Assembly (NCBI RefSeq): GCF_006974105.1
Contig: NZ_CP036282.1
Span: 558,001-622,000 of the forward strand
From: Rhodoferax aquaticus
GTDB lineage: Bacteria; Pseudomonadota; Gammaproteobacteria; Burkholderiales; Burkholderiaceae_C
Length of the DNA: 64,000 nt
Direction of reading: 5' to 3'
Positions 1 to 64,000 of this stretch are shown here, one piece after another (within the stretch, counting starts at the first letter, position 1; each line of letters begins with the position of its first letter). The translations under genes and the position numbers were made by a program. The notes beneath the pieces are model-generated. The model was not told where the DNA came from and made no database searches. It saw nothing but the letters and a program-made list of their open reading frames with translations.

Positions 1-380
1 CTCAAAGCATGGTCGTAAATCTTAAATCCACGGGCCGTTGCTAGTTCGTGCTGGCGCTTTTCGATTTCGGCATCAAAAAACTCCTCGACTTTGCCGCAAT
101 CGAGACATACCAAATGGTCGTGGTGTTCCCCTTGATCGAGCTCATATACCGCCTTGCCGCTCTCAAAATTGCTGCGTGTCAGAATGCCCGCTTGTTCAAA
201 CTGCGTGAGTACACGGTAGACCGTCGCCAACCCCACATCCGAGTTCTCTTGCAGCAAGACCCGGAACACATCTTCGGCCGTCATGTGGCGCTGTGTCCCT
301 CGCTGGAACACTTCCAGTATCTTGAGTCGTGGAATGGTGGCTTTGAGGCCGGTACTTTTGAGTTCGTCAATATTCGTCAT
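1..380 (-). CDS. fur: Ferric uptake regulator Fur (3' part outside window)
   Basis: Fe(II)-dependent DNA-binding repressor of iron uptake genes. The minus strand from the ATG at 380 reads [20 protein letters not shown], followed by the Fur winged-helix core ([22 protein letters not shown]) and the dimerisation/metal region with [16 protein letters not shown], which holds the His cluster and one CxxC cysteine pair-half. About 126 codons are present and the gene runs off the left edge, so the C-terminus is not seen. It is divergent from bamE with 83 bp between the starts, the usual fur|bamE arrangement in Burkholderiales. Family assignment is firm; other Fur-superfamily members (Zur, PerR) are less likely given the neighbour. 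Confidence 0.95.
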
Positions 381-463
381 GGCGTCTTTCCAGTGTAGGC
401 AAAGGGTCGCCCTGAGAGGGGCTGCCGCTACAATGACGTCATCATATCGCCACGCTACTACCC

Positions 464-1012
464 ATGCACGAAATCCCCCGTTTGAGCCTCCGTTTGTATT
501 GCCTCGCGCTTGTGTGTATCAGTGTCTTGGGGTGCAGCAACCTAGGAAGCGCAACCGACCGGTTGGCGACGGCCGCCACGCCCTACAAGATGGATGTGAT
601 TCAAGGCAATGTGGTCACTAAAGAGCAGGTCGCCTACCTTAAGCCCGGTATGCCTCGCGCCACAGTGCGTGACGTGTTGGGGTCTGCTCTGCTGACGAGC
701 GTGTTTCATGCAGACCGTTGGGACTATGTGTTCACTTTGAAACGCTTGGGTGCAGAGGCCCAGTCTCGCAAGGTGACGGTTTTTTTCGTCAATGATCTGT
801 TGGATCGCATTGAGGCCGACGACTTGCCGAGCGAGTCCGAGTTTGTGACAACTTTGCGCTCTGGCCTCAGCGTGAAGCCCGAAAAGTTACCTGCCTTGGA
901 CGCGTCAGAAGAAAGCCTGAGCAAGTTTCCCGCACCGGCCAAACGCCCTGCAGCTGAGCTGCCCGTGCCGGCGGCACCCGTGCGCTATCCACCCCTAGAG
1001 CCCTCACGCTAA
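464..1012 (+). CDS. bamE: BamE/SmpA/OmlA outer-membrane assembly lipoprotein
   Basis: Small lipoprotein of the BAM complex, which folds beta-barrel proteins into the outer membrane. The 182-residue product has a lipoprotein signal ending in SVLGC with the acylated Cys at residue 24. The SmpA/OmlA domain follows ([26 protein letters not shown], then WDYVFTLKR and [12 protein letters not shown]). The Pro/Ala-rich tail after about residue 140 is longer than in enterobacterial BamE, as is common in betaproteobacteria. It is divergent from fur and 30 bp upstream of dapB, so it probably shares a transcript with dapB. Confidence 0.93.
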
Positions 1013-1042
1013 TCCGCGCGGTTTCGATTTCCATCTAACGTT

Positions 1043-1846
1043 ATGACATTTCAAATTGCCATTGCAGGTGCGTCTGGTCGTATGGGGCAGATGCTGATTG
1101 AGGCGGTGCTTACAGCACCTGACTGTGCGCTCACTGGCGCCCTTGACATTGCAGGTAGCCCTGCGCTGGGACTAGACGCAGGGGCTTATGCAGGCCGCGT
1201 TACTGGGGTGCCAATAGCGGCTGATTTGCACACAGGCTTGCAGAACAGCAAAGTACTGATCGACTTTACCCGGCCTGAAGGGACCATGGCCCACTTGCGG
1301 GTGTGCCGGGAATTGGGTGTTGCGGTCGTCATTGGAACGACGGGTTTTACGGATGCCCAAAAAGCGGAAATCGCCGATATCGCTAAGCACATTCCTATCA
1401 TGATGGCCCCTAACATGAGCGTGGGCGTAAACGTCACACTCAAGCTCTTAGAGATGGCGGCCAAGGCGCTTAGCACCGGTTACGACATTGAAATTGTGGA
1501 AGCGCATCACCGCCACAAGGTGGATGCACCGTCTGGCACTGCCCTCAAAATGGGCGAAGTGATTGCCGATGCCTTGGGCCGTGATTTGAAGGACTGCGCG
1601 GTTTACGCACGCGAAGGGGTGACCGGCGAGCGTGACCCGTCTAGCATTGGCTTTGCCACGATCCGCGGTGGTGACATCGTGGGCGACCATACCGTCTTGT
1701 TCGCAGGCATTGGTGAGCGCATCGAAATCTCCCACAAGTCGTCCAGCCGCACGACCTACGCCCAAGGTAGTTTGCGTGCTGTACGCTTCTTGGAGGGCAA
1801 GTCATCGGGCCTCTACGACATGTTTGATGTGCTTGGATTGAAATGA
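1043..1846 (+). CDS. dapB: 4-hydroxy-tetrahydrodipicolinate reductase
   Basis: Reduces 4-hydroxy-tetrahydrodipicolinate with NAD(P)H in the diaminopimelate/lysine pathway (cytosol). The 267 residues match the family length. The N-terminal nucleotide-binding loop is GASGRMG; the substrate/catalytic region reads [18 protein letters not shown], with the paired His and the Lys expected for DapB. The C-terminus ends with the family-typical [18 protein letters not shown]. The stop overlaps the start of the following ExbB-like gene by 4 bp (ATGA), indicating translational coupling. Confidence 0.97.
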
Positions 1847-2502
1847 GCGCTTTAGAACTCGTGCTACAAGGTGATGCTGTCAGTGTTGGCGTAGCTGTGG
1901 CGTTGCTGCTCATGTCAATAGGCAGCTGGGTCGTCATCTTGTGGAAAGGGTGGATGCTGCAGCGTGCCCACCGCGATGTGGCGCGCAGTGCCGCTGCGTT
2001 TTGGCAAGCGCCGTCGATGGAGCAAGCCATGGTGTCTTTGCGTGCCTTTGACCGAGAACTGCTGCTGTTGCCCTTGGTCGAGGCCACACAAGCCCCGACA
2101 CACGGCACGCTGGCTGCGGCGGGCGATGCCTCGCAGCAACTCACCCGCGTGTTGCGTGACGCATTACATGGTGTTCTGCACCGCTTGCAAGCAGGACAGG
2201 TATTGCTGGCAACCGTGGGTTCGATTGCTCCCTTTGTCGGCTTGCTTGGTACGGTGTGGGGCATCTACCATGCTCTCATCGGGATCGCCGGAGCAGGCCA
2301 AGTCAGCATCGACAAAATTTCTGGTCCAGTGGGTGAGGCTTTGATCATGACGGCTGCGGGCTTGGCTGTCGCGATCCCAGCCGTGTTGGGCTACAACATC
2401 TTGGGCCGGGTGATTGGCCGTATCGAAGCGGACCTCGAAGGGTTTGCGCGTGATGTACGTGAACTGCTGCTGAGCCAAGCGCAAAAGCCAGCCAGCCACT
2501 AG
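1843..2502 (+). CDS. MotA/TolQ/ExbB proton-channel family protein
   Basis: Inner-membrane proton-channel component of a TonB/Tol-type energy-transducing pair. The 219-residue protein has a first membrane segment near residues 14-34 ([19 protein letters not shown]). The conserved MotA_ExbB core follows, with [25 protein letters not shown] and [22 protein letters not shown]. It starts inside the dapB stop and is 6 bp from an ExbD/TolR-like partner, so the two form a functional pair. Sequence alone does not separate ExbB from TolQ; the absence of tolA/tolB/pal nearby favours an ExbB role. Confidence 0.9.
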
Positions 2503-2508
2503 AACACC

Positions 2509-2946
2509 ATGTCTTTTGGCCGCTTAGAACGCACCCAGGGCCCGCAGCCCATGAGCGAAATCAACATGACGCCCTTGGTGGACGTCATGTTGGTGTTGGT
2601 GGTCATTTTCATTTTGACGGCCCCTTTGCTCGTGAGCGCCGTGAAGGTGGATTTACCCAAGGTGCAGAGCACCGAGGCAGCAGATGCGCCTAAATCCATT
2701 GCGGTGTCCATCGATCAAGCGGGTCAGGTTTATGTAGGCGACAAATCCAGCTCGCTATCGGAACTGTCGATCGCCTTAAAGCAGGCTGCTGAACGCAATG
2801 CAGATACCGAGGTGCAGCTCCGGGCCGACACCACGGTGCCTTATGGGCGCGTGGTGGAAGTTATGGGTTTGGCGCAAAAAGCGGGTTTGAACCGCATCGG
2901 TTTTGTCACCGACCCACAGGCCACCCCACCAGTTTCTGCGAACTAG
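2509..2946 (+). CDS. ExbD/TolR family biopolymer transport protein
   Basis: Partner of the ExbB/TolQ-like protein. It has a single N-terminal membrane helix with a periplasmic domain and is thought to harness the proton gradient for outer-membrane transport. The 145 residues begin MSFGRLERTQGPQPMSEINMTPLVDVMLVLVVIFILTAPLL. The conserved Asp of the transmembrane helix (NMTPLVDVMLVL) is present at about residue 25, and the periplasmic domain (VQLRADTTVPYGRVVEVM) is typical. The gene is 6 bp behind its partner, and leuS follows after 86 bp. A tonB gene is not in this block. Confidence 0.92.
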   Translation: MSFGRLERTQGPQPMSEINMTPLVDVMLVLVVIFILTAPLLVSAVKVDLPKVQSTEAADAPKSIAVSIDQAGQVYVGDKSSSLSELSIALKQAAERNADTEVQLRADTTVPYGRVVEVMGLAQKAGLNRIGFVTDPQATPPVSAN

Positions 2947-3032
2947 GTGGCCCTAGACGCCTAAAATTCTTTCGATATTTCTTTTTGCGACCCGTTGTCG
3001 CGTTTTGTCCTATTTTTGACCCTCTTTGACCC

Positions 3033-5747
3033 ATGCAAGACAAGTACCAGCACACCGACATCGAAAAAGCGGCCCAAGACCACTGGGCGCAGCCCTTGTG
3101 GAACGGCAGCAATGCGTACCGCGTGACCGAAGACGGGTCCAAGCCCAAGTACTACGCATGTTCCATGCTGCCGTACCCCAGTGGCAAGCTGCACATGGGT
3201 CATGTGCGCAACTACACCATCAACGACATGTTGGCCCGTCAGCTGCGCATGAAGGGCTTCAATGTGCTCATGCCCATGGGCTGGGATGCATTTGGCTTGC
3301 CTGCCGAGAACGCGGCCTTGAAAAATGGCGTGCCCCCCGCGCAATGGACCTTTGACAACATTGCCTACATGCGCAAGCAAATGCAGTCCATGGGCTTGGC
3401 CATCGACTGGAGCCGTGAGATTGCTACGTGTACCCCTGAGTACTACAAGTGGAACCAGTGGCTGTTCTTGAAGATGCTGGAAAAAGGCATCGCCTACCGC
3501 AAGACCCAAGTGGTTAACTGGGACCCGGTGGACATGACAGTGTTGGCCAACGAACAGGTGGTGGACGGCAAAGGCTGGCGCACCGGCGCGGTGGTCGAAA
3601 AGCGCGAGATCCCGGGTTACTACCTCAACATCACGCAATACGCTTCTGAGCTCTTGGACCATGTGCAGCTGGGCAATGACAAGGCCACGCTCAACGGCTG
3701 GCCCGACAAAGTGCGCTTGATGCAAGAGAACTGGATCGGCAAGAGTGAGGGCGTGCGCTTTGCCTTCACCCACACGATTGCGGACAACACTGGCGCACTG
3801 ATTGGCGATGGCCGCATGTACGTGTTCACCACCCGTGCTGACACCATCATGGGAGTGACCTTTTGCGCGGTGGCGCCTGAGCACCCCTTGGCGTTGCATG
3901 CAGCCACCAACAACCCTGCATTGCGCGCCTTTATGGACGAATGCAAGAGCGGCGGCACCACAGAAGCCGAACTCGCCACCCAAGAGAAAAAGGGCATGGC
4001 CACCGGCTTGTTTGTCACGCACCCCCTGACCGGCGAACAAGTCGCTGTGTGGGTTGGCAACTACGTGCTCATGAGCTATGGCGATGGTGCTGTGATGGGC
4101 GTGCCTGCGCATGACGAGCGTGACTTTGCGTTTGCCCTGAAGTACGCATTGCCGATCAAGCAAGTCGTTGCCTTGGCAGATGCGCCCAGCGCTTTCAGTG
4201 ACCAAGCATGGGCCGACTGGTATGGCACCAAAGGCCCGGGCATCGCCGTGAACTCCGGCAAGTACGACGGCCTTGCCTTCAAAGCAGCCGTGGATGCTGT
4301 CGTCACGGACCTAGCCGCCAAAGGCTTGGGCGAGAAAAAGACCACTTGGCGCCTGCGCGACTGGGGCGTGAGCCGCCAGCGCTACTGGGGCACCCCCATC
4401 CCTATCATCCACTGCGAAGAACATGGCGCAGTACCCGTGCCAGAGAAAGACCTGCCTGTGGTCTTGCCCTTGGACTGCGTGCCGGATGGCTCAGGCAATC
4501 CGCTGAACAAGCACGAGGGCTTCCACGCAGGGGTGGTGTGTCCCGTGTGCGGCAAAGCGGCCCGCCGTGAAACGGACACCATGGACACCTTTGTGGACTC
4601 CAGCTGGTACTTCATGCGCTATTGCGACCCCACCAACACCGAGGCCATGGTGGCCGGTGGTGCGGACTACTGGATGCCTATGGACCAGTACATCGGTGGT
4701 ATTGAGCACGCGATTCTGCACTTGCTGTACGCGCGCTTCTGGACCAAGGTCATGCGCGACATGGGGCTGGTCAAGGTAGATGAGCCTTTCACCAAGTTGC
4801 TGACCCAAGGCATGGTGCTCAACCACATCTACAGCCGTCGCACAGAGAAGGGCGGCAAAGAGTATTTCTGGCCGCATGATGTGGAAAACGTGATGGATGA
4901 GAGCGGCAAGGTCATTGGCGCCAAGCTCATCCACGCGGTGGGCGACTTGCCCGTAGGCACGGCGATTGACTACGAGGGCGTGGGCACCATGTCCAAGTCC
5001 AAAAACAATGGCGTGGATCCGCAAGACCTGATCGAACGCTATGGAGCCGACACCGCGCGCCTGTACACCATGTTCACCGCGCCACCCGAGGTGACGCTGG
5101 AGTGGAACGATGCGGCCGTAGAAGGCAGCTACCGTTTCCTTAAGCGCGTCTGGGCATTTGGCCACAAGCTGTCTACTATGGATTTGGTAGCGGCTGGCGC
5201 AAGCGTGGCGGGCGCGGGAAGCCTCAAAGACGTTGACTTTGGCAAGCCTGCCAAAGCCTTGCGTTTGGAAGTGCACACCGTGCTCAAGCAGGTGGATTAC
5301 GACTACCAGCGCATGCAATACAACACCGTGGTCTCTGGTGCCATGAAGTTGCTCAATGCGCTGGAAGGCTTCAAGGCCTTGGACACGCCCGGCGCGCAGG
5401 TGGCCCTGATCGAAGGCTTCAGCATCTTGCTGCGTTGCCTCTACCCTGCAACCCCGCACTTGGCGCATACCTTGTGGTCGGAGCTGGGCTATGCCGCGCA
5501 ATTGGGCGACCTGCTCGATACCGCCTGGCCCACTGTGGACGCGTCTGCCTTGGAGCAAGACGAGATCGAGATGGTGTTGCAGATCAACGGCAAGCTGCGT
5601 GGCTCTGTGGCCGTGCCCTCGGGCGCAAGCAAAGAGCAGATCGAAGCTTTGGCCTTGGCTTGCGACACCTTTGTCAACTTTGCAGCCGGCGCGGCTCCGA
5701 AGAAAGTCATTGTGGTGCCGGGCCGCTTGGTCAACGTGGTGCTCTAA
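3033..5747 (+). CDS. leuS: Leucyl-tRNA synthetase
   Basis: Class I aminoacyl-tRNA synthetase that charges tRNA-Leu in the cytosol. The 904 residues carry the HIGH-type motif HMGH at 54-57 and the KMSKS-type motif TMSKS at 652-656. The CP1 editing domain lies between them ([13 protein letters not shown]), and the anticodon-binding C-terminus ends in [14 protein letters not shown] short segment [19 protein letters not shown] near residue 715 is encoded by one of the dispersed repeats noted separately (5173-5203) and looks like an in-frame insertion in a tolerant loop. lptE follows after 3 bp. Confidence 0.98.
5173..5203 (+). repeat. Dispersed short repeat inside leuS
   Basis: CTACTATGG-N4-GGTAGCGGCTGGCGCA lies in the leuS reading frame. 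The core, CTAN...RTAGCNGCTNGCGCA, recurs in nnrDE, twice in proA on the opposite strand, and after aotJ. Its left part can pair with TAGC to form a small hairpin. It is kept in frame within an essential gene. Confidence 0.55.
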
Positions 5748-5750
5748 ACC

Positions 5751-6263
5751 ATGGCCCGCACCGCGCGCACGATGCTAGGGGGCCTGTTGGCAGCAACGCT
5801 GCTCGCGGGCTGTGGCTTTCACCTGCGCAGCAGCCAAAACTTTGCGTTTGAAACCGTAGCGGTTACCCCCGAGAACTCGGGGGCGGTGGCCACCGAGATG
5901 ACGCGCTACTTGGGCAGCGCGATCCGCCCCTTGGCACCCAAAGCCGGTGAGCAAGCCCCGCAGGTGATCATCGACATTTTGGAAGAGCAGCGGCTCAAAA
6001 ACGTGGTCAGCACCAGTGCCTCGGGCCAGGTGCGCGAGTTTCAGCTGCGCATGAACGTGCGGTTTCGCATGCGCACGCCCCAAGGCGCGGAACTGATTGC
6101 GCCTACCGTGATTACCCAGACGCGCGACATTAGCTTTAACGAGTCTGCAGTCCTTGCCAAAGAGGCTGAAGAAACGCTGCTCTGGCGTGACATGCAGTCC
6201 GATGTGGTGCAGCAGTTGTTGCGCCGAATAGCGTCCGTCAAATCTCTATCCCCAAGCCCCTAG
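5751..6263 (+). CDS. lptE: LPS-assembly lipoprotein LptE
   Basis: Outer-membrane lipoprotein that plugs the LptD barrel and helps insert lipopolysaccharide. The 170 residues start with a lipoprotein signal (LLAATLLAGC, Cys 21) followed at once by GFHLR, a hallmark of LptE/RlpB. The rest (VIIDILEEQRLKNVVSTSASGQVREFQLRMNVRF) fits the family. It is 3 bp after leuS. In most relatives holA follows directly; here the end overlaps the convergent RpiR-type regulator by 4 bp and holA is found 10.8 kb further on. Confidence 0.92.
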   Translation: MARTARTMLGGLLAATLLAGCGFHLRSSQNFAFETVAVTPENSGAVATEMTRYLGSAIRPLAPKAGEQAPQVIIDILEEQRLKNVVSTSASGQVREFQLRMNVRFRMRTPQGAELIAPTVITQTRDISFNESAVLAKEAEETLLWRDMQSDVVQQLLRRIASVKSLSPSP

Positions 6264-7207
6264 GTAGCGTTGGGCTTGTCGCTGTACAAATAGGCAGAGA
6301 TCGCCTCGGTCAGTTTTTGGGCTTGTTTGACTTGGTCTTTGCCGTTGACCATCAGGCTGGTGGTCAATGCCTCGATCAGGAGCAAAGCCGGAGCATAGCT
6401 GCCAGACAGCACCGGGTGGGCGGCAGGCGCAATCAACACATCGTGCGCCCACTGGGTGAGCGGAGACGCCATGGAGTCGGTGAGGGCAATCACGTGCGCG
6501 CACTGGCCGCGGGCAAATCGGGTCAGCATCACCGCGTCGCTGGCATAGCGTGGAAACGAAATGGACACCAGCAGGTCTTTGGGGCCGATGTTCATCAATC
6601 GGCCAGCGGCCACCTCCGTGCCCCCATATTCGACCACGTTGATGGTTTGGCGGCAAAACGGTTGCAAGTTCAGCGCCAAAATCGCGGCCAAGTGCGCGCT
6701 GATGCCAAAGCCCAGGGTGTACACCGTTTCGGCCGCCAAAATCTTATGGGCCGTGGCTGTCAGCAGCGCAGGGTTCAAGCCGGCTACTGTGGCTTGCAAG
6801 TGGTGCAAGCTGCTGTCCAAACTTTCGGCAATGATGGGGTTGCCGTAGGGGGCCGATACTGCGCCGTTGCGTTGCAAGACATCGCGCAGCTTGTCCACCG
6901 GTTGCAACGCAGTCTGCAAGGACTCCGCCATGCCCGAGCGCAGTGCCGCAAAGCCACTGTAGCCCATGGTGCGCGCAAATCGACTCAAGGTTGGTGCCGA
7001 CGTCTGCGTATGCTGTGCCAGCTCATCGATGCTGCAGGCCGTGGCGCGCACCGGGTTACGCAGCAAATAGTCGGCAATCAGGGCGTTATTGCCTTTGCCA
7101 CCCGCGAGCACCTCGCGCAGCTTGGTGCCCAAAGCGGACTTGGCAAAAGCGGCATCCACAGAAGGCGCTGAAAAAGCCGTTGATACGTGCGTGTCGTTCT
7201 GTGTCAT
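6260..7207 (-). CDS. MurR/RpiR family transcriptional regulator
   Basis: A 315-residue regulator with an N-terminal RpiR-type helix-turn-helix (about residues 25-105; SIDELAQHTQTSAPTLSRFARTMGYSGF). A C-terminal SIS sugar/ligand-binding domain follows (about 140-280; AETVYTLGFGISAHLAA, DLLVSISFPRYASDAVMLTRFA). It is the last gene of a minus-strand operon, 12 bp behind the cytosolic cyanophycinase, so it most likely controls cyanophycin use. RpiR family members usually bind TGAAA-type palindromes, and such palindromes lie in the divergent intergenic region near 11780-11917. The ligand is unknown; a cyanophycin breakdown product is an inference. Confidence 0.88.
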   Translation of the reverse strand: MTQNDTHVSTAFSAPSVDAAFAKSALGTKLREVLAGGKGNNALIADYLLRNPVRATACSIDELAQHTQTSAPTLSRFARTMGYSGFAALRSGMAESLQTALQPVDKLRDVLQRNGAVSAPYGNPIIAESLDSSLHHLQATVAGLNPALLTATAHKILAAETVYTLGFGISAHLAAILALNLQPFCRQTINVVEYGGTEVAAGRLMNIGPKDLLVSISFPRYASDAVMLTRFARGQCAHVIALTDSMASPLTQWAHDVLIAPAAHPVLSGSYAPALLLIEALTTSLMVNGKDQVKQAQKLTEAISAYLYSDKPNAT

Positions 7208-7219
7208 TCGTAAAGCGTA

Positions 7220-9028
7220 TCAGACTTCCAAGGGGAAAAACGCAATGCGCAAGCCGCTGTAAGCAAGCTGCGTGTCGTCGCCACGGAAGCAGGTTTGGGT
7301 GTCCCGAGTGAGTGTGATCGCAAAGATGGGCTTGTCTTGCTGTGTGCGGCCGTCCGCACTGTGGCGTGTGTCACCGTGTGCGCTTTGTGCGCCAGTGCGG
7401 CCCATGTGCGCTGCCAGCTTGGCGAACTGGTGGCTGTCGTAGTCTTGCACTTGGTGCATGGCAACGGTCTGCGCGTCTGGATGTCGCTGAAGTTCGGGGC
7501 GCTGTGGGCTTAGCTGCACCTGCAAATCGCCTCTTGCGTCCATCGTGAGTGTGTCGCCTTCATGTAAGTGGTGCGCAATGAAGCCGTGGGCGCGAAAGCA
7601 GGTGCCCTTATCGGTGGCGCTCTGGGCCTGCCGTGCGTCTAAGACCCACACCCCGTACTCGCCTTGCACCGCCATGTGGGTGGTGCCGTTGGCATCTGCC
7701 TGGTGCACCACGAGGGCTGTGTTTTCATCGATCCCAAAACCATAGTCCATGCCATATTCCAGCGTGGCGCGCGCCAAGCGGCCCTCGCGGCAGCGCTGGG
7801 AGAAATGGGAGTCCAACACGCCAAAGGCAAACGTAGCCAGGCCACCATGGCCATATACGCGGGCACGGGCCGGTGTTTCTAGCGCTGCACCAAGGCCTGG
7901 CTCAAAGCCGCGCTGCAGTGCGGCATAGGAGTCACCACCGCCGAGCATGGGCACAGGACGACCGTGCCATAGACCGCCGCCCTGAATGTGGTTGCCAGCG
8001 CTGGTGCCCGCAACGAGCAGTCGGCCCTGCGCAAAGCGCTCGCGCAAAAGCGTGAGCCAAGGGCTGGCCTGACGTAGTTCGCCCTCGGAATCGGGCTGCA
8101 CCCACGCCTCCAGAATGCGGGCTTGGTCGCCGCCGCTGAAGTAGATGCCGTCCAGTGAGGCTAGTACGCGGTGGAGTTCCTCGCCTTGGTTAGCCGCCAT
8201 CGCGCAGAGCTGTTGGGCATAGTCGGGAAAACGCAGACAGCTGTGCCAATGGGGCTGGTCGGTGCCTGTGTTGGCGTAAGCCTCGTAGTACAGCTCGGCA
8301 TGGTCTGCGGTGGCATGCGCCATCGCACGCAGCAAGCCGCCATTGAGTGGGAGGTAGATCGCGTTGGCACCGGCCGAACGCAGGGCAAATACGTTGATAT
8401 CTGCCTCCTCAAACGGGTTGTCACTGGCCGCAGTCACCACGCCTATGCGAGGCTCCTGGGTATTGCCTAGTACGCGAGCTGCTTGAACCAGCCTTGTGTA
8501 GATGCCCTTGGAGTGCGGGTCTGACAAGTATTGCACCGTACGCAACTCCCGTTTGCGCAGCGGTGCTTCCACGGGTTGCACCAAACAGTGCAGGACGACG
8601 GCCCACTGCGCGGCGTTGAGCACATCCGCGTGTTGGCCCGCTTGCCTAAGGTGTGTATGTACAAGGGCGCGCAGTGCGTCAGCGTGCAGGCTCGCAGTGG
8701 GCGACACATGGGGGCGCAGGGCTTGCCCTAGCAGCTGCCGCAACGGCCGGGCCAGCAAGTCATCGGGCACCGACGCAAGCCTAGTCAGGGTGTGCGCAGT
8801 GATGGTGTAGCGGTAGGCGCGACCGGGCTCGGGATCAGGAGGGCAAAACATCGCCCCGTCAAAGGGGATGCCTTGAAACGCGGGGTCCTTGGCCAAGATG
8901 TCATGCCAGTCGGCCAGGCCATGGGGCGGCTGCACAGCACCCTTGGAGCTGGTGCAATTGCGCATGCCGCCGCCAATCAGCATGCTGGTAATGGGCGTCA
9001 ATGGCTGATTCATAGAAGAGGTTTTCAC
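7220..9028 (-). CDS. Cyanophycinase-like S51 peptidase, no signal peptide
   Basis: Serine hydrolase predicted to cleave cyanophycin (multi-L-arginyl-poly-Asp) into beta-Asp-Arg dipeptides. Of 602 residues, the first roughly 190 form an N-terminal region shared with the neighbouring lipoprotein (GGGMRNCTSS, DWHDILAKDPAF). The S51 core follows: IGVVTAASDNPF, YFSGGDQARILEAW, the nucleophile elbow VAGTSAGNHIQGGG with Ser 343, and DSHFSQRCREGRLARA, which carries conserved His/Gln/Arg. No signal peptide or lipobox is visible, so a cytosolic place is likely. Translation may start at the first Met or at Met 6. The regulator gene follows after 12 bp. It is longer than classical CphB (about 275 residues) because of its extra flanking regions. 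Confidence 0.85.
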   Translation of the reverse strand: MKTSSMNQPLTPITSMLIGGGMRNCTSSKGAVQPPHGLADWHDILAKDPAFQGIPFDGAMFCPPDPEPGRAYRYTITAHTLTRLASVPDDLLARPLRQLLGQALRPHVSPTASLHADALRALVHTHLRQAGQHADVLNAAQWAVVLHCLVQPVEAPLRKRELRTVQYLSDPHSKGIYTRLVQAARVLGNTQEPRIGVVTAASDNPFEEADINVFALRSAGANAIYLPLNGGLLRAMAHATADHAELYYEAYANTGTDQPHWHSCLRFPDYAQQLCAMAANQGEELHRVLASLDGIYFSGGDQARILEAWVQPDSEGELRQASPWLTLLRERFAQGRLLVAGTSAGNHIQGGGLWHGRPVPMLGGGDSYAALQRGFEPGLGAALETPARARVYGHGGLATFAFGVLDSHFSQRCREGRLARATLEYGMDYGFGIDENTALVVHQADANGTTHMAVQGEYGVWVLDARQAQSATDKGTCFRAHGFIAHHLHEGDTLTMDARGDLQVQLSPQRPELQRHPDAQTVAMHQVQDYDSHQFAKLAAHMGRTGAQSAHGDTRHSADGRTQQDKPIFAITLTRDTQTCFRGDDTQLAYSGLRIAFFPLEV

Positions 9029-9033
9029 ATACG

Positions 9034-9073
9034 GCCCAAGCCGCCGTGCACAGGCACGGCGGCTTGGGCTTTT
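9034..9073. terminator. Strong 16-bp stem-loop between the two cyanophycinase genes
   Basis: Perfect inverted repeat GCCCAAGCCGCCGTGC (9034-9049), 4-nt loop, complementary arm 9054-9069. The T run (TTTT) is on the plus-strand side only. In the direction of the flanking genes (minus) there is no T run, so it may act as a partial terminator or an RNA-stabilising hairpin that uncouples expression of the two genes. Confidence 0.55.
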
Positions 9074-9086
9074 GCGAACTTGCAGT

Positions 9087-11747
9087 TTAGTTAGGCGCGA
9101 TCGCTAAGTTCACATTGGTGTAAGAAATACTGTCGCCCACCCCGCGGAACGCTGTGCCTGCCCCCCGGGTCAGCGTCAGCGTAAACGCTTGCGACTGGGT
9201 GGTGCGCCCATCCGAACTGGTCGCGTTGGTGCCCGTGGCTGTGCTGGCGCCGGTCAGACCCATGGAGCGTGCCATTTTCAGCATGTTGCTGCTTCCGTAG
9301 TCCATGATCTTGGTCTGTGTCACGGCTGCAGCACTTTGCACCAAGGGCAAAAGGGGGCGACCGCCGTGCGAAGACAGGTTCACATTGAGCTCGCCGCTGC
9401 TGGTAATGGTGAGCGTGTCACCCTGCACCAAGTAGTGGGCTTTGACTCCACTGATGGTGTAGTTCCCCGTGGCCGTACCGGTTGCGGTGGCGTTGCGCAC
9501 ATCCACCACAAACACGCCACCGGCACCCAGCACGGACATGGTGGTTCCGCCATTGGCAGGGCGTTTGCCTACCACCAGTGCAGTGTTTTCATCCACGCCA
9601 AAGCCGTAGTCCATGCCACCTTCTTTGGTGGCGCGCACCAGGCGGCCTTCGCGGGTGCGTTGTGAGAAATGGGAGTCCAGCACGCCGTATGGGAAGAAGC
9701 CGTGACCACCTTTGGCATAGCGGCTGGCCGCAGCGGCGCTTTCGATGGCGGCACCACTGCCTTGGCTAAACCCACCGCTCAAGGCCGCATACGAGTCGCC
9801 CCCGCCAATCATGGGAACGTCCAGACCCTTCCAGGTGCCGCCCCCTTGGATATGGTTGCCCGCGCTGGTGCCTGCTACCACCAAGCGGCCTTGGTCAAAG
9901 CGGTTACGCAAGGTGGTGAGTTCTGCGCTGGCGGTGAAGGTGGAGCCGCTCTTGGTGAACAGGCTCTCCAAATGCCGCGCTTGATCGCCACCACTGAAGT
10001 ACAGGCCATGCAGGCCTTCTAAGGTGGCCGTCAGGCCCGCTGGGTTGTTGCACGCGCTGGACTGCGCGGCTGCGAGGTCAGGGTAGACCTGGTCCATGTG
10101 AAAGGCATCGGCCACCGCATTGGTGTTGGCAAAGGCGTCATAGTGGAAAGCGACTTGGGCGCACTGGCTGGCGTCCATGGCGCGGCGCAAGCCCCCATTG
10201 AACGGCAGGTACACCACCTCAGCCCCTGCAGACTTCAGTGCCCACACATTGATGTCGGCATCCAAAAACGCATTGTCAGCCGATGCAGTCACGACCCCAA
10301 TTTTCGGTTTGCTCCCACCCGCCATGGCCTTGGCGGCCTGCACAAACTGGGTGTAAATGTCCAAGGACGCTGGGTTGGACAAGAACTTGACCGTGCGCGC
10401 CTCGATCTTGCGGTTGGTTTGTGGATTGGGATCCACAAACGCGCTGCGCAAAACAGCCTTCTCTGCGCTGTTAAGGCTGGCGGTTAAGCCAGCTGCCACA
10501 GCGCTTCCGTCTGCGGCCAGTTTGCGTGCTCGAAACTCCGCGCGGAAGTTGGGGCTGGCAGTGCTGCCGTCGCTGTTGTACCGGTACTTGATCGTGCCGG
10601 TGCCAAAGCTGGTTTGCAAAGCCTGCGCGATGAGTACGGCCTTGTCCCGGTTGGTGCTGCTTTCAAACGTAGCCGTTTGCACTGCAGCGATATTGCTGTT
10701 TGCTAGCGTGCAATCGGTGCCATTGCTAGGGGTTGCTGTGCCGCACATCGCAATGAGCAGGGCGTCAAAGTCGGCCCCAGACAACTCGCTGACCCACAAA
10801 GCCGTACCGTCGGCATAGAGCGGCTTGCTGCCGTCGAAGTCAGAGAACGACAACTGGTTCTTCGCTCCGCCGCCTGCCAAGCGCGTATCAATAGCCGCCA
10901 CCACCGTGGACTTGCGGCCCGCGTCGAACAAGCTGGCTGGCAGCGCATTGAGCTTGTCACGGTTCGCTTGGGTGATGCTGTAGGTAAACGTGGGTGTGGC
11001 GTAGTTCGAGTCAAAGCTGATGTTGGCTTTGGTCAATCCTGCGAACACAGGGTCTTGCGCCAAGATGGTGGTCCAGTCTGCGGAGCAGTTGCTGCTTTGG
11101 GTGTCGCCATTGAAGCTGGAGCAGTTTTTGCCGCCACCGCCCACTACAAAGTTCGTGATGGTGCCCATGGCCGCCAACTTGTTGTTGACCTCCAGCTTGC
11201 CCAGGGTGTCGGCAAAGTGGGCCTTGGCCGCGTCTGCGCTCTTCAGGGCACGCCCGGGCGGCGACAGTGCAGTTTGTACCAGGCTCACTACGGCAGTATT
11301 GAGGTCGCTGATGTCTTGGAGCTTGCGTCCCGTTGTGCCAATGGCAGTTCGCACCGCAGCAGAAATGGTGATGCCGTTGGACGGGTCGTTGTCGTCATCC
11401 AAGGTCTGCAAAACCTGCAACAGTTTGATGACTTCTGGGTCGTTGACCGAGGTAGCTCCGGCCACCATGTCCAGCGGCGTTACGGTACCGCTAGCCGGGC
11501 CGCTACCCAAGGTCAGCCCCCCAATGCGAAACGTCACCGTGTCTCCGGGGTTGTAGCGGAAGTTGCCATTGGCGTCGGTGGTTCCGCGCAGACCAGAGCT
11601 GGTCTCGTAGTCGACATTGCCGACGGCCGCATCAATGAACTGGCCGGTAAGGGCACTGGTGCTGGTGGTGGTGGTGTTGCCGCCACCGCCGCCGCCACAA
11701 GCGGTGACCGCCAGGGCTACGGCTGCGAAGAGAAAGGTCTTTTGCAT
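9087..11747 (-). CDS. Exported lipoprotein cyanophycinase (CphE-like)
   Basis: An 886-residue secreted relative of the adjacent enzyme. It begins with a lipoprotein signal (LAVTAC, acylated Cys 17) followed by a Gly/Thr linker. A domain of about 120 residues with FIDAAVGNVDYET and TDANGNFRYNPGD follows, of a type common at the start of betaproteobacterial surface lipoproteins. The S51 core contains GVVTASADNAFLDADINVW, GLYFSGGDQARHLESL, VAGTSAGNHIQGGGTW with nucleophile Ser 628, and DSHFSQRTREGRLVRATKEGGMDYGFGVDENTALVV. The enzyme probably attacks external cyanophycin granules released by lysed cells. It is first gene of the minus operon, with a TGAAA-type palindrome about 32 bp upstream of the start. 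Confidence 0.88.
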   Translation of the reverse strand: MQKTFLFAAVALAVTACGGGGGGNTTTTSTSALTGQFIDAAVGNVDYETSSGLRGTTDANGNFRYNPGDTVTFRIGGLTLGSGPASGTVTPLDMVAGATSVNDPEVIKLLQVLQTLDDDNDPSNGITISAAVRTAIGTTGRKLQDISDLNTAVVSLVQTALSPPGRALKSADAAKAHFADTLGKLEVNNKLAAMGTITNFVVGGGGKNCSSFNGDTQSSNCSADWTTILAQDPVFAGLTKANISFDSNYATPTFTYSITQANRDKLNALPASLFDAGRKSTVVAAIDTRLAGGGAKNQLSFSDFDGSKPLYADGTALWVSELSGADFDALLIAMCGTATPSNGTDCTLANSNIAAVQTATFESSTNRDKAVLIAQALQTSFGTGTIKYRYNSDGSTASPNFRAEFRARKLAADGSAVAAGLTASLNSAEKAVLRSAFVDPNPQTNRKIEARTVKFLSNPASLDIYTQFVQAAKAMAGGSKPKIGVVTASADNAFLDADINVWALKSAGAEVVYLPFNGGLRRAMDASQCAQVAFHYDAFANTNAVADAFHMDQVYPDLAAAQSSACNNPAGLTATLEGLHGLYFSGGDQARHLESLFTKSGSTFTASAELTTLRNRFDQGRLVVAGTSAGNHIQGGGTWKGLDVPMIGGGDSYAALSGGFSQGSGAAIESAAAASRYAKGGHGFFPYGVLDSHFSQRTREGRLVRATKEGGMDYGFGVDENTALVVGKRPANGGTTMSVLGAGGVFVVDVRNATATGTATGNYTISGVKAHYLVQGDTLTITSSGELNVNLSSHGGRPLLPLVQSAAAVTQTKIMDYGSSNMLKMARSMGLTGASTATGTNATSSDGRTTQSQAFTLTLTRGAGTAFRGVGDSISYTNVNLAIAPN

Positions 11748-11778
11748 GGTGAGTGAGGGTTCTCGGTTAAATGGGTTG

Positions 11779-11789
11779 TGAAAATTTCA
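11779..11789. promoter_or_regulatory. Palindrome TGAAAATTTCA, candidate RpiR operator
   Basis: Arms TGAAA/TTTCA around one base, 32 bp upstream of the exported cyanophycinase start. RpiR-type regulators commonly bind TGAAA-N-TTTCA palindromes. The assignment to the regulator at 6260-7207 is an inference from linkage. Confidence 0.4.
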
Positions 11790-11803
11790 TCACAGCAAAA
11801 GTA

Positions 11804-11817
11804 GAAATTATTATTTC
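11804..11817. promoter_or_regulatory. Palindrome GAAATTATTATTTC, candidate operator
   Basis: Perfect 5-bp arms GAAAT/ATTTC with a 4-bp AT spacer, in the AT-rich 236-bp region between the divergent cyanophycinase and transporter operons. A second member of the TGAAA-like set. Confidence 0.35.
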
Positions 11818-11894
11818 ATTTAAATGCACAGTAAATACCCTCGGTGTCGTAATTTGGCAATTGATGGTCAATAACACAGGGTTTCTACTAATGA

Positions 11895-11917
11895 TTTCAT
11901 ATTTCAATAAGATGAAA
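11895..11917. promoter_or_regulatory. Inverted repeat TTTCAT...ATGAAA upstream of aotJ
   Basis: TTTCAT at 11895-11900 pairs with ATGAAA at 11912-11917. An internal TTTCA-N6-TGAAA (11902-11917) is also possible. It lies about 70 bp upstream of aotJ, so it is placed to control the plus-strand operon. Confidence 0.35.
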
Positions 11918-11983
11918 ATTTACTTCCAGATCAGCAACTCATGAAAGTGCTGTCTCTGTCCATCTTTTTCATCAGGAGTTCAT

Positions 11984-12769
11984 ATGATTCGTAAAGTTGC
12001 TGCCGTAGCCGCATTGCTGGCACTGTTTGGCGTGAGCCAGGTTCACGCCCAAGCCCCGAACTGGGCGAAGGTCCGTATTGGTGTGGAAGCCAACTACCCC
12101 CCGTTTTCGTTGATGTCCACTGACGGCAAGTTCTCGGGCTTTGACATCGACATCGCCAATGCCATCTGCGCCGAAATGAAGGCAGAGTGCACCTTGGTCT
12201 CCCAAGAATGGGACGGCATGATGCCTGCGCTCAACGCCAAGAAGTTCGACATGATCGTGGCGTCCATGTCCATCACCGAAGAACGCAAGAAGTCTGCCGA
12301 TTTCAGTGACTCGTACTACGACATTCCGTCCGCATGGGTCGCCAAAGCGGGTACCTTCAAAGACGTCAACGCTGCAGCGTTGAAGGGCAAAAAAATCATC
12401 GTCACGCGCAACACCCCGCGCGCCAAGTTCGTGCAAGAGAACTTCAAAGACAGTGAAATCTTGTTGGTGGCCAAGGAAGCAGAAGTCACCATGGAACTGG
12501 CGGCTGGACGCGGTGACATCGGTTTTGGCTCTTCCTTGGCAGCAACCGCTGCCTTCTTGAAGTCTCCAGAAGGCAAGGGCTATAGCAAAGTGGGCACGCC
12601 CATCACCCTGGGTGGCGCCAAAGAGGGCGGCGGCGTTGGTATAGCCATGCGCAAGGGTGAAGACACATTGCGCACCAAAGTCAATGCAGCGCTCAAAACC
12701 ATTACGGCTAACGGCGTCTACAAGACCATCAACGACAAGTACTTCGACGTCAACATCCGCGGCGAGTAA
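11984..12769 (+). CDS. aotJ: Basic amino-acid/dipeptide ABC transporter binding protein (AotJ-like)
   Basis: Periplasmic solute-binding protein of the HisJ/ArgT/AotJ type (261 residues). It has a cleavable signal peptide (start MIRKVAAVAALLALFGVSQVHA, cleavage after HAQA-type end) and the family-3 signature GVEANYPPFSLMSTDGKFSGFDIDIANAICAEM. Further family marks are DGMMPALNAKKFDMIVASMSITEERKKSADFSDSYY and the hinge GGGVGIAMRKGE. It is first gene of a plus-strand operon with two permeases, an M14 hydrolase, a second binding protein and an ATPase, in the order of the Pseudomonas aot operon. The likely substrate is Arg or beta-Asp-Arg. Confidence 0.88.
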   Translation: MIRKVAAVAALLALFGVSQVHAQAPNWAKVRIGVEANYPPFSLMSTDGKFSGFDIDIANAICAEMKAECTLVSQEWDGMMPALNAKKFDMIVASMSITEERKKSADFSDSYYDIPSAWVAKAGTFKDVNAAALKGKKIIVTRNTPRAKFVQENFKDSEILLVAKEAEVTMELAAGRGDIGFGSSLAATAAFLKSPEGKGYSKVGTPITLGGAKEGGGVGIAMRKGEDTLRTKVNAALKTITANGVYKTINDKYFDVNIRGE

Positions 12770-12775
12770 TTTGGC

Positions 12776-12832
12776 GCAATTAGGCTGCTGGCGCACTTGA
12801 ATAGTGCGCCAGCAGCTATCAAAAAAATAGCA
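12776..12832 (+). repeat. Hairpin-forming dispersed repeat after aotJ
   Basis: A 13-bp stem GCTGCTGGCGCAC (12784-12796), 7-nt loop, complementary arm 12804-12816, then TATCAAAAAAATAG. Read on the minus strand this is the same CTAT...TGATAGCTGCTGGCGCA core found inside leuS, nnrDE and proA. Placed between binding-protein and permease genes, the hairpin could stabilise the aotJ message and lower permease expression, as is common in ABC importer operons. Confidence 0.6.
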
Positions 12833-12845
12833 ATAAGGTGATCCT

Positions 12846-13532
12846 ATGCTGTACGGTTACTTGCCCGCGATCCTAGAGGGGCTAGGGCTCACGCTCAAGG
12901 TCTCGGCTTCGTCCTTGGCCATTGCCTGCGTGTTTGGGCTGGTGGGGGCCACCGCCAAGCTGTCTCACTCACGGGCCGCGCGCTGGTCGGCAGAGGTGTA
13001 CACCACTCTGATTCGCGGAATGCCTGAGCTGGTGCTCATGCTGTTGATCTTCTATGGCGGCCAAATCGGAATCAACAAGCTGGCTGAGTCCCAAGGGTGG
13101 GAGTACATCGACATCCCTCCCTTCTTCGCCGGTGTCATGACCATTGGTTTTATCTTTGGTGCCTACCTCACAGAAACCTTTCGCGGTGCCATTTTGGCGG
13201 TGCCCCGCGGGCAAGCGGAGGCTGGCTTGGCCTTTGCGCTGTCGCCCCGCGTGGTGATGTGGCGCATCGTGTTGCCGCAAATGGTGCGCCACGCAATTCC
13301 TGGCTTTGCGAACAACTGGCTCATCATGATCAAGGCGTCCGCGCTGGTCTCCATCATCGGTTTAGACGACATGGTGCACCGCGCTGGCCTCGCGGCTGCG
13401 ACCACGCGCGCCCCGTTCACGTTCTACATGGCGGTTGCGCTGATCTACCTCACGCTGACCAGCATTTCTATTTTTGTCCTGTCGCGTGTCGAAGCGCGCT
13501 ACAGCGTCGGTGTCCGTCGGGTGGAGTTCTAA
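12846..13532 (+). CDS. aotQ: ABC transporter permease (HisQ/AotQ-like)
   Basis: Inner-membrane permease of a polar amino-acid ABC importer. The 228 residues contain about five membrane helices (YLPAILEGLGLTLKVSASSLAIACVFGLVGA at the start). The EAA loop reads EAGLAFALSPRVVMWRIVLPQMVRHAIPGFANNW and contacts the ATPase. A Shine-Dalgarno-like AAGGTGAT lies 7 bp before the ATG. It is followed after 1 bp by the second permease; the two should form a heterodimer. Confidence 0.9.
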   Translation: MLYGYLPAILEGLGLTLKVSASSLAIACVFGLVGATAKLSHSRAARWSAEVYTTLIRGMPELVLMLLIFYGGQIGINKLAESQGWEYIDIPPFFAGVMTIGFIFGAYLTETFRGAILAVPRGQAEAGLAFALSPRVVMWRIVLPQMVRHAIPGFANNWLIMIKASALVSIIGLDDMVHRAGLAAATTRAPFTFYMAVALIYLTLTSISIFVLSRVEARYSVGVRRVEF

Positions 13533-13533
13533 G

Positions 13534-14238
13534 ATGCAATGGCACATCATTATGGAGAGCCTGCCGCTCTACGTGGACGGCATCCGTACCACTTTGGTCT
13601 TGCTGTTCATCAGCTTGGCCAGTTCCTTCGTGCTTTCGGTTCCCTTAGCGGTGGCACGCGTGTCGCCCAATCGCTGGCTGTCCAAGCCGGTGTGGTTTTA
13701 CACCTATGTGCTGCGAGGCACGCCGCTTTTGGTGCAGTTGTTCATTCTGTACCACGGATTGGCACAGTTTGAAGCGGTGCGCGAAAGCGTGCTGTGGGTC
13801 GCGTTCAAGAACGCCTGGTTTTGCGCCTGGCTGGCCTTCACCTTGAATTCCACCGCCTACACCACCGAGATCTTTGCGGGGGCCCTCAAGGCCACGGCCA
13901 TTGGGGAGATCGAGGCCGCCCGCAGCTATGGGCTCAGCGGCTTCAAGCTGTACAGCCGCATCCTCTTGCCCGGTGCCTTGCGCCGCGCGTTGCCGCAGTA
14001 CAGCAACGAGGTGGTGGGCTTGATGCACGCCACCGCCATTGCCAGCACCGTGACCTTGGTAGACATCACCCGTGTGGCCCGCGACGTCAACGCCAACTAC
14101 CTCTTGGTCACCGAGTCCTTTGGCGTGGCGGCCCTCATTTACTTTGTGCTGACCTTCACCCTCGTGGGCATCTTTAAGTTGCTGGAGCGCCGCTTCTTGC
14201 GTCACCTACGTCCCCAGTCCAGCGCGACTGCCACTTAA
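13534..14238 (+). CDS. aotM: ABC transporter permease (HisM/AotM-like)
   Basis: Second inner-membrane permease subunit (234 residues from the ATG at 13534, 1 bp after the aotQ stop; an upstream start would overlap aotQ). The sequence shows IRTTLVLLFISLASSFVLSVPLAVA and the HisM signature YVLRGTPLLVQLFILYHGLAQ. The EAA loop is EIEAARSYGLSGFKLYSRILLPGALRRALPQYSNE. Pairs with AotQ in one importer. Confidence 0.9.
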   Translation: MQWHIIMESLPLYVDGIRTTLVLLFISLASSFVLSVPLAVARVSPNRWLSKPVWFYTYVLRGTPLLVQLFILYHGLAQFEAVRESVLWVAFKNAWFCAWLAFTLNSTAYTTEIFAGALKATAIGEIEAARSYGLSGFKLYSRILLPGALRRALPQYSNEVVGLMHATAIASTVTLVDITRVARDVNANYLLVTESFGVAALIYFVLTFTLVGIFKLLERRFLRHLRPQSSATAT

Positions 14239-14251
14239 GTCCCTATTGCGT

Positions 14252-15385
14252 ATGCTTACCGAAACCATTGAACTCACCGCCTTTGCGCCGGGCACGCGCC
14301 ACAGCCTGCAAGTCCAGCGCTTTGGCACGCCGGGCGCGCGACCCAAGGTCTATATCCAAGGGGCATTGCATGCCGATGAAGTGCCCGCGATTGTGGTCAC
14401 CCAGGCCTTGTCGCGCCACCTCAAAACCTTGGAAGCGCAGGGCGCGATACTGGGTGAAGTGGTCTTGGTGCCTTATGCCAACCCCATTGGCCTGGCCCAG
14501 CACACCTTGGGCCACCATCAAGGTCGGTTTGACCTGCGCGATGGGGGCAACTTCAACCGGGGCTATGCCGAGCTGGCCGCCAAGGTGGTAGAGCCACTGC
14601 GCCCGCAGCTCACCCAAGACGTGGCCCGCAACACGGTGCTGGTGCGCCAAGCCTTGGTCCATGCCGTAGACCAACTGACCGCGGCTAACACCACCCAAGA
14701 GCTCAAGAACACCTTGCTGCGCTTGGCCATCGATGCGGACATCGTGCTCGACCTGCATTGCGACACCGACGCGGTGTTGCACCTCTACGCCATGACACCG
14801 CAAAGCGCAGACGCAGAGGCACTGGGCGCGGCCTTGGGCGTACAGGCCTTGCTGCTGGCCATAGAAGCAGGCGACTCACCGTTTGACGAAGCCTGCGCCC
14901 GCCCCTGGTACCAGTTGCAGCAATGGCTGCCGCAGTTCCCCATCCCCATGGCCTGCTTTGGTGCGACCGTGGAACTGCGGGGCGAGACCGACACCAGCCA
15001 CGCGCTCGCGGCGCAAGATGTGCAGGGCCTGTGCGCCTACTTGGCCATGCGCGGGGTGCTAGCCCTGCCGCAGCCCACGGGCAGTGCCCCCGCGCCATGG
15101 CCCGTCGCCCTGTGCGAACCCACGCCACTGGCCGGGTCCGAGCCCATTACGGCACCCCACGCAGGCGTGGTCATCTTTCATCGGCAGCCCGGGCAGCGTG
15201 TCAAAGCCGGTGACCTCATTGCCGACCTGCTCAACGCAGACACGGGCGAGCTCACGCCCTTGCACTGCCAGTCTGACGGGCTGTTGTACGCCCGTTGCGG
15301 CCAGCGCTGGGCCAGTGCAGGCAAACGCCTGGCCAAGATTGCGGGCACTTCCTTGGCACGCACCGGCAAGCTCTTGAGCCCTTAA
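14252..15385 (+). CDS. cphZ: M14-type zinc hydrolase, AotO/CphZ-like cyanophycin dipeptide hydrolase
   Basis: Member of the succinylglutamate desuccinylase/aspartoacylase branch of M14 zinc hydrolases (377 residues from ATG 14252; a TTG two codons upstream is an alternative). Zinc ligands are visible in GALHADEVPA (His...Glu) and in DIVLDLHCDTDAVLHLY (third His); FGATVELRGETDT supplies the catalytic-Glu region. Its position inside an aotJQM...P operon is that of AotO. AotO of Pseudomonas has, to my knowledge, been shown to be CphZ, which splits beta-Asp-Arg into Asp and Arg. The two cyanophycinases next door support that role over a desuccinylase role. The name is by context and recalled literature, not by a search. 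Confidence 0.72.
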   Translation: MLTETIELTAFAPGTRHSLQVQRFGTPGARPKVYIQGALHADEVPAIVVTQALSRHLKTLEAQGAILGEVVLVPYANPIGLAQHTLGHHQGRFDLRDGGNFNRGYAELAAKVVEPLRPQLTQDVARNTVLVRQALVHAVDQLTAANTTQELKNTLLRLAIDADIVLDLHCDTDAVLHLYAMTPQSADAEALGAALGVQALLLAIEAGDSPFDEACARPWYQLQQWLPQFPIPMACFGATVELRGETDTSHALAAQDVQGLCAYLAMRGVLALPQPTGSAPAPWPVALCEPTPLAGSEPITAPHAGVVIFHRQPGQRVKAGDLIADLLNADTGELTPLHCQSDGLLYARCGQRWASAGKRLAKIAGTSLARTGKLLSP

Positions 15386-15409
15386 CCTAACTGCAAAAAG
15401 AAGATCAAC

Positions 15410-16225
15410 ATGGCCACAAAAACACGGTCCTTGAAGAGCCTGCTCGCCATCGCGATGGTGACAGCGATGCTGGGCGCGATTGCGCTGGCCGCATGGCAGT
15501 GGCGCTACTGGATCCATCCCATTCGTATCGGCATTGAAGGCGGCTATCCCCCGTTCAGCAAGAAAGAGGCGGATGGCACGATCTCGGGGCTGGAAATCGA
15601 CTGGGCCCATATGTTCTGCGCCAAGATGCGTGCGCGCTGCGAGTTGGTCCCTACGGAGTTTGATCAGCTGATTCCGGACCTGCAAGCGGGCAAACTGGAC
15701 GCGGTCATGGCCTCGCTGAGCATCACCGAAAAGCGGCTCAAGCTGGTCGACTTTTCGCAAAGCTACTACAACGTGCCCAGCGCGTGGCTTGCCAAGAAGG
15801 GGCAGTTTCAGTCGGTGCTGCCCGGAGAGTGGCTCAGTGGCAAGAAGGTTGCCGTACTCAAAGGCTCCCCCCGCGACCAGTGGCTAGGTGACAACTACAA
15901 AGACCTGCAACGCGTGTTGGTGAGCAGTGAGGCTGACGCCTACAAAGCACTGCAAACCGGTGCCACGGACTTGGCATTCACCTCCATGCTGGTGGCCAAA
16001 ACCAAATTCTTGGGCACGCCCGAAGGCGCTAACTTTGCGGTGGTTGGCAAGCCCACGTGGCTGAACAACGCCAACAGCGGCGGTGGTGTCGGTGTTGCTG
16101 TGCGCAAGGGCGATGCCCGCCTGAAGAAGGCATTTGACAAAGCAATCTCCGCCTCCATTGGGAGTGGCGAGCACAAAGAAGCCGCCGTGCGCTACGTAGA
16201 TTTTGAATTGAACGAGAGAATGTAA
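15410..16225 (+). CDS. Second family-3 solute-binding protein, possibly membrane-anchored
   Basis: A 271-residue paralogue of the AotJ-like protein, sharing GIEGGYPPFSKKEADGTISGLEIDWAHMFCAKM, LDAVMASLSITEKRLKLVDFSQSYYNVPSAWLAKKG and NSGGGVGVAVRKGDARL. The N-terminus (residues about 10-29, LLAIAMVTAMLGAIALAAWQW) is hydrophobic and runs into WRYWIHP without a clear signal-peptidase site, so it may stay membrane-anchored. It sits between the M14 hydrolase and the ATPase, a place with no counterpart in the classical aotJQMOP order. It probably feeds the same permease with a different ligand. Confidence 0.82.
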   Translation: MATKTRSLKSLLAIAMVTAMLGAIALAAWQWRYWIHPIRIGIEGGYPPFSKKEADGTISGLEIDWAHMFCAKMRARCELVPTEFDQLIPDLQAGKLDAVMASLSITEKRLKLVDFSQSYYNVPSAWLAKKGQFQSVLPGEWLSGKKVAVLKGSPRDQWLGDNYKDLQRVLVSSEADAYKALQTGATDLAFTSMLVAKTKFLGTPEGANFAVVGKPTWLNNANSGGGVGVAVRKGDARLKKAFDKAISASIGSGEHKEAAVRYVDFELNERM

Positions 16226-16228
16226 GAC

Positions 16229-17002
16229 ATGTCCAACACCCCCATTTTGCAAGGCCTAGACATCCACAAGCGCTTTGGCGCAAATGAAGTGCTCAAAGGC
16301 GTAAGCGTCACCGCTGAAAAAGGTGACGTCATCTCCATGATCGGCTCCAGCGGTTCTGGCAAAAGCACTTTTTTGCGCTGCCTCAATATGCTGGAGCAGC
16401 CCAACGCTGGGCGCATCATCTTGGACGGCGACGAGCTCGCATTGGCGCCTGATAAAGCCGGTGCTTTGGCGGTACAAGACGCCAAGCAACTGCAGCGCCT
16501 GCGCGCCCAAGTGTCTATGGTGTTTCAGCACTTCAACCTGTGGGCGCATATGACGGCGGTGGAGAACGTGACAGAAGCCCCCATCCACGCCCTCAAGCTC
16601 AGCAAAGCCGAGGCCTTGGAGCGTGCCCACAACTACCTGCAGCGCGTGGGCGTGTACCACCGCAAAGATGCGTTTCCGGCCCACCTGTCGGGCGGCGAGC
16701 AGCAGCGCGTGGCCATTGCCCGGGCCCTGGCCATGGAGCCTAAGGTCATGCTGTTCGACGAGCCCACCTCGGCCCTAGACCCCGAGTTGGTAGGCGAGGT
16801 GTTGCGCGTGATGCGCTCGGTGGCCGAAGAGGGGCGCACCATGATTGTGGTGACCCACGAAATGGGCTTTGCCCGTGAGGTCAGCAACAAGCTGGTCTTC
16901 CTGCACAAAGGCCAAATCGAAGAGCAGGGCGACCCCCAAGAGGTGCTGCAAAACCCCAAGAGCGAGCGCTTGCAGGCCTTTTTGTCCAACAGCCTGAAGT
17001 AG
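16229..17002 (+). CDS. aotP: Polar amino-acid ABC transporter ATPase (HisP/AotP-like)
   Basis: ATPase driving the importer encoded upstream. The 257 residues contain Walker [10 protein letters not shown], a Q-loop in [18 protein letters not shown], the signature [20 protein letters not shown], Walker [15 protein letters not shown] and the switch His in VVTHEMGFA. It starts 3 bp after the second binding protein, closing the operon. Confidence 0.93.
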
Positions 17003-17048
17003 CGCCTGCCGAGCGGTGGGCGCGCATGGTGCAGGCTAAACTCTGCCC

Positions 17049-18179
17049 ATGCAAATCAGCGCCAACCAACTCGCCAACCACCTGCAGCGGGGGCTCAAGA
17101 GCCTGTACACCGTGCACGGGGACGAGCCTTTGCTGGCCCAAGAGGCCCTAGACGCCATACGCGCAGTGGCCCGCACCCAGGGCTACACCGAGCGCACCTC
17201 GCACACCGTGTCGGGCGCGCATTTTGACTGGAGCGAAGTCTTGGCCGCCGGTGGCTCGCTGAGCCTGTTTGCAGACAAGCAAATTCTGGAAATCCGCATC
17301 CCCTCGGGCAAGCCCGGCAAAGACGGCAGCGCGGCCTTGCAGCAGCTGGCCCAAAGCGCGCAGGGCAACGACTCCACGCTCACCCTGGTCATGCTGCCCC
17401 GCTTGGACAAAATGACCAAGACCGGCGCGTGGTTTGCCGCGCTAGAGAGCTATGGGGTGACCCTGCAGGTAGACCCGGTGGAGCGCGCGGCGCTGCCGCA
17501 GTGGATTGCCCAGCGCTTAAGCGCCCAAGGCCAGCGCGTGCAAGCGGGTGAAGATGGCCAGCGCACGCTGCAGTTTTTTGCCGACCGGGTAGAGGGCAAC
17601 TTGCTGGCAGCGCACCAAGAGGTGCAAAAGCTGGCCTTGCTCTTCCCCGCCACGGGCCCTGAGGGCGGCGTACTCACGCTAGAGCAGGTGGAGAGCGCCG
17701 TGGCCAATGTGGCCCGTTACGACGTATTCAAACTCTCAGAGGCCATACTGGCAGGGCAGTCGCTGCGCGTGCAGCGCATGCTCGACGGCCTGCAGGCCGA
17801 AGGCGAGGCCGAGGTGCTGGTGCACTACACCGTGGCCGAAGACATACGCGCCCTCAAGCGTGTGAAAGATGCCATGGCCCAAGGCCGCCCCCTGCCCATG
17901 GCCTTGCGTGAGCAACGGGTGTGGGGCAACAAAGAGCGCTTGTTTGAACGCGTGCTGCCCCGCCTGAGTGATGCCGCCATTGCTGAGCTGCTGCAAAGCG
18001 CCCATGTGGTGGACGGTATCGTCAAAGGTCTGAAGCAACCCGACTGGCCCCACAACGGCTGGCAAGCCCTGCACCGCTTGGCCTTGCAGCTGACGGCCTT
18101 GTGTGCCAACACGGCGCCCACCAGCGCAGGCCCTGCCACACCGCGCCCCGCCATGGCCCCCGCCTATGGGCGGCGCTAA
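17049..18179 (+). CDS. holA: DNA polymerase III delta subunit
   Basis: Clamp-loader subunit that opens the beta clamp. The 376 residues show the HolA pattern: LYTVHGDEPLLAQEALDAIRAVARTQGYTERT at the start and LVMLPRLDKMTKTGAWFAALE. The middle has FFADRVEGNLLAAHQEVQKLALLFP and ESAVANVARYDVFKLSEAILAG. In most Burkholderiales holA directly follows lptE; here the cyanophycin island separates them. A new promoter or readthrough from aotP (46 bp upstream) would be needed for this essential gene. Confidence 0.93.
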   Translation: MQISANQLANHLQRGLKSLYTVHGDEPLLAQEALDAIRAVARTQGYTERTSHTVSGAHFDWSEVLAAGGSLSLFADKQILEIRIPSGKPGKDGSAALQQLAQSAQGNDSTLTLVMLPRLDKMTKTGAWFAALESYGVTLQVDPVERAALPQWIAQRLSAQGQRVQAGEDGQRTLQFFADRVEGNLLAAHQEVQKLALLFPATGPEGGVLTLEQVESAVANVARYDVFKLSEAILAGQSLRVQRMLDGLQAEGEAEVLVHYTVAEDIRALKRVKDAMAQGRPLPMALREQRVWGNKERLFERVLPRLSDAAIAELLQSAHVVDGIVKGLKQPDWPHNGWQALHRLALQLTALCANTAPTSAGPATPRPAMAPAYGRR

Positions 18180-18193
18180 GCCCTGAGGTGCGT

Positions 18194-18955
18194 ATGTCGA
18201 TGCCAACACTCCCTACCCACAACCGCCGTGCCCTATGCGTGGCCGTGCTGGCCTGTGCCTTCGCCACGGCGCTGCATGCTGCGGATGTCAGCCGCGTCGA
18301 CGGCTCAGGCCGTGTGGTCAAACAACAGCGCGCGGTGAGCGGCTTTAGTGGCATCGATCTTGAGCTACCTGCTAACGTGGAGGTGGTCCAAGGCCCGCGC
18401 GAGGGCGTGCACCTGGAGACGGATGACAACATCGCATCGCACATAGACACCGTGGTGGAGAGCAAACGGCTGCGCATACGCCCCGCCAAACGCAGCACCA
18501 CGCTCAACCCCAGTCGCCTCAACATCACGGTGTACGTGCGCAGTTTGGAGCAACTCAACATCGCAGGTGCTGGCACGGTGGACATCCAGCGGCTGCAAAC
18601 GCCCGCACTGACCCTCAGTATTGCCGGTTCAGCGCGTGTGAACCTGCCTGCCTTGGACGCCGACACGCTGACCCTGCGCATTGCGGGCAATGGCACTGTG
18701 AACCTGGCCGGTCGTGCCGACGCGGTGCGTGCGGATATCTCGGGTTCTGGCGAAATTGGAGCGGCGAGCTTGGCCAGCCAGACGTTCGCGCTGGCCATTG
18801 CCGGTGCAGGCACGGCCCAGCTCTGGGTGCGGCAAGCGCTCAACGTGAGTGTGGTGGGCTCGGGTGACGTTGCCTATTGGGGGGATGCGGTGGTCACCAA
18901 GTCCATTTCGGGTGTGGGCCAGGTGAAACGCCTGGGCAGTGCGCCTCCTCAGTAG
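18194..18955 (+). CDS. Head GIN domain (DUF2807) exported protein
   Basis: A 253-residue protein from the ATG at 18194, 14 bp after holA. It has a signal peptide (RRALCVAVLACAFATALHA, cleaved before ADVS). A single DUF2807 putative auto-transporter adhesin head GIN domain follows, seen as beta-helix-like repeats: GFSGIDLELPANVEVVQG, LNIAGAGTVDIQ, LSIAGSARVNL, LRIAGNGTVNLAG, ADISGSGEIGAA, LAIAGAGTAQLW, VSVVGSGDVAYWG. Function is unknown for the family; probably periplasmic or outer-surface. The start was chosen because it gives a proper signal peptide and avoids overlap with holA. Confidence 0.85.
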   Translation: MSMPTLPTHNRRALCVAVLACAFATALHAADVSRVDGSGRVVKQQRAVSGFSGIDLELPANVEVVQGPREGVHLETDDNIASHIDTVVESKRLRIRPAKRSTTLNPSRLNITVYVRSLEQLNIAGAGTVDIQRLQTPALTLSIAGSARVNLPALDADTLTLRIAGNGTVNLAGRADAVRADISGSGEIGAASLASQTFALAIAGAGTAQLWVRQALNVSVVGSGDVAYWGDAVVTKSISGVGQVKRLGSAPPQ

Positions 18956-19005
18956 TTCAACCGCTAGCCACTGGGGTTTTTGAGACGCCACGGCGCGTTT
19001 TTTGA

Positions 19006-19363
19006 ACACCCACTCCCCCAACCCCTCGCCCCGTCGGCGAGGGGAGTCTTTGAACTGCCGATTGGATGGTTTTTCCCCGGCAACAGGGCTACCCAAGCAC
19101 CGTAGCCAACAGGGGTGATCCACCACGGCCAGTGCATGCGGTTGTAGGGCCTCGGATGGGTGTGTACGCCCCCACTGGCGCGCTTCGCCGCCAGCGTTGG
19201 CAAGCCAAAGTGCAAGAAGGAACTACAACCGCCTCGCACGCGCCGTGGCCAAGCAACCCGTCGGCAACGCCACCCCTGTAGACGCGCATCCGGCGACCAA
19301 TGCCCAAATTGGCAGTTCAAGGCTCCCCTCGCCGACGGGGCGAGGGGCTGGGGGAGTGGGTGT
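19006..19363. repeat. Non-coding element bounded by about 56-bp inverted repeats
   Basis: Left arm 19006-19062 and right arm 19308-19363 are near-perfect inverted copies (AACACCCACTCCCCCA... against ...TGGGGGAGTGGGTGTT). Each arm holds its own hairpin, CCCCTCGCC-N5-GGCGAGGGG. The roughly 245 bp between the arms has no convincing reading frame. The layout is that of a MITE or REP/BIME-type element. No target-site duplication could be fixed by eye. It fills most of the 458-bp gap between the DUF2807 gene and the small gene at 19414. Confidence 0.7.
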
Positions 19364-19413
19364 TAAAGACCCCGCCGCCCCGCCAAACCCTCACCGATGA
19401 ACGCAAGCTGCTG

Positions 19414-19575
19414 TCAGTTCGCCACCCAAGCCACCAAGGCCACTGCAGGGTTGTCCTTCTCCATCACGCCCATGATGCCTAGGGCCAAGGCAAATGGGCT
19501 TGCCCCCACCAAAGGGCCAGCAAAGGTAAACAGCAATCCTTTTTTCAAGGGTGCAGACAGGTGAAACGAGGCCAT
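19414..19575 (-). CDS. Small hydrophobic protein, 53 residues, possibly truncated
   Basis: A short minus-strand frame from ATG 19575 to TGA 19414. It begins MASFHLSAPLKKGLLFTFAG and continues with PLVGASPFALALGIMGVMEK and ALVAWVAN. It looks like one or two membrane helices with normal codon use for this genome, which is more than chance frames here show. It lies next to the inverted-repeat element, so the 3' end may have been cut by its arrival. No family recognised. Confidence 0.45.
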   Translation of the reverse strand: MASFHLSAPLKKGLLFTFAGPLVGASPFALALGIMGVMEKDNPAVALVAWVAN

Positions 19576-19684
19576 GGTGCAGAGTCAGGGTGGGTTTGAG
19601 CGCCATCAAGGCATGCGCAAAGTGTGGGGCGCTATTGTCCACCGGGCGTTGTGCGCAGGCGCCTGCACGCCGCACAATCCAACC

Positions 19685-21217
19685 ATGCAACACATCACGC
19701 GTTTGAATCCCCACACATTGCCCCTGCATGGCGTGGCCGCGAGCCGCAATTTGGAGCAACAAGCCGCAGCGCTGCTGCCCGCGCACACCCTCATGCAGCG
19801 CGCAGGCCTGTCGGTGGCACGCCTGGCCTTGGCTATGGCGCCGCATGCGCGCACCATCTGGATTGCCTGCGGGCCGGGCAACAACGGGGGCGATGGTTTT
19901 GAGGCTGCCGTGCATCTGCACCAATGGGGCAAAACGGTGCACCTCACCTGGACGGGCTTGGGGCCCACGCAAGCCGCACTGCCACCCGACGCCCGGGCCG
20001 CTCGCGACAAAGCCTTGGCTGCGGGCGTGCCCATGGTGAACGAGCCGCCAGCGCAGTTTGACCTGTGCATCGACGCCCTCTTGGGCCTAGGGGGCCGGCT
20101 AGACGCCAGCCGAGCGGGCAATGCGCTGATGTTGGACTGGCTGGCCCGCATGCAGGCCAGCGGCGCACCCCGCCTGTCGGTAGACCTGCCCACGGGGCTG
20201 GATGCGGATACGGGTGTTGCTTCGGATTTAATAGCTGCTTGCGCAGTATCCACGGGTGCTACAGCCCACTTTACCTTGAGTTTGCTGTCGCTCAAGCCCG
20301 GCCTGTTCACCGCGCAGGGCCGTGACCATGCAGGCCAGGTGTGGTTTGACGACCTGGGCGCAGGTGCCCTCTTGGGCGAGGCGGTGGGCAGCAGTGCCAA
20401 CGCTTGGCTTTTGGGTGCAGACCAAGGCGGCACAGTGTCCAAGTTGACCCAGGCCCACGCCAGCCACAAAGGCAGTTTTGGCGACGTTGCCGTGCTGGGC
20501 GGCGAGTCCACAGCAACTAGCCACATGGCAGGTGCAGCCCTCTTGGCGGCGCGTGCAGCCTTGCACGCCGGGGCAGGGCGGGTGTACGTGGCGCTGCTGG
20601 GCAGCCCCGCCGTGTCGGTGGACCTGCTGCAACCCGAACTCATGTTTCGCAACATTGCCGCGGTGGACTTGGCCCACAGCGTGGTGGTCTGCGGCTGTGG
20701 CGGCGGCACGCTGGTGGCCGGTGTGTTGCCCAAGGTCTTGCAAGAAGCCCCGCGCCTGTTGCTAGACGCCGACGCACTCAACGCCATTGCGCAAGACGCA
20801 GCCGTACAAACTTTGCTGACCGAGCGCCACGTGCGGGGCTGGGCCACCGTGCTCACGCCCCACCCCTTAGAAGCAGCACGCCTCTTAGGAACCAGCGCCG
20901 CCTCAGTGCAAGCGCAGCGCCTGGGCAGCGCGCAAACCTTGGCTGAGCGCTTTGCCTGCGTAGTCGTGCTCAAAGGGTCTGGCAGCATCATTGCCGCACC
21001 AGGCCTTGTGCCACGCATCAACCCCACAGGCAATGCCCTCTTGGCCACCGCAGGCACGGGTGATGTGCTGGCTGGCATGGTGGGCGCAGCCATCGCCCGG
21101 GGCCAAAGCGCCCACGCCGCCGCCTGCAGCGCTGTGTATGCGCATGGCCAGGTAGCCGATGTGTGGGCAGAGCAGCGTGGGGAAAGGGCGCTGACGGCGT
21201 CTGGAATGTGGGGCTAG
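19685..21217 (+). CDS. nnrD: Bifunctional NAD(P)H-hydrate epimerase/ADP-dependent dehydratase
   Basis: Repairs hydrated NAD(P)H. The N-terminal YjeF_N/NnrE epimerase domain (about residues 1-215) has WIACGPGNNGGDGFEAAVHL and SVDLPTGLDADTGVA. The C-terminal ribokinase-like NnrD dehydratase domain has HKGSFGDVAVLGG, LLLDADALNAIAQ, VLTPHPLEAARLLG, VVLKGSGSIIAAP and NPTGNALLATAGTGDVLAGMVGA. The start at 19685 gives 510 residues, the usual length. One dispersed repeat (20226-20263) is translated within the joint between the domains (SDLIAACAVSTGATA). Confidence 0.94.
   Translation: MQHITRLNPHTLPLHGVAASRNLEQQAAALLPAHTLMQRAGLSVARLALAMAPHARTIWIACGPGNNGGDGFEAAVHLHQWGKTVHLTWTGLGPTQAALPPDARAARDKALAAGVPMVNEPPAQFDLCIDALLGLGGRLDASRAGNALMLDWLARMQASGAPRLSVDLPTGLDADTGVASDLIAACAVSTGATAHFTLSLLSLKPGLFTAQGRDHAGQVWFDDLGAGALLGEAVGSSANAWLLGADQGGTVSKLTQAHASHKGSFGDVAVLGGESTATSHMAGAALLAARAALHAGAGRVYVALLGSPAVSVDLLQPELMFRNIAAVDLAHSVVVCGCGGGTLVAGVLPKVLQEAPRLLLDADALNAIAQDAAVQTLLTERHVRGWATVLTPHPLEAARLLGTSAASVQAQRLGSAQTLAERFACVVVLKGSGSIIAAPGLVPRINPTGNALLATAGTGDVLAGMVGAAIARGQSAHAAACSAVYAHGQVADVWAEQRGERALTASGMWG
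20226..20263 (+). repeat. Dispersed short repeat inside nnrDE
   Basis: TTTAATAGCTGCTTGCGCA followed by a partly complementary tail (GGTGCTACAG) sits in frame between the two enzyme domains. It is the same core as in leuS, proA and after aotJ. Confidence 0.55.
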
Positions 21218-21221
21218 GCCA

Positions 21222-21707
21222 ATGGATGGATTAAGTGTCCTAGAGCCCCACACCATTCACCGCCTGAGCAGCCCCCAGGCGTCCGACCTGCAGACCATCC
21301 ATGCGGTGCAAATGCTGGCCTACCAGCAAGAGGCGCAGCTACTGGGCGCCCAAGACTTTCCACCGCTGCGCAGCACGGTGGAAGACCTAGCGCAGTCGGG
21401 CCAGCTGTTTTGGGTAGCGCGCATAGCCTCCCAAACCGTAGGCGCCATGCGTTTAGAAGTGGACGCACAAGCGCAAACGGTGTGCATCGCGTCTTTGGTC
21501 GTCCACCCCCAAGCGCAACGCAGTGGCATTGGGCATGGCTTATTAGGCGCGGCATTGGCCTATGCGCCCAACTACGTGTTTGAAGTGCAAACCGGTGCCG
21601 CCAATGCGCCAGCGTTAGCGCTCTATGCGCGGTGCGGTTTTAAAGAAATCCACCGCCACTGCGTAGGCCCCGAGCGCTTGGAGTTGGTGCGACTGCGCTT
21701 GCGCTGA
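21222..21707 (+). CDS. GNAT family N-acetyltransferase
   Basis: A 161-residue acetyltransferase with the GNAT fold: the acetyl-CoA binding motif A reads IASLVVHPQAQRSGIGHGLLGAAL (the Q/RxxGxG/A loop as QRSGIG). A typical end follows (FEVQTGAANAPALALYARCGFKEI). The start lies 4 bp after the nnrDE stop, so the two are probably co-transcribed. The substrate cannot be told. Confidence 0.88.
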   Translation: MDGLSVLEPHTIHRLSSPQASDLQTIHAVQMLAYQQEAQLLGAQDFPPLRSTVEDLAQSGQLFWVARIASQTVGAMRLEVDAQAQTVCIASLVVHPQAQRSGIGHGLLGAALAYAPNYVFEVQTGAANAPALALYARCGFKEIHRHCVGPERLELVRLRLR

Positions 21708-21896
21708 GACCTAAGCGCTTTGGCTGAGCGTCCGCGTTACAGGTTAGAAATTGCCCTGTGACGGCATCCAAAGTTCCAAAATTCGCGGCGGTAAAGCTGC
21801 CGTCCGAATGCAACTGTCGGCCGCTAAGGAGGCTACTCTTAAGCGCGCAGATGACTGACGTCCAAACCGGCACACCATCGTGACAGAGGCAGTCGA

Positions 21897-22427
21897 TTAC
21901 AGCAAATGCGCTAGAAGGTAAGACAACCGAGCCCCTGCTTTGGCCGTGGAGTCGAGGTCGACCACGTCAATTTCACCGGCAAATTCCTGGCTGCTGTTCA
22001 GTACGTCCGCGTCGGCGGAAATGGCAACTTGCAGATTGCGCCGCAAACGAAACGCCAGCACGCTGGCCACAGCCATGTAAAAGCGAGCGGCGAATGCGGT
22101 GTCAGACTGCAGCTTTTCCTGCAAAACATCTTCTTCCAGCACGGCCACCACCACATCGGTTTCGGCGCAAATGCGCGCAGTGGTCTTGCGCCGGTCCACA
22201 AAGCTGATCTCGCCCATCATGTCGCCGGGGCTCAAGGTGTCCAGCAGTCGGCCATCGGCCGCGAACACCTGGCAACGTCCTTGCAATAACAGGCTGATTT
22301 TCCGGTTGGCTCTGCCGCATTCGACAAGGGTTGTACCCGCCGCGAAGCTGGCTTTGCGACAGGCTTGGTGAATCCAGGCCACATCGTCCTCGTCCAGATT
22401 CTCAAAAATAATCAGAGAAGAGCGCAT
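21897..22427 (-). CDS. Stand-alone cyclic-nucleotide-binding-fold protein in the export operon
   Basis: A 176-residue Crp-like sensory domain (FAAGTTLVECGRANRKISLLLQGRCQVFAADGRLLDTLSPGDMMGEISFVD...). A C-terminal extension of about 60 residues follows, with no helix-turn-helix. The phosphate-binding cassette reads GEISFVDRRKTTARI: the Glu is present but the Arg expected two residues before the Ala is Thr, so normal cAMP/cGMP binding is doubtful. It is the last gene of the operon, 6 bp after the second ABC gene. In HetC-like peptidase ABC exporters such a domain is fused to the transporter, so a regulatory role on the exporter is a reasonable inference. Confidence 0.82.
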   Translation of the reverse strand: MRSSLIIFENLDEDDVAWIHQACRKASFAAGTTLVECGRANRKISLLLQGRCQVFAADGRLLDTLSPGDMMGEISFVDRRKTTARICAETDVVVAVLEEDVLQEKLQSDTAFAARFYMAVASVLAFRLRRNLQVAISADADVLNSSQEFAGEIDVVDLDSTAKAGARLSYLLAHLL

Positions 22428-22433
22428 CGTTGA

Positions 22434-24596
22434 TCAAGCCTTTCCGTGCAACATGTTTTTAAATGACCCTGCCGAAGTAGCCAGCTGGTCATAGCTGCCC
22501 TCTTGGGTAATGGTGCCGCGATCCATCACAATGATGCGGTCACAATTTTTGAGGGTTCCCAGACGGTGGGTGAAAACAATGCGAGTGATCGCCAGTTGGT
22601 CTAGCACTGCACCCACTTTACCCACACTCACGTTGTCCAGCGCGCTGGTAGCCTCATCAAATATCAGCAGCCGCGGGCCACCGACCAGTGCGCGCGCCAG
22701 CGCCATCAACTGATTTTGACCACCAGAGAAAAGGCTGGTGTTTTCTCCAATCACGGTATGAATTCCCATGGGCAGGGATTTCACAAAACCTGCCATGCCA
22801 ATGGTCTCAAGTGTTTTGAGCACCTGGTCCACATCCAGGTCCCGACCCGCTGTGATGTTCTCCAAAATAGAACCAGCGAACATGCGGTGATCTTGCAACA
22901 CCACACCAAAGGTCTTTCGCACCGCCTCCACATTGACGTTTGAGAGGTCATTGCGGTCTATGAACACCTTGCCATTGTTGGGGGACAGCAGGCCCAAGAA
23001 GAGCCGCACCAAGGTGGACTTTCCGCAACCTGACGGCCCCACAATTCCAATGTACTCACCTGGCGCTATCCGCATTGAAAAGTTCGTCAAGATCAGTGGC
23101 TGCTCGTCGCCGTACTTGAAGTCAACACCTTGCAATTCAATCTCACCACGAATTTCGGGCAGCTTTTTGCGACCGGAAACCGATTCTGGAACCTCTGTGC
23201 GCAAAGGCAGAGACATCGCCACGGAAGTGACCAGATTGAAATACGCCAATACGGTGGCGGCCATGCCAGCCACACTGCCCGTAACAATGGAAACCGACGC
23301 CACGAAGGACACATATTCGCCTATGGATTCTGGTGCCGCTGTGGTGGTGGAGTAAGTCACGATGGAAAACACCGCGCACAGAGTGAGTAGGCTCAGCGAC
23401 TGCTGAAACGCTGCATACATATCGCCATAACGCGTGCTGCGTACTTGCCTGCGCCGCATTTCAATAAAGTTGTCACGCCAGCGCATAAACGCACGCCGCT
23501 GCGCGGCAAACATGCGGATGGGCAACATATTGGCGATCAGCTCATAGACAATGGTCAGCACATTGGCAGTCATCGCCTCGCCTTCAGCGTAAGCAGCCCG
23601 GCTCAAACTCCCCAGAAAAAAGGCCACGCTCAAATTGAGCACCGCTACGCCCAACACCGCCAATGCACCCACCGGGTAGTAATACGTGAGAGCTCCTAAG
23701 CCCACCAAGAAAGTGATCAGGTCCATGCAGGTTTTCACCAGCATGCGCAAGGTGGATCGCCTTGCACCTTCCATGGCCGTGAAGCGTCGCATCAGGTCCG
23801 CTTTGTTGTAGCCGGATAAAAACTTCATCGGCAAGCGAAAAAGCCGGTCCAAAAACGCTGCCTGCAGATCGGTCCCCGCGGCTCCTTCAATGCGCTGCAC
23901 AATCATCTCGGATGTCCAGCGCAAAGACAGCATCAATACATTGCAGACGACCACCACGGCCACCACGGCAAACAGCAAGGTCTCATTGCGGTGCGGCACC
24001 GCATGGTCAATCACCAGACCGCTGGCGACGGGAACAACGTAGGTCAGTGAGGCAATCACCAGCGTTAAGGCGAGATAAATCCACAACTCAAAATGGTAGG
24101 GCTTGAGCACCAGGCTCAGAATGTCCTTGAATTCCAGGCTTGAGTCAGGTAAGCCTGCATACAGCGCAGTGGCCTGGGTTTCGAGGCCAGCGGCAGCGTC
24201 CTGCGTCAGGGGCTTGAAACCCGTCGTGTAGCCTTCGCTGGCAAATTCCATCGCCGTGCGACCACGACACGAACGCACCAACACCGGATTACCGCTTGCC
24301 GTGTCACGGCATATCAGGGTACCGTGGTCTGACTCCCACCAAGAACCGACCAGAGTGACCTCGCGTGCATTCAGGCCCAAGGCATAGGCCACTTCCGCCG
24401 CTTCGCTATCAGGCCCAAACCCGCCGCGTATTGGGTTGCCCGTGAGTCCCATGGCTTTTGCAGCGCTCTGGCAGGCAGCAAAAACGTCGCCCATGGGGTG
24501 CTTGCGAACGGGTTGACGCACGTCACTGGACAGCAACTCTTCAAACTGGCGCAGCGTCTCTTCCACTGACGGAAGTGCAGTGTTCACAGCTTTCAC
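22434..24596 (-). CDS. ABC exporter with N-terminal extension (NHLM-type second ABC protein)
   Basis: A 720-residue inner-membrane ABC protein resembling the NHLM bacteriocin-system ABC2 subunit. The first roughly 170 residues are a soluble, non-peptidase domain (GDVFAACQSAAKAMGL, LVGSWWESDHGTLIC). An exporter membrane domain follows (from about residue 175, ELWIYLALTLVIASLTYVVPVASGLVID). The ATPase domain has Walker A GPSGCGKST near residue 521, signature SLFSGGQNQLMALARAL, Walker B LLIFDEATSALD and His in VFTHRLG. It overlaps the peptidase ABC gene by 4 bp, so the two are translationally coupled and probably form a heterodimer. Confidence 0.88.
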   Translation of the reverse strand: MKAVNTALPSVEETLRQFEELLSSDVRQPVRKHPMGDVFAACQSAAKAMGLTGNPIRGGFGPDSEAAEVAYALGLNAREVTLVGSWWESDHGTLICRDTASGNPVLVRSCRGRTAMEFASEGYTTGFKPLTQDAAAGLETQATALYAGLPDSSLEFKDILSLVLKPYHFELWIYLALTLVIASLTYVVPVASGLVIDHAVPHRNETLLFAVVAVVVVCNVLMLSLRWTSEMIVQRIEGAAGTDLQAAFLDRLFRLPMKFLSGYNKADLMRRFTAMEGARRSTLRMLVKTCMDLITFLVGLGALTYYYPVGALAVLGVAVLNLSVAFFLGSLSRAAYAEGEAMTANVLTIVYELIANMLPIRMFAAQRRAFMRWRDNFIEMRRRQVRSTRYGDMYAAFQQSLSLLTLCAVFSIVTYSTTTAAPESIGEYVSFVASVSIVTGSVAGMAATVLAYFNLVTSVAMSLPLRTEVPESVSGRKKLPEIRGEIELQGVDFKYGDEQPLILTNFSMRIAPGEYIGIVGPSGCGKSTLVRLFLGLLSPNNGKVFIDRNDLSNVNVEAVRKTFGVVLQDHRMFAGSILENITAGRDLDVDQVLKTLETIGMAGFVKSLPMGIHTVIGENTSLFSGGQNQLMALARALVGGPRLLIFDEATSALDNVSVGKVGAVLDQLAITRIVFTHRLGTLKNCDRIIVMDRGTITQEGSYDQLATSAGSFKNMLHGKA

Positions 24597-26776
24597 AATA
24601 CCGCCCCCTGGCTGGCAGCCACCAGCTGTGAATACATGCCGGCTGACTGCATCAATTCTTCGTGGGAACCAGACTCCTTGACAGCACCCCTGTCGACAAC
24701 AACGATCTTTTCAGCCAGGCGCATCGTGCCAATACGGTGGGTAGCAAAAACAATGGTGCTGATCTTGGCGCGCAGGTTTTCAAGAACGGCGGCTTCATTG
24801 GCACCATCCAATGCAGAGGTGGCCTCGTCCAAAATCAGAATGGCGGGTTTGCGCACCACCGCTCGGGCCAACGCAAGGCGCTGGCGTTGGCCACCGCTCA
24901 AGTCGGAGCCACCTTCGCGTAAGCGCGCCTTGTAGCCACCGGCCCGGCGCATGATGTCCTCGTGGATCATGCAGGCTTTGCAAGCATCCATGGCTTGCTC
25001 CTCGGTGATGGCCGGATCCCACATGCTCAGGTTTTCCAACACCGTGCCTTCAAAAATCTGGTCCTTCTGCGGCACAAACGCGACCACCGAACTCAGGTGC
25101 GCGGAATCGATGGTGCGGATGTCCTTGCCGCCCACGGTCACTTCCCCGCTGACGGGCTTCAGGACACGCGCCATCACGCCCAACAAGGTGGACTTGCCGC
25201 TTCCCACAGAGCCGACAACGCCCACAAAGCTACCCGGCGACACTTGGAGCGAAATGCCCTTGAGCACGGGGCTTGCGCCGTAGTCAAAATGCACATTGCT
25301 AACCAGCAACTCTGACGATTCAGGCAACCCCTGTGTGGCCGCGAACTCTTCTTCTGAAGCCACTTGCAGCAAATCATTCACCCGGTCAAAACTGCCGCTC
25401 GACGCGCTGATCTGGGCGAATCCCGAGACGATCTGGTTGAACGGAGTGATCAGCAAATAGGCCATGGCGGTGTAGGCCACAAACACCCCGATGGTGAACA
25501 CGCCGTGCAAAACCTCTAGCGCCGACAGGCCTGTGATCACCGCCATCAGAATGCCCGTGATAGAACCTGGCAAGCTGGCCATCAGTGCGGTAAATGGCGC
25601 ATGCTTTTGCTCTGCATTGACCACAGCAATGTGTCGCTCCAGCACCCTTTGTCCCATGGCTGCCGATGACCCGGACGCCCGTGAATGCTCCATCAAATTG
25701 AACGCGGTGAGCACCTGTGACTCGTAACGTCCTCTCTCCAAAGCGAGTCGGCGGTCCAGATCATTGGTCTGCCTTGATATCCAACCCACGAGGGCTGCAT
25801 GCGCCGATAGCAGCAGGAACGAAACGGCCGTGAGATAGGGGCTGTAGCTTGCCATCATCAAGCCCACAACCAGCACCTGCATGGAGGCTGCGATCATGCT
25901 GACAAGTGCCCCCGAAACGGTGCCTGCAACGGCATCGGCCAACATAACCCGCCCGCCAATCTCTCCCCCGAAGCGCCTTGAAAAATACTCCATGGGCACA
26001 CTGAACATCTTGGCAACAATGCGCGTTGCCATGCTCAGGGCCAGCCATGTCTGCAACTTGAGCACGCCCACCCGCTGCATCCAGAGCACTGGGCCCAGCA
26101 GCAGGCCAAAAACACCAATCCCGAACATGAACCAGAACTTCCAACTGTCCACGCCCTTTTTGATCAGCACATAGTCGATAAAAATGGACGTCAAAGCGGG
26201 CACCAAGGCCATCAGCACCGCAAGACCGAATCCCACCAAGGCAATCGCTGAAATGGCACGCCCGGCTCCACGCGACGCGATCAACACTTCTGAGAGCGCC
26301 GAAGCGGGCTTGCCGGTGCGCACAAACCCTTCGCCGGGCTCCATGCACAAAGTCACACCGCAATAGCCCGCCTCCAAATCCGATTGCAACAAGCGTCTGC
26401 GCCCCACTGCAGGGTCTAGCACCGCTGCCACGCCGTCTTGCAGGCTTTCCAGAACCACAAAATGATTGAAGTTCCAGAAAATGATCTGTGGCATGGGCAA
26501 CTTGGCCAGCTCGGCAGCGCTCACGCCGAAGCCTTTGACGTTCAGGCCTGCCTGTTTAGCGGCACGCGCAAGGGAACCGGCAGAAATGCCGTCGCGGGTA
26601 GCGCCGCACATACCGCGCAGCTTGTCTAGCGACTCATAGCGGCCAAAGTAGGCCAAAACCATGCCCAGACAACAGGTGCCGCATTCGGTCGCCTCAAACT
26701 GCAATATCTCCGGCACCCTTCGCCGGAGCATGTTTTTCGACCAGCGCACAAGTGGCGCAGGCATCCCCAGCATCAT
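24593..26776 (-). CDS. Peptidase-containing ABC exporter (C39; NHLM-type first ABC protein)
   Basis: A 727-residue exporter that should trim double-glycine leaders while exporting the cargo. The C39 domain (about residues 20-150) has QFEATECGTCCLGM with oxyanion Gln 26 and catalytic Cys 32, His 105 in FWNFNHFVVLE and Asp 121 in VLDPAVG; the triad is complete. A membrane domain follows (AISAIALVGFGLAVLMALVPALTSIFIDYV). The ATPase has Walker A GSVGSGKST near residue 520, DLSGGQRQRLALARAVV, ILILDEATSALD and FATHRIGT. It overlaps both neighbours by 4 bp. The Cys being active and the adjacent GG-leader cargo argue for leader cleavage. Confidence 0.92.
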   Translation of the reverse strand: MMLGMPAPLVRWSKNMLRRRVPEILQFEATECGTCCLGMVLAYFGRYESLDKLRGMCGATRDGISAGSLARAAKQAGLNVKGFGVSAAELAKLPMPQIIFWNFNHFVVLESLQDGVAAVLDPAVGRRRLLQSDLEAGYCGVTLCMEPGEGFVRTGKPASALSEVLIASRGAGRAISAIALVGFGLAVLMALVPALTSIFIDYVLIKKGVDSWKFWFMFGIGVFGLLLGPVLWMQRVGVLKLQTWLALSMATRIVAKMFSVPMEYFSRRFGGEIGGRVMLADAVAGTVSGALVSMIAASMQVLVVGLMMASYSPYLTAVSFLLLSAHAALVGWISRQTNDLDRRLALERGRYESQVLTAFNLMEHSRASGSSAAMGQRVLERHIAVVNAEQKHAPFTALMASLPGSITGILMAVITGLSALEVLHGVFTIGVFVAYTAMAYLLITPFNQIVSGFAQISASSGSFDRVNDLLQVASEEEFAATQGLPESSELLVSNVHFDYGASPVLKGISLQVSPGSFVGVVGSVGSGKSTLLGVMARVLKPVSGEVTVGGKDIRTIDSAHLSSVVAFVPQKDQIFEGTVLENLSMWDPAITEEQAMDACKACMIHEDIMRRAGGYKARLREGGSDLSGGQRQRLALARAVVRKPAILILDEATSALDGANEAAVLENLRAKISTIVFATHRIGTMRLAEKIVVVDRGAVKESGSHEELMQSAGMYSQLVAASQGAVL

Positions 26777-28089
26777 GGCTTCGCACCCTCAGGCAAGGGT
26801 GTTGGCCCCGATGCCAAGGCGTTTGCATGGAACCAGGCACTTTCGCCCACGCGCTTCACAGCCGGCAAAAGGAGGTAGAGCAGGCGCGGCTGGTTGTAAA
26901 CGACACGACCCGAGACAATGGTGCCAGGCTCCATCAATCTGGCAGGCCCGCGAGACGATGTCCACGCCATCCCACTGGGAGTTTGCGCATCTTGGGTGAC
27001 CTGAACTGTGACTTTATAAGGCGCATCCGCCTCAAAAAGCTTGCGCACCAACTTCTGGTTTTTAAATACTCGCAGCAGAACGTCTTCATCGGCAGCAACG
27101 GCGCTGACCTGTGTCACCACTCCTTCAATACGCCCGAACTCTTGCTCTTCGTAGATGAGCGGGAGAATTTTGACCGGCATGCCAGGAGCGATTTTCTTGC
27201 CTTCTTGCGCTGGCACAAAGACCACGGCTGAGCGAACCACGTTGCTACTCGTTTTGACGCTGTTGGCAGGAGTGACCATCGCCACCCGTCTTTCACGGGA
27301 TACAGGTTGGTGCACATCGACCAGCAGTTCCGAGATCACACCGTCGTACGGCGAAACAATTCGGTTTTCCACCTTGGCGCGTTCAGTGAGTGCGTCAATC
27401 TGGCGCTGCTGGGCACTGATTTGCAGATTGAGTTCGAGAGACTCGCGCTTTTGGCGCTGTGCCAGTTCAGAGTAGTTGGTCTGTGCGTCCAGCAATTGGC
27501 GCTTGTTGACCGCCAGTTGGTCTTCCACCTGCTCACGCTCTGTCACCACTGGATCGGAGGCACGTGAGGAAAGAAAACCGCCAACTATCAATTCTGCGTT
27601 GCCTTGCCGGGTTTTCTCCAAGCGGCTGAGGCGCTCACGCAGTGCGCCATCCCGGCTACGGGATTCAATCTGCACTTGCTTGAAAGTACCCGTTGCTACC
27701 TCCATACTTTCGGCATGAAAGCTGTCCAAGCGCTTGGCCTTGGCCATGAGGTCTTGTAACGAACTGCGCGCTGTTTGCAAGTCGTTGTCCAGGCGCGGGA
27801 TACTCACGAGCGCGATCGTCTGGCCCTTCTTGACCGGGCTTCCCACTTTGACGAGAAACGCCTCCAAACGTCCGTCGGTTTCTGGCGAAATCGCGTAATT
27901 GATCACCTCACCATCGGCCATCAGCACACCCTGGCCATTGACCACCACCGGCACCCGCACCAAGAAGCAGCCAATCAGCAGCGCTAGAACACTGCCAACA
28001 AAAAGCCAAGCCGTTGCAAGGTACGCGGGGCTGACGATGTTGAGCGGACGCGTCGACTCCTTGTTGCTGGACTTTGAAGATTCAATCAT
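26773..28089 (-). CDS. HlyD/membrane-fusion secretion adaptor (NHLM-type)
   Basis: Periplasmic adaptor linking the ABC exporter to an outer-membrane channel. Of 438 residues, the N-terminus is cytosolic, with one membrane helix at about 26-48 (LATAWLFVGSVLALLIGCFLV). The lipoyl half-motif is GRLEAFLVKVGSPVKKGQTIALVSIPRLDNDL. A coiled-coil hairpin of about residues 85-230, rich in Gln/Arg/Glu, is followed by the return half-motif IVSPYDGVISELLVDVHQPVS and a beta-barrel end. It overlaps the peptidase exporter by 4 bp. No TolC-like gene is in the window, so an unlinked outer-membrane channel must be used. Confidence 0.88.
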   Translation of the reverse strand: MIESSKSSNKESTRPLNIVSPAYLATAWLFVGSVLALLIGCFLVRVPVVVNGQGVLMADGEVINYAISPETDGRLEAFLVKVGSPVKKGQTIALVSIPRLDNDLQTARSSLQDLMAKAKRLDSFHAESMEVATGTFKQVQIESRSRDGALRERLSRLEKTRQGNAELIVGGFLSSRASDPVVTEREQVEDQLAVNKRQLLDAQTNYSELAQRQKRESLELNLQISAQQRQIDALTERAKVENRIVSPYDGVISELLVDVHQPVSRERRVAMVTPANSVKTSSNVVRSAVVFVPAQEGKKIAPGMPVKILPLIYEEQEFGRIEGVVTQVSAVAADEDVLLRVFKNQKLVRKLFEADAPYKVTVQVTQDAQTPSGMAWTSSRGPARLMEPGTIVSGRVVYNQPRLLYLLLPAVKRVGESAWFHANALASGPTPLPEGAKP

Positions 28090-28281
28090 CGTGTTGAGGT
28101 CAATTTGGGGTGTAAGTCAATGGTCGGCGTGTTTCCAAGCATGGCATGAGCGCGTTAGCACTTGGCCAATTGTCCTCGTGATACGGCGAGCGCTGAGGTG
28201 ACTCGATGCTGCTTATCGACACACAAAGAGCACCTGAGTAGGGCACAGCAGGGGGGCCATTTGCTGTGCCAAGTAGGAAAC

Positions 28282-28300
28282 TATGAAGCTAAAGCTTCAA
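28282..28300. terminator. Weak stem-loop downstream of the giant gene
   Basis: TGAAGC-N4-GCTTCA, 6-bp stem with 4-nt loop, about 55 bp after the giant gene's stop and some 190 bp before the adaptor gene. The T run on the minus side is poor. It could lower readthrough so that the cargo is made in excess over the exporter. Confidence 0.3.
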
Positions 28301-28353
28301 ATCTTGCCACTTCCAGTTCTACATTGACCAAATTCCGTTTTGGATAGATGCGC

Positions 28354-31300
28354 TTATATTCCGAGCAATCCTCCGACAGCCTTCACCCCAGTATTTAAAC
28401 CTCCCAAGACAGCATTACCAACAGTATTCGCTGCATTTTTAGCACCTTGGGCAGCGGTACCGAGCGCCATTTCGACATCGTTCTTAAAGAATCCAGGAAC
28501 ATCGCTGCCCAAAAATCCCTTGGCAGAAAGGTATGCGGCGTTCACCTTGACCGTATCGATTTCGACGTCTACGTCAAACTTTAGGCCCAACAGCAAGGCA
28601 GCATCACCAGAGAGTCCAAATCCAACGACACCATCTTTGAATGTTGCGTGGCCTTCACCCCCAACTCCGACTTGGGTTCCTACGGAAACACCGCCAGCAA
28701 CGCCGCCCGCGATGACAGTCAGGTCCCCTGAAGCAGAGCCGTTGGCATCGGCCCCAGCGCCGGCGCGCAGAATGACCTCACCCGATGCCGACGCACCTTC
28801 ATTGGTGGCTGAAAGGCTTGCCGTGCCACCCGCTTCAGCGCCTACCCACACTCCACCGCCGGCACCCGTAACAAAGGAACCATAGCTAACGAGGGCAGCA
28901 GCTTCCACCTCCAATGCAGCCTTGATCCGCATCGCTTGGGTAAAGGCTGCGCCGTTTGGCCCAAATGAAAACTCACCGCTGACGAATACCTCTGCAATTG
29001 TTCTGGCCTCTGCCACACTGTATAGACTCAAATCGCCCAGCTTGACAGTGCCGTCAGCCTGAACTTCAGCCTGAAAGTTGACACCTCGTGCGCCGGTAAT
29101 TTTGATGGAATTGCCGTTGATTTGAATTGAACCCTCTGCAAATGCATTGGCGTCAACTGTTGCGCCCGCGCTGCTTTTAAAGGTGATGCCTCCCAGAGTC
29201 GCACCGGCTGACGTGTCGGTGCCAACGCCCCACGTAATATCGGTTTCAGTCGACTCATCGACCGCCGTGAGTTGGGCAGGAGTCAGTGCGGCAGCAAGGT
29301 GAGAGGTTTTGAGCAAGACCGCTTGGGCCGACCCTAGAGCATCGATTTGCGATAGGCTCAGTGCCTTCACTGCGGCCGGGCTCAAAGCAGTTATTTCATC
29401 CCCAAGGGTCCTGAGCTGCGCACCCGACAAGCTGCCAACTTGGGCTGGACTCAGCGCAGTTACCTGCTTTGCGTCCAGGCTACCGATGGCATCGTAGCGC
29501 AAGCAACTGATTTTGGTACCTAAGGCAGTTACTTGCTCTGGGGAGAGTGCATCGACTTGATTTGCATTGAGTGCCCCCAACGCTGATGGTGTCAAACCGC
29601 CGATGAAGTTACCCAGTTTGGCAATGTCACCCATGCTCATGGTCCTAACGTCCGCTGCCGAGTAGCTCCCCATGATTGCGACAGAGCTTAGGAAAGCAGC
29701 CTTGCTGCCCAGTGCCTGTACTTGCTGCGCTGTCATTGCCGCGATCTGCTCGCCGCTAAGGCTGGTCACCGCAGCCGCATTGAGGTCCTGAATGTGCTTG
29801 CCCATCGCCGTGATTTGCGCTGGTTTGAAGAGGTCCACCTGGCCGGGGCTCAGGTGCGACACAACCTCGGCAGTGATGGCCTGCATTTGTGTCGCATTCA
29901 ACAGTCCAACGGCTTGCGGCGTGATGGCTGAAAACTGGGCGAAATCCAGACTCGCAATAGCGCTAGCCGAGAGATGCGCCACCTTGCTGTCCAAGGCCGC
30001 AATCTGGTTGACCGTTAGAAAATCAACCTGCGCATCGCCCAAACCACCCAAACCTTGGGCAGAAAGGTTTGCAATGCGCACACCAAGTTCCCGACATTGC
30101 TGACGCGTTAGCCCTTTTATCTGTTCGCCGTCCAAGCTGCCCAAGGCTTCTGGCGCCAGTGAGACGATGCGTGCCCCCAATTGATTCAACTGATTTGCAG
30201 CCAACCCATCCACCTGCTGTCCATCCAGACTTGCAAGGGCAGCATCACTCAGATTCTTGATGAGAACGGGACCCAGCGCGGCGAGCTGGGCGGCACTGAG
30301 GCCAACGGCCTGCAAGCCATCCAAGCTTGCCAATGCTGTCGGTGCCAGAAACCCAATATTGGCGCCCAGGGCTTTCACCTGTGCGGCGCTCAGGGCGTCT
30401 ATATCCGTTGCACTCAGGTTAGCAAGTGCTCCAGGTGAGAGGCTGGCAATCTTGACACCCAGCGCGGTGATTTGCACTGCGCTCATGGCGTCCACCTGTA
30501 TGGCATCCAAGCTGGAAAGCGCTGCGCCTGTCAGATCAGCAATTTTGCTCCCCAGAGCAGTTACTTGCGAGGGTGTCAGCCCATCCACTTGCTTGGCGTC
30601 TAGGCTGGCGAGCGCAGCCGGTGCGAGGTTGGCGATTTTGCCGCCTAAAGCCGCAACTTGAGCGGCGCTCAAGAAATCGACTTGGTTAGCGTCCAGGCTG
30701 GCCAAGGCTGATGGTGCAAGGCCGACGATGTTGTTACCTTGTGTGGTGACCTGCAGGGCACTCAACCCAGCGATTTCAGGTACCCCAATCACGCCAACTT
30801 GGCCAGCGCCCAGTACGTTCGGCCTAGTCGCAACTAACTCGGCAAGAACCGCTGAGTCCAGATGGGCAATGTTGTCGCTGAGTGCCAAGACTTGCGCGGC
30901 ACTCATCCAGCTCACCTGTGAACCGTTTAAACTGGTCAGTGCACTAGGCACTAAGTTAACAATTTTGTTACCGAGCGCAGCAAGCTGCGAGCCCGTGAGC
31001 CCGTCGACTTGCGTGGCATCAAGACTCGCCAGCGCGGCCGGCACAATGCTCGCGATGTTTGCGCCCAGTGCGCCAACCTGTGTGGCACTCAACCCCTTGA
31101 CCTGCTCGGCGTCCAAAGTGGCAAGTGCTGCCGGCGCCATCCATTGAATCTTAGTTCCCAGCGATGAAATCTGTCCAGCGCTCAAAGCATCAACCTGTGA
31201 CGGACTCATTGACTGGACCTGAGGCACCGTCAGACCAATGAACCGGCTAGCATCGAGACTTGCAAGCACCGCAGGCGCAAGGTTGACAATGCTGCTGCCG

Positions 31301-34300
31301 AATGCTGTTATCTGCTCCGCGCTCAGCGACTTTACCTGTGTAACGTCCAAGCTGGCAATGGCATCCGGTGCCAGCATTCCAACTTTATTGCCAAGTGCTG
31401 TGATCTGCGCGGCACTCAGACAGGCCACTTGCCCTGCATCCAGGCTGGTAAGTGCAGTACCGCTCAGAGCGGCAATTTTATTGTCGAGGGCCACAATTTG
31501 CGCAGCGTTCAGCCCATCGACCTGAGTGCCATCCAATTTGGCAAGTGCCCCTGGTGTGAGGTTGGCAATGTTGGTTCCCAGAGCTGTGACCTGCGCAGCG
31601 CCCAAAAGAACGACCTGATTGGCATCAGGGACGCCATCGTAAATCCCGATGCCTGCAGATTGAATTGATCTTTTTTGCGCATCGCTCACTGCATTTCGTG
31701 CAACCAAACCGGCAAGTACTGTCGGATCCAGGTCAACAATTCGACTGCCCAGCGCCCGTAGTTGCGGAATAATCAATTCGCCAACTTGCTTTGCGTCCAG
31801 ACTGGCAAGTGCCACTGGCGCCAGGTTGACAATCTTTTCGTTCATATATGTCAACTGAATGGGGCTCAGCTCATTCACCTGTTCACCATCCAAGGTAGCT
31901 AGCGCCGCCGGAGAGAGCAATCTAAAGTTATTTCCCATCCCCGCGATTTGCTTAGCACTCAAGGCATCGACCTGATGGACAGTCAGTGCCGCCACCTGCT
32001 GCCCATTGAGCATGTCAAACCATGATGCATCAAGCCCGGCGAGTGCAACCGGGTCCAGCGAAGCCACGTTGTTGCCCAACATATTCACTTGCCGATGCCC
32101 CAGCGACCCAATTTGGGTAGCGCTGAGGCCAGCAAATACTGCTGGTGCTAGGTCGAATAGTTTTATGTCCAGCGCTTTAATCTGTGCAACGCTAAGGGCA
32201 TTGACTTGTTTGGCATCTAACGTAGCGAGGGCTTCCGCGGCCATTCCACCGATCGCATTCCCTAGCAACGAAACCTGCGCAGGGCTCAGTTTGTCGACTT
32301 GCTCAGGGCTCAGAACATAGATCTGTGTAGGCGCCAATGCGCTGAATTGTGTTGCATTCAGACCGCTAAGTGCACTAGGCGAGAGGTTGACAATATTGTC
32401 GCCCAACGCCTTGATCTGCCCCAATGTGAGTCCCGCGGCCTGGGTGGAGTCCAGACTTCCCAAAGCTTCTCGCGTGAATTCGAGGAAGAGCCCAGTACTA
32501 AAAAGCTTAATCTGATCGGCAGTCAATCCGTCGACCTGTGCGGCATCTAAGCTGGCAATTGCTTTCGGCGAAAGCAGGGCAATTTTTGACCCCAGAGCCG
32601 TAACTTGTTGTGCGCTCAATTCATCAAGTTGATTAGGAGTTAGAAATCGAACTGCCAGATCAGGCAATTCCTTTATGTCTCCGCCTAGCACCGAGATCTG
32701 GGCAGCGGTCAGACCGGCGACCTGACCGCCATCGATACCACTCAAGGCTGAAGCGCTCAGCACGCCAATTCGATCGCCCAAGGCCGTTAATTGCGCCGGT
32801 TTGAGATACATCTGATGGGCGCCAATGCTGGCCAGCAAGGCTGGTGGCCAATCCACTGCATTTTGGGCAACGGCACTGCCCGACATGCCACGCACCATTA
32901 ATGTCGCCGGATCCTGAAGTGCTCCGATTTTGGTGCCAAGGCTCTCCACTTGCGCCAGGGTCAGGGCCCGAGTCTGCGCTTCATTAAAGCTGCCCAGTGC
33001 GCCAGGCTGCAGCGCAGCGACATTGGTTCCTAACGCAATGACTTGGGCTGGGCTCAATCCATCAACCTGGTTTGCGTCCAGGCTGGCCAGTGCCGCCGGG
33101 TTGAGGCTGGCGATGTTATTGCCCAACGCAGTCACTTGGGCTGGGCTCAATGCATCAACCCGGTTTGCGTCCAGGCTGGCCAATGCCGCCGGGGTGAGGC
33201 TGGCGATGTTGTTGCCCAAGGCAGTCACTTGGGCTGCTGTCAGGCCATCAATTTGTGTTCCAACCAAGCTGCCAAGTACGTTTGGATTGAGTTCTGCAAA
33301 CTTGGCGCCCAACGCAGTCACCTGGGCGGCAGTTAAACCGGCAACTTGTCTGGCGTCTAGGCTGACAAGTGCCGCCGGTGCCAACGCATTGATTTTTTCA
33401 CCCAGAAAGGTTACTTGGGTTGCACTCAATTTATCGAGTTGGGTTGCATCCAGACTGGCAAGCGCTTCTGGGGTCAGGGCTTGGATTTTTGCGCCTAGAT
33501 CATAAACTTGATAGGCCCTCAGGCCGTCCACTTGGCTTGCGTCCAGACTAGCAAGTGCATCTGGGGTCAGCTCCCTGATGGCATGACCTAGCAAAGAGAT
33601 CTGCGCAACCGTCAGTCCATTGACTTGGGCTGCGTCAAGGCTTGCAACCGCTGCGGGTCTCAGATACTGAATATTTTGGCCAAGCGCCGCTACCTGCGCC
33701 TCACTGAGGTTATCGATTTGTTGGGCGCTCAGTGCACTGACTTGCTTGGCGTCCAGACTGAAAATTGCTTCGGGTGTCAGCGCTTTAACTCTTTCACCAA
33801 GTGCCAAGACCTGACTGGCGCTTAGGCCGTCCACTTGTTTGGCATCCAGACTGCCCACCGCGGCTGCGCTGAGCATCCCCACTTTGTCGCCCAATGCTGT
33901 GATTTGCTTGGCCGTCAAGCCATCAACTTGCAGATGATCTAGGCTAGCAATGGCAGAGGGGGCTAAGAATCTGATGTTCGCACCCAGGCTGGCTACTTGC
34001 ACACCCGTCAACCCATCGACTTGGGCGGCATCCAGACTCGCAACGGCATCCGGTACCAAGAATTTCACCTTTTCGCCGAGCGCAGTGATTTGGGTAGCAC
34101 CAAGGGCGTCAACCTGTTTGGCATCCAAGCTGCCCACAGTGGCAGCGCTGAGCGCCCCCACTTTGTCGCCCAAAGCTGCCAACTGCTCAGGCTTGAAGGC
34201 ATCGATCTGAGCGGCGCTGATACTGGCAACCCAAGCTGGCGGCCAATTGGCGGCACGTCTCGCAACATCGTCGCCCTTCATTTTGCTGACCTCGAGGGTT

Positions 34301-35739
34301 CCCCAGTCTTGGAGTGCACCAATATTGGTGCCTAGGCTTACCACCTGAGGCAGCGTGAGCGCCCGGACCTGCTCATCGTTGAAGCTGCCTAGCGCCTCCG
34401 GTGTCAGGACTGAAACATTGGTACCCAGCGCTGTAACTTGCTTGGCACTCAAGCCATCGACTTGCTTAGCGTCCAAACTGGCTATGGCTTCTGGTGCCAA
34501 ATACTTGATGTTTTCTCGTAAGGAACCAATCTGAGAACGGGCTAATCCATCAACCTGAGTAGCGTCGAAACTTGCAAGAGCCGCAGGTGCCAGTTCTTGG
34601 ACTAAAGGGCCAAGAGCACTGACTTGGGCTGCAGTAAGACCGTCGATCTGGGGTGCGTCAAGGCTTGCAATAGCAGCTGGGGCCAAAGCCGCGATATTCG
34701 CGCCCAAAGCAGTGATTTGGGCTGCCGTTAGACCGTCTACTTGAGACGCGTCCAAGCTTCGGACAGCACTGCGCGTTAGCGCCCCAATGTCGCTGCCCAA
34801 TGCTGTGACCTGGGCGGCCGTCAGACCGTCGATTTGCCGAGCATCTAGGCTGCCCACAGCAGAAGCGCTGAGCGCACCCACACGGTCGCCTAGTGCGGCT
34901 AACTGCGCCGGTGTAAAGCTGTCAATTTGGCTTGCGCTGATATTGGCCACCATGGCAGGCGACCAATTCGCCGCACTATTGGCCGCGTCACTGCCCGACA
35001 TGCCGCGCACCCGGAGTGATGCCGGATCTTGCAGGGCTGTAATGTTGCTACCAAGGGCTTCCACTTGCGCCAGCGTTAGAGCGCTTGCCTGCGCTTCGTT
35101 GAAACTACCCAGTGCGGCCGGTGTCAGCGCAGCAACATGGACATCCAATGCGGTGATTTGCTTGGCGCTCAAACCATCGATTTGCACTGCGTCTAGACTG
35201 CCTAACGCTTGCGGAACCAAGTTGGCAATGTTATTGCCCAACAGGGATATCTGGGTGGCAGTGAGCCCATCCACCTGCCTTGCATCTAGGCTGCGCAGCG
35301 CTTCGGGTGCGAGGTGCACAATATTGCCGCCCAAGAGCGTTATCTGATGGGCAGTGAGTCCATTAGCCTGGTAGGCATCTATGCTTCCCAAAGCCTCTGG
35401 GGCCAGTGCCGCAATGCCGTCGCCTAAGGCAGTGATTTGTCTGTCAATGAGTTTGTCTAACTGGGTGGCACTAATGCTGTGAATAGCTTCATCGCGCAGT
35501 AAGGACACTGCATCGCCCAAGCCTTTCAACTTATCGCCACTGAACTTATCCATTCCCGAGGCCGTCAAATCCTTCGCTATTTCCTCTGCCATTGCATTGG
35601 CTGCAGCCACTTCGGCAGGGTTGTCCGATTCATTTTTTTTGCCTCCCAGGCCGCCAACCACTTGGTCCAACGTTTCTAAAGACAACTCAGCGGGAGCGGC
35701 ATTCTTTGCTGATTCTTGAAATTTAACCTTCTTTAACAT
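28354..35739 (-). CDS. Giant 31-residue-repeat protein with double-glycine leader (exporter cargo)
   Basis: A 2461-residue protein, not a family I recognise. Residues 1-30 form a double-glycine leader: ELSLETLDQVVGG has L(-12), S(-11), L(-7), V(-4), G(-2), G(-1) before a cut after Gly 30, and a second GG follows at 32-33. From about 60 to 2155 it consists of roughly 65 copies of a 31-residue unit, typified by LDAxQVDGLTAAQVTALG followed by xxIxxLxPxALAS. The unit is rich in Leu/Ala/Gln and is probably a two-helix solenoid repeat. Three copies are replaced by a variant with MSGSDAAN or similar. The last roughly 300 residues are Gly/Ala-rich, with short beta-like stretches, and end in GNAVLGGLNTGVKAVGGLLG. 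There are no RTX repeats and no classical signal peptide. It has its own ribosome site (AAGGA) and lies upstream of HlyD/C39-ABC/ABC on the same strand, which makes it their likely cargo. Confidence 0.88.
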   Translation of the reverse strand: MLKKVKFQESAKNAAPAELSLETLDQVVGGLGGKKNESDNPAEVAAANAMAEEIAKDLTASGMDKFSGDKLKGLGDAVSLLRDEAIHSISATQLDKLIDRQITALGDGIAALAPEALGSIDAYQANGLTAHQITLLGGNIVHLAPEALRSLDARQVDGLTATQISLLGNNIANLVPQALGSLDAVQIDGLSAKQITALDVHVAALTPAALGSFNEAQASALTLAQVEALGSNITALQDPASLRVRGMSGSDAANSAANWSPAMVANISASQIDSFTPAQLAALGDRVGALSASAVGSLDARQIDGLTAAQVTALGSDIGALTRSAVRSLDASQVDGLTAAQITALGANIAALAPAAIASLDAPQIDGLTAAQVSALGPLVQELAPAALASFDATQVDGLARSQIGSLRENIKYLAPEAIASLDAKQVDGLSAKQVTALGTNVSVLTPEALGSFNDEQVRALTLPQVVSLGTNIGALQDWGTLEVSKMKGDDVARRAANWPPAWVASISAAQIDAFKPEQLAALGDKVGALSAATVGSLDAKQVDALGATQITALGEKVKFLVPDAVASLDAAQVDGLTGVQVASLGANIRFLAPSAIASLDHLQVDGLTAKQITALGDKVGMLSAAAVGSLDAKQVDGLSASQVLALGERVKALTPEAIFSLDAKQVSALSAQQIDNLSEAQVAALGQNIQYLRPAAVASLDAAQVNGLTVAQISLLGHAIRELTPDALASLDASQVDGLRAYQVYDLGAKIQALTPEALASLDATQLDKLSATQVTFLGEKINALAPAALVSLDARQVAGLTAAQVTALGAKFAELNPNVLGSLVGTQIDGLTAAQVTALGNNIASLTPAALASLDANRVDALSPAQVTALGNNIASLNPAALASLDANQVDGLSPAQVIALGTNVAALQPGALGSFNEAQTRALTLAQVESLGTKIGALQDPATLMVRGMSGSAVAQNAVDWPPALLASIGAHQMYLKPAQLTALGDRIGVLSASALSGIDGGQVAGLTAAQISVLGGDIKELPDLAVRFLTPNQLDELSAQQVTALGSKIALLSPKAIASLDAAQVDGLTADQIKLFSTGLFLEFTREALGSLDSTQAAGLTLGQIKALGDNIVNLSPSALSGLNATQFSALAPTQIYVLSPEQVDKLSPAQVSLLGNAIGGMAAEALATLDAKQVNALSVAQIKALDIKLFDLAPAVFAGLSATQIGSLGHRQVNMLGNNVASLDPVALAGLDASWFDMLNGQQVAALTVHQVDALSAKQIAGMGNNFRLLSPAALATLDGEQVNELSPIQLTYMNEKIVNLAPVALASLDAKQVGELIIPQLRALGSRIVDLDPTVLAGLVARNAVSDAQKRSIQSAGIGIYDGVPDANQVVLLGAAQVTALGTNIANLTPGALAKLDGTQVDGLNAAQIVALDNKIAALSGTALTSLDAGQVACLSAAQITALGNKVGMLAPDAIASLDVTQVKSLSAEQITAFGSSIVNLAPAVLASLDASRFIGLTVPQVQSMSPSQVDALSAGQISSLGTKIQWMAPAALATLDAEQVKGLSATQVGALGANIASIVPAALASLDATQVDGLTGSQLAALGNKIVNLVPSALTSLNGSQVSWMSAAQVLALSDNIAHLDSAVLAELVATRPNVLGAGQVGVIGVPEIAGLSALQVTTQGNNIVGLAPSALASLDANQVDFLSAAQVAALGGKIANLAPAALASLDAKQVDGLTPSQVTALGSKIADLTGAALSSLDAIQVDAMSAVQITALGVKIASLSPGALANLSATDIDALSAAQVKALGANIGFLAPTALASLDGLQAVGLSAAQLAALGPVLIKNLSDAALASLDGQQVDGLAANQLNQLGARIVSLAPEALGSLDGEQIKGLTRQQCRELGVRIANLSAQGLGGLGDAQVDFLTVNQIAALDSKVAHLSASAIASLDFAQFSAITPQAVGLLNATQMQAITAEVVSHLSPGQVDLFKPAQITAMGKHIQDLNAAAVTSLSGEQIAAMTAQQVQALGSKAAFLSSVAIMGSYSAADVRTMSMGDIAKLGNFIGGLTPSALGALNANQVDALSPEQVTALGTKISCLRYDAIGSLDAKQVTALSPAQVGSLSGAQLRTLGDEITALSPAAVKALSLSQIDALGSAQAVLLKTSHLAAALTPAQLTAVDESTETDITWGVGTDTSAGATLGGITFKSSAGATVDANAFAEGSIQINGNSIKITGARGVNFQAEVQADGTVKLGDLSLYSVAEARTIAEVFVSGEFSFGPNGAAFTQAMRIKAALEVEAAALVSYGSFVTGAGGGVWVGAEAGGTASLSATNEGASASGEVILRAGAGADANGSASGDLTVIAGGVAGGVSVGTQVGVGGEGHATFKDGVVGFGLSGDAALLLGLKFDVDVEIDTVKVNAAYLSAKGFLGSDVPGFFKNDVEMALGTAAQGAKNAANTVGNAVLGGLNTGVKAVGGLLGI
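33041..33226 (-). repeat. Two near-identical adjacent 93-bp units within the giant gene
   Basis: The 93-bp unit at 33041-33133 and its neighbour at 33134-33226 differ at about 6 positions. Most other units in the gene are similar only at protein level. This marks a recent tandem duplication. Confidence 0.75.
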
Positions 35740-35809
35740 GCGTATCCTTGCTGCAGTGGGTTCAGTTTGGGTGATGTGGAATGGACCGAAATCAATACTA
35801 AAGTGGGAG

Positions 35810-35824
35810 CGATTCGCTGAATCG
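35810..35824. promoter_or_regulatory. Palindrome CGATTCGCTGAATCG upstream of the giant gene
   Basis: Perfect 6-bp arms with a 3-bp centre, 71-85 bp before the giant gene's ATG. It is placed as an operator near the promoter; no regulator can be assigned. Confidence 0.35.
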
Positions 35825-35986
35825 AGCCGCCAAACGCCAGGGTTCGCGGGTGGATTTGAATCTGTTGACGCATATCACCCGGCACCAGAACTTTGGGGCG
35901 AGCGCACGTGAACTTCCCCGGTATGGTCTGTACAGACGGGCCTTTTCAGCGCGAGAAATTCTAGGGGGGGAGGGACTACTCGCACC

Positions 35987-36010
35987 ATCACCCAAACGGG
36001 TGATTTTTTT
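35987..36010 (+). terminator. Orphan intrinsic terminator on the plus strand
   Basis: ATCACCC-AAAC-GGGTGAT followed by seven T residues: a clean 7-bp stem, 4-nt loop and U tract for plus-strand transcription. No plus-strand gene ends here; upstream on that strand is only the antisense of the giant gene's leader. It would end an antisense or small RNA arising around 35740-35985. The remainder of the 730-bp gap (35740-36469) holds the palindrome at 35810 and a GTGCAA-N2-TTGCAC palindrome at 36130-36143, and no convincing gene. Confidence 0.6.
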
Positions 36011-36129
36011 GAAAATTGGGTAACCAATTTCCGGCGGGGCCGGTTTGCATAAGCCTGTTCTTTACAGCAGTTAGGCTGAGCACCCAATCGATCAACTCCT
36101 AAGCGGTCGTTGCCTGGCGGTCGCAATTT

Positions 36130-36143
36130 GTGCAACTTTGCAC
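36130..36143. promoter_or_regulatory. Palindrome GTGCAACTTTGCAC in a long intergenic region
   Basis: Perfect 6-bp arms GTGCAA/TTGCAC around CT in the 730-bp gap between the giant gene and the dienelactone-hydrolase-like gene. Candidate operator only; no linked regulator is obvious. Confidence 0.25.
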
Positions 36144-36469
36144 GACACGGATCCAAAGTTAATGGCTGTTACCGCGGCAAACCTGACTTCTGTCATTGGC
36201 TGAAAGCGGGCAGATTCCACGCGCTGAAGTGACGCCCAAGATGCATAGATGGCGCCCTTCTCGAAAGTTAGCTTGCTATCAACGTCGGTTTCGCCAAGTG
36301 TGGTGGATTAGTTTCAATTGCTTTGGACATGCGTGTATCCATACGATTGGTTTCCAGCCGAAGTTCTATGGCCCGCTGCGCCGATAAACCCTTGATGGAT
36401 ACACTCAACGCGCCGTGCGCGTCAGCCATTGCGCTCGCAGTTTCTCCTTACAACTAGCGTCACCCCCCC

Positions 36470-37222
36470 ATGCAAATCCAAGCCACCGAAGTTGACCTGT
36501 CCACCCCCACCGGGCCTATGCGGTGCTATGTCTATCGCCCTAAGTCAGACGTTGGCACGGCACCCAAGCAGTACCCGGCGTTGATCTTGTACTCTGAGAT
36601 TTTTCAGCAAACGGGGCCTATCCGTCGCAGTGCGCAAATCATGGCGGGGCATGGCTTTATTGTGCTGGTGCCAGAGGTGTTTCATGAGCTCAACCCAGCA
36701 GGCACGGTGTTGGCGTATGACGATGCGGGGCGCGACAAGGGCAATGCCGACAAAGTGGCAAAGACCTTGGAGGCCCATGACAGCGACACCCAAGCCATGG
36801 TGGACTATGTGCGCAGCTTGCCAGACTACGCTGGCAAGCTCGGGGCCATGGGCTTTTGCTTAGGGGGCGGTTTGGCTTATCGCGCGGCGCTGCACCCGGC
36901 GGTGCTGGCCACGTCTTGCTTTTACGCCACGGACATCCATTCCGGCATGGTGCCCTCACAGGCAGGCAACTCGAGCTTGGAGCGCACCGGTGAGATACGG
37001 GGTGAATTGCAAATGGTGTGGGGCAAGCAAGACCCCCATATTCCGCCAGAAGGCCGTGCGCTGGTGTACCAGCGTTTGAGCGCCCACAAGGTGAACTTTA
37101 CATGGCACGAGTTCAATGGTGTGCACGCCTTTATGCGTGACGAGGGCGAGCGCTACGACCCTGAGCTGCAGCTCTTGGGCTACCAACTGGCCATTGGTTT
37201 GTTCAAGCGCGTTTTGGGCTAA
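36470..37222 (+). CDS. Dienelactone hydrolase family protein
   Basis: A 250-residue alpha/beta hydrolase of the DLH type (cytosolic, no signal). The triad expected for DLH is visible: Cys 130 in AMGFCLGGGLAY, Asp 188 in WGKQDPHIP, His 219 in FNGVHAFMRD. The Glu that pairs with the Cys is at about 43 (LILYSEIFQ). It probably hydrolyses a lactone or ester; no ring-cleavage genes are nearby, so the substrate is open. It is convergent with the Crp/Fnr-type regulator at 37235, 12 bp apart. Confidence 0.88.
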   Translation: MQIQATEVDLSTPTGPMRCYVYRPKSDVGTAPKQYPALILYSEIFQQTGPIRRSAQIMAGHGFIVLVPEVFHELNPAGTVLAYDDAGRDKGNADKVAKTLEAHDSDTQAMVDYVRSLPDYAGKLGAMGFCLGGGLAYRAALHPAVLATSCFYATDIHSGMVPSQAGNSSLERTGEIRGELQMVWGKQDPHIPPEGRALVYQRLSAHKVNFTWHEFNGVHAFMRDEGERYDPELQLLGYQLAIGLFKRVLG

Positions 37223-37234
37223 GCCGGTTGTTGC

Positions 37235-37858
37235 TTACGCGCCCAGCCCACGGCGCACCCGCACCACGATGCGGTTGAGTCCCACGGGCGTAAGGCCCAG
37301 GTGGCGCGCCAGGTCTTTTTGTGGAATGCGCTGCTCTAGCTCCGGGTGGGCGTCTCTGAATGCGATGTAGCGCGGCTCGGGGCTCAGAGTGAGGAGTTCA
37401 CGCTCGCGCTGCTCTTTGCGTGCGGCAAACACCATGGTCAGGGCGTGCAGAGCGCGTGACCAAGGCAAGTGGGTAGAGGCCAGTTCGTAGAGCAAGCGGT
37501 AGTCCACTTGCTCCACCGTGCAAGGCTCCAGCGCGATCACCATAAAGCTGGTGCGCCCACGTGGTTCTAGCGCTGCAATGCTGGCAAAAAAGCGACCCTC
37601 TTGGGCGAAAGACTTGATCCATTCGTCACCCTCTTCACCAAGGTAGCTGAGCTTGAGTAAACCACTGCGCACGCCATACACATAGGGGTGCGCGACATCT
37701 TGCAAAAACACGGTGCCGCCGGTTTCAAAGTGACGTATTTGCATGGCGCTTTGTACGCGCTCCCACTGTGGCAGCGGGCCGCCAGCGGCGGTTTCTAGCA
37801 GGGTTTTGAGGACTTGGTCTGCCGTGGGTGGGCGATTAACTTGGGTTAATGACGGCAT
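37235..37858 (-). CDS. Crp/Fnr family transcriptional regulator
   Basis: A 207-residue regulator with an N-terminal cyclic-nucleotide-like domain (IRHFETGGTVFLQDVAHPYVYGVRSGLLKLSYLGEEG). The C-terminal winged helix is IPQKDLARHLGLTPVGLNRIVVRVRRGLG. No Fnr-type cysteine cluster is seen at the N-terminus. A 16-bp palindrome ATTAAC-N4-GTTAAT overlaps its first codons and lies 35 bp from the divergent SDR gene, suggesting control of itself and that gene. Confidence 0.86.
   Translation of the reverse strand: MPSLTQVNRPPTADQVLKTLLETAAGGPLPQWERVQSAMQIRHFETGGTVFLQDVAHPYVYGVRSGLLKLSYLGEEGDEWIKSFAQEGRFFASIAALEPRGRTSFMVIALEPCTVEQVDYRLLYELASTHLPWSRALHALTMVFAARKEQRERELLTLSPEPRYIAFRDAHPELEQRIPQKDLARHLGLTPVGLNRIVVRVRRGLGA
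37835..37850. promoter_or_regulatory. Crp/Fnr-like palindrome ATTAACTTGGGTTAAT
   Basis: Perfect 6-bp arms with a 4-bp spacer, the geometry of Fnr/Crp sites. It overlaps codons 3-8 of the regulator and is 35 bp upstream of the SDR start, a good place for autoregulation and divergent control. Confidence 0.5.
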
Positions 37859-37884
37859 GGTGGGGCGGCTCTACAGTGCGCTTC

Positions 37885-38664
37885 ATGAACACCAAACCAT
37901 TACAGCACAGCGCGCTACAAGACGCTAAACCCCAGTCGGCTTTGCCGCGCACATTGGTCACCGGTGCCACTGCCGGCATTGGGCAGGCCTTGGCTTTGCA
38001 GTTGGCGCAGGCGGGTGTGCCCGTACTCGCGCTAGGCCGCAACGCGCAGCGCCTGCAGGCCCTGCAAGACAGCCATGCCTTGATCGCCACCGTGGTGTGT
38101 GATCTGGCGGACGTGGCCTCGCTGCCTGCGCAGGCAGCGCAGTGGGTGACTCGCTACCCCGACCTTGCGTGCGTGATCCACAACGCAGGCGTGCAAGACA
38201 ACGTGCGCATGGACGACGCAGGCTACGACGCTGACCAGTTGCGCACCGAGGTGGACATCAACCTCGTCGCACCCATGGTGCTTACTCAGGCTTTGCTGCC
38301 GCATTTGCAAAGCAAACAGCAGGCGTGGGTGGTCAACATCACGTCGGGCTTGGGCTTTGTGCCCAAGCGCACTTCGGCGGTGTACAGCGCCACCAAAGCA
38401 GGCCTGCATTTGTTCAGCGAAGGCCTGCGCGTGCAGTTGCAGGGGAGCTCGGTGCGTGTGGTCGAGGCGGTGATGCCTTTGGTGGACACCGCCATGACCC
38501 AAGGCCGTGGCACCGGAAAAATATCCCCCGCCCAAGCCGCCAGCGAAGTGATTGCCGGCCTGCACAAAGGCCACGCGACCGTGTGGGTTGGCAAAGCCCG
38601 CGCCGTGCCACTGCTGCAGCGCTTCGCGCCCCGTGTGCTCGCTCGCATCATGCAGCGTGGCTGA
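37885..38664 (+). CDS. Short-chain dehydrogenase/reductase (SDR)
   Basis: A 259-residue classical SDR from ATG 37885. The cofactor loop is TGATAGIG, followed by LGRNAQRL, the NAG motif (HNAGVQ), a catalytic Ser in NITSGLGF and the YSATK active-site motif. The GRN after the second strand favours NADP(H). It is divergent from the Crp/Fnr regulator with 26 bp between the starts and followed by an exported hydrolase (start 28 bp later). The substrate is unknown. Confidence 0.9.
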   Translation: MNTKPLQHSALQDAKPQSALPRTLVTGATAGIGQALALQLAQAGVPVLALGRNAQRLQALQDSHALIATVVCDLADVASLPAQAAQWVTRYPDLACVIHNAGVQDNVRMDDAGYDADQLRTEVDINLVAPMVLTQALLPHLQSKQQAWVVNITSGLGFVPKRTSAVYSATKAGLHLFSEGLRVQLQGSSVRVVEAVMPLVDTAMTQGRGTGKISPAQAASEVIAGLHKGHATVWVGKARAVPLLQRFAPRVLARIMQRG

Positions 38665-38692
38665 ACCCATTTTTTTAAAGGAGAAAACGAAG

Positions 38693-39646
38693 GTGAAGTC
38701 TGTCTATCTATCTGCATTGGCTTTGGCCGTTGCGCAACTATGCGTTGGCCCTGTCATAGCGCAAACTACCACACAGCCTGGACAAATGGCCCAGTCGGCC
38801 TCCACTAGGTCCCATGAGCTGGTGCCTGATGTGAAAACCAACCTAGTGACCTTTGCGCTGCCAGCGCCTGCGCAAGCGCTGCAAGGCATTGGGCGTCTGC
38901 AAATCCCTACCGATTTGTCCACTCCAGAGGCCACCGAGAAGGCGATGCGTAGCAAGGTGCCTGCGGTGGTCATCGTGCATGGAACGGGCGGCATGGACGC
39001 CAAAGGCCCCATGTATGCGCAGGCCCTGAACGCTGCTGGTATTGCCACCTTGGAAATAGACCTGTGGTCACCGCGCGGCTTGGCGGGTGGCTGGGATGGT
39101 CGGCCTAAGCATGTGAAAGAAACACTGCCGGATGCGTTTGGGGCGCTGGCGTATTTGGCCAGTTTGCCACGCATTGATGCGCAGCATATTGGCATCATGG
39201 GGTTTTCGTGGGGTGGGGTTGTGAGCATGCTCACCGCGGACACCACTTATGCCGGGCAAATGGCGCCGCCCAATCTGCGTTTTGCCGCCCACATGCCTTA
39301 CTACCCTATATGCTTTGGCTACAACCGTGTACCGGGGTACCCCTTCAAAGACCTCACCGGAGCCCCCATTTATATTTTGACGGGTGCGGATGACAAGTAC
39401 GACAACGATGCCACCATGTGCGACAAGCAAGTAGCGGCCTTGCCTACTGCTATGCGCGCGCAAGTGCGCGTGAAGGTGTATTCCCATGCAGAGCACGGCT
39501 TCAATAATCTGGACCAAGCCCGTAGCTATATGGACCCGTTCCACTACCAAGGTCGCGGCGGTTTGGGTGGCTCCGCACCGAACGTGGAGGCGCGTGAAGA
39601 CTCGATTACGCAAACCGTACAGTTTTTCAACCAAACCTTAAAGTAA
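38693..39646 (+). CDS. Exported dienelactone-hydrolase-like alpha/beta hydrolase
   Basis: A 317-residue protein from GTG 38693, chosen because an AAAGGAG ribosome site lies 9 bp upstream and the signal peptide (VKSVYLSALALAVAQLCVGPVIA) begins there. The hydrolase fold shows VVIVHGTGGMD, the nucleophile elbow IMGFSWGGVVSML (Ser rather than Cys), an Asp in ILTGADDKYD and a His in YSHAEHGF. A periplasmic or secreted ester/carboxylester hydrolase is likely. It sits between an SDR and a darcynin-like gene. Confidence 0.84.
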   Translation: MKSVYLSALALAVAQLCVGPVIAQTTTQPGQMAQSASTRSHELVPDVKTNLVTFALPAPAQALQGIGRLQIPTDLSTPEATEKAMRSKVPAVVIVHGTGGMDAKGPMYAQALNAAGIATLEIDLWSPRGLAGGWDGRPKHVKETLPDAFGALAYLASLPRIDAQHIGIMGFSWGGVVSMLTADTTYAGQMAPPNLRFAAHMPYYPICFGYNRVPGYPFKDLTGAPIYILTGADDKYDNDATMCDKQVAALPTAMRAQVRVKVYSHAEHGFNNLDQARSYMDPFHYQGRGGLGGSAPNVEAREDSITQTVQFFNQTLK

Positions 39647-39663
39647 GCCCAAGGACACTCACC

Positions 39664-40020
39664 ATGAACTACGTATTTTTTATTTTGCTGCGCGCTACAC
39701 CCGCTTGGTTGGCACTGTCACGGGAGCAGCGCAGGGCGCTGGCAGACCAGCACTTGGGCCCTATCTTGCAAGCGCACGCAGGGCAACTCACTATGCGCTA
39801 CTTTGACGCCGAGGCATTCACAGCCCAATGCAGCGACGTGATGATGACGCAAACCCAAGACCCCAAGCACCACTACTTTTTCATGGAGCAATTGCGCGAC
39901 TCACCACTGATCCATGCGCCTTACTTTGAGGTGGTGCAGATCATCCCTACCGTGGAAGACGGCTACAAGGCGTACGAGGCGCAATCCGGGCAGGCCAGTC
40001 TGGCCGTTGCGCAAGCCTAG
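39664..40020 (+). CDS. Darcynin-like small protein
   Basis: A 118-residue protein beginning MNYVFFILLRATPAWLALSR, with MRYFDAEAFTAQCSDVMM, HHYFFMEQLRDSPLIHAPYFEVVQII. This matches the darcynin family as I recall it, small proteins with a ferredoxin-like fold and no known activity. It is 17 bp after the exported hydrolase, so probably in its operon. The stop overlaps that of the convergent acetate kinase gene by 4 bp. Confidence 0.75.
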   Translation: MNYVFFILLRATPAWLALSREQRRALADQHLGPILQAHAGQLTMRYFDAEAFTAQCSDVMMTQTQDPKHHYFFMEQLRDSPLIHAPYFEVVQIIPTVEDGYKAYEAQSGQASLAVAQA

Positions 40021-41225
40021 GGCTGCGTCGCAAGCAGCACGTCTGCAGCGGCCTGCGCCGCAACCTTGCCTTCATCGGTGGGCACCACCCACACCTCCAC
40101 GGCACTGCGGGGGGCATGGATGCTGCGCACGGCGTCGCCTGCGGCCTGTGCGTTGGCGGCATCGTCCATGGCAACACCCAGATAGCCCAATTGCTGACAC
40201 ACATGGGTGCGCAGCAGGGCGTCGTGCTCGCCAATGCCACCGGTAAAGGCCAGCACGCCCATGCCTTGCACACAAGCGGCCATAGCGCCAATCTCGCGCA
40301 CCACGCGGTGCTCAAACAGCGCGATGGCCCTCTGCGCTTGCGGGCTGGGGTCCGCACGCAAGCGGCGCATGTCGGCGGACACGCCCGACACGCCGAGCAA
40401 GCCAGACTGGCGGTACAGCAAGTCTTCCAGCCGTTGCGCGGTCCAGCCCGCACCCAGCAAATGCAGCAAGACGCCGGGGTCTAGGGCACCGCTGCGCGTG
40501 CCCATCATCAGGCCTTCTACCGCAGAAAACCCCATGGTGGTGGCTTGGCTGCGGCCCTCGCGCGTGGCACACAGGCTGGCGCCGTTGCCTAGGTGGGCCA
40601 TGACCACCGGGCCGTGGGCGCGGTCGGACACGGTTTGCAAAACCCCGTGCACGTATTGGTAGGACAGGCCATGGAATCCATAGCGGCGTATGCCTTGGGC
40701 ATACAAGGCCTCGGGCAGCGCAAACCGCGTCTCCACCTCAGGCAGTGTGGTGTGAAAGGCGGTGTCAAAACAGGCCACTTGGGGCACACCGGGGTAGCTG
40801 CGCTGGCACAGCGCAATGCCCATGAGGTTGTGGGGCTGGTGCAGCGGTGCCAAGGGCGACAGGGCGTGCAGGCCGTGCAGGGCTTCGTCGTTCACCACAA
40901 TGGCTTGGTGGTAGGCCGTGCCGCCATGCACCACGCGGTGTGCAATAGCGTGCAGCTGGGGGGCCAAGCCGAGCTCGCGTAGCAAGGCTTGCAAGCGTTG
41001 CAGCGCAGCTTCAAACCGGTCTGCCCCGCCTTGCAAGGGCTCCGAGCCCTCACGTGTTGCACCCGTTAAACCGTCTTGCATGCGCCATTGCACGCTGGCT
41101 TGCCCTTGCGGCTCTAGCCCAGAAAAGCTGCCGGTCAAGGTAGCGGCTTGTACCTGGCCCAGATGCACGGGGTAGAGCGCAAACTTGAGCGTGGACGAGC
41201 CGGTGTTGACCGCCAATACGGTCAT
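40017..41225 (-). CDS. ackA: Acetate kinase
   Basis: Converts acetyl phosphate and ADP to acetate and ATP (or the reverse). The 402 residues carry the ASKHA/acetokinase marks LAVNTGSSTLKFALY, the catalytic His region IAHRVVHGGTAY, FDTAFHTTLPEVETRFALP, RRYGFHGLSYQYV, MAHLGNGASLCA, MGFSAVEGLMMGTRSGALDPG and FTGGIGEHD. It overlaps the upstream phosphotransacetylase fusion by 4 bp (ATGA), so the two are coupled and catalyse consecutive steps. Confidence 0.95.
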   Translation of the reverse strand: MTVLAVNTGSSTLKFALYPVHLGQVQAATLTGSFSGLEPQGQASVQWRMQDGLTGATREGSEPLQGGADRFEAALQRLQALLRELGLAPQLHAIAHRVVHGGTAYHQAIVVNDEALHGLHALSPLAPLHQPHNLMGIALCQRSYPGVPQVACFDTAFHTTLPEVETRFALPEALYAQGIRRYGFHGLSYQYVHGVLQTVSDRAHGPVVMAHLGNGASLCATREGRSQATTMGFSAVEGLMMGTRSGALDPGVLLHLLGAGWTAQRLEDLLYRQSGLLGVSGVSADMRRLRADPSPQAQRAIALFEHRVVREIGAMAACVQGMGVLAFTGGIGEHDALLRTHVCQQLGYLGVAMDDAANAQAAGDAVRSIHAPRSAVEVWVVPTDEGKVAAQAAADVLLATQP

Positions 41226-42631
41226 GGTGGCACCAAGCGGTTGTGGTGGGCGGTCACTTTGGCCAGCAACGCCGACGCAATGCGTGCAGATTCGCCATCG
41301 GCGCGGCTGGTTAATGCGATAGGTACGCGCGCGCCCATGACCAAGCCCGACATCATGGCGCCGCCAAGGTATTCCAGCTGCTTGCCCAGCATGTTGCCGG
41401 ACTCCAGGTCGGGCACTACCAAGATGTCGGCATCCCCCGCCACGGGCGAGCTGATGTGCTTGATGCGCGCTGACTCGGCCGAGATCGCACTGTCAAATGC
41501 CAAGGGGCCATCCAAGATGCCGCCTTCAATTTGCCCGCGCTGCGCCATCATGCACAGGGCCGCAGCATCGATGGTGGACGGGATGTTGGGGTTGACCATT
41601 TCCACCGCTGACAGCACGGCCACCTTGGGCTGGGCCACGCCCATGATGCGAGCCAGCGCAATCGCGTTGTGCACGATGTCGGCCTTTTCATGCAGCTTGG
41701 GCCGGATGTTGAGCGCAGCGTCGGTGAGGTACAGCGGCTTGTAGTAGCTGGGCACATCAAAGCGAAACACATGCGACATGCGCCGCCCTGTGCGCAAGGC
41801 GGCGTTGGTCACTACCGCCGCCATCAATTCGTCGGTGTGCAGGCTGCCCTTCATGATGCTTTCTACCTGTTTGGCAGCAGCCATGTCTGCGGCCCGCGCG
41901 GCGGCTGCGTGGCTGTGGGCCACCGGTTCTATTGCCACACCGCTGAAGTCCAAGCCCAGCTCTTCGGCCAGCTCGCGCATGCGGCGTTCAGGCCCTATGA
42001 GCACGGGTTCTATCAGACCGTGCTGTGCCGCTGCCAGTGCGCCGCCCAATGAGGCCGCGTCGCAGGGGTGCACCACGGCGCAGCGCACGGCGGTGAGGTC
42101 GCGCCCGTGTGCCAAGAGCGCGGCCAGGCGCGCCTCGGGGTCAAACAGCTGAATGGTGGGCGCATGCACGGCAGGGCGTCGCACCTTGATGGTGGGCGCC
42201 ATCACGCGGGCCAGGCCATGCAGCACCCGATCCCCACGCTGGTTTTGCACTTGGCAGTCCAACTCCAAGCGCTTTTTCTCGTCGTCTTTGCTGCTCACAC
42301 TCACCCGCACGGTGAGCGTGTCGCCAATGCGCACGGGCTTGCTGAAGTGCAGCACTTGCTCCAAGTAAATGGTGCCGGGGCCCGGAAACACGGTGCCGAG
42401 CAGCGCCGAGATCAAGGCGCCCCCCCACATGCCGTGCGCAATCACGCCATGGAAGAGGCTGGCGTCTGCGTATTCGGGGTCCAAGTGCGCGGGGTTGGTG
42501 TCCCCTGACACCGCGGCAAAGGCGCGGATATCGTCCAAGGTGAGCGTGCGCACCAGCTGGGCGCTTTGGCCTAGCCGGATCTCGTCGTAGGTGGCGTTCT
42601 CTACCATGTCGGAGGGCTGTACGAGGTGCAT
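41222..42631 (-). CDS. MaoC-like hydratase/phosphate acetyltransferase fusion
   Basis: A 469-residue bifunctional protein. Residues about 10-150 are a MaoC/hot-dog (R)-enoyl-CoA hydratase domain (IRAFAAVSGDTNPAHLDPEYADASLFHGVIAHGMWGGALISALLGT) with the Asp/His pair. Residues about 160-469 are a phosphotransacetylase domain (IEPVLIGPERRMRELAEELG, VESIMKGSLHTDELMAAVV, PNIPSTIDAAALCMMAQRGQIEGGILDGPLAFD). It makes acetyl phosphate from acetyl-CoA for the coupled acetate kinase. The fused hydratase suggests a link to short-chain hydroxyacyl-CoA (polyhydroxyalkanoate or butyrate) metabolism. Confidence 0.9.
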   Translation of the reverse strand: MHLVQPSDMVENATYDEIRLGQSAQLVRTLTLDDIRAFAAVSGDTNPAHLDPEYADASLFHGVIAHGMWGGALISALLGTVFPGPGTIYLEQVLHFSKPVRIGDTLTVRVSVSSKDDEKKRLELDCQVQNQRGDRVLHGLARVMAPTIKVRRPAVHAPTIQLFDPEARLAALLAHGRDLTAVRCAVVHPCDAASLGGALAAAQHGLIEPVLIGPERRMRELAEELGLDFSGVAIEPVAHSHAAAARAADMAAAKQVESIMKGSLHTDELMAAVVTNAALRTGRRMSHVFRFDVPSYYKPLYLTDAALNIRPKLHEKADIVHNAIALARIMGVAQPKVAVLSAVEMVNPNIPSTIDAAALCMMAQRGQIEGGILDGPLAFDSAISAESARIKHISSPVAGDADILVVPDLESGNMLGKQLEYLGGAMMSGLVMGARVPIALTSRADGESARIASALLAKVTAHHNRLVPP

Positions 42632-42646
42632 TGGGTGGGCCTGGGT

Positions 42647-43513
42647 TTAGGCGACCGCATGGCAGCCTGCATCGACAAAAATGGTTTGCCCGGTCATGCC
42701 GGATGCGCCTGCACTGCACAAGAAAGCGGTGAGCGCGCCAATCTCTTCCAGCGTGACCAAGCGCTGCAAGGGGGACTTGGCTTGGGCTTGCTCCATCAAG
42801 CTGTCAAACTCTGCAATGCCTGACGCAGCCCGCGTGGGGATGGGGCCTGGCGATACCGCGTGCACGCGGATGCCCTTGGGCCCCAGCTCCACCGCCAAGT
42901 AGCGCACCAACGACTCCAGCGCCGCTTTGACGGGTCCCATAAGTCCGTAATGGCCAATGGCCTGGCTGGCCCCTTGGTAGCTCATGGTGATGATGCTGCC
43001 ACCCGCACGCATGTGGGGCGCGCACAAGCGGGCCAGTTCTGCCAGCGAATGGCATGACACCTGCATGGCCCGCGCAAAGCCTGCGCCCGTGCTGTCCGTC
43101 ACACTGCCGTGCAGTTCCTCTAGCGGTGCCCATGCAATGGAGTGCACCACAAAGTCCAAGTGGCCGTGGTGCGCCACGGCTTGCTCGACCAGCGTTTGCA
43201 AGTCACCGGGCTGCTCCACATTGCAGTTCAGTAGTGGGGCCTGCAAGGCGTCTGCATGTGGTTGCACAAAGCTGCGGGCTTTGTCGTTCAAGCAAGACAA
43301 CACCAGGTCGGCCCCTTGGGCGCGCGCCTGTTGAGCACATCCATACGCAATGCTGTGGGCGTTGGCGAGGCCCACGACCAGTCCTTTTTTGCCCGCCAAG
43401 GGGCCATGGGTTGCGTGTGCGTGGTGTGCGGAGCCATTGACATGGATGCCGTTGAGCGCGGGGCTACCGTCGGGCAGGTGGTGGCTTGGGCCAGGGGCGT
43501 CGAGGTTGTACAT
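42647..43513 (-). CDS. fabI: Enoyl-[acyl-carrier-protein] reductase, FabI type
   Basis: Last reductive step of fatty-acid elongation. The 288 residues have the FabI start GKKGLVVGLANAHSIAYGCAQQ, a CNVEQPGDLQTLVEQ segment, HSIAWAPLEELHGSVTD and the active site MSYQGASQAIGHYGLMGPVKAALES (Tyr-x6-Lys). The end is RVHAVSPGPIPTRAASGI and GQTIFVDAGCHA. The first roughly 40 residues (His-rich, HLPDGSPALNGIHVNGSAHHAHATH) are an extension not usual in FabI; a downstream start is possible but no strong one is seen. It lies 15 bp upstream of the MaoC-phosphotransacetylase gene. Confidence 0.85.
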   Translation of the reverse strand: MYNLDAPGPSHHLPDGSPALNGIHVNGSAHHAHATHGPLAGKKGLVVGLANAHSIAYGCAQQARAQGADLVLSCLNDKARSFVQPHADALQAPLLNCNVEQPGDLQTLVEQAVAHHGHLDFVVHSIAWAPLEELHGSVTDSTGAGFARAMQVSCHSLAELARLCAPHMRAGGSIITMSYQGASQAIGHYGLMGPVKAALESLVRYLAVELGPKGIRVHAVSPGPIPTRAASGIAEFDSLMEQAQAKSPLQRLVTLEEIGALTAFLCSAGASGMTGQTIFVDAGCHAVA

Positions 43514-43640
43514 AGCGTGAGGGTCGTGGAAAGAAGGTGTCAGATGTGCAGCAGTCTGTGGACACCATATGGCATGGCGATGACAGTTCCACCATGCTAG
43601 GTGGCTTTGCGCAGGCTATGCGCGCAAACCTTGATGCAGG

Positions 43641-45596
43641 TCAAGCGGTTGGGCTGGGCGCGTAACCGCGCCAGGCCTGCAGCGCACGCAGCAGGGGGCG
43701 TTTCTTGTCTTGGTGCCCGGCCATGCGGCGCAAAATGTCGTCTAGGGCCGTGATGGCGTCGGTGATGAAGGGGCCTTTGTTGAGCATCACACACTCGGCG
43801 CGCACGCCCAAGCCAGCGTCTGAAATCTCAGCGCGCGAGGGCATGCCGGTCTTGGCCAAGCCTTCCAGCACTTGCGTGGCCCAAATCACGGGCATGTGCG
43901 CGGCCTGTGCACACCACAGAATTTCTTCTTGCACCTCGGCCATGCGTTCAAAGCCGCATTCCACTGCCAAGTCGCCGCGCGCAATCATCACACCGGCTGC
44001 GGGCGCTGCCATGGCTGCCAGCATGAGCTCGGGCAGGTTTTCAAAGCCTCGCGCGGTTTCGATTTTCAGCACCACGCCCATGTCAGGGCGCTGGTGTTGC
44101 TGCAAGGCGGATAGCAGCGCTTGCACGTCGCTGGGCTCTTGCACAAAGCTCATGCCCACCATGTCGGCCAGCTCCGCCACGGCGTGCAGGTCTTGCAGAT
44201 CGACGTCCGTCAGGGCAGGGAGGTCGAGCTGGCTGTCGGGCAGGTTGATGCCTTTGTCAGCGTGTAGCTTCTCTCCGCCAGCGCGGGCTTGGGTGATTTC
44301 AATGTCCAGGTGGGTGTCGCAGATGGCGCGGATCACGCCGCCTATGCGGCCATCGTCCAGCCACACCCGCTCGCCCACCTGCACTTGCTCAAACACTTGG
44401 GGCAAGGTGCAGGCAATGGCCGCAGGCGTGTCGCAGGCATTGCCCAAGTGGTCTATGGTCTCTGCCGGGTAGCCCACACCACTGCGCAGCAGGTGCAGCG
44501 TGTCGCCCACTTCCAAGCTCAACACGCCCGGTGCGCCTTGCATGTTTTGCGGGAAGGTGGAAAACACTTTTTTGCCACCCATGCTCTTGGCGCAGAGCAT
44601 GGTGTCGGGGGTGAGGTACACCGTTTTGTGCGCCTCCACCGTGGCGCTTTGGTCGTCGCGCTCCACGACCAAGAGGCTGCGCTTGGCACCCCGCGCGTCG
44701 GTCACTTCAATGCGCATACCCAGGCGCAGTTTGGCCAGCCACGTGGCGTCGACCTGCAAGGCGCTGTGGGTGGCGGATGGGGTGCCTACCGCTACCAAGC
44801 GCTGGCGTGCGGGCTCTAGGGTGAAGCCTTGCGCGTCGCGCTGGGGTTTGAGCTTGAGCACCGGGGGCTGTAGCGCCACCTCGCCGGTACGGATCTTGGG
44901 GCCCCCCAGGTCCATCAAAATTTTGACGCTGCGCTTGGCCCCTTTGGCGGCGCGCTGCACCTGCTGGGCCATGGTGCGCCAGACCTCAGGGCCATCGTGT
45001 GCGCAGTTGATGCGGGCAATGTCCATCCCCGCGTCTACCAAGGCGCGCACATGGCCATGCTCGGTCGCAGCTTCGGTACCTAGCGTCACCATGATGCGCA
45101 CAGGGCGTTGGTGCGTGGCCTCACCCATGAGCTGGGTGGTGTTGTGCTCCAGCCGCTGGCGGCTGCTGACGCTACCAGCGGGCTCTTCTGCCGAGCGGTC
45201 TTGCCACGTTTGCCCCGACAGCACATGCAATAGCCCCAGCACTTTGTCCACACTGGCCAACACATGGGACTCCGCGCGGCCCAGGGACGAGAGGCCCAGC
45301 CATGCCAACTTGTCTTGCAGGGGGCGCAGATCCGTGGCGCGCAGGGCCAGGTAGTGCACCAGGTTGCGCGCGCTGTCGCGGTGGCTGGGCGCAACCAGCG
45401 CCAGCGCTGGGGCAAAGCGCTGTTCGCTGTCCAGCATGGTGGTGCGCAGGGTCCAAAGCTGGGCCATCAGGGCTTCGCATACCGTGCGGTCCCAGGGGCT
45501 AGGCGGCAGTGAGCCGGTGTCGGGACCGGGAAGCGCAGCAACGCGTGTGCTCGGCGCTTGGGCAGCTTTGAGAGATGAGGACTTGGAGGTAGGCAT
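43641..45596 (-). CDS. Pyruvate-kinase-like protein of unusual build
   Basis: A 651-residue protein with a pyruvate kinase barrel and an added N-terminal region of about 160 residues (AQLWTLRTTMLDSEQRF, LAPSHRDSARNLVHYLALR). The barrel shows VRIMVTLGTEAATEHGHVRALVDAGMDIARINCAHDG, ILMDLGGPKIRTG, DVDLQDLHAVAELADMVGMSFVQEPSDV, VVLKIETARGFENLPELMLAAM, GVMIARGDLAVECGFERMAEVQEEILW and PVIWATQVLEGLAKTGMPSRAEISDA. The usual MLSGETA stretch reads VMLNKGPFI, and the C-terminal regulatory domain is missing. It starts a minus cluster with fabI, the phosphotransacetylase fusion and ackA, suggesting a specialised role in pyruvate/acetyl-phosphate ATP supply. Confidence 0.85.
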   Translation of the reverse strand: MPTSKSSSLKAAQAPSTRVAALPGPDTGSLPPSPWDRTVCEALMAQLWTLRTTMLDSEQRFAPALALVAPSHRDSARNLVHYLALRATDLRPLQDKLAWLGLSSLGRAESHVLASVDKVLGLLHVLSGQTWQDRSAEEPAGSVSSRQRLEHNTTQLMGEATHQRPVRIMVTLGTEAATEHGHVRALVDAGMDIARINCAHDGPEVWRTMAQQVQRAAKGAKRSVKILMDLGGPKIRTGEVALQPPVLKLKPQRDAQGFTLEPARQRLVAVGTPSATHSALQVDATWLAKLRLGMRIEVTDARGAKRSLLVVERDDQSATVEAHKTVYLTPDTMLCAKSMGGKKVFSTFPQNMQGAPGVLSLEVGDTLHLLRSGVGYPAETIDHLGNACDTPAAIACTLPQVFEQVQVGERVWLDDGRIGGVIRAICDTHLDIEITQARAGGEKLHADKGINLPDSQLDLPALTDVDLQDLHAVAELADMVGMSFVQEPSDVQALLSALQQHQRPDMGVVLKIETARGFENLPELMLAAMAAPAAGVMIARGDLAVECGFERMAEVQEEILWCAQAAHMPVIWATQVLEGLAKTGMPSRAEISDAGLGVRAECVMLNKGPFITDAITALDDILRRMAGHQDKKRPLLRALQAWRGYAPSPTA

Positions 45597-45694
45597 ACCC
45601 GAGTTCTATGCCGATTACGTGGCACAGGTGTGACAGCGTGGCAAATTGCTAAGGTCTCCCCTGTCCGTTCAGCAGTGTCTTGCACTGCAGCTGA

Positions 45695-46192
45695 CTACAG
45701 CACCACCGCTTGGTTGGGCAGTTCGTTGCCCAACTGGCTGTTAGCGGGGAAGTGCTGTGCCAGCTGCTGCGTGATGGCCTGTACGCCGCTGACCACGCCT
45801 GACTCGAAGCTTGACTGTTGGAAGGCCTGTTCCATTTGCTGGCAGATATGGGTCCAGGTTGAGGCTGCCACCTGTGCGTTGATGCCACGGTCGGCCACAA
45901 TTTCTACCGCACGGTCGGCCAGCAACACGTAGATCAGCAAGCCATTGTTGAACTCTGTGTCCCAGACGCGGAGTTCTGAGAACAGGTCCAGCGCACGGTC
46001 ACGCGGGGACTGTCCCTTGAACAGCGGCGCGCCATCCAGTGCGCCTTCGACCACGAACCGTATCTCCCCACTGTGCTGGGCCTCACTGGCTGCAATGGCG
46101 TGCTCGATGGCATGCAAGACGGACTGCGGGAAATGCCGCTTCACCTTAGCCGGAGGGGTCATCAGGTGTTTGACGAAACGTTGGATATCCAT
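45695..46192 (-). CDS. TPM-domain protein (cytosolic form)
   Basis: A 165-residue TPM (YgcG/psb32-like) domain protein from ATG 46192 (a GTG three codons upstream would overlap the preceding gene). It reads FPQSVLHAIEHAIAASEAQHSGEIRFVVEG and SPRDRALDLFSELRVWDTEFNNGLLIYVLLADRAVEIVADRGINAQV. No signal peptide or membrane helix is seen. It is third in lemA-TPM-TPM, an arrangement common in Comamonadaceae. Function unknown. Confidence 0.84.
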   Translation of the reverse strand: MDIQRFVKHLMTPPAKVKRHFPQSVLHAIEHAIAASEAQHSGEIRFVVEGALDGAPLFKGQSPRDRALDLFSELRVWDTEFNNGLLIYVLLADRAVEIVADRGINAQVAASTWTHICQQMEQAFQQSSFESGVVSGVQAITQQLAQHFPANSQLGNELPNQAVVL

Positions 46193-46194
46193 GC

Positions 46195-47073
46195 TTACCA
46201 CCTTCCTGACGCGCCACCGCCGCCGAAACCACCGCCGCCACCGCTAAAGCCACCTCGCCCGCCACCGAAGCCGCCTGAACCTCCGCGCCCCCCGCCGCCG
46301 TAGTAGCCGCCTCCACCGCCTCGCAGTAGGCCGCCTCCGAACAGGGTGAGCAGCATGGCTATGAACCCCGCCACCAGCGCGAGTAAAAGCGTGCCTAGCA
46401 TCCACCAACCGATGAAAGCCACCACCCCGCCCGTGGCCACTGCGCCCAGCAGTCTGCCAAACAGGGAGCGAAATACACTGCCAATGGCTAGCGCGAAAAT
46501 GAAGGCCACTGTGGCGTGTTCTGTAAGGTCACCACCAGCACGGGTCTTGGGTGCACTGGGCGCTGGCAAGGGTTCGCCATCCATCACACGAATGATCTGG
46601 TCGACACCGGCCTCAATGCCACCAAAATAGTCTTGCTGCTTGAAGCGCGGCACGAGGGTCTCGCTGATGATGCGCTTGGCGGTGGCGTCGTTGAGTGCGC
46701 CCTCTAGCCCATAGCCGACTTCAATGCGCACCGCACGGTCCTCTTTGGCGATGACCAAGATGGCCCCGTCATCTATCTTTTTGCGCCCCAGTTTCCAGGC
46801 CTCGGCCACCCTCAGGGCGTAGGGCTCAATGGCTTGCGGGGCGGTGCTGGGGACGATGAGCACCGCGAGCTGGCTGCCTTTTCTGGCCTCTAGCGCGGTC
46901 AAGGTGTGGCTTAAGGTGGCTAGTTGCTCCGCGCTGAGCGTTGCCGTTTGGTCCACGACAGGACCGGTCAAGGGCGGTACCGCGACCTGGGCTGCCGCTA
47001 GGTTCGCGTACACACAGACGGCCACCCCTAAGAGCGCTTTGGCCCCTTGGAGCAGACTCCGCAGCGTGCTCAC
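46195..47073 (-). CDS. YgcG-type TPM-domain membrane protein with Gly-rich tail
   Basis: A 292-residue protein with a signal peptide (ALLGVAVCVYANLAAAQ). A periplasmic TPM domain follows (about residues 35-165; VVDQTATLSAEQLATLSHTLTALEARKGSQLAVLIVPST, RAVRIEVGYGLEGALNDATAKRII). Two membrane helices (AVATGGVVAFIGWWMLG, LLLALVAGFIAMLLTLFGG) precede a tail of Gly/Arg/Tyr repeats. It overlaps lemA by 4 bp. The tail is low complexity, as in YgcG relatives. Role unknown, perhaps membrane stress or assembly. Confidence 0.88.
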   Translation of the reverse strand: MSTLRSLLQGAKALLGVAVCVYANLAAAQVAVPPLTGPVVDQTATLSAEQLATLSHTLTALEARKGSQLAVLIVPSTAPQAIEPYALRVAEAWKLGRKKIDDGAILVIAKEDRAVRIEVGYGLEGALNDATAKRIISETLVPRFKQQDYFGGIEAGVDQIIRVMDGEPLPAPSAPKTRAGGDLTEHATVAFIFALAIGSVFRSLFGRLLGAVATGGVVAFIGWWMLGTLLLALVAGFIAMLLTLFGGGLLRGGGGGYYGGGGRGGSGGFGGGRGGFSGGGGGFGGGGASGRW

Positions 47074-47702
47074 TTGCCGTCACCCGGTGGGTTGGCGGCG
47101 GGCTTGGCGGGTGCCGCGTCAAAATTCACGGCCGGAGGCTTGGAGATTTCTTTCTCGTTGTCCACCGTGAAGTTGGGCTTGGCCGTGTAGCCCATGACCA
47201 TGGCGGTGAGGTTGGATGGGAATGAGCGAACCGTCACGTTGTACTCTTGGACCGACTTGATGTAGCGGTTGCGCGCCACGGTGATGCGGTTTTCAGTGCC
47301 CTCCAGCTGCGCTTGCAAGTCCCGAAATGCTTGGTTGGCTTTGAGCGTGGGGTAGCTTTCGCTGACGACCATCAAGCGCGACAGTGCGCCTGTCAACTGC
47401 CCCTGGGCTTGCTGAAACTGTTGGAATGCGGCGGGGTTGTTGATCAGCTCGGGTGTGGCCTGGATGGAGGTGGCCTTGGAGCGCGCCTCAATCACTTGGG
47501 TGAGCGTGTCTTGCTCGAACTTGGCCTCTGCCTTGACCACGCTGACCAAATTGGGCACCAAGTCGGCTCGGCGCTGGTACTGGTTGAGCACCTCAGACCA
47601 GCTGGCCTTGACCTGCTCGTCGCCGCTTTGAAAGGTGTTGTAACCGCACCCTGACAGGGTCAAAGTCATAGCCAGCGTAAGGGCGAAAAAGAGGGTGCGC
47701 AT
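47070..47702 (-). CDS. LemA family lipoprotein
   Basis: A 210-residue LemA protein starting with a lipoprotein signal (LAMTLTLSGC, Cys 19). The LemA helical domain follows: NTFQSGDEQVKASWSEVLNQYQRRADLVPNLVSVVKAEAKFEQDTLTQVIEARSKA, SRLMVVSESYPTLKANQAFRDLQAQLEGTENRITVARNRYI. It is first in the operon with two TPM proteins and divergent from proA. The family's function is not settled. Confidence 0.92.
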   Translation of the reverse strand: MRTLFFALTLAMTLTLSGCGYNTFQSGDEQVKASWSEVLNQYQRRADLVPNLVSVVKAEAKFEQDTLTQVIEARSKATSIQATPELINNPAAFQQFQQAQGQLTGALSRLMVVSESYPTLKANQAFRDLQAQLEGTENRITVARNRYIKSVQEYNVTVRSFPSNLTAMVMGYTAKPNFTVDNEKEISKPPAVNFDAAPAKPAANPPGDGK

Positions 47703-47859
47703 GCGTTTGCTCCGGTTGTCAATGTGCCAATTCTAGGAGTGCGCTGTTACACGTCTGTGGGACGGGCCACCGATGGCCCTCTAGAGCGGCGGGTTGCCGG
47801 CTGACCTGGGTTTGGGGTTTGGGCCCAGTCGGTATTTGTCAATCTGACAAAATACCGCC

Positions 47860-49182
47860 ATGAACGCGACCAACATCTCTGAATACACCCACACCCTGGG
47901 ATTGCAGGCAAAAGTGGCCTCTGCGCTGATGGCGCGGGCGCAAGCGGCTACTAAAAACGTAGCATTGCGCACCCTGGCCCGACTGCTGCGTGACAACACG
48001 GAGGCGCTGCAAATCGACAACGCCAAAGACATTGAGCGTGCCATTGCCAATGGGTTGTCCGCCCCCATGGTGGACCGCCTCAAGCTCACACCCAAGGTGC
48101 TAGAGACCTGCGCCCAAGGCTGCGAGCAGCTGGCGGCCATGGCCGATGTGATTGGCGAGGTCATTGGCATGAAGCAGCAGCCCAGCGGCATCCGCGTGGG
48201 CCAGATGCGCGTGCCTATTGGAGTGTTCGGCATGATTTTTGAAAGCCGTCCCAATGTGACCATTGAGGCTGCGAGCCTGTCGATCAAGAGCGGCAACGCC
48301 TGCATCTTACGTGGCGGCTCGGAAGCGATTGAGTCCAACAAGGCACTGGCCAAGCTGGTGCAGCAGGCCTTGCTAGAAAGCGGCTTGCCTGCGGATGCGG
48401 TGCAGCTGGTGCAAACCACCGACCGCGAGGTGGTGGGTCAGCTCATTGCCATGCCGCAGTTTGTGGATGTGATCATCCCGCGCGGCGGCAAAGGCTTGAT
48501 CGAGCGCATCAGCCGCGATGCCAAGGTGCCCGTGATCAAGCACTTGGACGGCAACTGCCATGTGTATGTGGACGACCCCTGTGACTTGGCCATGGCCGTG
48601 AAAGTGGCCGACAACGCCAAAACCAACAAGTACAGCCCGTGCAATGCGACCGAGAGTTTGCTGGTGGCCCGTGGCGTGGCAGCGCAGTTTCTGCCCTTGA
48701 TTGGCAAGGTCTACGCCGACAAAGGCGTGGAGATGCGTTGTGACCCTGAAGCGCTGGCAATTTTGAAGCAAAAACTGCCTACTGCGCCCGTGGAGTCTGC
48801 GAAAGCAGCTACACAATGTGTAGCAAACCTGGTCTCTGCCACTGAGCAAGACTGGTTTGAAGAGTACCTGGCACCCATCATCAGCATCAAACTGGTGGAC
48901 GGCGTGGACGAGGCCATTGCCCACATCAACCAGTACAGCAGCCACCACACCGACGCCATCCTCACCACCCACCATGTGCACGCCCAGCGCTTCTTGCGTG
49001 AGGTGGACTCGGCCAGCGTCATGGTCAACGCCAGCACGCGGTTTGCCGATGGCTTTGAGTACGGGCTGGGTGCAGAAATTGGCATCAGCACCGACAAGTT
49101 CCACGCACGCGGCCCAGTGGGGATTGAGGGCCTGACCTCTTTGAAGTATGTGGTTCTGGGCGAGGGCGAGGTACGTAGCTAA
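47860..49182 (+). CDS. proA: Gamma-glutamyl phosphate reductase
   Basis: NADPH-dependent second step of proline synthesis. The 440 residues show [75 protein letters not shown] and the catalytic Cys in [14 protein letters not shown]. The end has [35 protein letters not shown]. Two dispersed repeats are translated within it (47937-47963 and 48798-48824). No proB is adjacent. Confidence 0.97.
47937..47963 (-). repeat. Dispersed short repeat near the start of proA
   Basis: On the minus strand it reads GCTACGTTTTTAGTAGCCGC followed by TTGCGC, matching the CTAN...RTAGCNGCTNGCGC core with a GCTAC/GTAGC hairpin. It is in frame near proA residue 30. Confidence 0.5.
48798..48824 (-). repeat. Second dispersed repeat inside proA
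   Basis: On the minus strand it reads GCTACACATTGTGTAGCTGC followed by TTTCGCA, with a perfect GCTACACA/TGTGTAGC stem. It encodes [13 protein letters not shown], a poorly conserved stretch of ProA. Confidence 0.5.
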
Positions 49183-49192
49183 ACGCTGGGCG

Positions 49193-49209
49193 GCGGCCCT
49201 ATGGGCCGC
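49193..49209. terminator. Stem-loop after proA
   Basis: GCGGCCC-TAT-GGGCCGC, 7-bp GC-rich stem just after the proA stop. No T run follows, so its action as an intrinsic terminator is uncertain. Confidence 0.35.
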
Positions 49210-49248
49210 TACTGACAAACCCGAGTCGGGAAGTATTTCCTTGGTTTA

Positions 49249-49288
49249 GTGGTTTTTCGGGTGTAATTGTGGTTTTTCGGGTGTAATT
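49249..49288 (+). repeat. Perfect 20-bp tandem duplication
   Basis: Two identical 20-bp units (GTGGTTTTTCGG plus GTGTAATT) at 49249-49268 and 49269-49288, in the gap between proA and the diguanylate cyclase. Confidence 0.85.
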
Positions 49289-49359
49289 TAGGCAACTAGC
49301 AAGACGCATGTATTAAAAATGCGCGGAACAAGCACCGTTGGAACCGGAAAGTCAAAAAC

Positions 49360-50397
49360 GTGAGCATCTCGCTTCTCTCTAAACTGGAAAAGATCACCGC
49401 CACCCGTGACTTTGTTGCGATCGAGCACAGTCTCTTGCGGGCTATCGGCGCTACCGTCCATGTCGAAGACCTGTCTTTATGGACGCTCGACGTCCACCAA
49501 GAGGTCTCCAAAGTACTGCATTACTCCCGCCAGATCGAGGTCCGTGGCGGAAGTATGGGGCGGGACACCGAGGAGGTGGACACGGTGTACGCGAATATTG
49601 AAGTCCCGCCGGATGTGCGCAGCCTTGCACAAACCGTGGTGCTTAGCCTCAAGCCTGCTGCCCGTCGCACGCAGAACGGTAGTCTTCAGATGTTTCCCCT
49701 GATGGGGTCGCAGGGCTTGAGCGGCCTGATCAGCATGCGCCTGAGCCAGCCCATGGTCGAGCAAGATCAAGAGCTGATCAACGGCATTTTGCGGGTGTAC
49801 TCCAACTACCACGCGCTCCTCGATGAAAGCCAACGTGACCGTTTGACTGGCTTGTACAACCGGCATGCGATGGACCTGAACATTGACCGGATGTGGTCTG
49901 TCTTGGGGCGTGAATCCAAGCATGCGGATGCGCGGCGCAGCAGTGTGGTGCAGATGTACGCACTCGCGGTGATCGACATTGACCACTTCAAAAAAGTGAA
50001 CGACGAGTTTGGACACATCTTGGGGGATGAAATCCTGCTCTTGGTCTCGCGCTTGATTTCCAGTTGTTTCCGCAAGAGCGATCCTGTGTACCGGTATGGA
50101 GGCGAAGAGTTTTTGGTGGTGACCGGGGCAGACTCGGCGCAGGCCATGCACACACTGTTTGAGCGGGTCCGTGCCAAGGTGGCAGCGCATTACTTTCCCC
50201 AAGTGGAGAACGTGACGGTGAGCTTGGGTTACACCATTATTGACCCTGCACTGTCACCATCAGAGAACATTGGGCGTGCCGACCGTGCTTTGTATGTCGC
50301 GAAGGATATGGGGCGCAATCAGGTGCAGTCCTATTCGGATTTGATTGAGCGGGGTCTTATCAAGGACATGCGCTATGGCTCTACGGAGTTGTTTTAG
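49360..50397 (+). CDS. Diguanylate cyclase (GGDEF)
   Basis: Makes cyclic di-GMP. A 345-residue protein from GTG 49360 (ribosome site GGAAAG upstream). The N-terminal roughly 160 residues are a GAF-like sensor region without membrane helices (FVAIEHSLLRAIGATVHVEDLSLWTLD). The GGDEF domain has LTGLYNRHAMD, ALAVIDIDHFKKVNDEFGHILGDEILLLVSRLI and the active loop RYGGEEFLVV with GGEEF at 247-251. An intact product-inhibition site RKSD lies five residues before it (238-241). It is therefore an active, feedback-inhibited enzyme by sequence. The signal it senses is unknown. Confidence 0.92.
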   Translation: MSISLLSKLEKITATRDFVAIEHSLLRAIGATVHVEDLSLWTLDVHQEVSKVLHYSRQIEVRGGSMGRDTEEVDTVYANIEVPPDVRSLAQTVVLSLKPAARRTQNGSLQMFPLMGSQGLSGLISMRLSQPMVEQDQELINGILRVYSNYHALLDESQRDRLTGLYNRHAMDLNIDRMWSVLGRESKHADARRSSVVQMYALAVIDIDHFKKVNDEFGHILGDEILLLVSRLISSCFRKSDPVYRYGGEEFLVVTGADSAQAMHTLFERVRAKVAAHYFPQVENVTVSLGYTIIDPALSPSENIGRADRALYVAKDMGRNQVQSYSDLIERGLIKDMRYGSTELF

Positions 50398-50436
50398 CCG
50401 ACCATGTCATCTCGCCTTGGTAGGGGTTTTTGACTC

Positions 50437-50740
50437 CTACGCGGCGGTATAGCGCGCGGCATCGGCCAATCCCATGGCGTTGTCCAGCGTGGCGTCCTTC
50501 GGCGACCAAGCACAAATGCCCGCACCCACGCGCAGCGTGAGGCCGTGGGGCTGCAAAGGGCAGGCCCAGAACTAGATGCGTAAACGCGTTACGCGCGCTG
50601 TCACTTTCTTGCCCCATTAGCGCTTGCACCGCACACACCGCCGCACAACCCCCCATATGCACGTGGGCCACAGGCGCTTGAATGCAAGGTTTGCGCGGTC
50701 AGCGCGGCAATCAACAACCTGCCTATGCCCAGCAGCTGAC
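50437..50740 (-). pseudogene. Decayed GGDEF-domain fragment
   Basis: Minus-strand pieces in different frames line up as the end of a GGDEF domain. They are GRLLIAALTAQTL (about 50700-50740), then HVHMGGCAAVCAVQALMGQESDSARNAFTHLVLG (GGDEF site apparently shortened to GGC), then after a frameshift near 50565 LRVGAGICAWSPKDATLDNAMGLADAARYTAA and a stop at 50437. At least two frameshifts and the loss of the active-site residues show it is not functional. It faces the intact cyclase gene and fills most of the 472-bp gap before gshA. Confidence 0.6.
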
Positions 50741-50869
50741 CTGTGTGGAGCGGTGGAGAATGTTTTTTGCGCGTGTGGACATTTTTGTGGCTTGTTTTTT
50801 TGAAGTTTCGCCCCCAGATTCAGCCCACTTCTAAAATGTCGTTCGTCCCCTCATTAGAAAGCACCCGGT

Positions 50870-52162
50870 ATGGTTCCGCATTTGGTTACCGCCCTGACAG
50901 GCCCCATCAACGAGTTAGAGCAACGCCTGCTGGACTCCATGCCTGCGATTGAACGCTGGTTCCGCCTAGAGTGGATGGAGCATACGCCGCCGTTTTACAC
51001 CTCGGTCGATGTGCGCAACGCGGGCTTTAAGTTGGCCCCTGTAGACACCAATGTATTCCCCTCGGGGTGGAACAACCTCACCCCCGCCATGCTGCCCTTG
51101 GCCGTGCAGGCGGCCATGGCGTCGATTGAGAAGATTTGCCCCGAAGCGCGTAACCTGCTCATCGTGCCGGACAACAACACACGCAGCAGCTTTTATCTGA
51201 GTAATTTGGTGCAATTGCGCCGTATTTTTGAGATGGCGGGGCTCAATGTTCGTATCGGCTCCATCAGCCCAGACCTCAAAAAGGCCACCACACTGGAGCT
51301 GCCCAGCGGCGAGAGCATTACGTTGGAGCCCGTGGTACGTACCAAAGGCCGCTTGGGGCTCAAAGACTTTGACCCTTGCACTATCTTGCTCAACAACGAA
51401 TTGACCGCTGGCGTGCCCGGCATTCTGGAAGACGTGCATGAGCAGTATCTGTTGCCACCTTTGCACGCCAGTTGGGCCGTGCGGCGCAAAAGCATGCATT
51501 TCAAATGCTACGAGGAAGTCTGCAAGCGCTTTGGCAAGCTCATAGGCGTGGACCCGTGGCTGATTAATCCTATTTTTGACACCTGCACCAACGTCGATTT
51601 CAGTTCTGACGAGGGCTTGGAGGGACTGCGGGCTACGGTGGACGCGACTTTGGCCAAGGTCAAAAAACGCTACAAAGAGTTTGGCATCAAGGAAAAGCCA
51701 TTTGTGGTGATCAAAGCGGACAACAGCAGCGCCGACATGGCTGTGTTTTCCGTGCGCGATTCCAAGGAGCTGCAGGCCTTGCGCCGTCCCAAATCCAAGG
51801 CGGGCGCTGCGGCATCAGAGTCCACGGTGTTGGACGTGCTGGTGCAAGAAGGCGTGCAAACGCATGAGCGCATCAACGAAGCCGTGGCCGAGCCGGTGGT
51901 GTACCTGATGGACCGCTATGTGGTGGGCGGGTTTTACCGCATGCATGCCGAGCGCGGTGTGGACGAGAGCCTGAGCGCCCCCGGCTCTAGCTATGTGCCC
52001 TTGGCCTTTGCCGAGAGCATGCACCTGCCCCAGCCCGGTGTGCGCCCAGGGGCGAGCGCGCCCAACCGTTTTTATATGTACGGCGTGATCGCCCGCTTGG
52101 CCATGCTGGCCGCCAGCTACGAGCTAGAAGCCACCGACCCGCAGGCCGAGGTTTACGCCTGA
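50870..52162 (+). CDS. gshA: Glutamate-cysteine ligase, betaproteobacterial type
   Basis: First step of glutathione synthesis (ATP-dependent). The 430-residue product belongs to the proteobacterial GshA type unrelated in length to the E. coli enzyme: LEQRLLDSMPAIERWFRLEWMEHTPPFYTSVDVRNAGFKLAPVDTNVFPSGWNNL, IVPDNNTRSSFYL, FVVIKADNSSADMAVFSVRD and GGFYRMHAERGVDESLSAPGSSYVPLAF. The gene ends 10 bp inside the convergent kdpE. gshB is found at the right edge of the window, separated by the potassium transport genes. Confidence 0.94.
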   Translation: MVPHLVTALTGPINELEQRLLDSMPAIERWFRLEWMEHTPPFYTSVDVRNAGFKLAPVDTNVFPSGWNNLTPAMLPLAVQAAMASIEKICPEARNLLIVPDNNTRSSFYLSNLVQLRRIFEMAGLNVRIGSISPDLKKATTLELPSGESITLEPVVRTKGRLGLKDFDPCTILLNNELTAGVPGILEDVHEQYLLPPLHASWAVRRKSMHFKCYEEVCKRFGKLIGVDPWLINPIFDTCTNVDFSSDEGLEGLRATVDATLAKVKKRYKEFGIKEKPFVVIKADNSSADMAVFSVRDSKELQALRRPKSKAGAAASESTVLDVLVQEGVQTHERINEAVAEPVVYLMDRYVVGGFYRMHAERGVDESLSAPGSSYVPLAFAESMHLPQPGVRPGASAPNRFYMYGVIARLAMLAASYELEATDPQAEVYA

Positions 52163-52869
52163 AGCAGGCGGTAGCCCACCGCCGTCTCGGTGAGCAGATG
52201 GCGGGGCTGGGTGGGGTCAGCCTCTAGCTTTTGGCGCAAGTGGCCCATGTAAATGCGCAGGTAGTGGTTGTGCTCAATGTGTGAGGGGCCCCACACCTCG
52301 CGCAGCAACTGCCGGTGCGTGAGCACACGCCCCACATTGGCCATAAGCACCGAGAGCAAGCGGTATTCAATCGGCGTGAGGTGCACCTCAGCGCCTTGGC
52401 GGCGCACCAAGCGCGCGGTGCGGTCCACCTCCACCTCACCAAAGCAAAACAAGCGCTCCAGCTCGGAGCTGGTGGTCACCGTAGCCTCGCCCGTGGCACT
52501 GCGGGGGCGGCGCAAATTGGCACGCACCCGGGCCAGCAACTCGCCCATGCCAAAGGGTTTGGTCAGGTAGTCGTCGGCCCCTGCATCCAGGGCGGCCACT
52601 TTGTCGGACTCGTCCACCCGGGCAGACAGCACCACAATGGGCACGTTGGACCAGCCTCGCACATCACGAATCAGGTCCAGGCCGTCAGCGTCGGGCAGGC
52701 CCAAATCCACAATGAGCAAGTCTGGCTTGCGCGTGCCGGCATCCAAGAGGCCGCGGTGCGCCGTTGCTGCTTCAAACACCTGCCAGCCTTCCGCCTCCAA
52801 GCCCGCACGCACAAAGCGGCGGATCTGTGGTTCATCTTCAATAAGGATAGCAACAGGTGCAGGTGACAT
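52153..52869 (-). CDS. kdpE: Response regulator KdpE
   Basis: OmpR-type response regulator that turns on kdp under K+ limitation or salt stress. From ATG 52869 it has 238 residues: acidic pair at 11-12, phosphoacceptor Asp 55 (IVDLGLPDADG) and Lys 104 (YLTKPFG). The winged helix has LTPIEYRLLSVLMANVGRVLTHRQLLREVWG. A longer frame upstream would run into kdpD and was not used. It lies 5 bp after kdpD. Confidence 0.95.
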   Translation of the reverse strand: MSPAPVAILIEDEPQIRRFVRAGLEAEGWQVFEAATAHRGLLDAGTRKPDLLIVDLGLPDADGLDLIRDVRGWSNVPIVVLSARVDESDKVAALDAGADDYLTKPFGMGELLARVRANLRRPRSATGEATVTTSSELERLFCFGEVEVDRTARLVRRQGAEVHLTPIEYRLLSVLMANVGRVLTHRQLLREVWGPSHIEHNHYLRIYMGHLRQKLEADPTQPRHLLTETAVGYRLLQA

Positions 52870-52874
52870 GGGCG

Positions 52875-55631
52875 CTAGCGCGTGTTTTGACTTGATTCGG
52901 GGGGCGGTAGTTCGGGCATGGGGGTCAGCGGCAAGCTTACCGTGAACTGCGCCCCGCCACCGGGGGCTTGGCTTGCGGTGATGCTGCCCTTGTGGGCCAG
53001 CACAATGGCTTTGCAAATGGCCAGGCCTAAGCCCACGCCTCGCGTGGTGGACTCGCTTTGGCCCCGGGTAAATTTTTCAAACAGCACATGCTCTTGGCCC
53101 GCGCTGCCAGCGGGCAAACCCGGGCCGTGGTCGCGCACCGTGATGCGCAAGGCATCGGTCGTGGTGCTGGCGCTGATCTCTATGGGCACGGTGTCCTTGG
53201 GGTCGCTGCCGTATTTGGCGGCGTTTTCCAGCAGGTTGACCAGCACGCGCTCCATGAGCACGGCGTCAAACTCGGCCAAGGGCAGGTCCGCAGGAATGGC
53301 GGTGGTGACCGTGAGCGTGCCCAGCGAGTGGCGTGCGGCGCGAATGGCGCTGCCCACCACTTCTTCGGTGGATTGCCAGTCTTTGTGCAGCTGAATCTGC
53401 CCGCTTTGCAGGCGTGCCATGTCCAACAGGTTGGTGACCAAGGCGCTGAGTTGGCGTGCTTCGGCAAACAGCGCACGCGCGGTAGCGGCTTGCACACGGG
53501 GCAGCGGTGGCTCGGCTTTGGTCAGGCTTTCCGACAAGCCCACCAAGGCGGTGAGCGGCGTGCGCACATCGTGCGACATGGCGGCCAGCAAGGTGTTGCG
53601 CAAGCGCTCTGACTCCATTTGCACCACGGCGGTTTGCGCTACATCCACATAGTGCACACGCTCCAGCGCAATGGCAATTTGGCGCGCCAAGGTTTCGAGT
53701 TGCTGCACCTGCTCGGGGATGAGCAACCAGCGCGCATGGCTGGGCTGCAGGGCCAGCACACCGCGTATGCGCATGGGTGCTTGCAAGGGCACGTACTGCC
53801 AGGTGTTGGAGGGCAGGGTGCTGGTGGCCAGGCCCGCGCGCTGGCCGTTGTGAAAGGCCCAGTCCGCAATGCTGGGGTCCAGGCCTTCGGGCAGCTTGTC
53901 TGGAATGGCCAAGCGGTCGCTCGCGTCGGTCAGCAGCACGCGGGCGTGGCCGCCAAAGGTGCGCTGTACAGCGGCCTCTCCCAGCTCCACCACCTGCACG
54001 GTTTGCAACGCGGCCGACAGGTCACGGGCTAGCTCAAACAAGGCTTGGGCACGCCGTTCGCGGCTGGCCGACACCTTGGCCGAGAAGCGCAGGTGCGCCG
54101 TGAGCTGTCCAATCGTGAGGCCCACCAAGAGCATCACGGCGAAGGTGATCAGGTACTGCACATCGCTCACTGCAAACGAGAAGCGCGGAACCACAAAGAA
54201 GTAGTCAAAAGACGCAACCGACAGCACGGCGGCCAGCATGGCCGGTCCTCGCCCTAGCTTGACCGCCACCAGCACCACGCACAGCAAAAACACCATCACG
54301 ATGTTGGCCAGGTCTAACCAGCGCAGCATGGGCATAGCCACCAGCGTGGTGAGCAAGCAGCCCCCCGTGGCCCACAGGTAGCGCCCCCATTTTTCTAGCC
54401 ACGAGCCGGTGTGCTCTTCGTCTTGCGCCTCTGGCCGCAGGGCGGGGGCGAGTTTGCGCACGCTCTCGGTATTGCCCACTTCCACAATGTCCAACGTAGG
54501 GGCCAAGGTAGCGAGTTGCCGCGTAATGGTGGGCCGCACGGCGCGCCACAGCGTGCTCCAGGGCCGCTCTTGCGGGCGCCCCACCACCAAGGTGGCGCAG
54601 TTCAGTGACTGCGCATGTTGCAGCAGTTCAATGGCGATGTCGTTGCCCGCCAGTACCGCCGTGCTGGCACCTAGCTCGTCCGCAAGTTTTAGTACGGCCA
54701 AGGTGCGGTCACGCTCTTGCGCGCTACGGTGCTGTAGGGCGGGTGTTTCCACATACACCGCATGCCAGGCGGCGTTAAGCTGGCTGGCCAAACGGGCGGC
54801 GCTGCGCACCGCGTGCTCGGCACCCGCATAGGGGCCCACGCAGACCAAGAGTGCGCCCGAGGTGTTCCACGTGGGGGCGGTGGCCGCCAGTGTGGCTTGG
54901 GCGTGTTTGCTGCGGTAGCTGCGCACATCGTCGCCCACATGCTCGGCGGTGCGGCGTAGCGCAATTTCGCGCAGGGCAATGAGGTTGCCCTTGCGAAAGA
55001 AGTGTTGGGTCGCCCGCTCGGCCTGTTGCGGCACATAGACCTTGCCGGCCTTCAGGCGGGTGAGCAATTCGTCAGCAGTCACGTCCACCAGCACCAATTC
55101 ATCGGCGCGGTCCAGCACGGTGTCGGGCACGGTTTCATTCACGCGAATGCCGGTGATGGCGCCCACGGTGCCGTTGAGGCTTTCTAGGTGCTGCACATTC
55201 ACTGCAGTCCAGACATCAATGCCGGCGTCCAGCAGCTCTTGCACATCTTGCCAGCGCTTGGGGTGGCGTGAGCCTTGGGCATTGCTGTGGGCCAGCTCGT
55301 CCACCAGCAGCACATCGGGGTGGGCGGCAAGCGCCGCGTCTAAGTCAAATTCGGCCAGTGTTTGCCCCCGGTAGGGCAACTGGCGCAAGGGCAGAACGGT
55401 CAGGCCGGAGAGCAGCTCCGCAGTCTCTTTGCGGCCATGGGTTTCCACCACGCCCACCAGCACGTTCTGCCCGGCGGCGCATGCCCGCTGGGCGGCGCTG
55501 AGCATGGCGTAGGTTTTGCCTACCCCGGCACTGGCCCCAAAGTAAATGCGCAGCTTGCCTTTGCGCGAGCGCGCATCTTCTTCACGAAATTGCTCTAGCA
55601 GTTGGTCGGGGTCGGGGCGCGCTTCGCTCAT
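52875..55631 (-). CDS. kdpD: Sensor histidine kinase KdpD
   Basis: Membrane sensor for K+ and turgor stress, partner of KdpE. The 918 residues contain the KdpD domain (KLRIYFGASAGVGKTYAML Walker-type loop, VGVVETHGRKETAELL, DVLLVDELAHSN) and a universal-stress-like domain (LLVCVGPYAGAEHAVRSAARLA). Four membrane helices follow (ANIVMVFLLCVVLVAVKLG and neighbours), then a GAF-like region and the kinase core with His 687 in AAMSHDVRTPLTALVGLSESL, a G box (RDHGPGLP) and GVGLGLAICKAI. All key sites are intact. Confidence 0.96.
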   Translation of the reverse strand: MSEARPDPDQLLEQFREEDARSRKGKLRIYFGASAGVGKTYAMLSAAQRACAAGQNVLVGVVETHGRKETAELLSGLTVLPLRQLPYRGQTLAEFDLDAALAAHPDVLLVDELAHSNAQGSRHPKRWQDVQELLDAGIDVWTAVNVQHLESLNGTVGAITGIRVNETVPDTVLDRADELVLVDVTADELLTRLKAGKVYVPQQAERATQHFFRKGNLIALREIALRRTAEHVGDDVRSYRSKHAQATLAATAPTWNTSGALLVCVGPYAGAEHAVRSAARLASQLNAAWHAVYVETPALQHRSAQERDRTLAVLKLADELGASTAVLAGNDIAIELLQHAQSLNCATLVVGRPQERPWSTLWRAVRPTITRQLATLAPTLDIVEVGNTESVRKLAPALRPEAQDEEHTGSWLEKWGRYLWATGGCLLTTLVAMPMLRWLDLANIVMVFLLCVVLVAVKLGRGPAMLAAVLSVASFDYFFVVPRFSFAVSDVQYLITFAVMLLVGLTIGQLTAHLRFSAKVSASRERRAQALFELARDLSAALQTVQVVELGEAAVQRTFGGHARVLLTDASDRLAIPDKLPEGLDPSIADWAFHNGQRAGLATSTLPSNTWQYVPLQAPMRIRGVLALQPSHARWLLIPEQVQQLETLARQIAIALERVHYVDVAQTAVVQMESERLRNTLLAAMSHDVRTPLTALVGLSESLTKAEPPLPRVQAATARALFAEARQLSALVTNLLDMARLQSGQIQLHKDWQSTEEVVGSAIRAARHSLGTLTVTTAIPADLPLAEFDAVLMERVLVNLLENAAKYGSDPKDTVPIEISASTTTDALRITVRDHGPGLPAGSAGQEHVLFEKFTRGQSESTTRGVGLGLAICKAIVLAHKGSITASQAPGGGAQFTVSLPLTPMPELPPPESSQNTR

Positions 55632-55666
55632 ACGGTGGGGTGTTGGTGCTGGGGAGTATGCAGGTT

Positions 55667-56239
55667 TTACTTCAGGGTCGCCAAGTCCCTGTTAAGGGCC
55701 AAGACGTTGACGCGTGCTTCCCCCAAGATGCCCAAAAGCGGTGTTTCTACATGCTTGGCCACCAGGGCCTGCACCTGCGCTGCAGGCAGTTTGCGGGCAG
55801 TGGCCACGCGGTTGACTTGGTAGTAGGCCGCCGCCGGGCTGATGTGGGGGTCCAAACCGCTGGCGGAGGCCGTGACCAAGTCCACCGGCACGGCGCTGGT
55901 GTTGCTGGGGTCTGCCTCACGCAAGGCCGTGACGCGCGCCTTGATGGCGTCGGTCAGTGCGGGGTTCAGTGGGCCAAGGTTCGAACCACCGGACGCTGCC
56001 GCATTGTTGGCCATAGGGCCGGTGGCTGAGGGGCGGCCCCAGAAGTTGCTGGGCTCGCTAAAGGCTTGGCCAATGAGGCTAGAGCCCACCACTGTGTTGC
56101 CTTGGCGCACCAGGCTGCCCTGCGCTTGCTTGGGGAATAGGCTGTGTGCCACACCCGTGGTGACCAAGGGGTAGGCCACGCCGGTGAGCAAGGTGAGTCC
56201 GGTGAAGATGACCAGAACGGGGCGAAGAATGTTGTTCAT
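55667..56239 (-). CDS. kdpC: Potassium-transporting ATPase subunit KdpC
   Basis: Stabilising subunit of the KdpFABC K+ pump. The 190 residues have one N-terminal membrane helix (VLVIFTGLTLLTGVAYPLVTTGVA). The conserved body is QGSLVRQGNTVVGSSLIGQAFSEPSNFWGRPSATGP and DLVTASASGLDPHISPAAAYYQVNRVATARKL. It is 25 bp behind kdpB and 35 bp before kdpD. Confidence 0.96.
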   Translation of the reverse strand: MNNILRPVLVIFTGLTLLTGVAYPLVTTGVAHSLFPKQAQGSLVRQGNTVVGSSLIGQAFSEPSNFWGRPSATGPMANNAAASGGSNLGPLNPALTDAIKARVTALREADPSNTSAVPVDLVTASASGLDPHISPAAAYYQVNRVATARKLPAAQVQALVAKHVETPLLGILGEARVNVLALNRDLATLK

Positions 56240-56264
56240 GATGATTCCTTAAGGTGTGCTGGGC

Positions 56265-58340
56265 TTAAGCCATGTGCAAGGCAACCAGCACCATGTCAAT
56301 GAGCTTGATGCCTATAAAGGGCACGAGCAGGCCGCCCAAGCCGTAGATCAGCAGGTTGCGGCGCAACAAAACAGCAGCGCCCATGGCCCGGTACTTCACG
56401 CCTTTGAGGGCCAAGGGAATCAGCGCAATGATGATGAGCGCATTGAAGATCACCGCCGACAAAATGGCCGAGTTGGGGCTGCCTAGTTGCATCACGTTCA
56501 GTGCCGCCAGCTGGGGGTAGGTGGACACAAAGATGGCCGGGATGATGGCGAAGTACTTGGCCACGTCATTGGCAATGGAGAAGGTGGTGAGCGAGCCGCG
56601 CGTCATGAGCAGGGCTTTGCCGGTTTCCACAATTTCCAAGAGTTTGGTGGGGTTGGAGTCCAAGTCCACCATATTGCCGGCCTCTTTGGCGGCTTGCGTG
56701 CCGCTGTTCATGGCCACGGCTACGTCGGCTTGGGCCAGGGCGGGGGCGTCGTTGGTGCCGTCGCCGGTCATGGCGACCAGCCGACCGTCGGCCTGGTAGC
56801 TGCGGATGAGCTTGAGCTTGTCTTCGGGTGTGGCTTCGGCCAAGAAGTCGTCCACGCCTGCTTCGGCGGCAATGGCGGCGGCGGTGAGCTTGTTGTCGCC
56901 CGTGATCATCACGGTTTTGATGCCCATGCGGCGCAGTTCACCAAAGCGCTCTTTGATGCCCGCTTTGACAATGTCTTTGAGTTCCACAACGCCCAGCACG
57001 GTTGCGCCATCGGCCACGGCCAAGGGCGTGCTGCCGCGGCGGGACACTTCATCGGCGGCGCGAATCACTTCGGCAGGCACCTTGCCGCCCATGGATTCCA
57101 CGTACTTGCGCACCGCATCCACCGCGCCTTTGCGCAGGCTGCGCACGGTGCCATCGGCCTGCGACACATCCACCCCGCTCATGCGGGTTTGGGCGGTAAA
57201 GGCGACTTCTTGCGTCTTGCCTACGAGGGCCTGAACGGCACCCAAGCGCTGGGCCAAGACCACAATGCTGCGGCCTTCAGGGGTTTCGTCGGCCACAGAG
57301 GCTTGTGATGCGCACAAGGCCAATTGGTTCTCTGCCACGCCCGGTGCGGGCAAGAACTTGCTGGCCTGGCGGTTGCCATGGGTGATGGTGCCGGTTTTGT
57401 CCAGCAGCAACACATCTACATCGCCAGCCGCTTCAACCGCGCGGCCTGAGGTGGCAATCACATTGGCTTGCATCATGCGGCTCATACCGGCCACGCCCAC
57501 GGCAGACAGCAGGCCGCCAATGGTGGTGGGTATCAGGCAGACCAGCAAAGCAATCAAGGCGGTCAAGCTCACGGCTGTACCTGCGCCTGCTGCGCCCACG
57601 CTAAAGAGCGAGAAGGGCAGCAGCGTTACGGTCACCACCAAAAACACGATGGTTAACGCCACCAACAGGATGGAAAGCGCAATTTCGTTCGGTGTTTTTT
57701 GGCGCTTGGCGCCTTCCACCATGCTGATCATGCGGTCCAGGAAGGACTCGCCAGGGTTCACGCCAATGCGCACCACCAACCAGTCCGACAGCACGCGGGT
57801 ACCGCCTGTGACCGAGGCAAAGTCGCCGCCCGATTCACGCACCACGGGGGCCGACTCGCCGGTGATGGCGCTTTCGTCCACGGTGGCTACGCCTTGGATG
57901 ACTTCGCCATCCAAAGGAATCATCTCGGTGGCTTCGACCAAGACCACATCGCCTTTGCGCAGGTTCTCGGCTTGCTCAGGCAAAAAGGCGCTGCCGTAGC
58001 GGGGTTCTTTGAGCTTTTTGGCCCAAGTGCTTTTCTTCAGGCCGCGCAGAGAAGCGGCTTGCGCCTTGGCGCGGCCTTCGGCCAGGGCTTCGGCAAAGTT
58101 GGCAAACAGCACGGTAAACCACAACCATGCCGCCACAGACAAGACAAAGCCGGCCGACGCATCGCCCACGCCTTGCAAGGCTTGCAGCCCCAAGAGCGTG
58201 GTGATGATGCTGCCGATGTACACCACAAACATCACCGGGTTGCGCCATTGCACCGCGGGGCTGAGCTTGGTGAAAGCCGCAGCCACTGCGGGCTTGAGCA
58301 AAGCGGGGTCAAACAGTAAAAAGTTCTTTTTCGTCGTCAT
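56265..58340 (-). CDS. kdpB: Potassium-transporting ATPase ATP-binding subunit KdpB
   Basis: P-type ATPase subunit that powers K+ uptake. From ATG 58340 it has 691 residues (a GTG four codons upstream is possible). It shows the actuator loop AITGESAPV, phosphorylation site Asp 314 in [13 protein letters not shown] and the hinge [25 protein letters not shown]. The TGES serine, whose phosphorylation inhibits the E. coli pump, is present. Order kdpF-A-B-C-D-E is complete. Confidence 0.97.
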
Positions 58341-58364
58341 GTTATTTCTCACGTGTTGTGCGGC

Positions 58365-60164
58365 TTAGTGGGCGGGCCACAGCATCAGGTGCTCCACGAT
58401 GGGGCCCAGTGCCAAGGCAGGCACGTAATTGAGCAAGCCCACCAAGAGCACGGTGCCAATCAGCAGCGTCACAAACAAAGGGCCGTGGGTGGGCATGGTG
58501 CCGACCGTGGCAGGCAAACGTTGCTTGGAGGCCAAAGCACCGGCAATGGCCAGCACGGGAACAATCACGCCAAAGCGGCCCAGCCACATAGCCACACCCA
58601 AGAGCAGGTTGTAAAACGGGGTGTTGGCGGACAAGCCTGCAAACGCGCTGCCGTTGTTGTTGGCGGCTGAGGTCAAGGCGTACAAAATTTCAGAGAAGCC
58701 GTGGGGCCCGGGGTTCAAAATGCCGGCCTTGCCCGCATCGGTCACCACGGCCAAAGCCGTACCTGCTAATACCAAGATGGGCGTGACCAAAATCGCAATC
58801 GAGGTGAGTTTCATCTCATGCGCTTCGATCTTCTTGCCCAGGTACTCAGGGGTGCGGCCAATCATCAGGCCCGCAATGAACACCGCCAGAATCGCAAACA
58901 CCAACATGCCGTACAGCCCGGTGCCGGTGCCACCGAACACCACTTCACCCAGCTGCATCATGACCATGGGCACCATGCCACCAATAGGCGTCAAGGAGTC
59001 GTGCATGGTGTTCACAGCGCCGCATGAGGCGGCAGTCGTGATGACCGTAAACAAGCTGCTGGCGTTGATGCCAAAGCGGGTTTCCTTGCCTTCCATATTG
59101 CCGCCGCTTTGCAAGCTGCTGGCCGCTTGGTCTACGCCCAAAGGTGTGAACAAGGGGTTGCCAGTTTGTTCGGCAGGTGTGATGACCACCACCGCAATCA
59201 CAAACATGACCGTCATAGCGGCCAAGATGGCCCAGCCTTGGCGCAGGTCACCCACTTCACGGCCAAAGGCAAAGCACAGGGCCGCAGGGATCAAGAAAAT
59301 CGCCAGCATTTGCAAAAAATTGCTCAGCGCGGTCGGGTTTTCATACGGATGGGCCGAGTTGGCATTGAAGAAACCACCGCCGTTGGTGCCCAACATCTTG
59401 ATGGCTTCTTGCGAGGCCACAGGGCCCATGGCCAGTGTTTGGGTGGTGGACTGGGTGTCCTCCATCACAGGGGCACCTTTGTCGTCCAGCACGGGGGCTC
59501 CGTCAGCGCCGACCTTGGCTACTTGGAACTTGTTGATTTCCAGAGTGGTGACTTCTTTGTAAGCCTCAAAGTTTTGGATGACGCCTTGGCCCACCAGCAC
59601 GATGGCCAATACCAGGGACAAGGGCACCAGCAGCCATGCGGTGACGCGGGTGATGTCAACCCAGAAGTTGCCCAGCACGGCGGTGGAGCGCGCGGCAAAG
59701 CCACGAATCAGCGCAAACACCACCACGATGCCGGTGGCGGCGGACAAGAAGTTTTGCACCGCCAGCGCCAGCATTTGGGTGAGGTAACTCATGGTGGCCT
59801 CACCGTTATAGCCTTGCCAGTTGGTATTGGCAACAAAGCTGATGGCGGTGTTGAACGACGAGTCAGGGCTGACGGCGGGCAGGCCCATGGGGTTCAAAGG
59901 CAGGGCGAACTGAAAGCGCTGCAGCAGGTAGACCGCTACGACACCCAATGCATTGAACGCCAACAAGCACAGGGCGTAGTGCGCCCAGCCCATAGAGCGC
60001 TCGGGCGAGGTGCCCGCTAACTTGTACAGCGGCGCTTCGACCTTGCCCATCCAGGCAGGCAGCGCGCCACGGCACAGTTTGGCCAACCAGATGCCCAAGG
60101 GCCAACTGGCGGCGAGCAATACCCATAAAAATAGGCCCAAAAGGCCCCACGCTGAACCGCTCAT
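58365..60164 (-). CDS. kdpA: Potassium-transporting ATPase subunit KdpA
   Basis: Channel-like K+-binding subunit. From ATG 60164 (overlapping the kdpF stop by one base, TGATG) it has 599 residues. It includes [29 protein letters not shown], the selectivity-filter segments [20 protein letters not shown] and [29 protein letters not shown], and [13 protein letters not shown]. About ten membrane helices are seen. An in-frame upstream extension exists but would overlap kdpF. Confidence 0.96.
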
Positions 60165-60262
60165 CAAAACTCCTCTGCGCAGATCAGCGCATACACCAAA
60201 TACGCCAGCAACAGCACTGCGCTGATGCCGCCCAAGCCGTACAACATCTCCATGCTGATCAT
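60164..60262 (-). CDS. kdpF: Potassium-transporting ATPase small subunit KdpF
   Basis: A 32-residue single-helix peptide, [20 protein letters not shown] followed by [12 protein letters not shown], which stabilises the KdpABC complex. Too short for usual gene finding. The stop overlaps the kdpA start (TGATG) and its start overlaps the stop of another tiny frame (ATGA), so all are translationally coupled. Confidence 0.88.
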
Positions 60263-60363
60263 GATTTTTTTCCTTGTGCGGGTTGCAGTGATTCAAATCC
60301 CCAGACCATCAGCGCCATCGCGCCCCACAGGCCCAAGCCTGCTGCAATCCATAGCCATTCCAT
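60259..60363 (-). CDS. 34-residue membrane peptide leading the kdp operon
   Basis: A tiny frame from ATG 60363 to TGA 60259, beginning [20 protein letters not shown] and ending in a charged tail (QGKKS). It is one predicted membrane helix. It has a ribosome site (AGGGGA) 7 bp upstream and a 4-bp ATGA overlap with kdpF. Spacing, overlap and hydrophobicity indicate it is translated. I do not recognise it as a named Kdp subunit; an accessory role like KdpF is an inference. Confidence 0.6.
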
Positions 60364-60440
60364 GTGTGTTCCCCTGTTAAACGGATGGCGCAAGTGTGGT
60401 TTTGGCGGCGTAAAAACGGGGTTCAGATTGGTGCTGCCCG

Positions 60441-60457
60441 TGTAAAAAAACCGTAAA
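60441..60457 (-). promoter_or_regulatory. Candidate KdpE-binding site for the kdp operon
   Basis: On the minus strand it reads TTTACGGTTTTTTTACA. As I recall it, the E. coli kdp operator is TTTATACTTTTTTTACA, so 14 of 17 positions agree. It lies 78 bp upstream of the first kdp-operon start codon, a fitting place for activation. Confidence 0.65.
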
Positions 60458-60610
60458 CACGCGCCTGAGAGCAGGTTGAGGCCTCGTGCTGAGGTGTTTG
60501 ACAGCCAACACGGGCTTCTGCGTGGCTAAGCACATTCGGGGCGTGCTGTAAATAGCAGTTGCTGCGCTGCAACATGCTTGTTGGCGCTTCCCATATTTCA
60601 GTGCGAAGCC

Positions 60611-60638
60611 TTGCAAGCCCCGTGGCTGGGGGCACAAT
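60611..60638 (+). promoter_or_regulatory. Possible sigma70 promoter for kup
   Basis: TTGCAA (60611-60616), 16-bp spacer, CACAAT (60633-60638), about 50 bp before the kup start. Moderate match only. The rest of the 326-bp gap between kdp and kup holds the KdpE-box candidate and no gene. Confidence 0.3.
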
Positions 60639-60689
60639 AGCGCTCCCAAACGGAACGGAACCGGCCCCCACTTGGTGACCGGGGTATTT

Positions 60690-62558
60690 GTGTCAGCATC
60701 AAAATCGTCTCTAGCCGCGCTAACGCTTGGCGCCATCGGTGTCGTGTACGGTGATATCGGAACCAGTGTTCTGTACGCCGTCAAAGAAGTATTTGGCTCA
60801 GGCCATGTGCCATTCACCGTCGAAAACATCTACGGCATTCTTTCCATCTTCTTCTGGACCCTTACGGTCATTGTGTCCATCAAGTACGTGGTGCTGGTTC
60901 TGAGAGCCGACAACCACGGCGAGGGCGGTTTGGTGGCCATGCTGGCCCTGGCCTCGCAGTCCGTAAAGGACAAGCCCGAACTCCGACGCGCACTCTTGCT
61001 GGTGGGTATTTTTGGCACCTGTTTGTTCTATGGCGATGGCGTCATCACTCCCGCCATTTCGGTGCTTTCAGCGGTTGAGGGCTTGGTGGTGATTTCACCC
61101 GCGTTTAAGAAGTACGTGATCCCCATTACGCTGATGATTTTGTTTTGCCTGTTTGCGGTGCAAAAGCGCGGCACCGCCGGTATTGGCAAGTTTTTTGGCC
61201 CCATCACCGTGATCTGGTTCTTGGCGATTGCGGTCTTGGGCGTTCTAAAAATTGTGGACCACCCCGAAATTTTGTGGGCCATGAGCCCCCACTATGCCGT
61301 GACCTTCATGTGGAATAACCCAGGTACCACGTTTGTGATCTTGGGTGCTGTGGTTCTGTGTGTCACGGGCGCAGAGGCGCTTTATGCCGATATGGGGCAC
61401 TTTGGCAAGCGACCCATTCGGCTGGCGTGGTTTTCGGTGGTGATGCCCTGTCTGACCCTGAACTACTTCGGCCAAGGGGCTTTGTTATTGCAAAACCCAG
61501 AGGCCGTGAAGAACCCGTTTTTCATGATGGCGCCAGACTGGGCCCTAATTCCGCTGGTGGTGTTGGCCACCGCTGCCACAGTGATTGCCTCCCAAGCGTT
61601 GATCACCGGCGCCTTTTCTGTCACCAAGCAAGTCATTCAACTGGGTTACTTGCCGCGCTTGCAGGTCCTGCACACCAGTGTGAAAGACACCGGCCAAATC
61701 TACATGCCGTTTGTCAATTGGGGGCTGTTTGTTGCCATTGTGCTTGCGGTGGTGATGTTCAAGTCCTCCAGTGCTTTGGCAGGTGCGTACGGCATTGCGG
61801 TTTGTACCGACATGCTGATTACCACGGTGCTCACGTTTTACGTCATTCGCTATGGCTGGAAGTACCCCCTGTGGCTGTGCTTTGCCGCAACCGGGTTTTT
61901 CTTGGTGGTGGATTTGGCGTTCTGGGCGTCCAACCTGATGAAACTGGCTGATGGTGGGTGGTTCCCGCTGACGATGGGTATCGCCATTTTCATCTTGATG
62001 CTGACCTGGAAAGACGGCCGGCGCTTGCTCAATGCCAAGTTGCGCTCTGACGCGATTGACCTCCCCAGTTTCTTAGACGCCGTATTTGTCAGCCCACCTG
62101 CGCGGGTAGATGGCACGGCGGTTTTCCTGACTGCTGAGGTGGGCACCGTTCCCAATGCCTTGTTGCACAACCTCAAACACAACAAAGTTCTGCACATGAA
62201 TAATTTGTTCGTGACCGTGCGCAACCATGAAGTTCCATGGATTGGCTTAGACAAACGACTTGAGATTGATTCCTTAGGCCATGACTGTTGGCAAGTCATC
62301 ATCAACTATGGTTTCAAAAACGATCCTGATGTGCCCAAGGCCTTGCAGCAAATCAAGGGTCGGGGCTGTGAGATGGAGGCCATGACGACCAGCTACTTCT
62401 TGTCGCGCGACACCGTGGTGCCTACCTTGGGCGCAGGCATGGCACCTTGGCGTGAAAAGCTGTTTGCCCAAATGCACCACAACGCCAGCGGTGCGGCTGA
62501 CTTCTTGAACTTGCCAAACAACTCGGTGGTGGAACTGGGCTCCAAAATTGAGATTTAG
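60690..62558 (+). CDS. kup: Low-affinity potassium transporter Kup
   Basis: K+/H+ symporter of the KUP/HAK family in the inner membrane. From GTG 60690 (GGGG ribosome site 6 bp upstream) it has 622 residues starting [33 protein letters not shown], the standard Kup beginning; a TTG at 60672 would add six residues. It shows [57 protein letters not shown] and about 12 helices, then a C-terminal cytosolic part. It is divergent from the kdp operon, so a housekeeping and an inducible K+ system share one intergenic region. Confidence 0.95.
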
Positions 62559-62564
62559 CCGCCC

Positions 62565-63785
62565 GTGCAGTTCTTCAAAGATGTGAGCGTGTCCAGCGCC
62601 ACGGCGGGTTTCGTGGCGGTGCTGGTGGGGTTTACCAGCTCGGTGGCTATTGTGTTTCAGGCGGCGCAGGCCTTTGGCGCTACGCCCGCCATCATTGCCT
62701 CATGGATGTGGGCTTTGGGGCTGGGCATGGGCTTGTGTAGCTTGCTGCCATCGCTGTGGTGGCGCAAGCCGGTGATGGTGGCGTGGAGTACCCCCGGGGC
62801 TGCGGTGCTGGCCACGGCGGGTGCCACTGGCGCTTACACCCTGAACGATGCGGTCGGCGCTTTCATCTTGTGTTCCGCACTCATTACCTTGGTAGGCGTA
62901 ACAGGCTGGTTTGAGCGAGCCATGGGCCGTATTCCGGTGGCTCTGGCGTCTGCGCTGTTGGCAGGGGTGTTGGCCCGCTTTGGTTTGTCTGGCTTTTCTG
63001 CCGCCCAGACGGCCTTGCCCTTGGTGGTGGTGATGCTGGTGACTTACCTCGTGGGCAAACGTTTCGCACCGCGCTATGCAGTGCCTGCCACGCTGGTGGT
63101 TGCTATTGCTTTCGTAGCGGCGCGCGCAGGTTTTACGGGCGCAAGCATTGAATTTGGCTTGGCGATGCCCGTGTTTGTAGCGCCTAGCTTTTCATTGGCT
63201 GGCTTTGTGAGCCTGAGCCTGCCTTTGTTCATTGTGACCATGGCCTCGCAAAATCTGCCCGGCGTGGCCGCCATCCAAGCGGCTGGTTTTGGAGACCGGC
63301 GCGCCCAAGGCGGTGAAGCGGGTATTCCTGTGTCCAAAGTGATCACGATCACAGGCGTGGCGGGCTTGGTGTTAGCTCCCTTTGGGGCTTTTGCGCTGAA
63401 CCTGAGTGCCATCACTGCCGCCATTTGCATGGGGCCTGAAGCCCATGCTGATCCGCGCAGGCGTTATACGGCCGCTGTGTCCTGCGGGCTGATTTACGTG
63501 GTGATTGGCATTTTTGGTGCTGCCATTACCGGGGTGCTCACGGCCTTCCCTAAAGAGTTGGTGGCCGCTATTGCCGGCTTGGCCCTGTTGGGCACCATAG
63601 GCTCCGCCTTGCACTCTGCGCTGCACAACCCGGACCACCGCGAAGCTGCGCTTATCACGTTTCTGGTGACCTTGAGTGGTGTGGTCATTGCTGGGGTGGG
63701 CGCAGCCTTTTGGGGTGTGGTGGCAGGCAGCCTTGCGCTATTGGTGCAACACTACGGGTTTCGCTCAACCCCCCCATCCAAATAA
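62565..63785 (+). CDS. benE: Benzoate/H+ symporter BenE family transporter
   Basis: A 406-residue, roughly 12-helix inner-membrane protein of the BenE family. It begins with GTG (VQFFKDVSVSSATAGFVAVLVGFTSSVAIVFQAAQAFGA) and has WSTPGAAVLATAG, VTMASQNLPGVAAIQAAGFGD and NLSAITAAICMGPEAHADPRRRYTAAV. It is 6 bp after kup and 8 bp before gshB. No benzoate degradation genes are in the window, so the true substrate is open. Confidence 0.88.
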   Translation: MQFFKDVSVSSATAGFVAVLVGFTSSVAIVFQAAQAFGATPAIIASWMWALGLGMGLCSLLPSLWWRKPVMVAWSTPGAAVLATAGATGAYTLNDAVGAFILCSALITLVGVTGWFERAMGRIPVALASALLAGVLARFGLSGFSAAQTALPLVVVMLVTYLVGKRFAPRYAVPATLVVAIAFVAARAGFTGASIEFGLAMPVFVAPSFSLAGFVSLSLPLFIVTMASQNLPGVAAIQAAGFGDRRAQGGEAGIPVSKVITITGVAGLVLAPFGAFALNLSAITAAICMGPEAHADPRRRYTAAVSCGLIYVVIGIFGAAITGVLTAFPKELVAAIAGLALLGTIGSALHSALHNPDHREAALITFLVTLSGVVIAGVGAAFWGVVAGSLALLVQHYGFRSTPPSK

Positions 63786-63793
63786 AACGCCCT

Positions 63794-64000
63794 ATGAACA
63801 TCTTGTTTGTTGCCGACCCGCTTGAGTCCTTCAAGATCTACAAAGACACCACCTTTGCCATGATGCGTGAGGCACAGCGGCGTGGGCACACGGTGGCGGC
63901 GTGTGAGCCCGCGCACATCGTGTGGGCGCGGGGTGGCAAGGTCCAGGCCACGGTGCGCAGCCTGCGTTTGACCGGCGAGGCGGATGCCTGGTTTGACGTA
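63794..64000 (+). CDS. gshB: Glutathione synthetase (5' part, cut by window edge)
   Basis: The first 69 codons read MNILFVADPLESFKIYKDTT, FAMMREAQRRGHTVAACEPAHI and LRLTGEADAWFDV. This is the N-terminal domain of GshB, which joins Gly to gamma-Glu-Cys. The gene runs off the right edge. It pairs with gshA at 50870; relatives often keep the two genes close. Confidence 0.92.
   Translation, partial: MNILFVADPLESFKIYKDTTFAMMREAQRRGHTVAACEPAHIVWARGGKVQATVRSLRLTGEADAWFDV

Follow-up and report, generated by a model that had tools for sequence, protein, structure and literature searches.

A minus-strand locus of Rhodoferax aquaticus probably serves the type I export of a single giant repeat protein, which begins with a double-glycine leader and is encoded upstream of a HlyD-type adaptor and of an ABC exporter with an intact C39 peptidase. 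The locus lies in the window, that is, the whole 64,000-nucleotide stretch that was analysed, taken from a genome assembled as a single contig of 4.74 Mb. Its features, in window positions, are the following:

28354..35739, minus strand: giant gene, 2461 aa; predicted mature part after Gly30 of 2431 aa, 243 kDa
35650..35739, minus strand: double-glycine leader, residues 1-30 of the giant; leader profile 17.3 bits
29263..35478, minus strand: repeat array, residues 88-2159 of the giant; PF20080, 487.2 bits, 66 profile matches
28357..29250, minus strand: Gly/Ala-rich C-terminal region, residues 2164-2461 of the giant; common to the relatives L009, L010 and L011
26773..28089, minus strand: HlyD-type adaptor, 438 aa; TIGR03794, 208.1 bits, cut-off 156.2
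24593..26776, minus strand: ABC1, 727 aa, with C39 peptidase, membrane and ATPase domains by domain and family matches
26333..26713, minus strand: C39 peptidase domain of ABC1, residues 22-148; Pfam match
22434..24596, minus strand: ABC2, 720 aa, without peptidase domain; TIGR03797 is the best family, below its cut-off
21897..22427, minus strand: cNMP-fold protein, 176 aa; PF00027; TIGR03896, 96.8 bits, cut-off 161.05

The five minus-strand ORFs for the giant, HlyD, ABC1, ABC2 and the cNMP protein were all recovered where the first-pass annotation had placed them. By their spacing, hlyD, ABC1, ABC2 and the cNMP gene, and these four only, are packed as tightly as one operon: neighbouring genes share 4 bp at both the hlyD-ABC1 and the ABC1-ABC2 junction, and the cNMP gene starts 6 bp after ABC2. 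The giant gene ends 264 bp before hlyD, with one weak terminator-like site in the gap (mean of 0.4 in shuffled sequences), and AAGGA is seen by eye about 7 bases upstream of its ATG. The earlier claim that a modifying enzyme is absent holds for positions 15410-21707 and 36470-45596, the only ranges annotated beyond the locus, in which none was seen. In eight same-genus regions of 20 kb compared for the insertion site, identity of the YjeF gene is about 51-54%; none of the remaining 14 flank genes was detected, save for a weak generic ABC match in two of the eight. On plasmids, the best exporter match reaches only 35%. Upstream of the giant gene, at a distance of 1.5 kb, lies a gene for another cNMP-binding protein, similar in size to a Crp/Fnr regulator (window:37235-37858, minus strand). 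PADLOC matches fall in the ATPase and cNMP parts of the locus, and a defence-gene reading was not adopted.

The exporter genes had been described as matching the known NHLM set, and this description stands for HlyD, which passes the curated cut-off of its family. It does not stand for ABC1 (626.0 against 853.3 bits for TIGR03796), ABC2 (543.7 against 709.4 bits for TIGR03797) or the cNMP protein, all of which fall below their cut-offs, although TIGR03796 and TIGR03797 are still the best families for the two ABC proteins; the TIGR03796-type proteins of the relatives L010 and G336 score 629.1 and 568.5 bits. On its sequence, the exporter is thus NHLM-like, and strict NHLM membership is too strong a claim. 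Like the NHLM/NHLP exporter (TIGR03794, TIGR03796, TIGR03797; PMC2887384), it combines a HlyD, a C39-bearing ABC protein and an ABC protein without C39; unlike it, with its short modified precursors, the locus presents a giant, along with ABC1 and ABC2 scores under the cut-offs. As proposed earlier, the C39 catalytic residues of ABC1 are intact (Q26, C32, H105 and D121; Pfam E 1e-30 for the domain), and they are identical in all five members of the exporter lineage described below, while ABC2 has no C39 match in Pfam at E ≤ 0.1. The genome also holds 12 outer-membrane-efflux matches, which are candidates for the channel.

The leader of the giant, ELSLETLDQVVGG, has Leu at -12, Ser at -11, Leu at -7 and Val at -4, with Gly-Gly at residues 29-30. 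It fits the preference reported for NHLM/NHLP leaders at positions 1, 2, 3, 7 and 10 and is without the acidic residues reported at positions 4 and 6 (Haft 2010, PMC2887384). ORFs of at most 200 aa at the exporter loci L012-L088 supplied 99 distinct leaders, each of 20 residues, for a leader profile, and ORFs of at least 60 aa were scored with it over their first 80 residues. The giant ranks first of 361 window ORFs, the next one reaching 5.3 bits and the best of 3282 control ORFs 6.7 bits, and the giant of L010 scores 13.1 bits. The training leaders were chosen by a strict pattern, which the profile restates, and the weight of these scores lies in the comparison with other ORFs; on that comparison, the double-glycine leader of the first-pass annotation is borne out, and the resemblance is not due to chance. 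When residues 1-75 were searched against a protein database, none of 307 candidates matched at E ≤ 10. The giant of L010 was missed as well, and the database may therefore lack the lineage.

The strict pattern itself finds only the giant in the 64 kb of the window, on both strands, in agreement with the earlier statement that no second small leader gene is present; no short precursor of the NHLP/Nif11 type occurs near the exporter. It is very unlikely that the exporter instead serves a small leader peptide encoded elsewhere, with the giant as a mere neighbour or a second cargo. Short cargo is the rule at comparable loci, as 119 of the 123 ORFs matched by the strict pattern at 95 exporter loci have fewer than 60 aa after the Gly-Gly (two others have 60-150, one has 152, and L010 has 1771), and the leader scan of the organism's own genome was confined to the window. 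Against this stand the lack of any other leader ORF in the window and a repeat ORF linked to the exporter in all five lineage members.

Other unusual leader-bearing ORFs were noticed in these scans. The ORF L049:15147-15725 (plus strand; 192 aa, 152 of them after the Gly-Gly) has a leader score of 22.1 bits, the best of 1850 ORFs of at least 150 aa at exporter loci. Short double-glycine-leader peptides with a repeated cargo motif, KLEKITVTAKR, are encoded at L182:7964-8200, L184:1564-1953, L186:14201-14557 and L188:7343-7729; we take the motif to recall the TonB-box region of TonB-dependent receptors. In a member of the same genus as the window, the product of L179:10249-12006 (minus strand) has up to 585 aa and a start resembling a double-glycine leader; its gene lies directly upstream of those for a HlyD and for a C39 exporter that belongs to another branch. 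The protein's leader profile score of 3.5-5.0 bits lies below that of the best control ORF, and it is perhaps a second oversized cargo.

Close relatives of the exporter are few. Among the best 80 of 349 relatives taken from a scan of genome contigs, three are 74, 64 and 62% identical and the others at most 35%; 103 same-genus genomes yielded one more, 58% identical, and 399 genomes of the order held no other closer than 37%. The window and these four relatives (L009, L010, L011 and G336) form one clade with a support of 100, by a quick method that gave long-branch warnings, and the clade is a lineage of its own in the exporter tree. All four relatives are metagenome or draft assemblies, and three are cut by contig ends. 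In all five members, a repeat-type ORF lies upstream of hlyD on the same strand: directly so in the window and in G336 (79 bp), and at about 1, 3 and 7 kb in L009, L010 and L011, where accessory genes lie between. The ORF is complete in the window and in L010 (1801 aa), open at the 5′ end in L009 (1851 aa), and of 376 aa with the C-terminal region in L011; that of G336 is of 178 aa, without the C-terminal region, and its repeats score 20.3 bits, where the best of 1000 shuffled sequences reaches 7.7. The leader is readable in two of the five, the window and L010, since contig ends conceal the start in the other three. At the distant exporter loci L012-L088, several of them on short contigs, a repeat ORF was found at E ≤ 1e-3 in none of 77.

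The intervening genes of L009, L010 and L011 include one of SnoaL type, accompanied by an FAD-oxidase gene in L010; in L011, glycosyltransferase and aminotransferase genes are among the additional ones. The stretches L009:5671-6129, L010:5978-6858 and L011:1212-2128, between giant and exporter, encode the SnoaL-type protein together with a further small protein that has no known family; the window and G336 have neither at this position. The small protein of L010 and L011 was considered as an NHLP precursor and found no NCBIfam support.

Given the leader score and the linkage of a repeat ORF in five of five lineage members against none of 77 distant loci, the reading of the giant as the exporter's cargo, put forward in the first-pass annotation, is well supported at the level of sequence and gene context, the window holding no other leader ORF. 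That a leader-like start and an exporter became neighbours by chance is most improbable in view of the leader scores against controls and the fivefold linkage. The one point in its favor is that the repeats themselves weakly resemble the leader: among 34 repeat homologues, one totals 10.7 and one 7.6 bits because of this slight resemblance, and for the same reason confidence in the cargo reading was trimmed slightly. These totals are sums of small pieces, the best single one scoring 5.3 bits, and the corresponding best pieces of the window and L010 giants score 15.9 and 10.4 bits.

The repeats of the giant belong to PF20080 (ALTTAQ), far above the Pfam gathering cut-off of 26.4 bits, with units mostly of 31 aa, a period of 31, and the 66 matches counted at a permissive profile threshold. 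A 209-residue segment was modeled as all-helical, with four short helices per unit and a mean pLDDT of 92.3, and the array is modeled as an alpha-solenoid. By sequence, HeliScrew4 (9zem, E 9e-9) is the closest chain of solved structure; no mention of it was found in the open-licence literature. Comparison of the model with the PDB placed mesothelin at the top (E 4e-4, TM 0.30-0.48), a match taken to show no more than membership in one broad helical-solenoid class. Among 7988 proteins scored, 34 matched the repeat region at E ≤ 0.001. Neither RTX repeats (PF00353, in Pfam) nor a short precursor family of the NHLP/Nif11 type was found in the giant.

The giant of the window has its C-terminal region in common with those of L009, L010 and L011, at 29-37% identity, and giants with this region were found only alongside this exporter. 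Elsewhere, one of 249 other family genomes gave a weak match of only 51 positions, none of 7991 long proteins scored matched at E ≤ 0.001, and the window's piece has no Pfam match at E ≤ 1 and no PDB sequence match. A likeness to the L179 protein (hhalign probability 32) was not accepted. The giant could be a contact-dependent antibacterial factor, a long rod holding a membrane-active Gly/Ala-rich end, although this role is unlikely: the giant matches no toxin family, no SnoaL-type gene lies beside it in the window, and the AlphaFold model of the C-terminal region, with a pLDDT of 38, is worthless. The SnoaL-type proteins near the giants of L009, L010 and L011 could, on the other hand, be protective partners. 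The Cdz exporter of Caulobacter, which offers a parallel, has a C39 domain. Its bacteriocin-type export resembles that proposed here in that the protein may remain on the surface, glycine-zipper bacteriocin-like proteins being kept on the producer, and differs in that the Cdz products have 84-86 aa, compared with 2461 aa for the giant of the window (PMC5380434).

Repeat proteins of this kind also occur apart from the exporter. PF20080 is present in 69 of 250 family genomes and the TIGR03794 HlyD, at E ≤ 1e-25, in six; two genomes hold both, the window's own and G028, in which they lie on different contigs. In 40 kb fetched around 19 repeat arrays of other family genomes, each region holds at least one repeat ORF (33 in total), none has a match above 60 bits to the HlyD of the window, and none carries a leader on its repeat giants, 5.8 bits being the best profile score among the 33. 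Most of the complete ORFs start with MASLI or similar. According to the first-pass annotation, homologues found mostly without the exporter genes would speak against the cargo reading. The result is split: the repeat proteins do occur mostly without the exporter, but the 33 ORFs lack the leader, and giants with the C-terminal region keep to the exporter.

The leaderless ALTTAQ giants often stand two or more in a row, reach up to 4466 aa, and lie near LssB-type exporters in the regions of G077, G013, G021, G156, G159 and G056 (in L139-L160); the LssB gene of G013 precedes what appear by eye to be HlyD-like and outer-membrane-channel-like genes. LssB-type ATPases (TIGR03375, E ≤ 1e-190) were detected in 113 of 250 family genomes, with no match at this threshold in the window's own genome, and are present in 57 of 69 genomes with repeats against 56 of 181 without (Fisher p 1.3e-13, with relatedness ignored). 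An LssB gene lies within 35 kb of 21 of 30 mapped arrays, or 19 by the listed contigs; the higher count includes G160 and G182, in which the array is on another contig than the one listed, one that also holds LssB. Seven of the other mapped arrays have no LssB on their contig, and in two the distance to it is 66 and 433 kb. Of the 19 regions, six supplied an LssB protein each that passes the NCBI cut-off; in an alignment in which ABC1 and the exporters of L010 and G028 retain the catalytic Cys, His and Asp, none of these six proteins has them. From position, the leaderless giants appear to leave by LssB-type exporters. The LssB/LapB type (TIGR03375) thus resembles the system of the window in its nearness to giants of the same repeats and differs from it in the missing peptidase residues and leaderless cargo, as against an intact C39 and a leader.

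Since the same-repeat proteins elsewhere are leaderless and near dead-peptidase LssB exporters, it is probable that this lineage, by acquiring a leader, shifted such cargo to an active-C39 exporter. The simplest account would be that type I export is the general route of repeat giants, with one lineage using an NHLM-like active-C39 exporter; the direction of the change, from the LssB type to active C39, is suggested by the rarity of the latter arrangement. The leader would dock on the C39 domain of ABC1 and be cut after Gly30, and the ABC1/ABC2 pair, HlyD and a TolC-type channel encoded elsewhere would thread 2431 residues out unfolded. Once outside the cell, the array would take the form of a long alpha-solenoid rod tipped by the C-terminal region. 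The protein would most likely act as an adhesive or contact factor, either held at the surface or shed; adhesion, matrix and contact-dependent action are candidate roles. The full switch, in which ALTTAQ rods gained a leader and all 2431 residues are both cut and threaded by the active-C39 two-ABC exporter, has about an even chance of being correct.

PCAT1 and CvaB, exporters with an active C39 domain, share with this system the C39 residues and the double-glycine leader, and their known cargo is of about 10 kDa or less, compared with 243 kDa here (PMC6959990; PMC8277102). In one known active-C39 mechanism, cargo is cut on entering a cavity that suits small peptides (PMC6959990); a cargo of 2431 residues is difficult to reconcile with this. 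The leader might instead dock the giant and remain uncut, or be cut late, the C39 domain acting mainly as a receptor like the dead domain of HlyB-type exporters and threading proceeding from the C-terminus. Known giant type I cargoes do use exporters with dead C39-like domains (PMC8277102), and giants of the same repeats lie near dead-domain LssB exporters in this family; yet Q, C, H and D are retained in all five lineage members and the Gly-Gly in both readable leaders, and an uncut or late-cut leader is very unlikely.

The preferred reading, export of the giant through the active-C39 pair, bears on a division drawn in a 2021 review, in which active-C39 exporters appear limited to cargo of about 10 kDa and dead-domain ones carry cargo above 50 kDa (PMC8277102). 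No paper using the word ALTTAQ was found in the open-licence literature, and there no title or abstract start concerning NHLM, C39, double-glycine leaders or giant adhesins describes this arrangement. What is new for the family is a probable LssB-type export route for leaderless ALTTAQ giants. A cargo of 243 kDa handled by an active-C39 exporter would break the division (PMC8277102), and whether cutting can be combined with the threading of thousands of residues becomes a testable question. If the reading is true, such peptide pumps handle far larger cargo than thought, and the size limit of active-C39 exporters would reflect the cargoes studied and not the machine.
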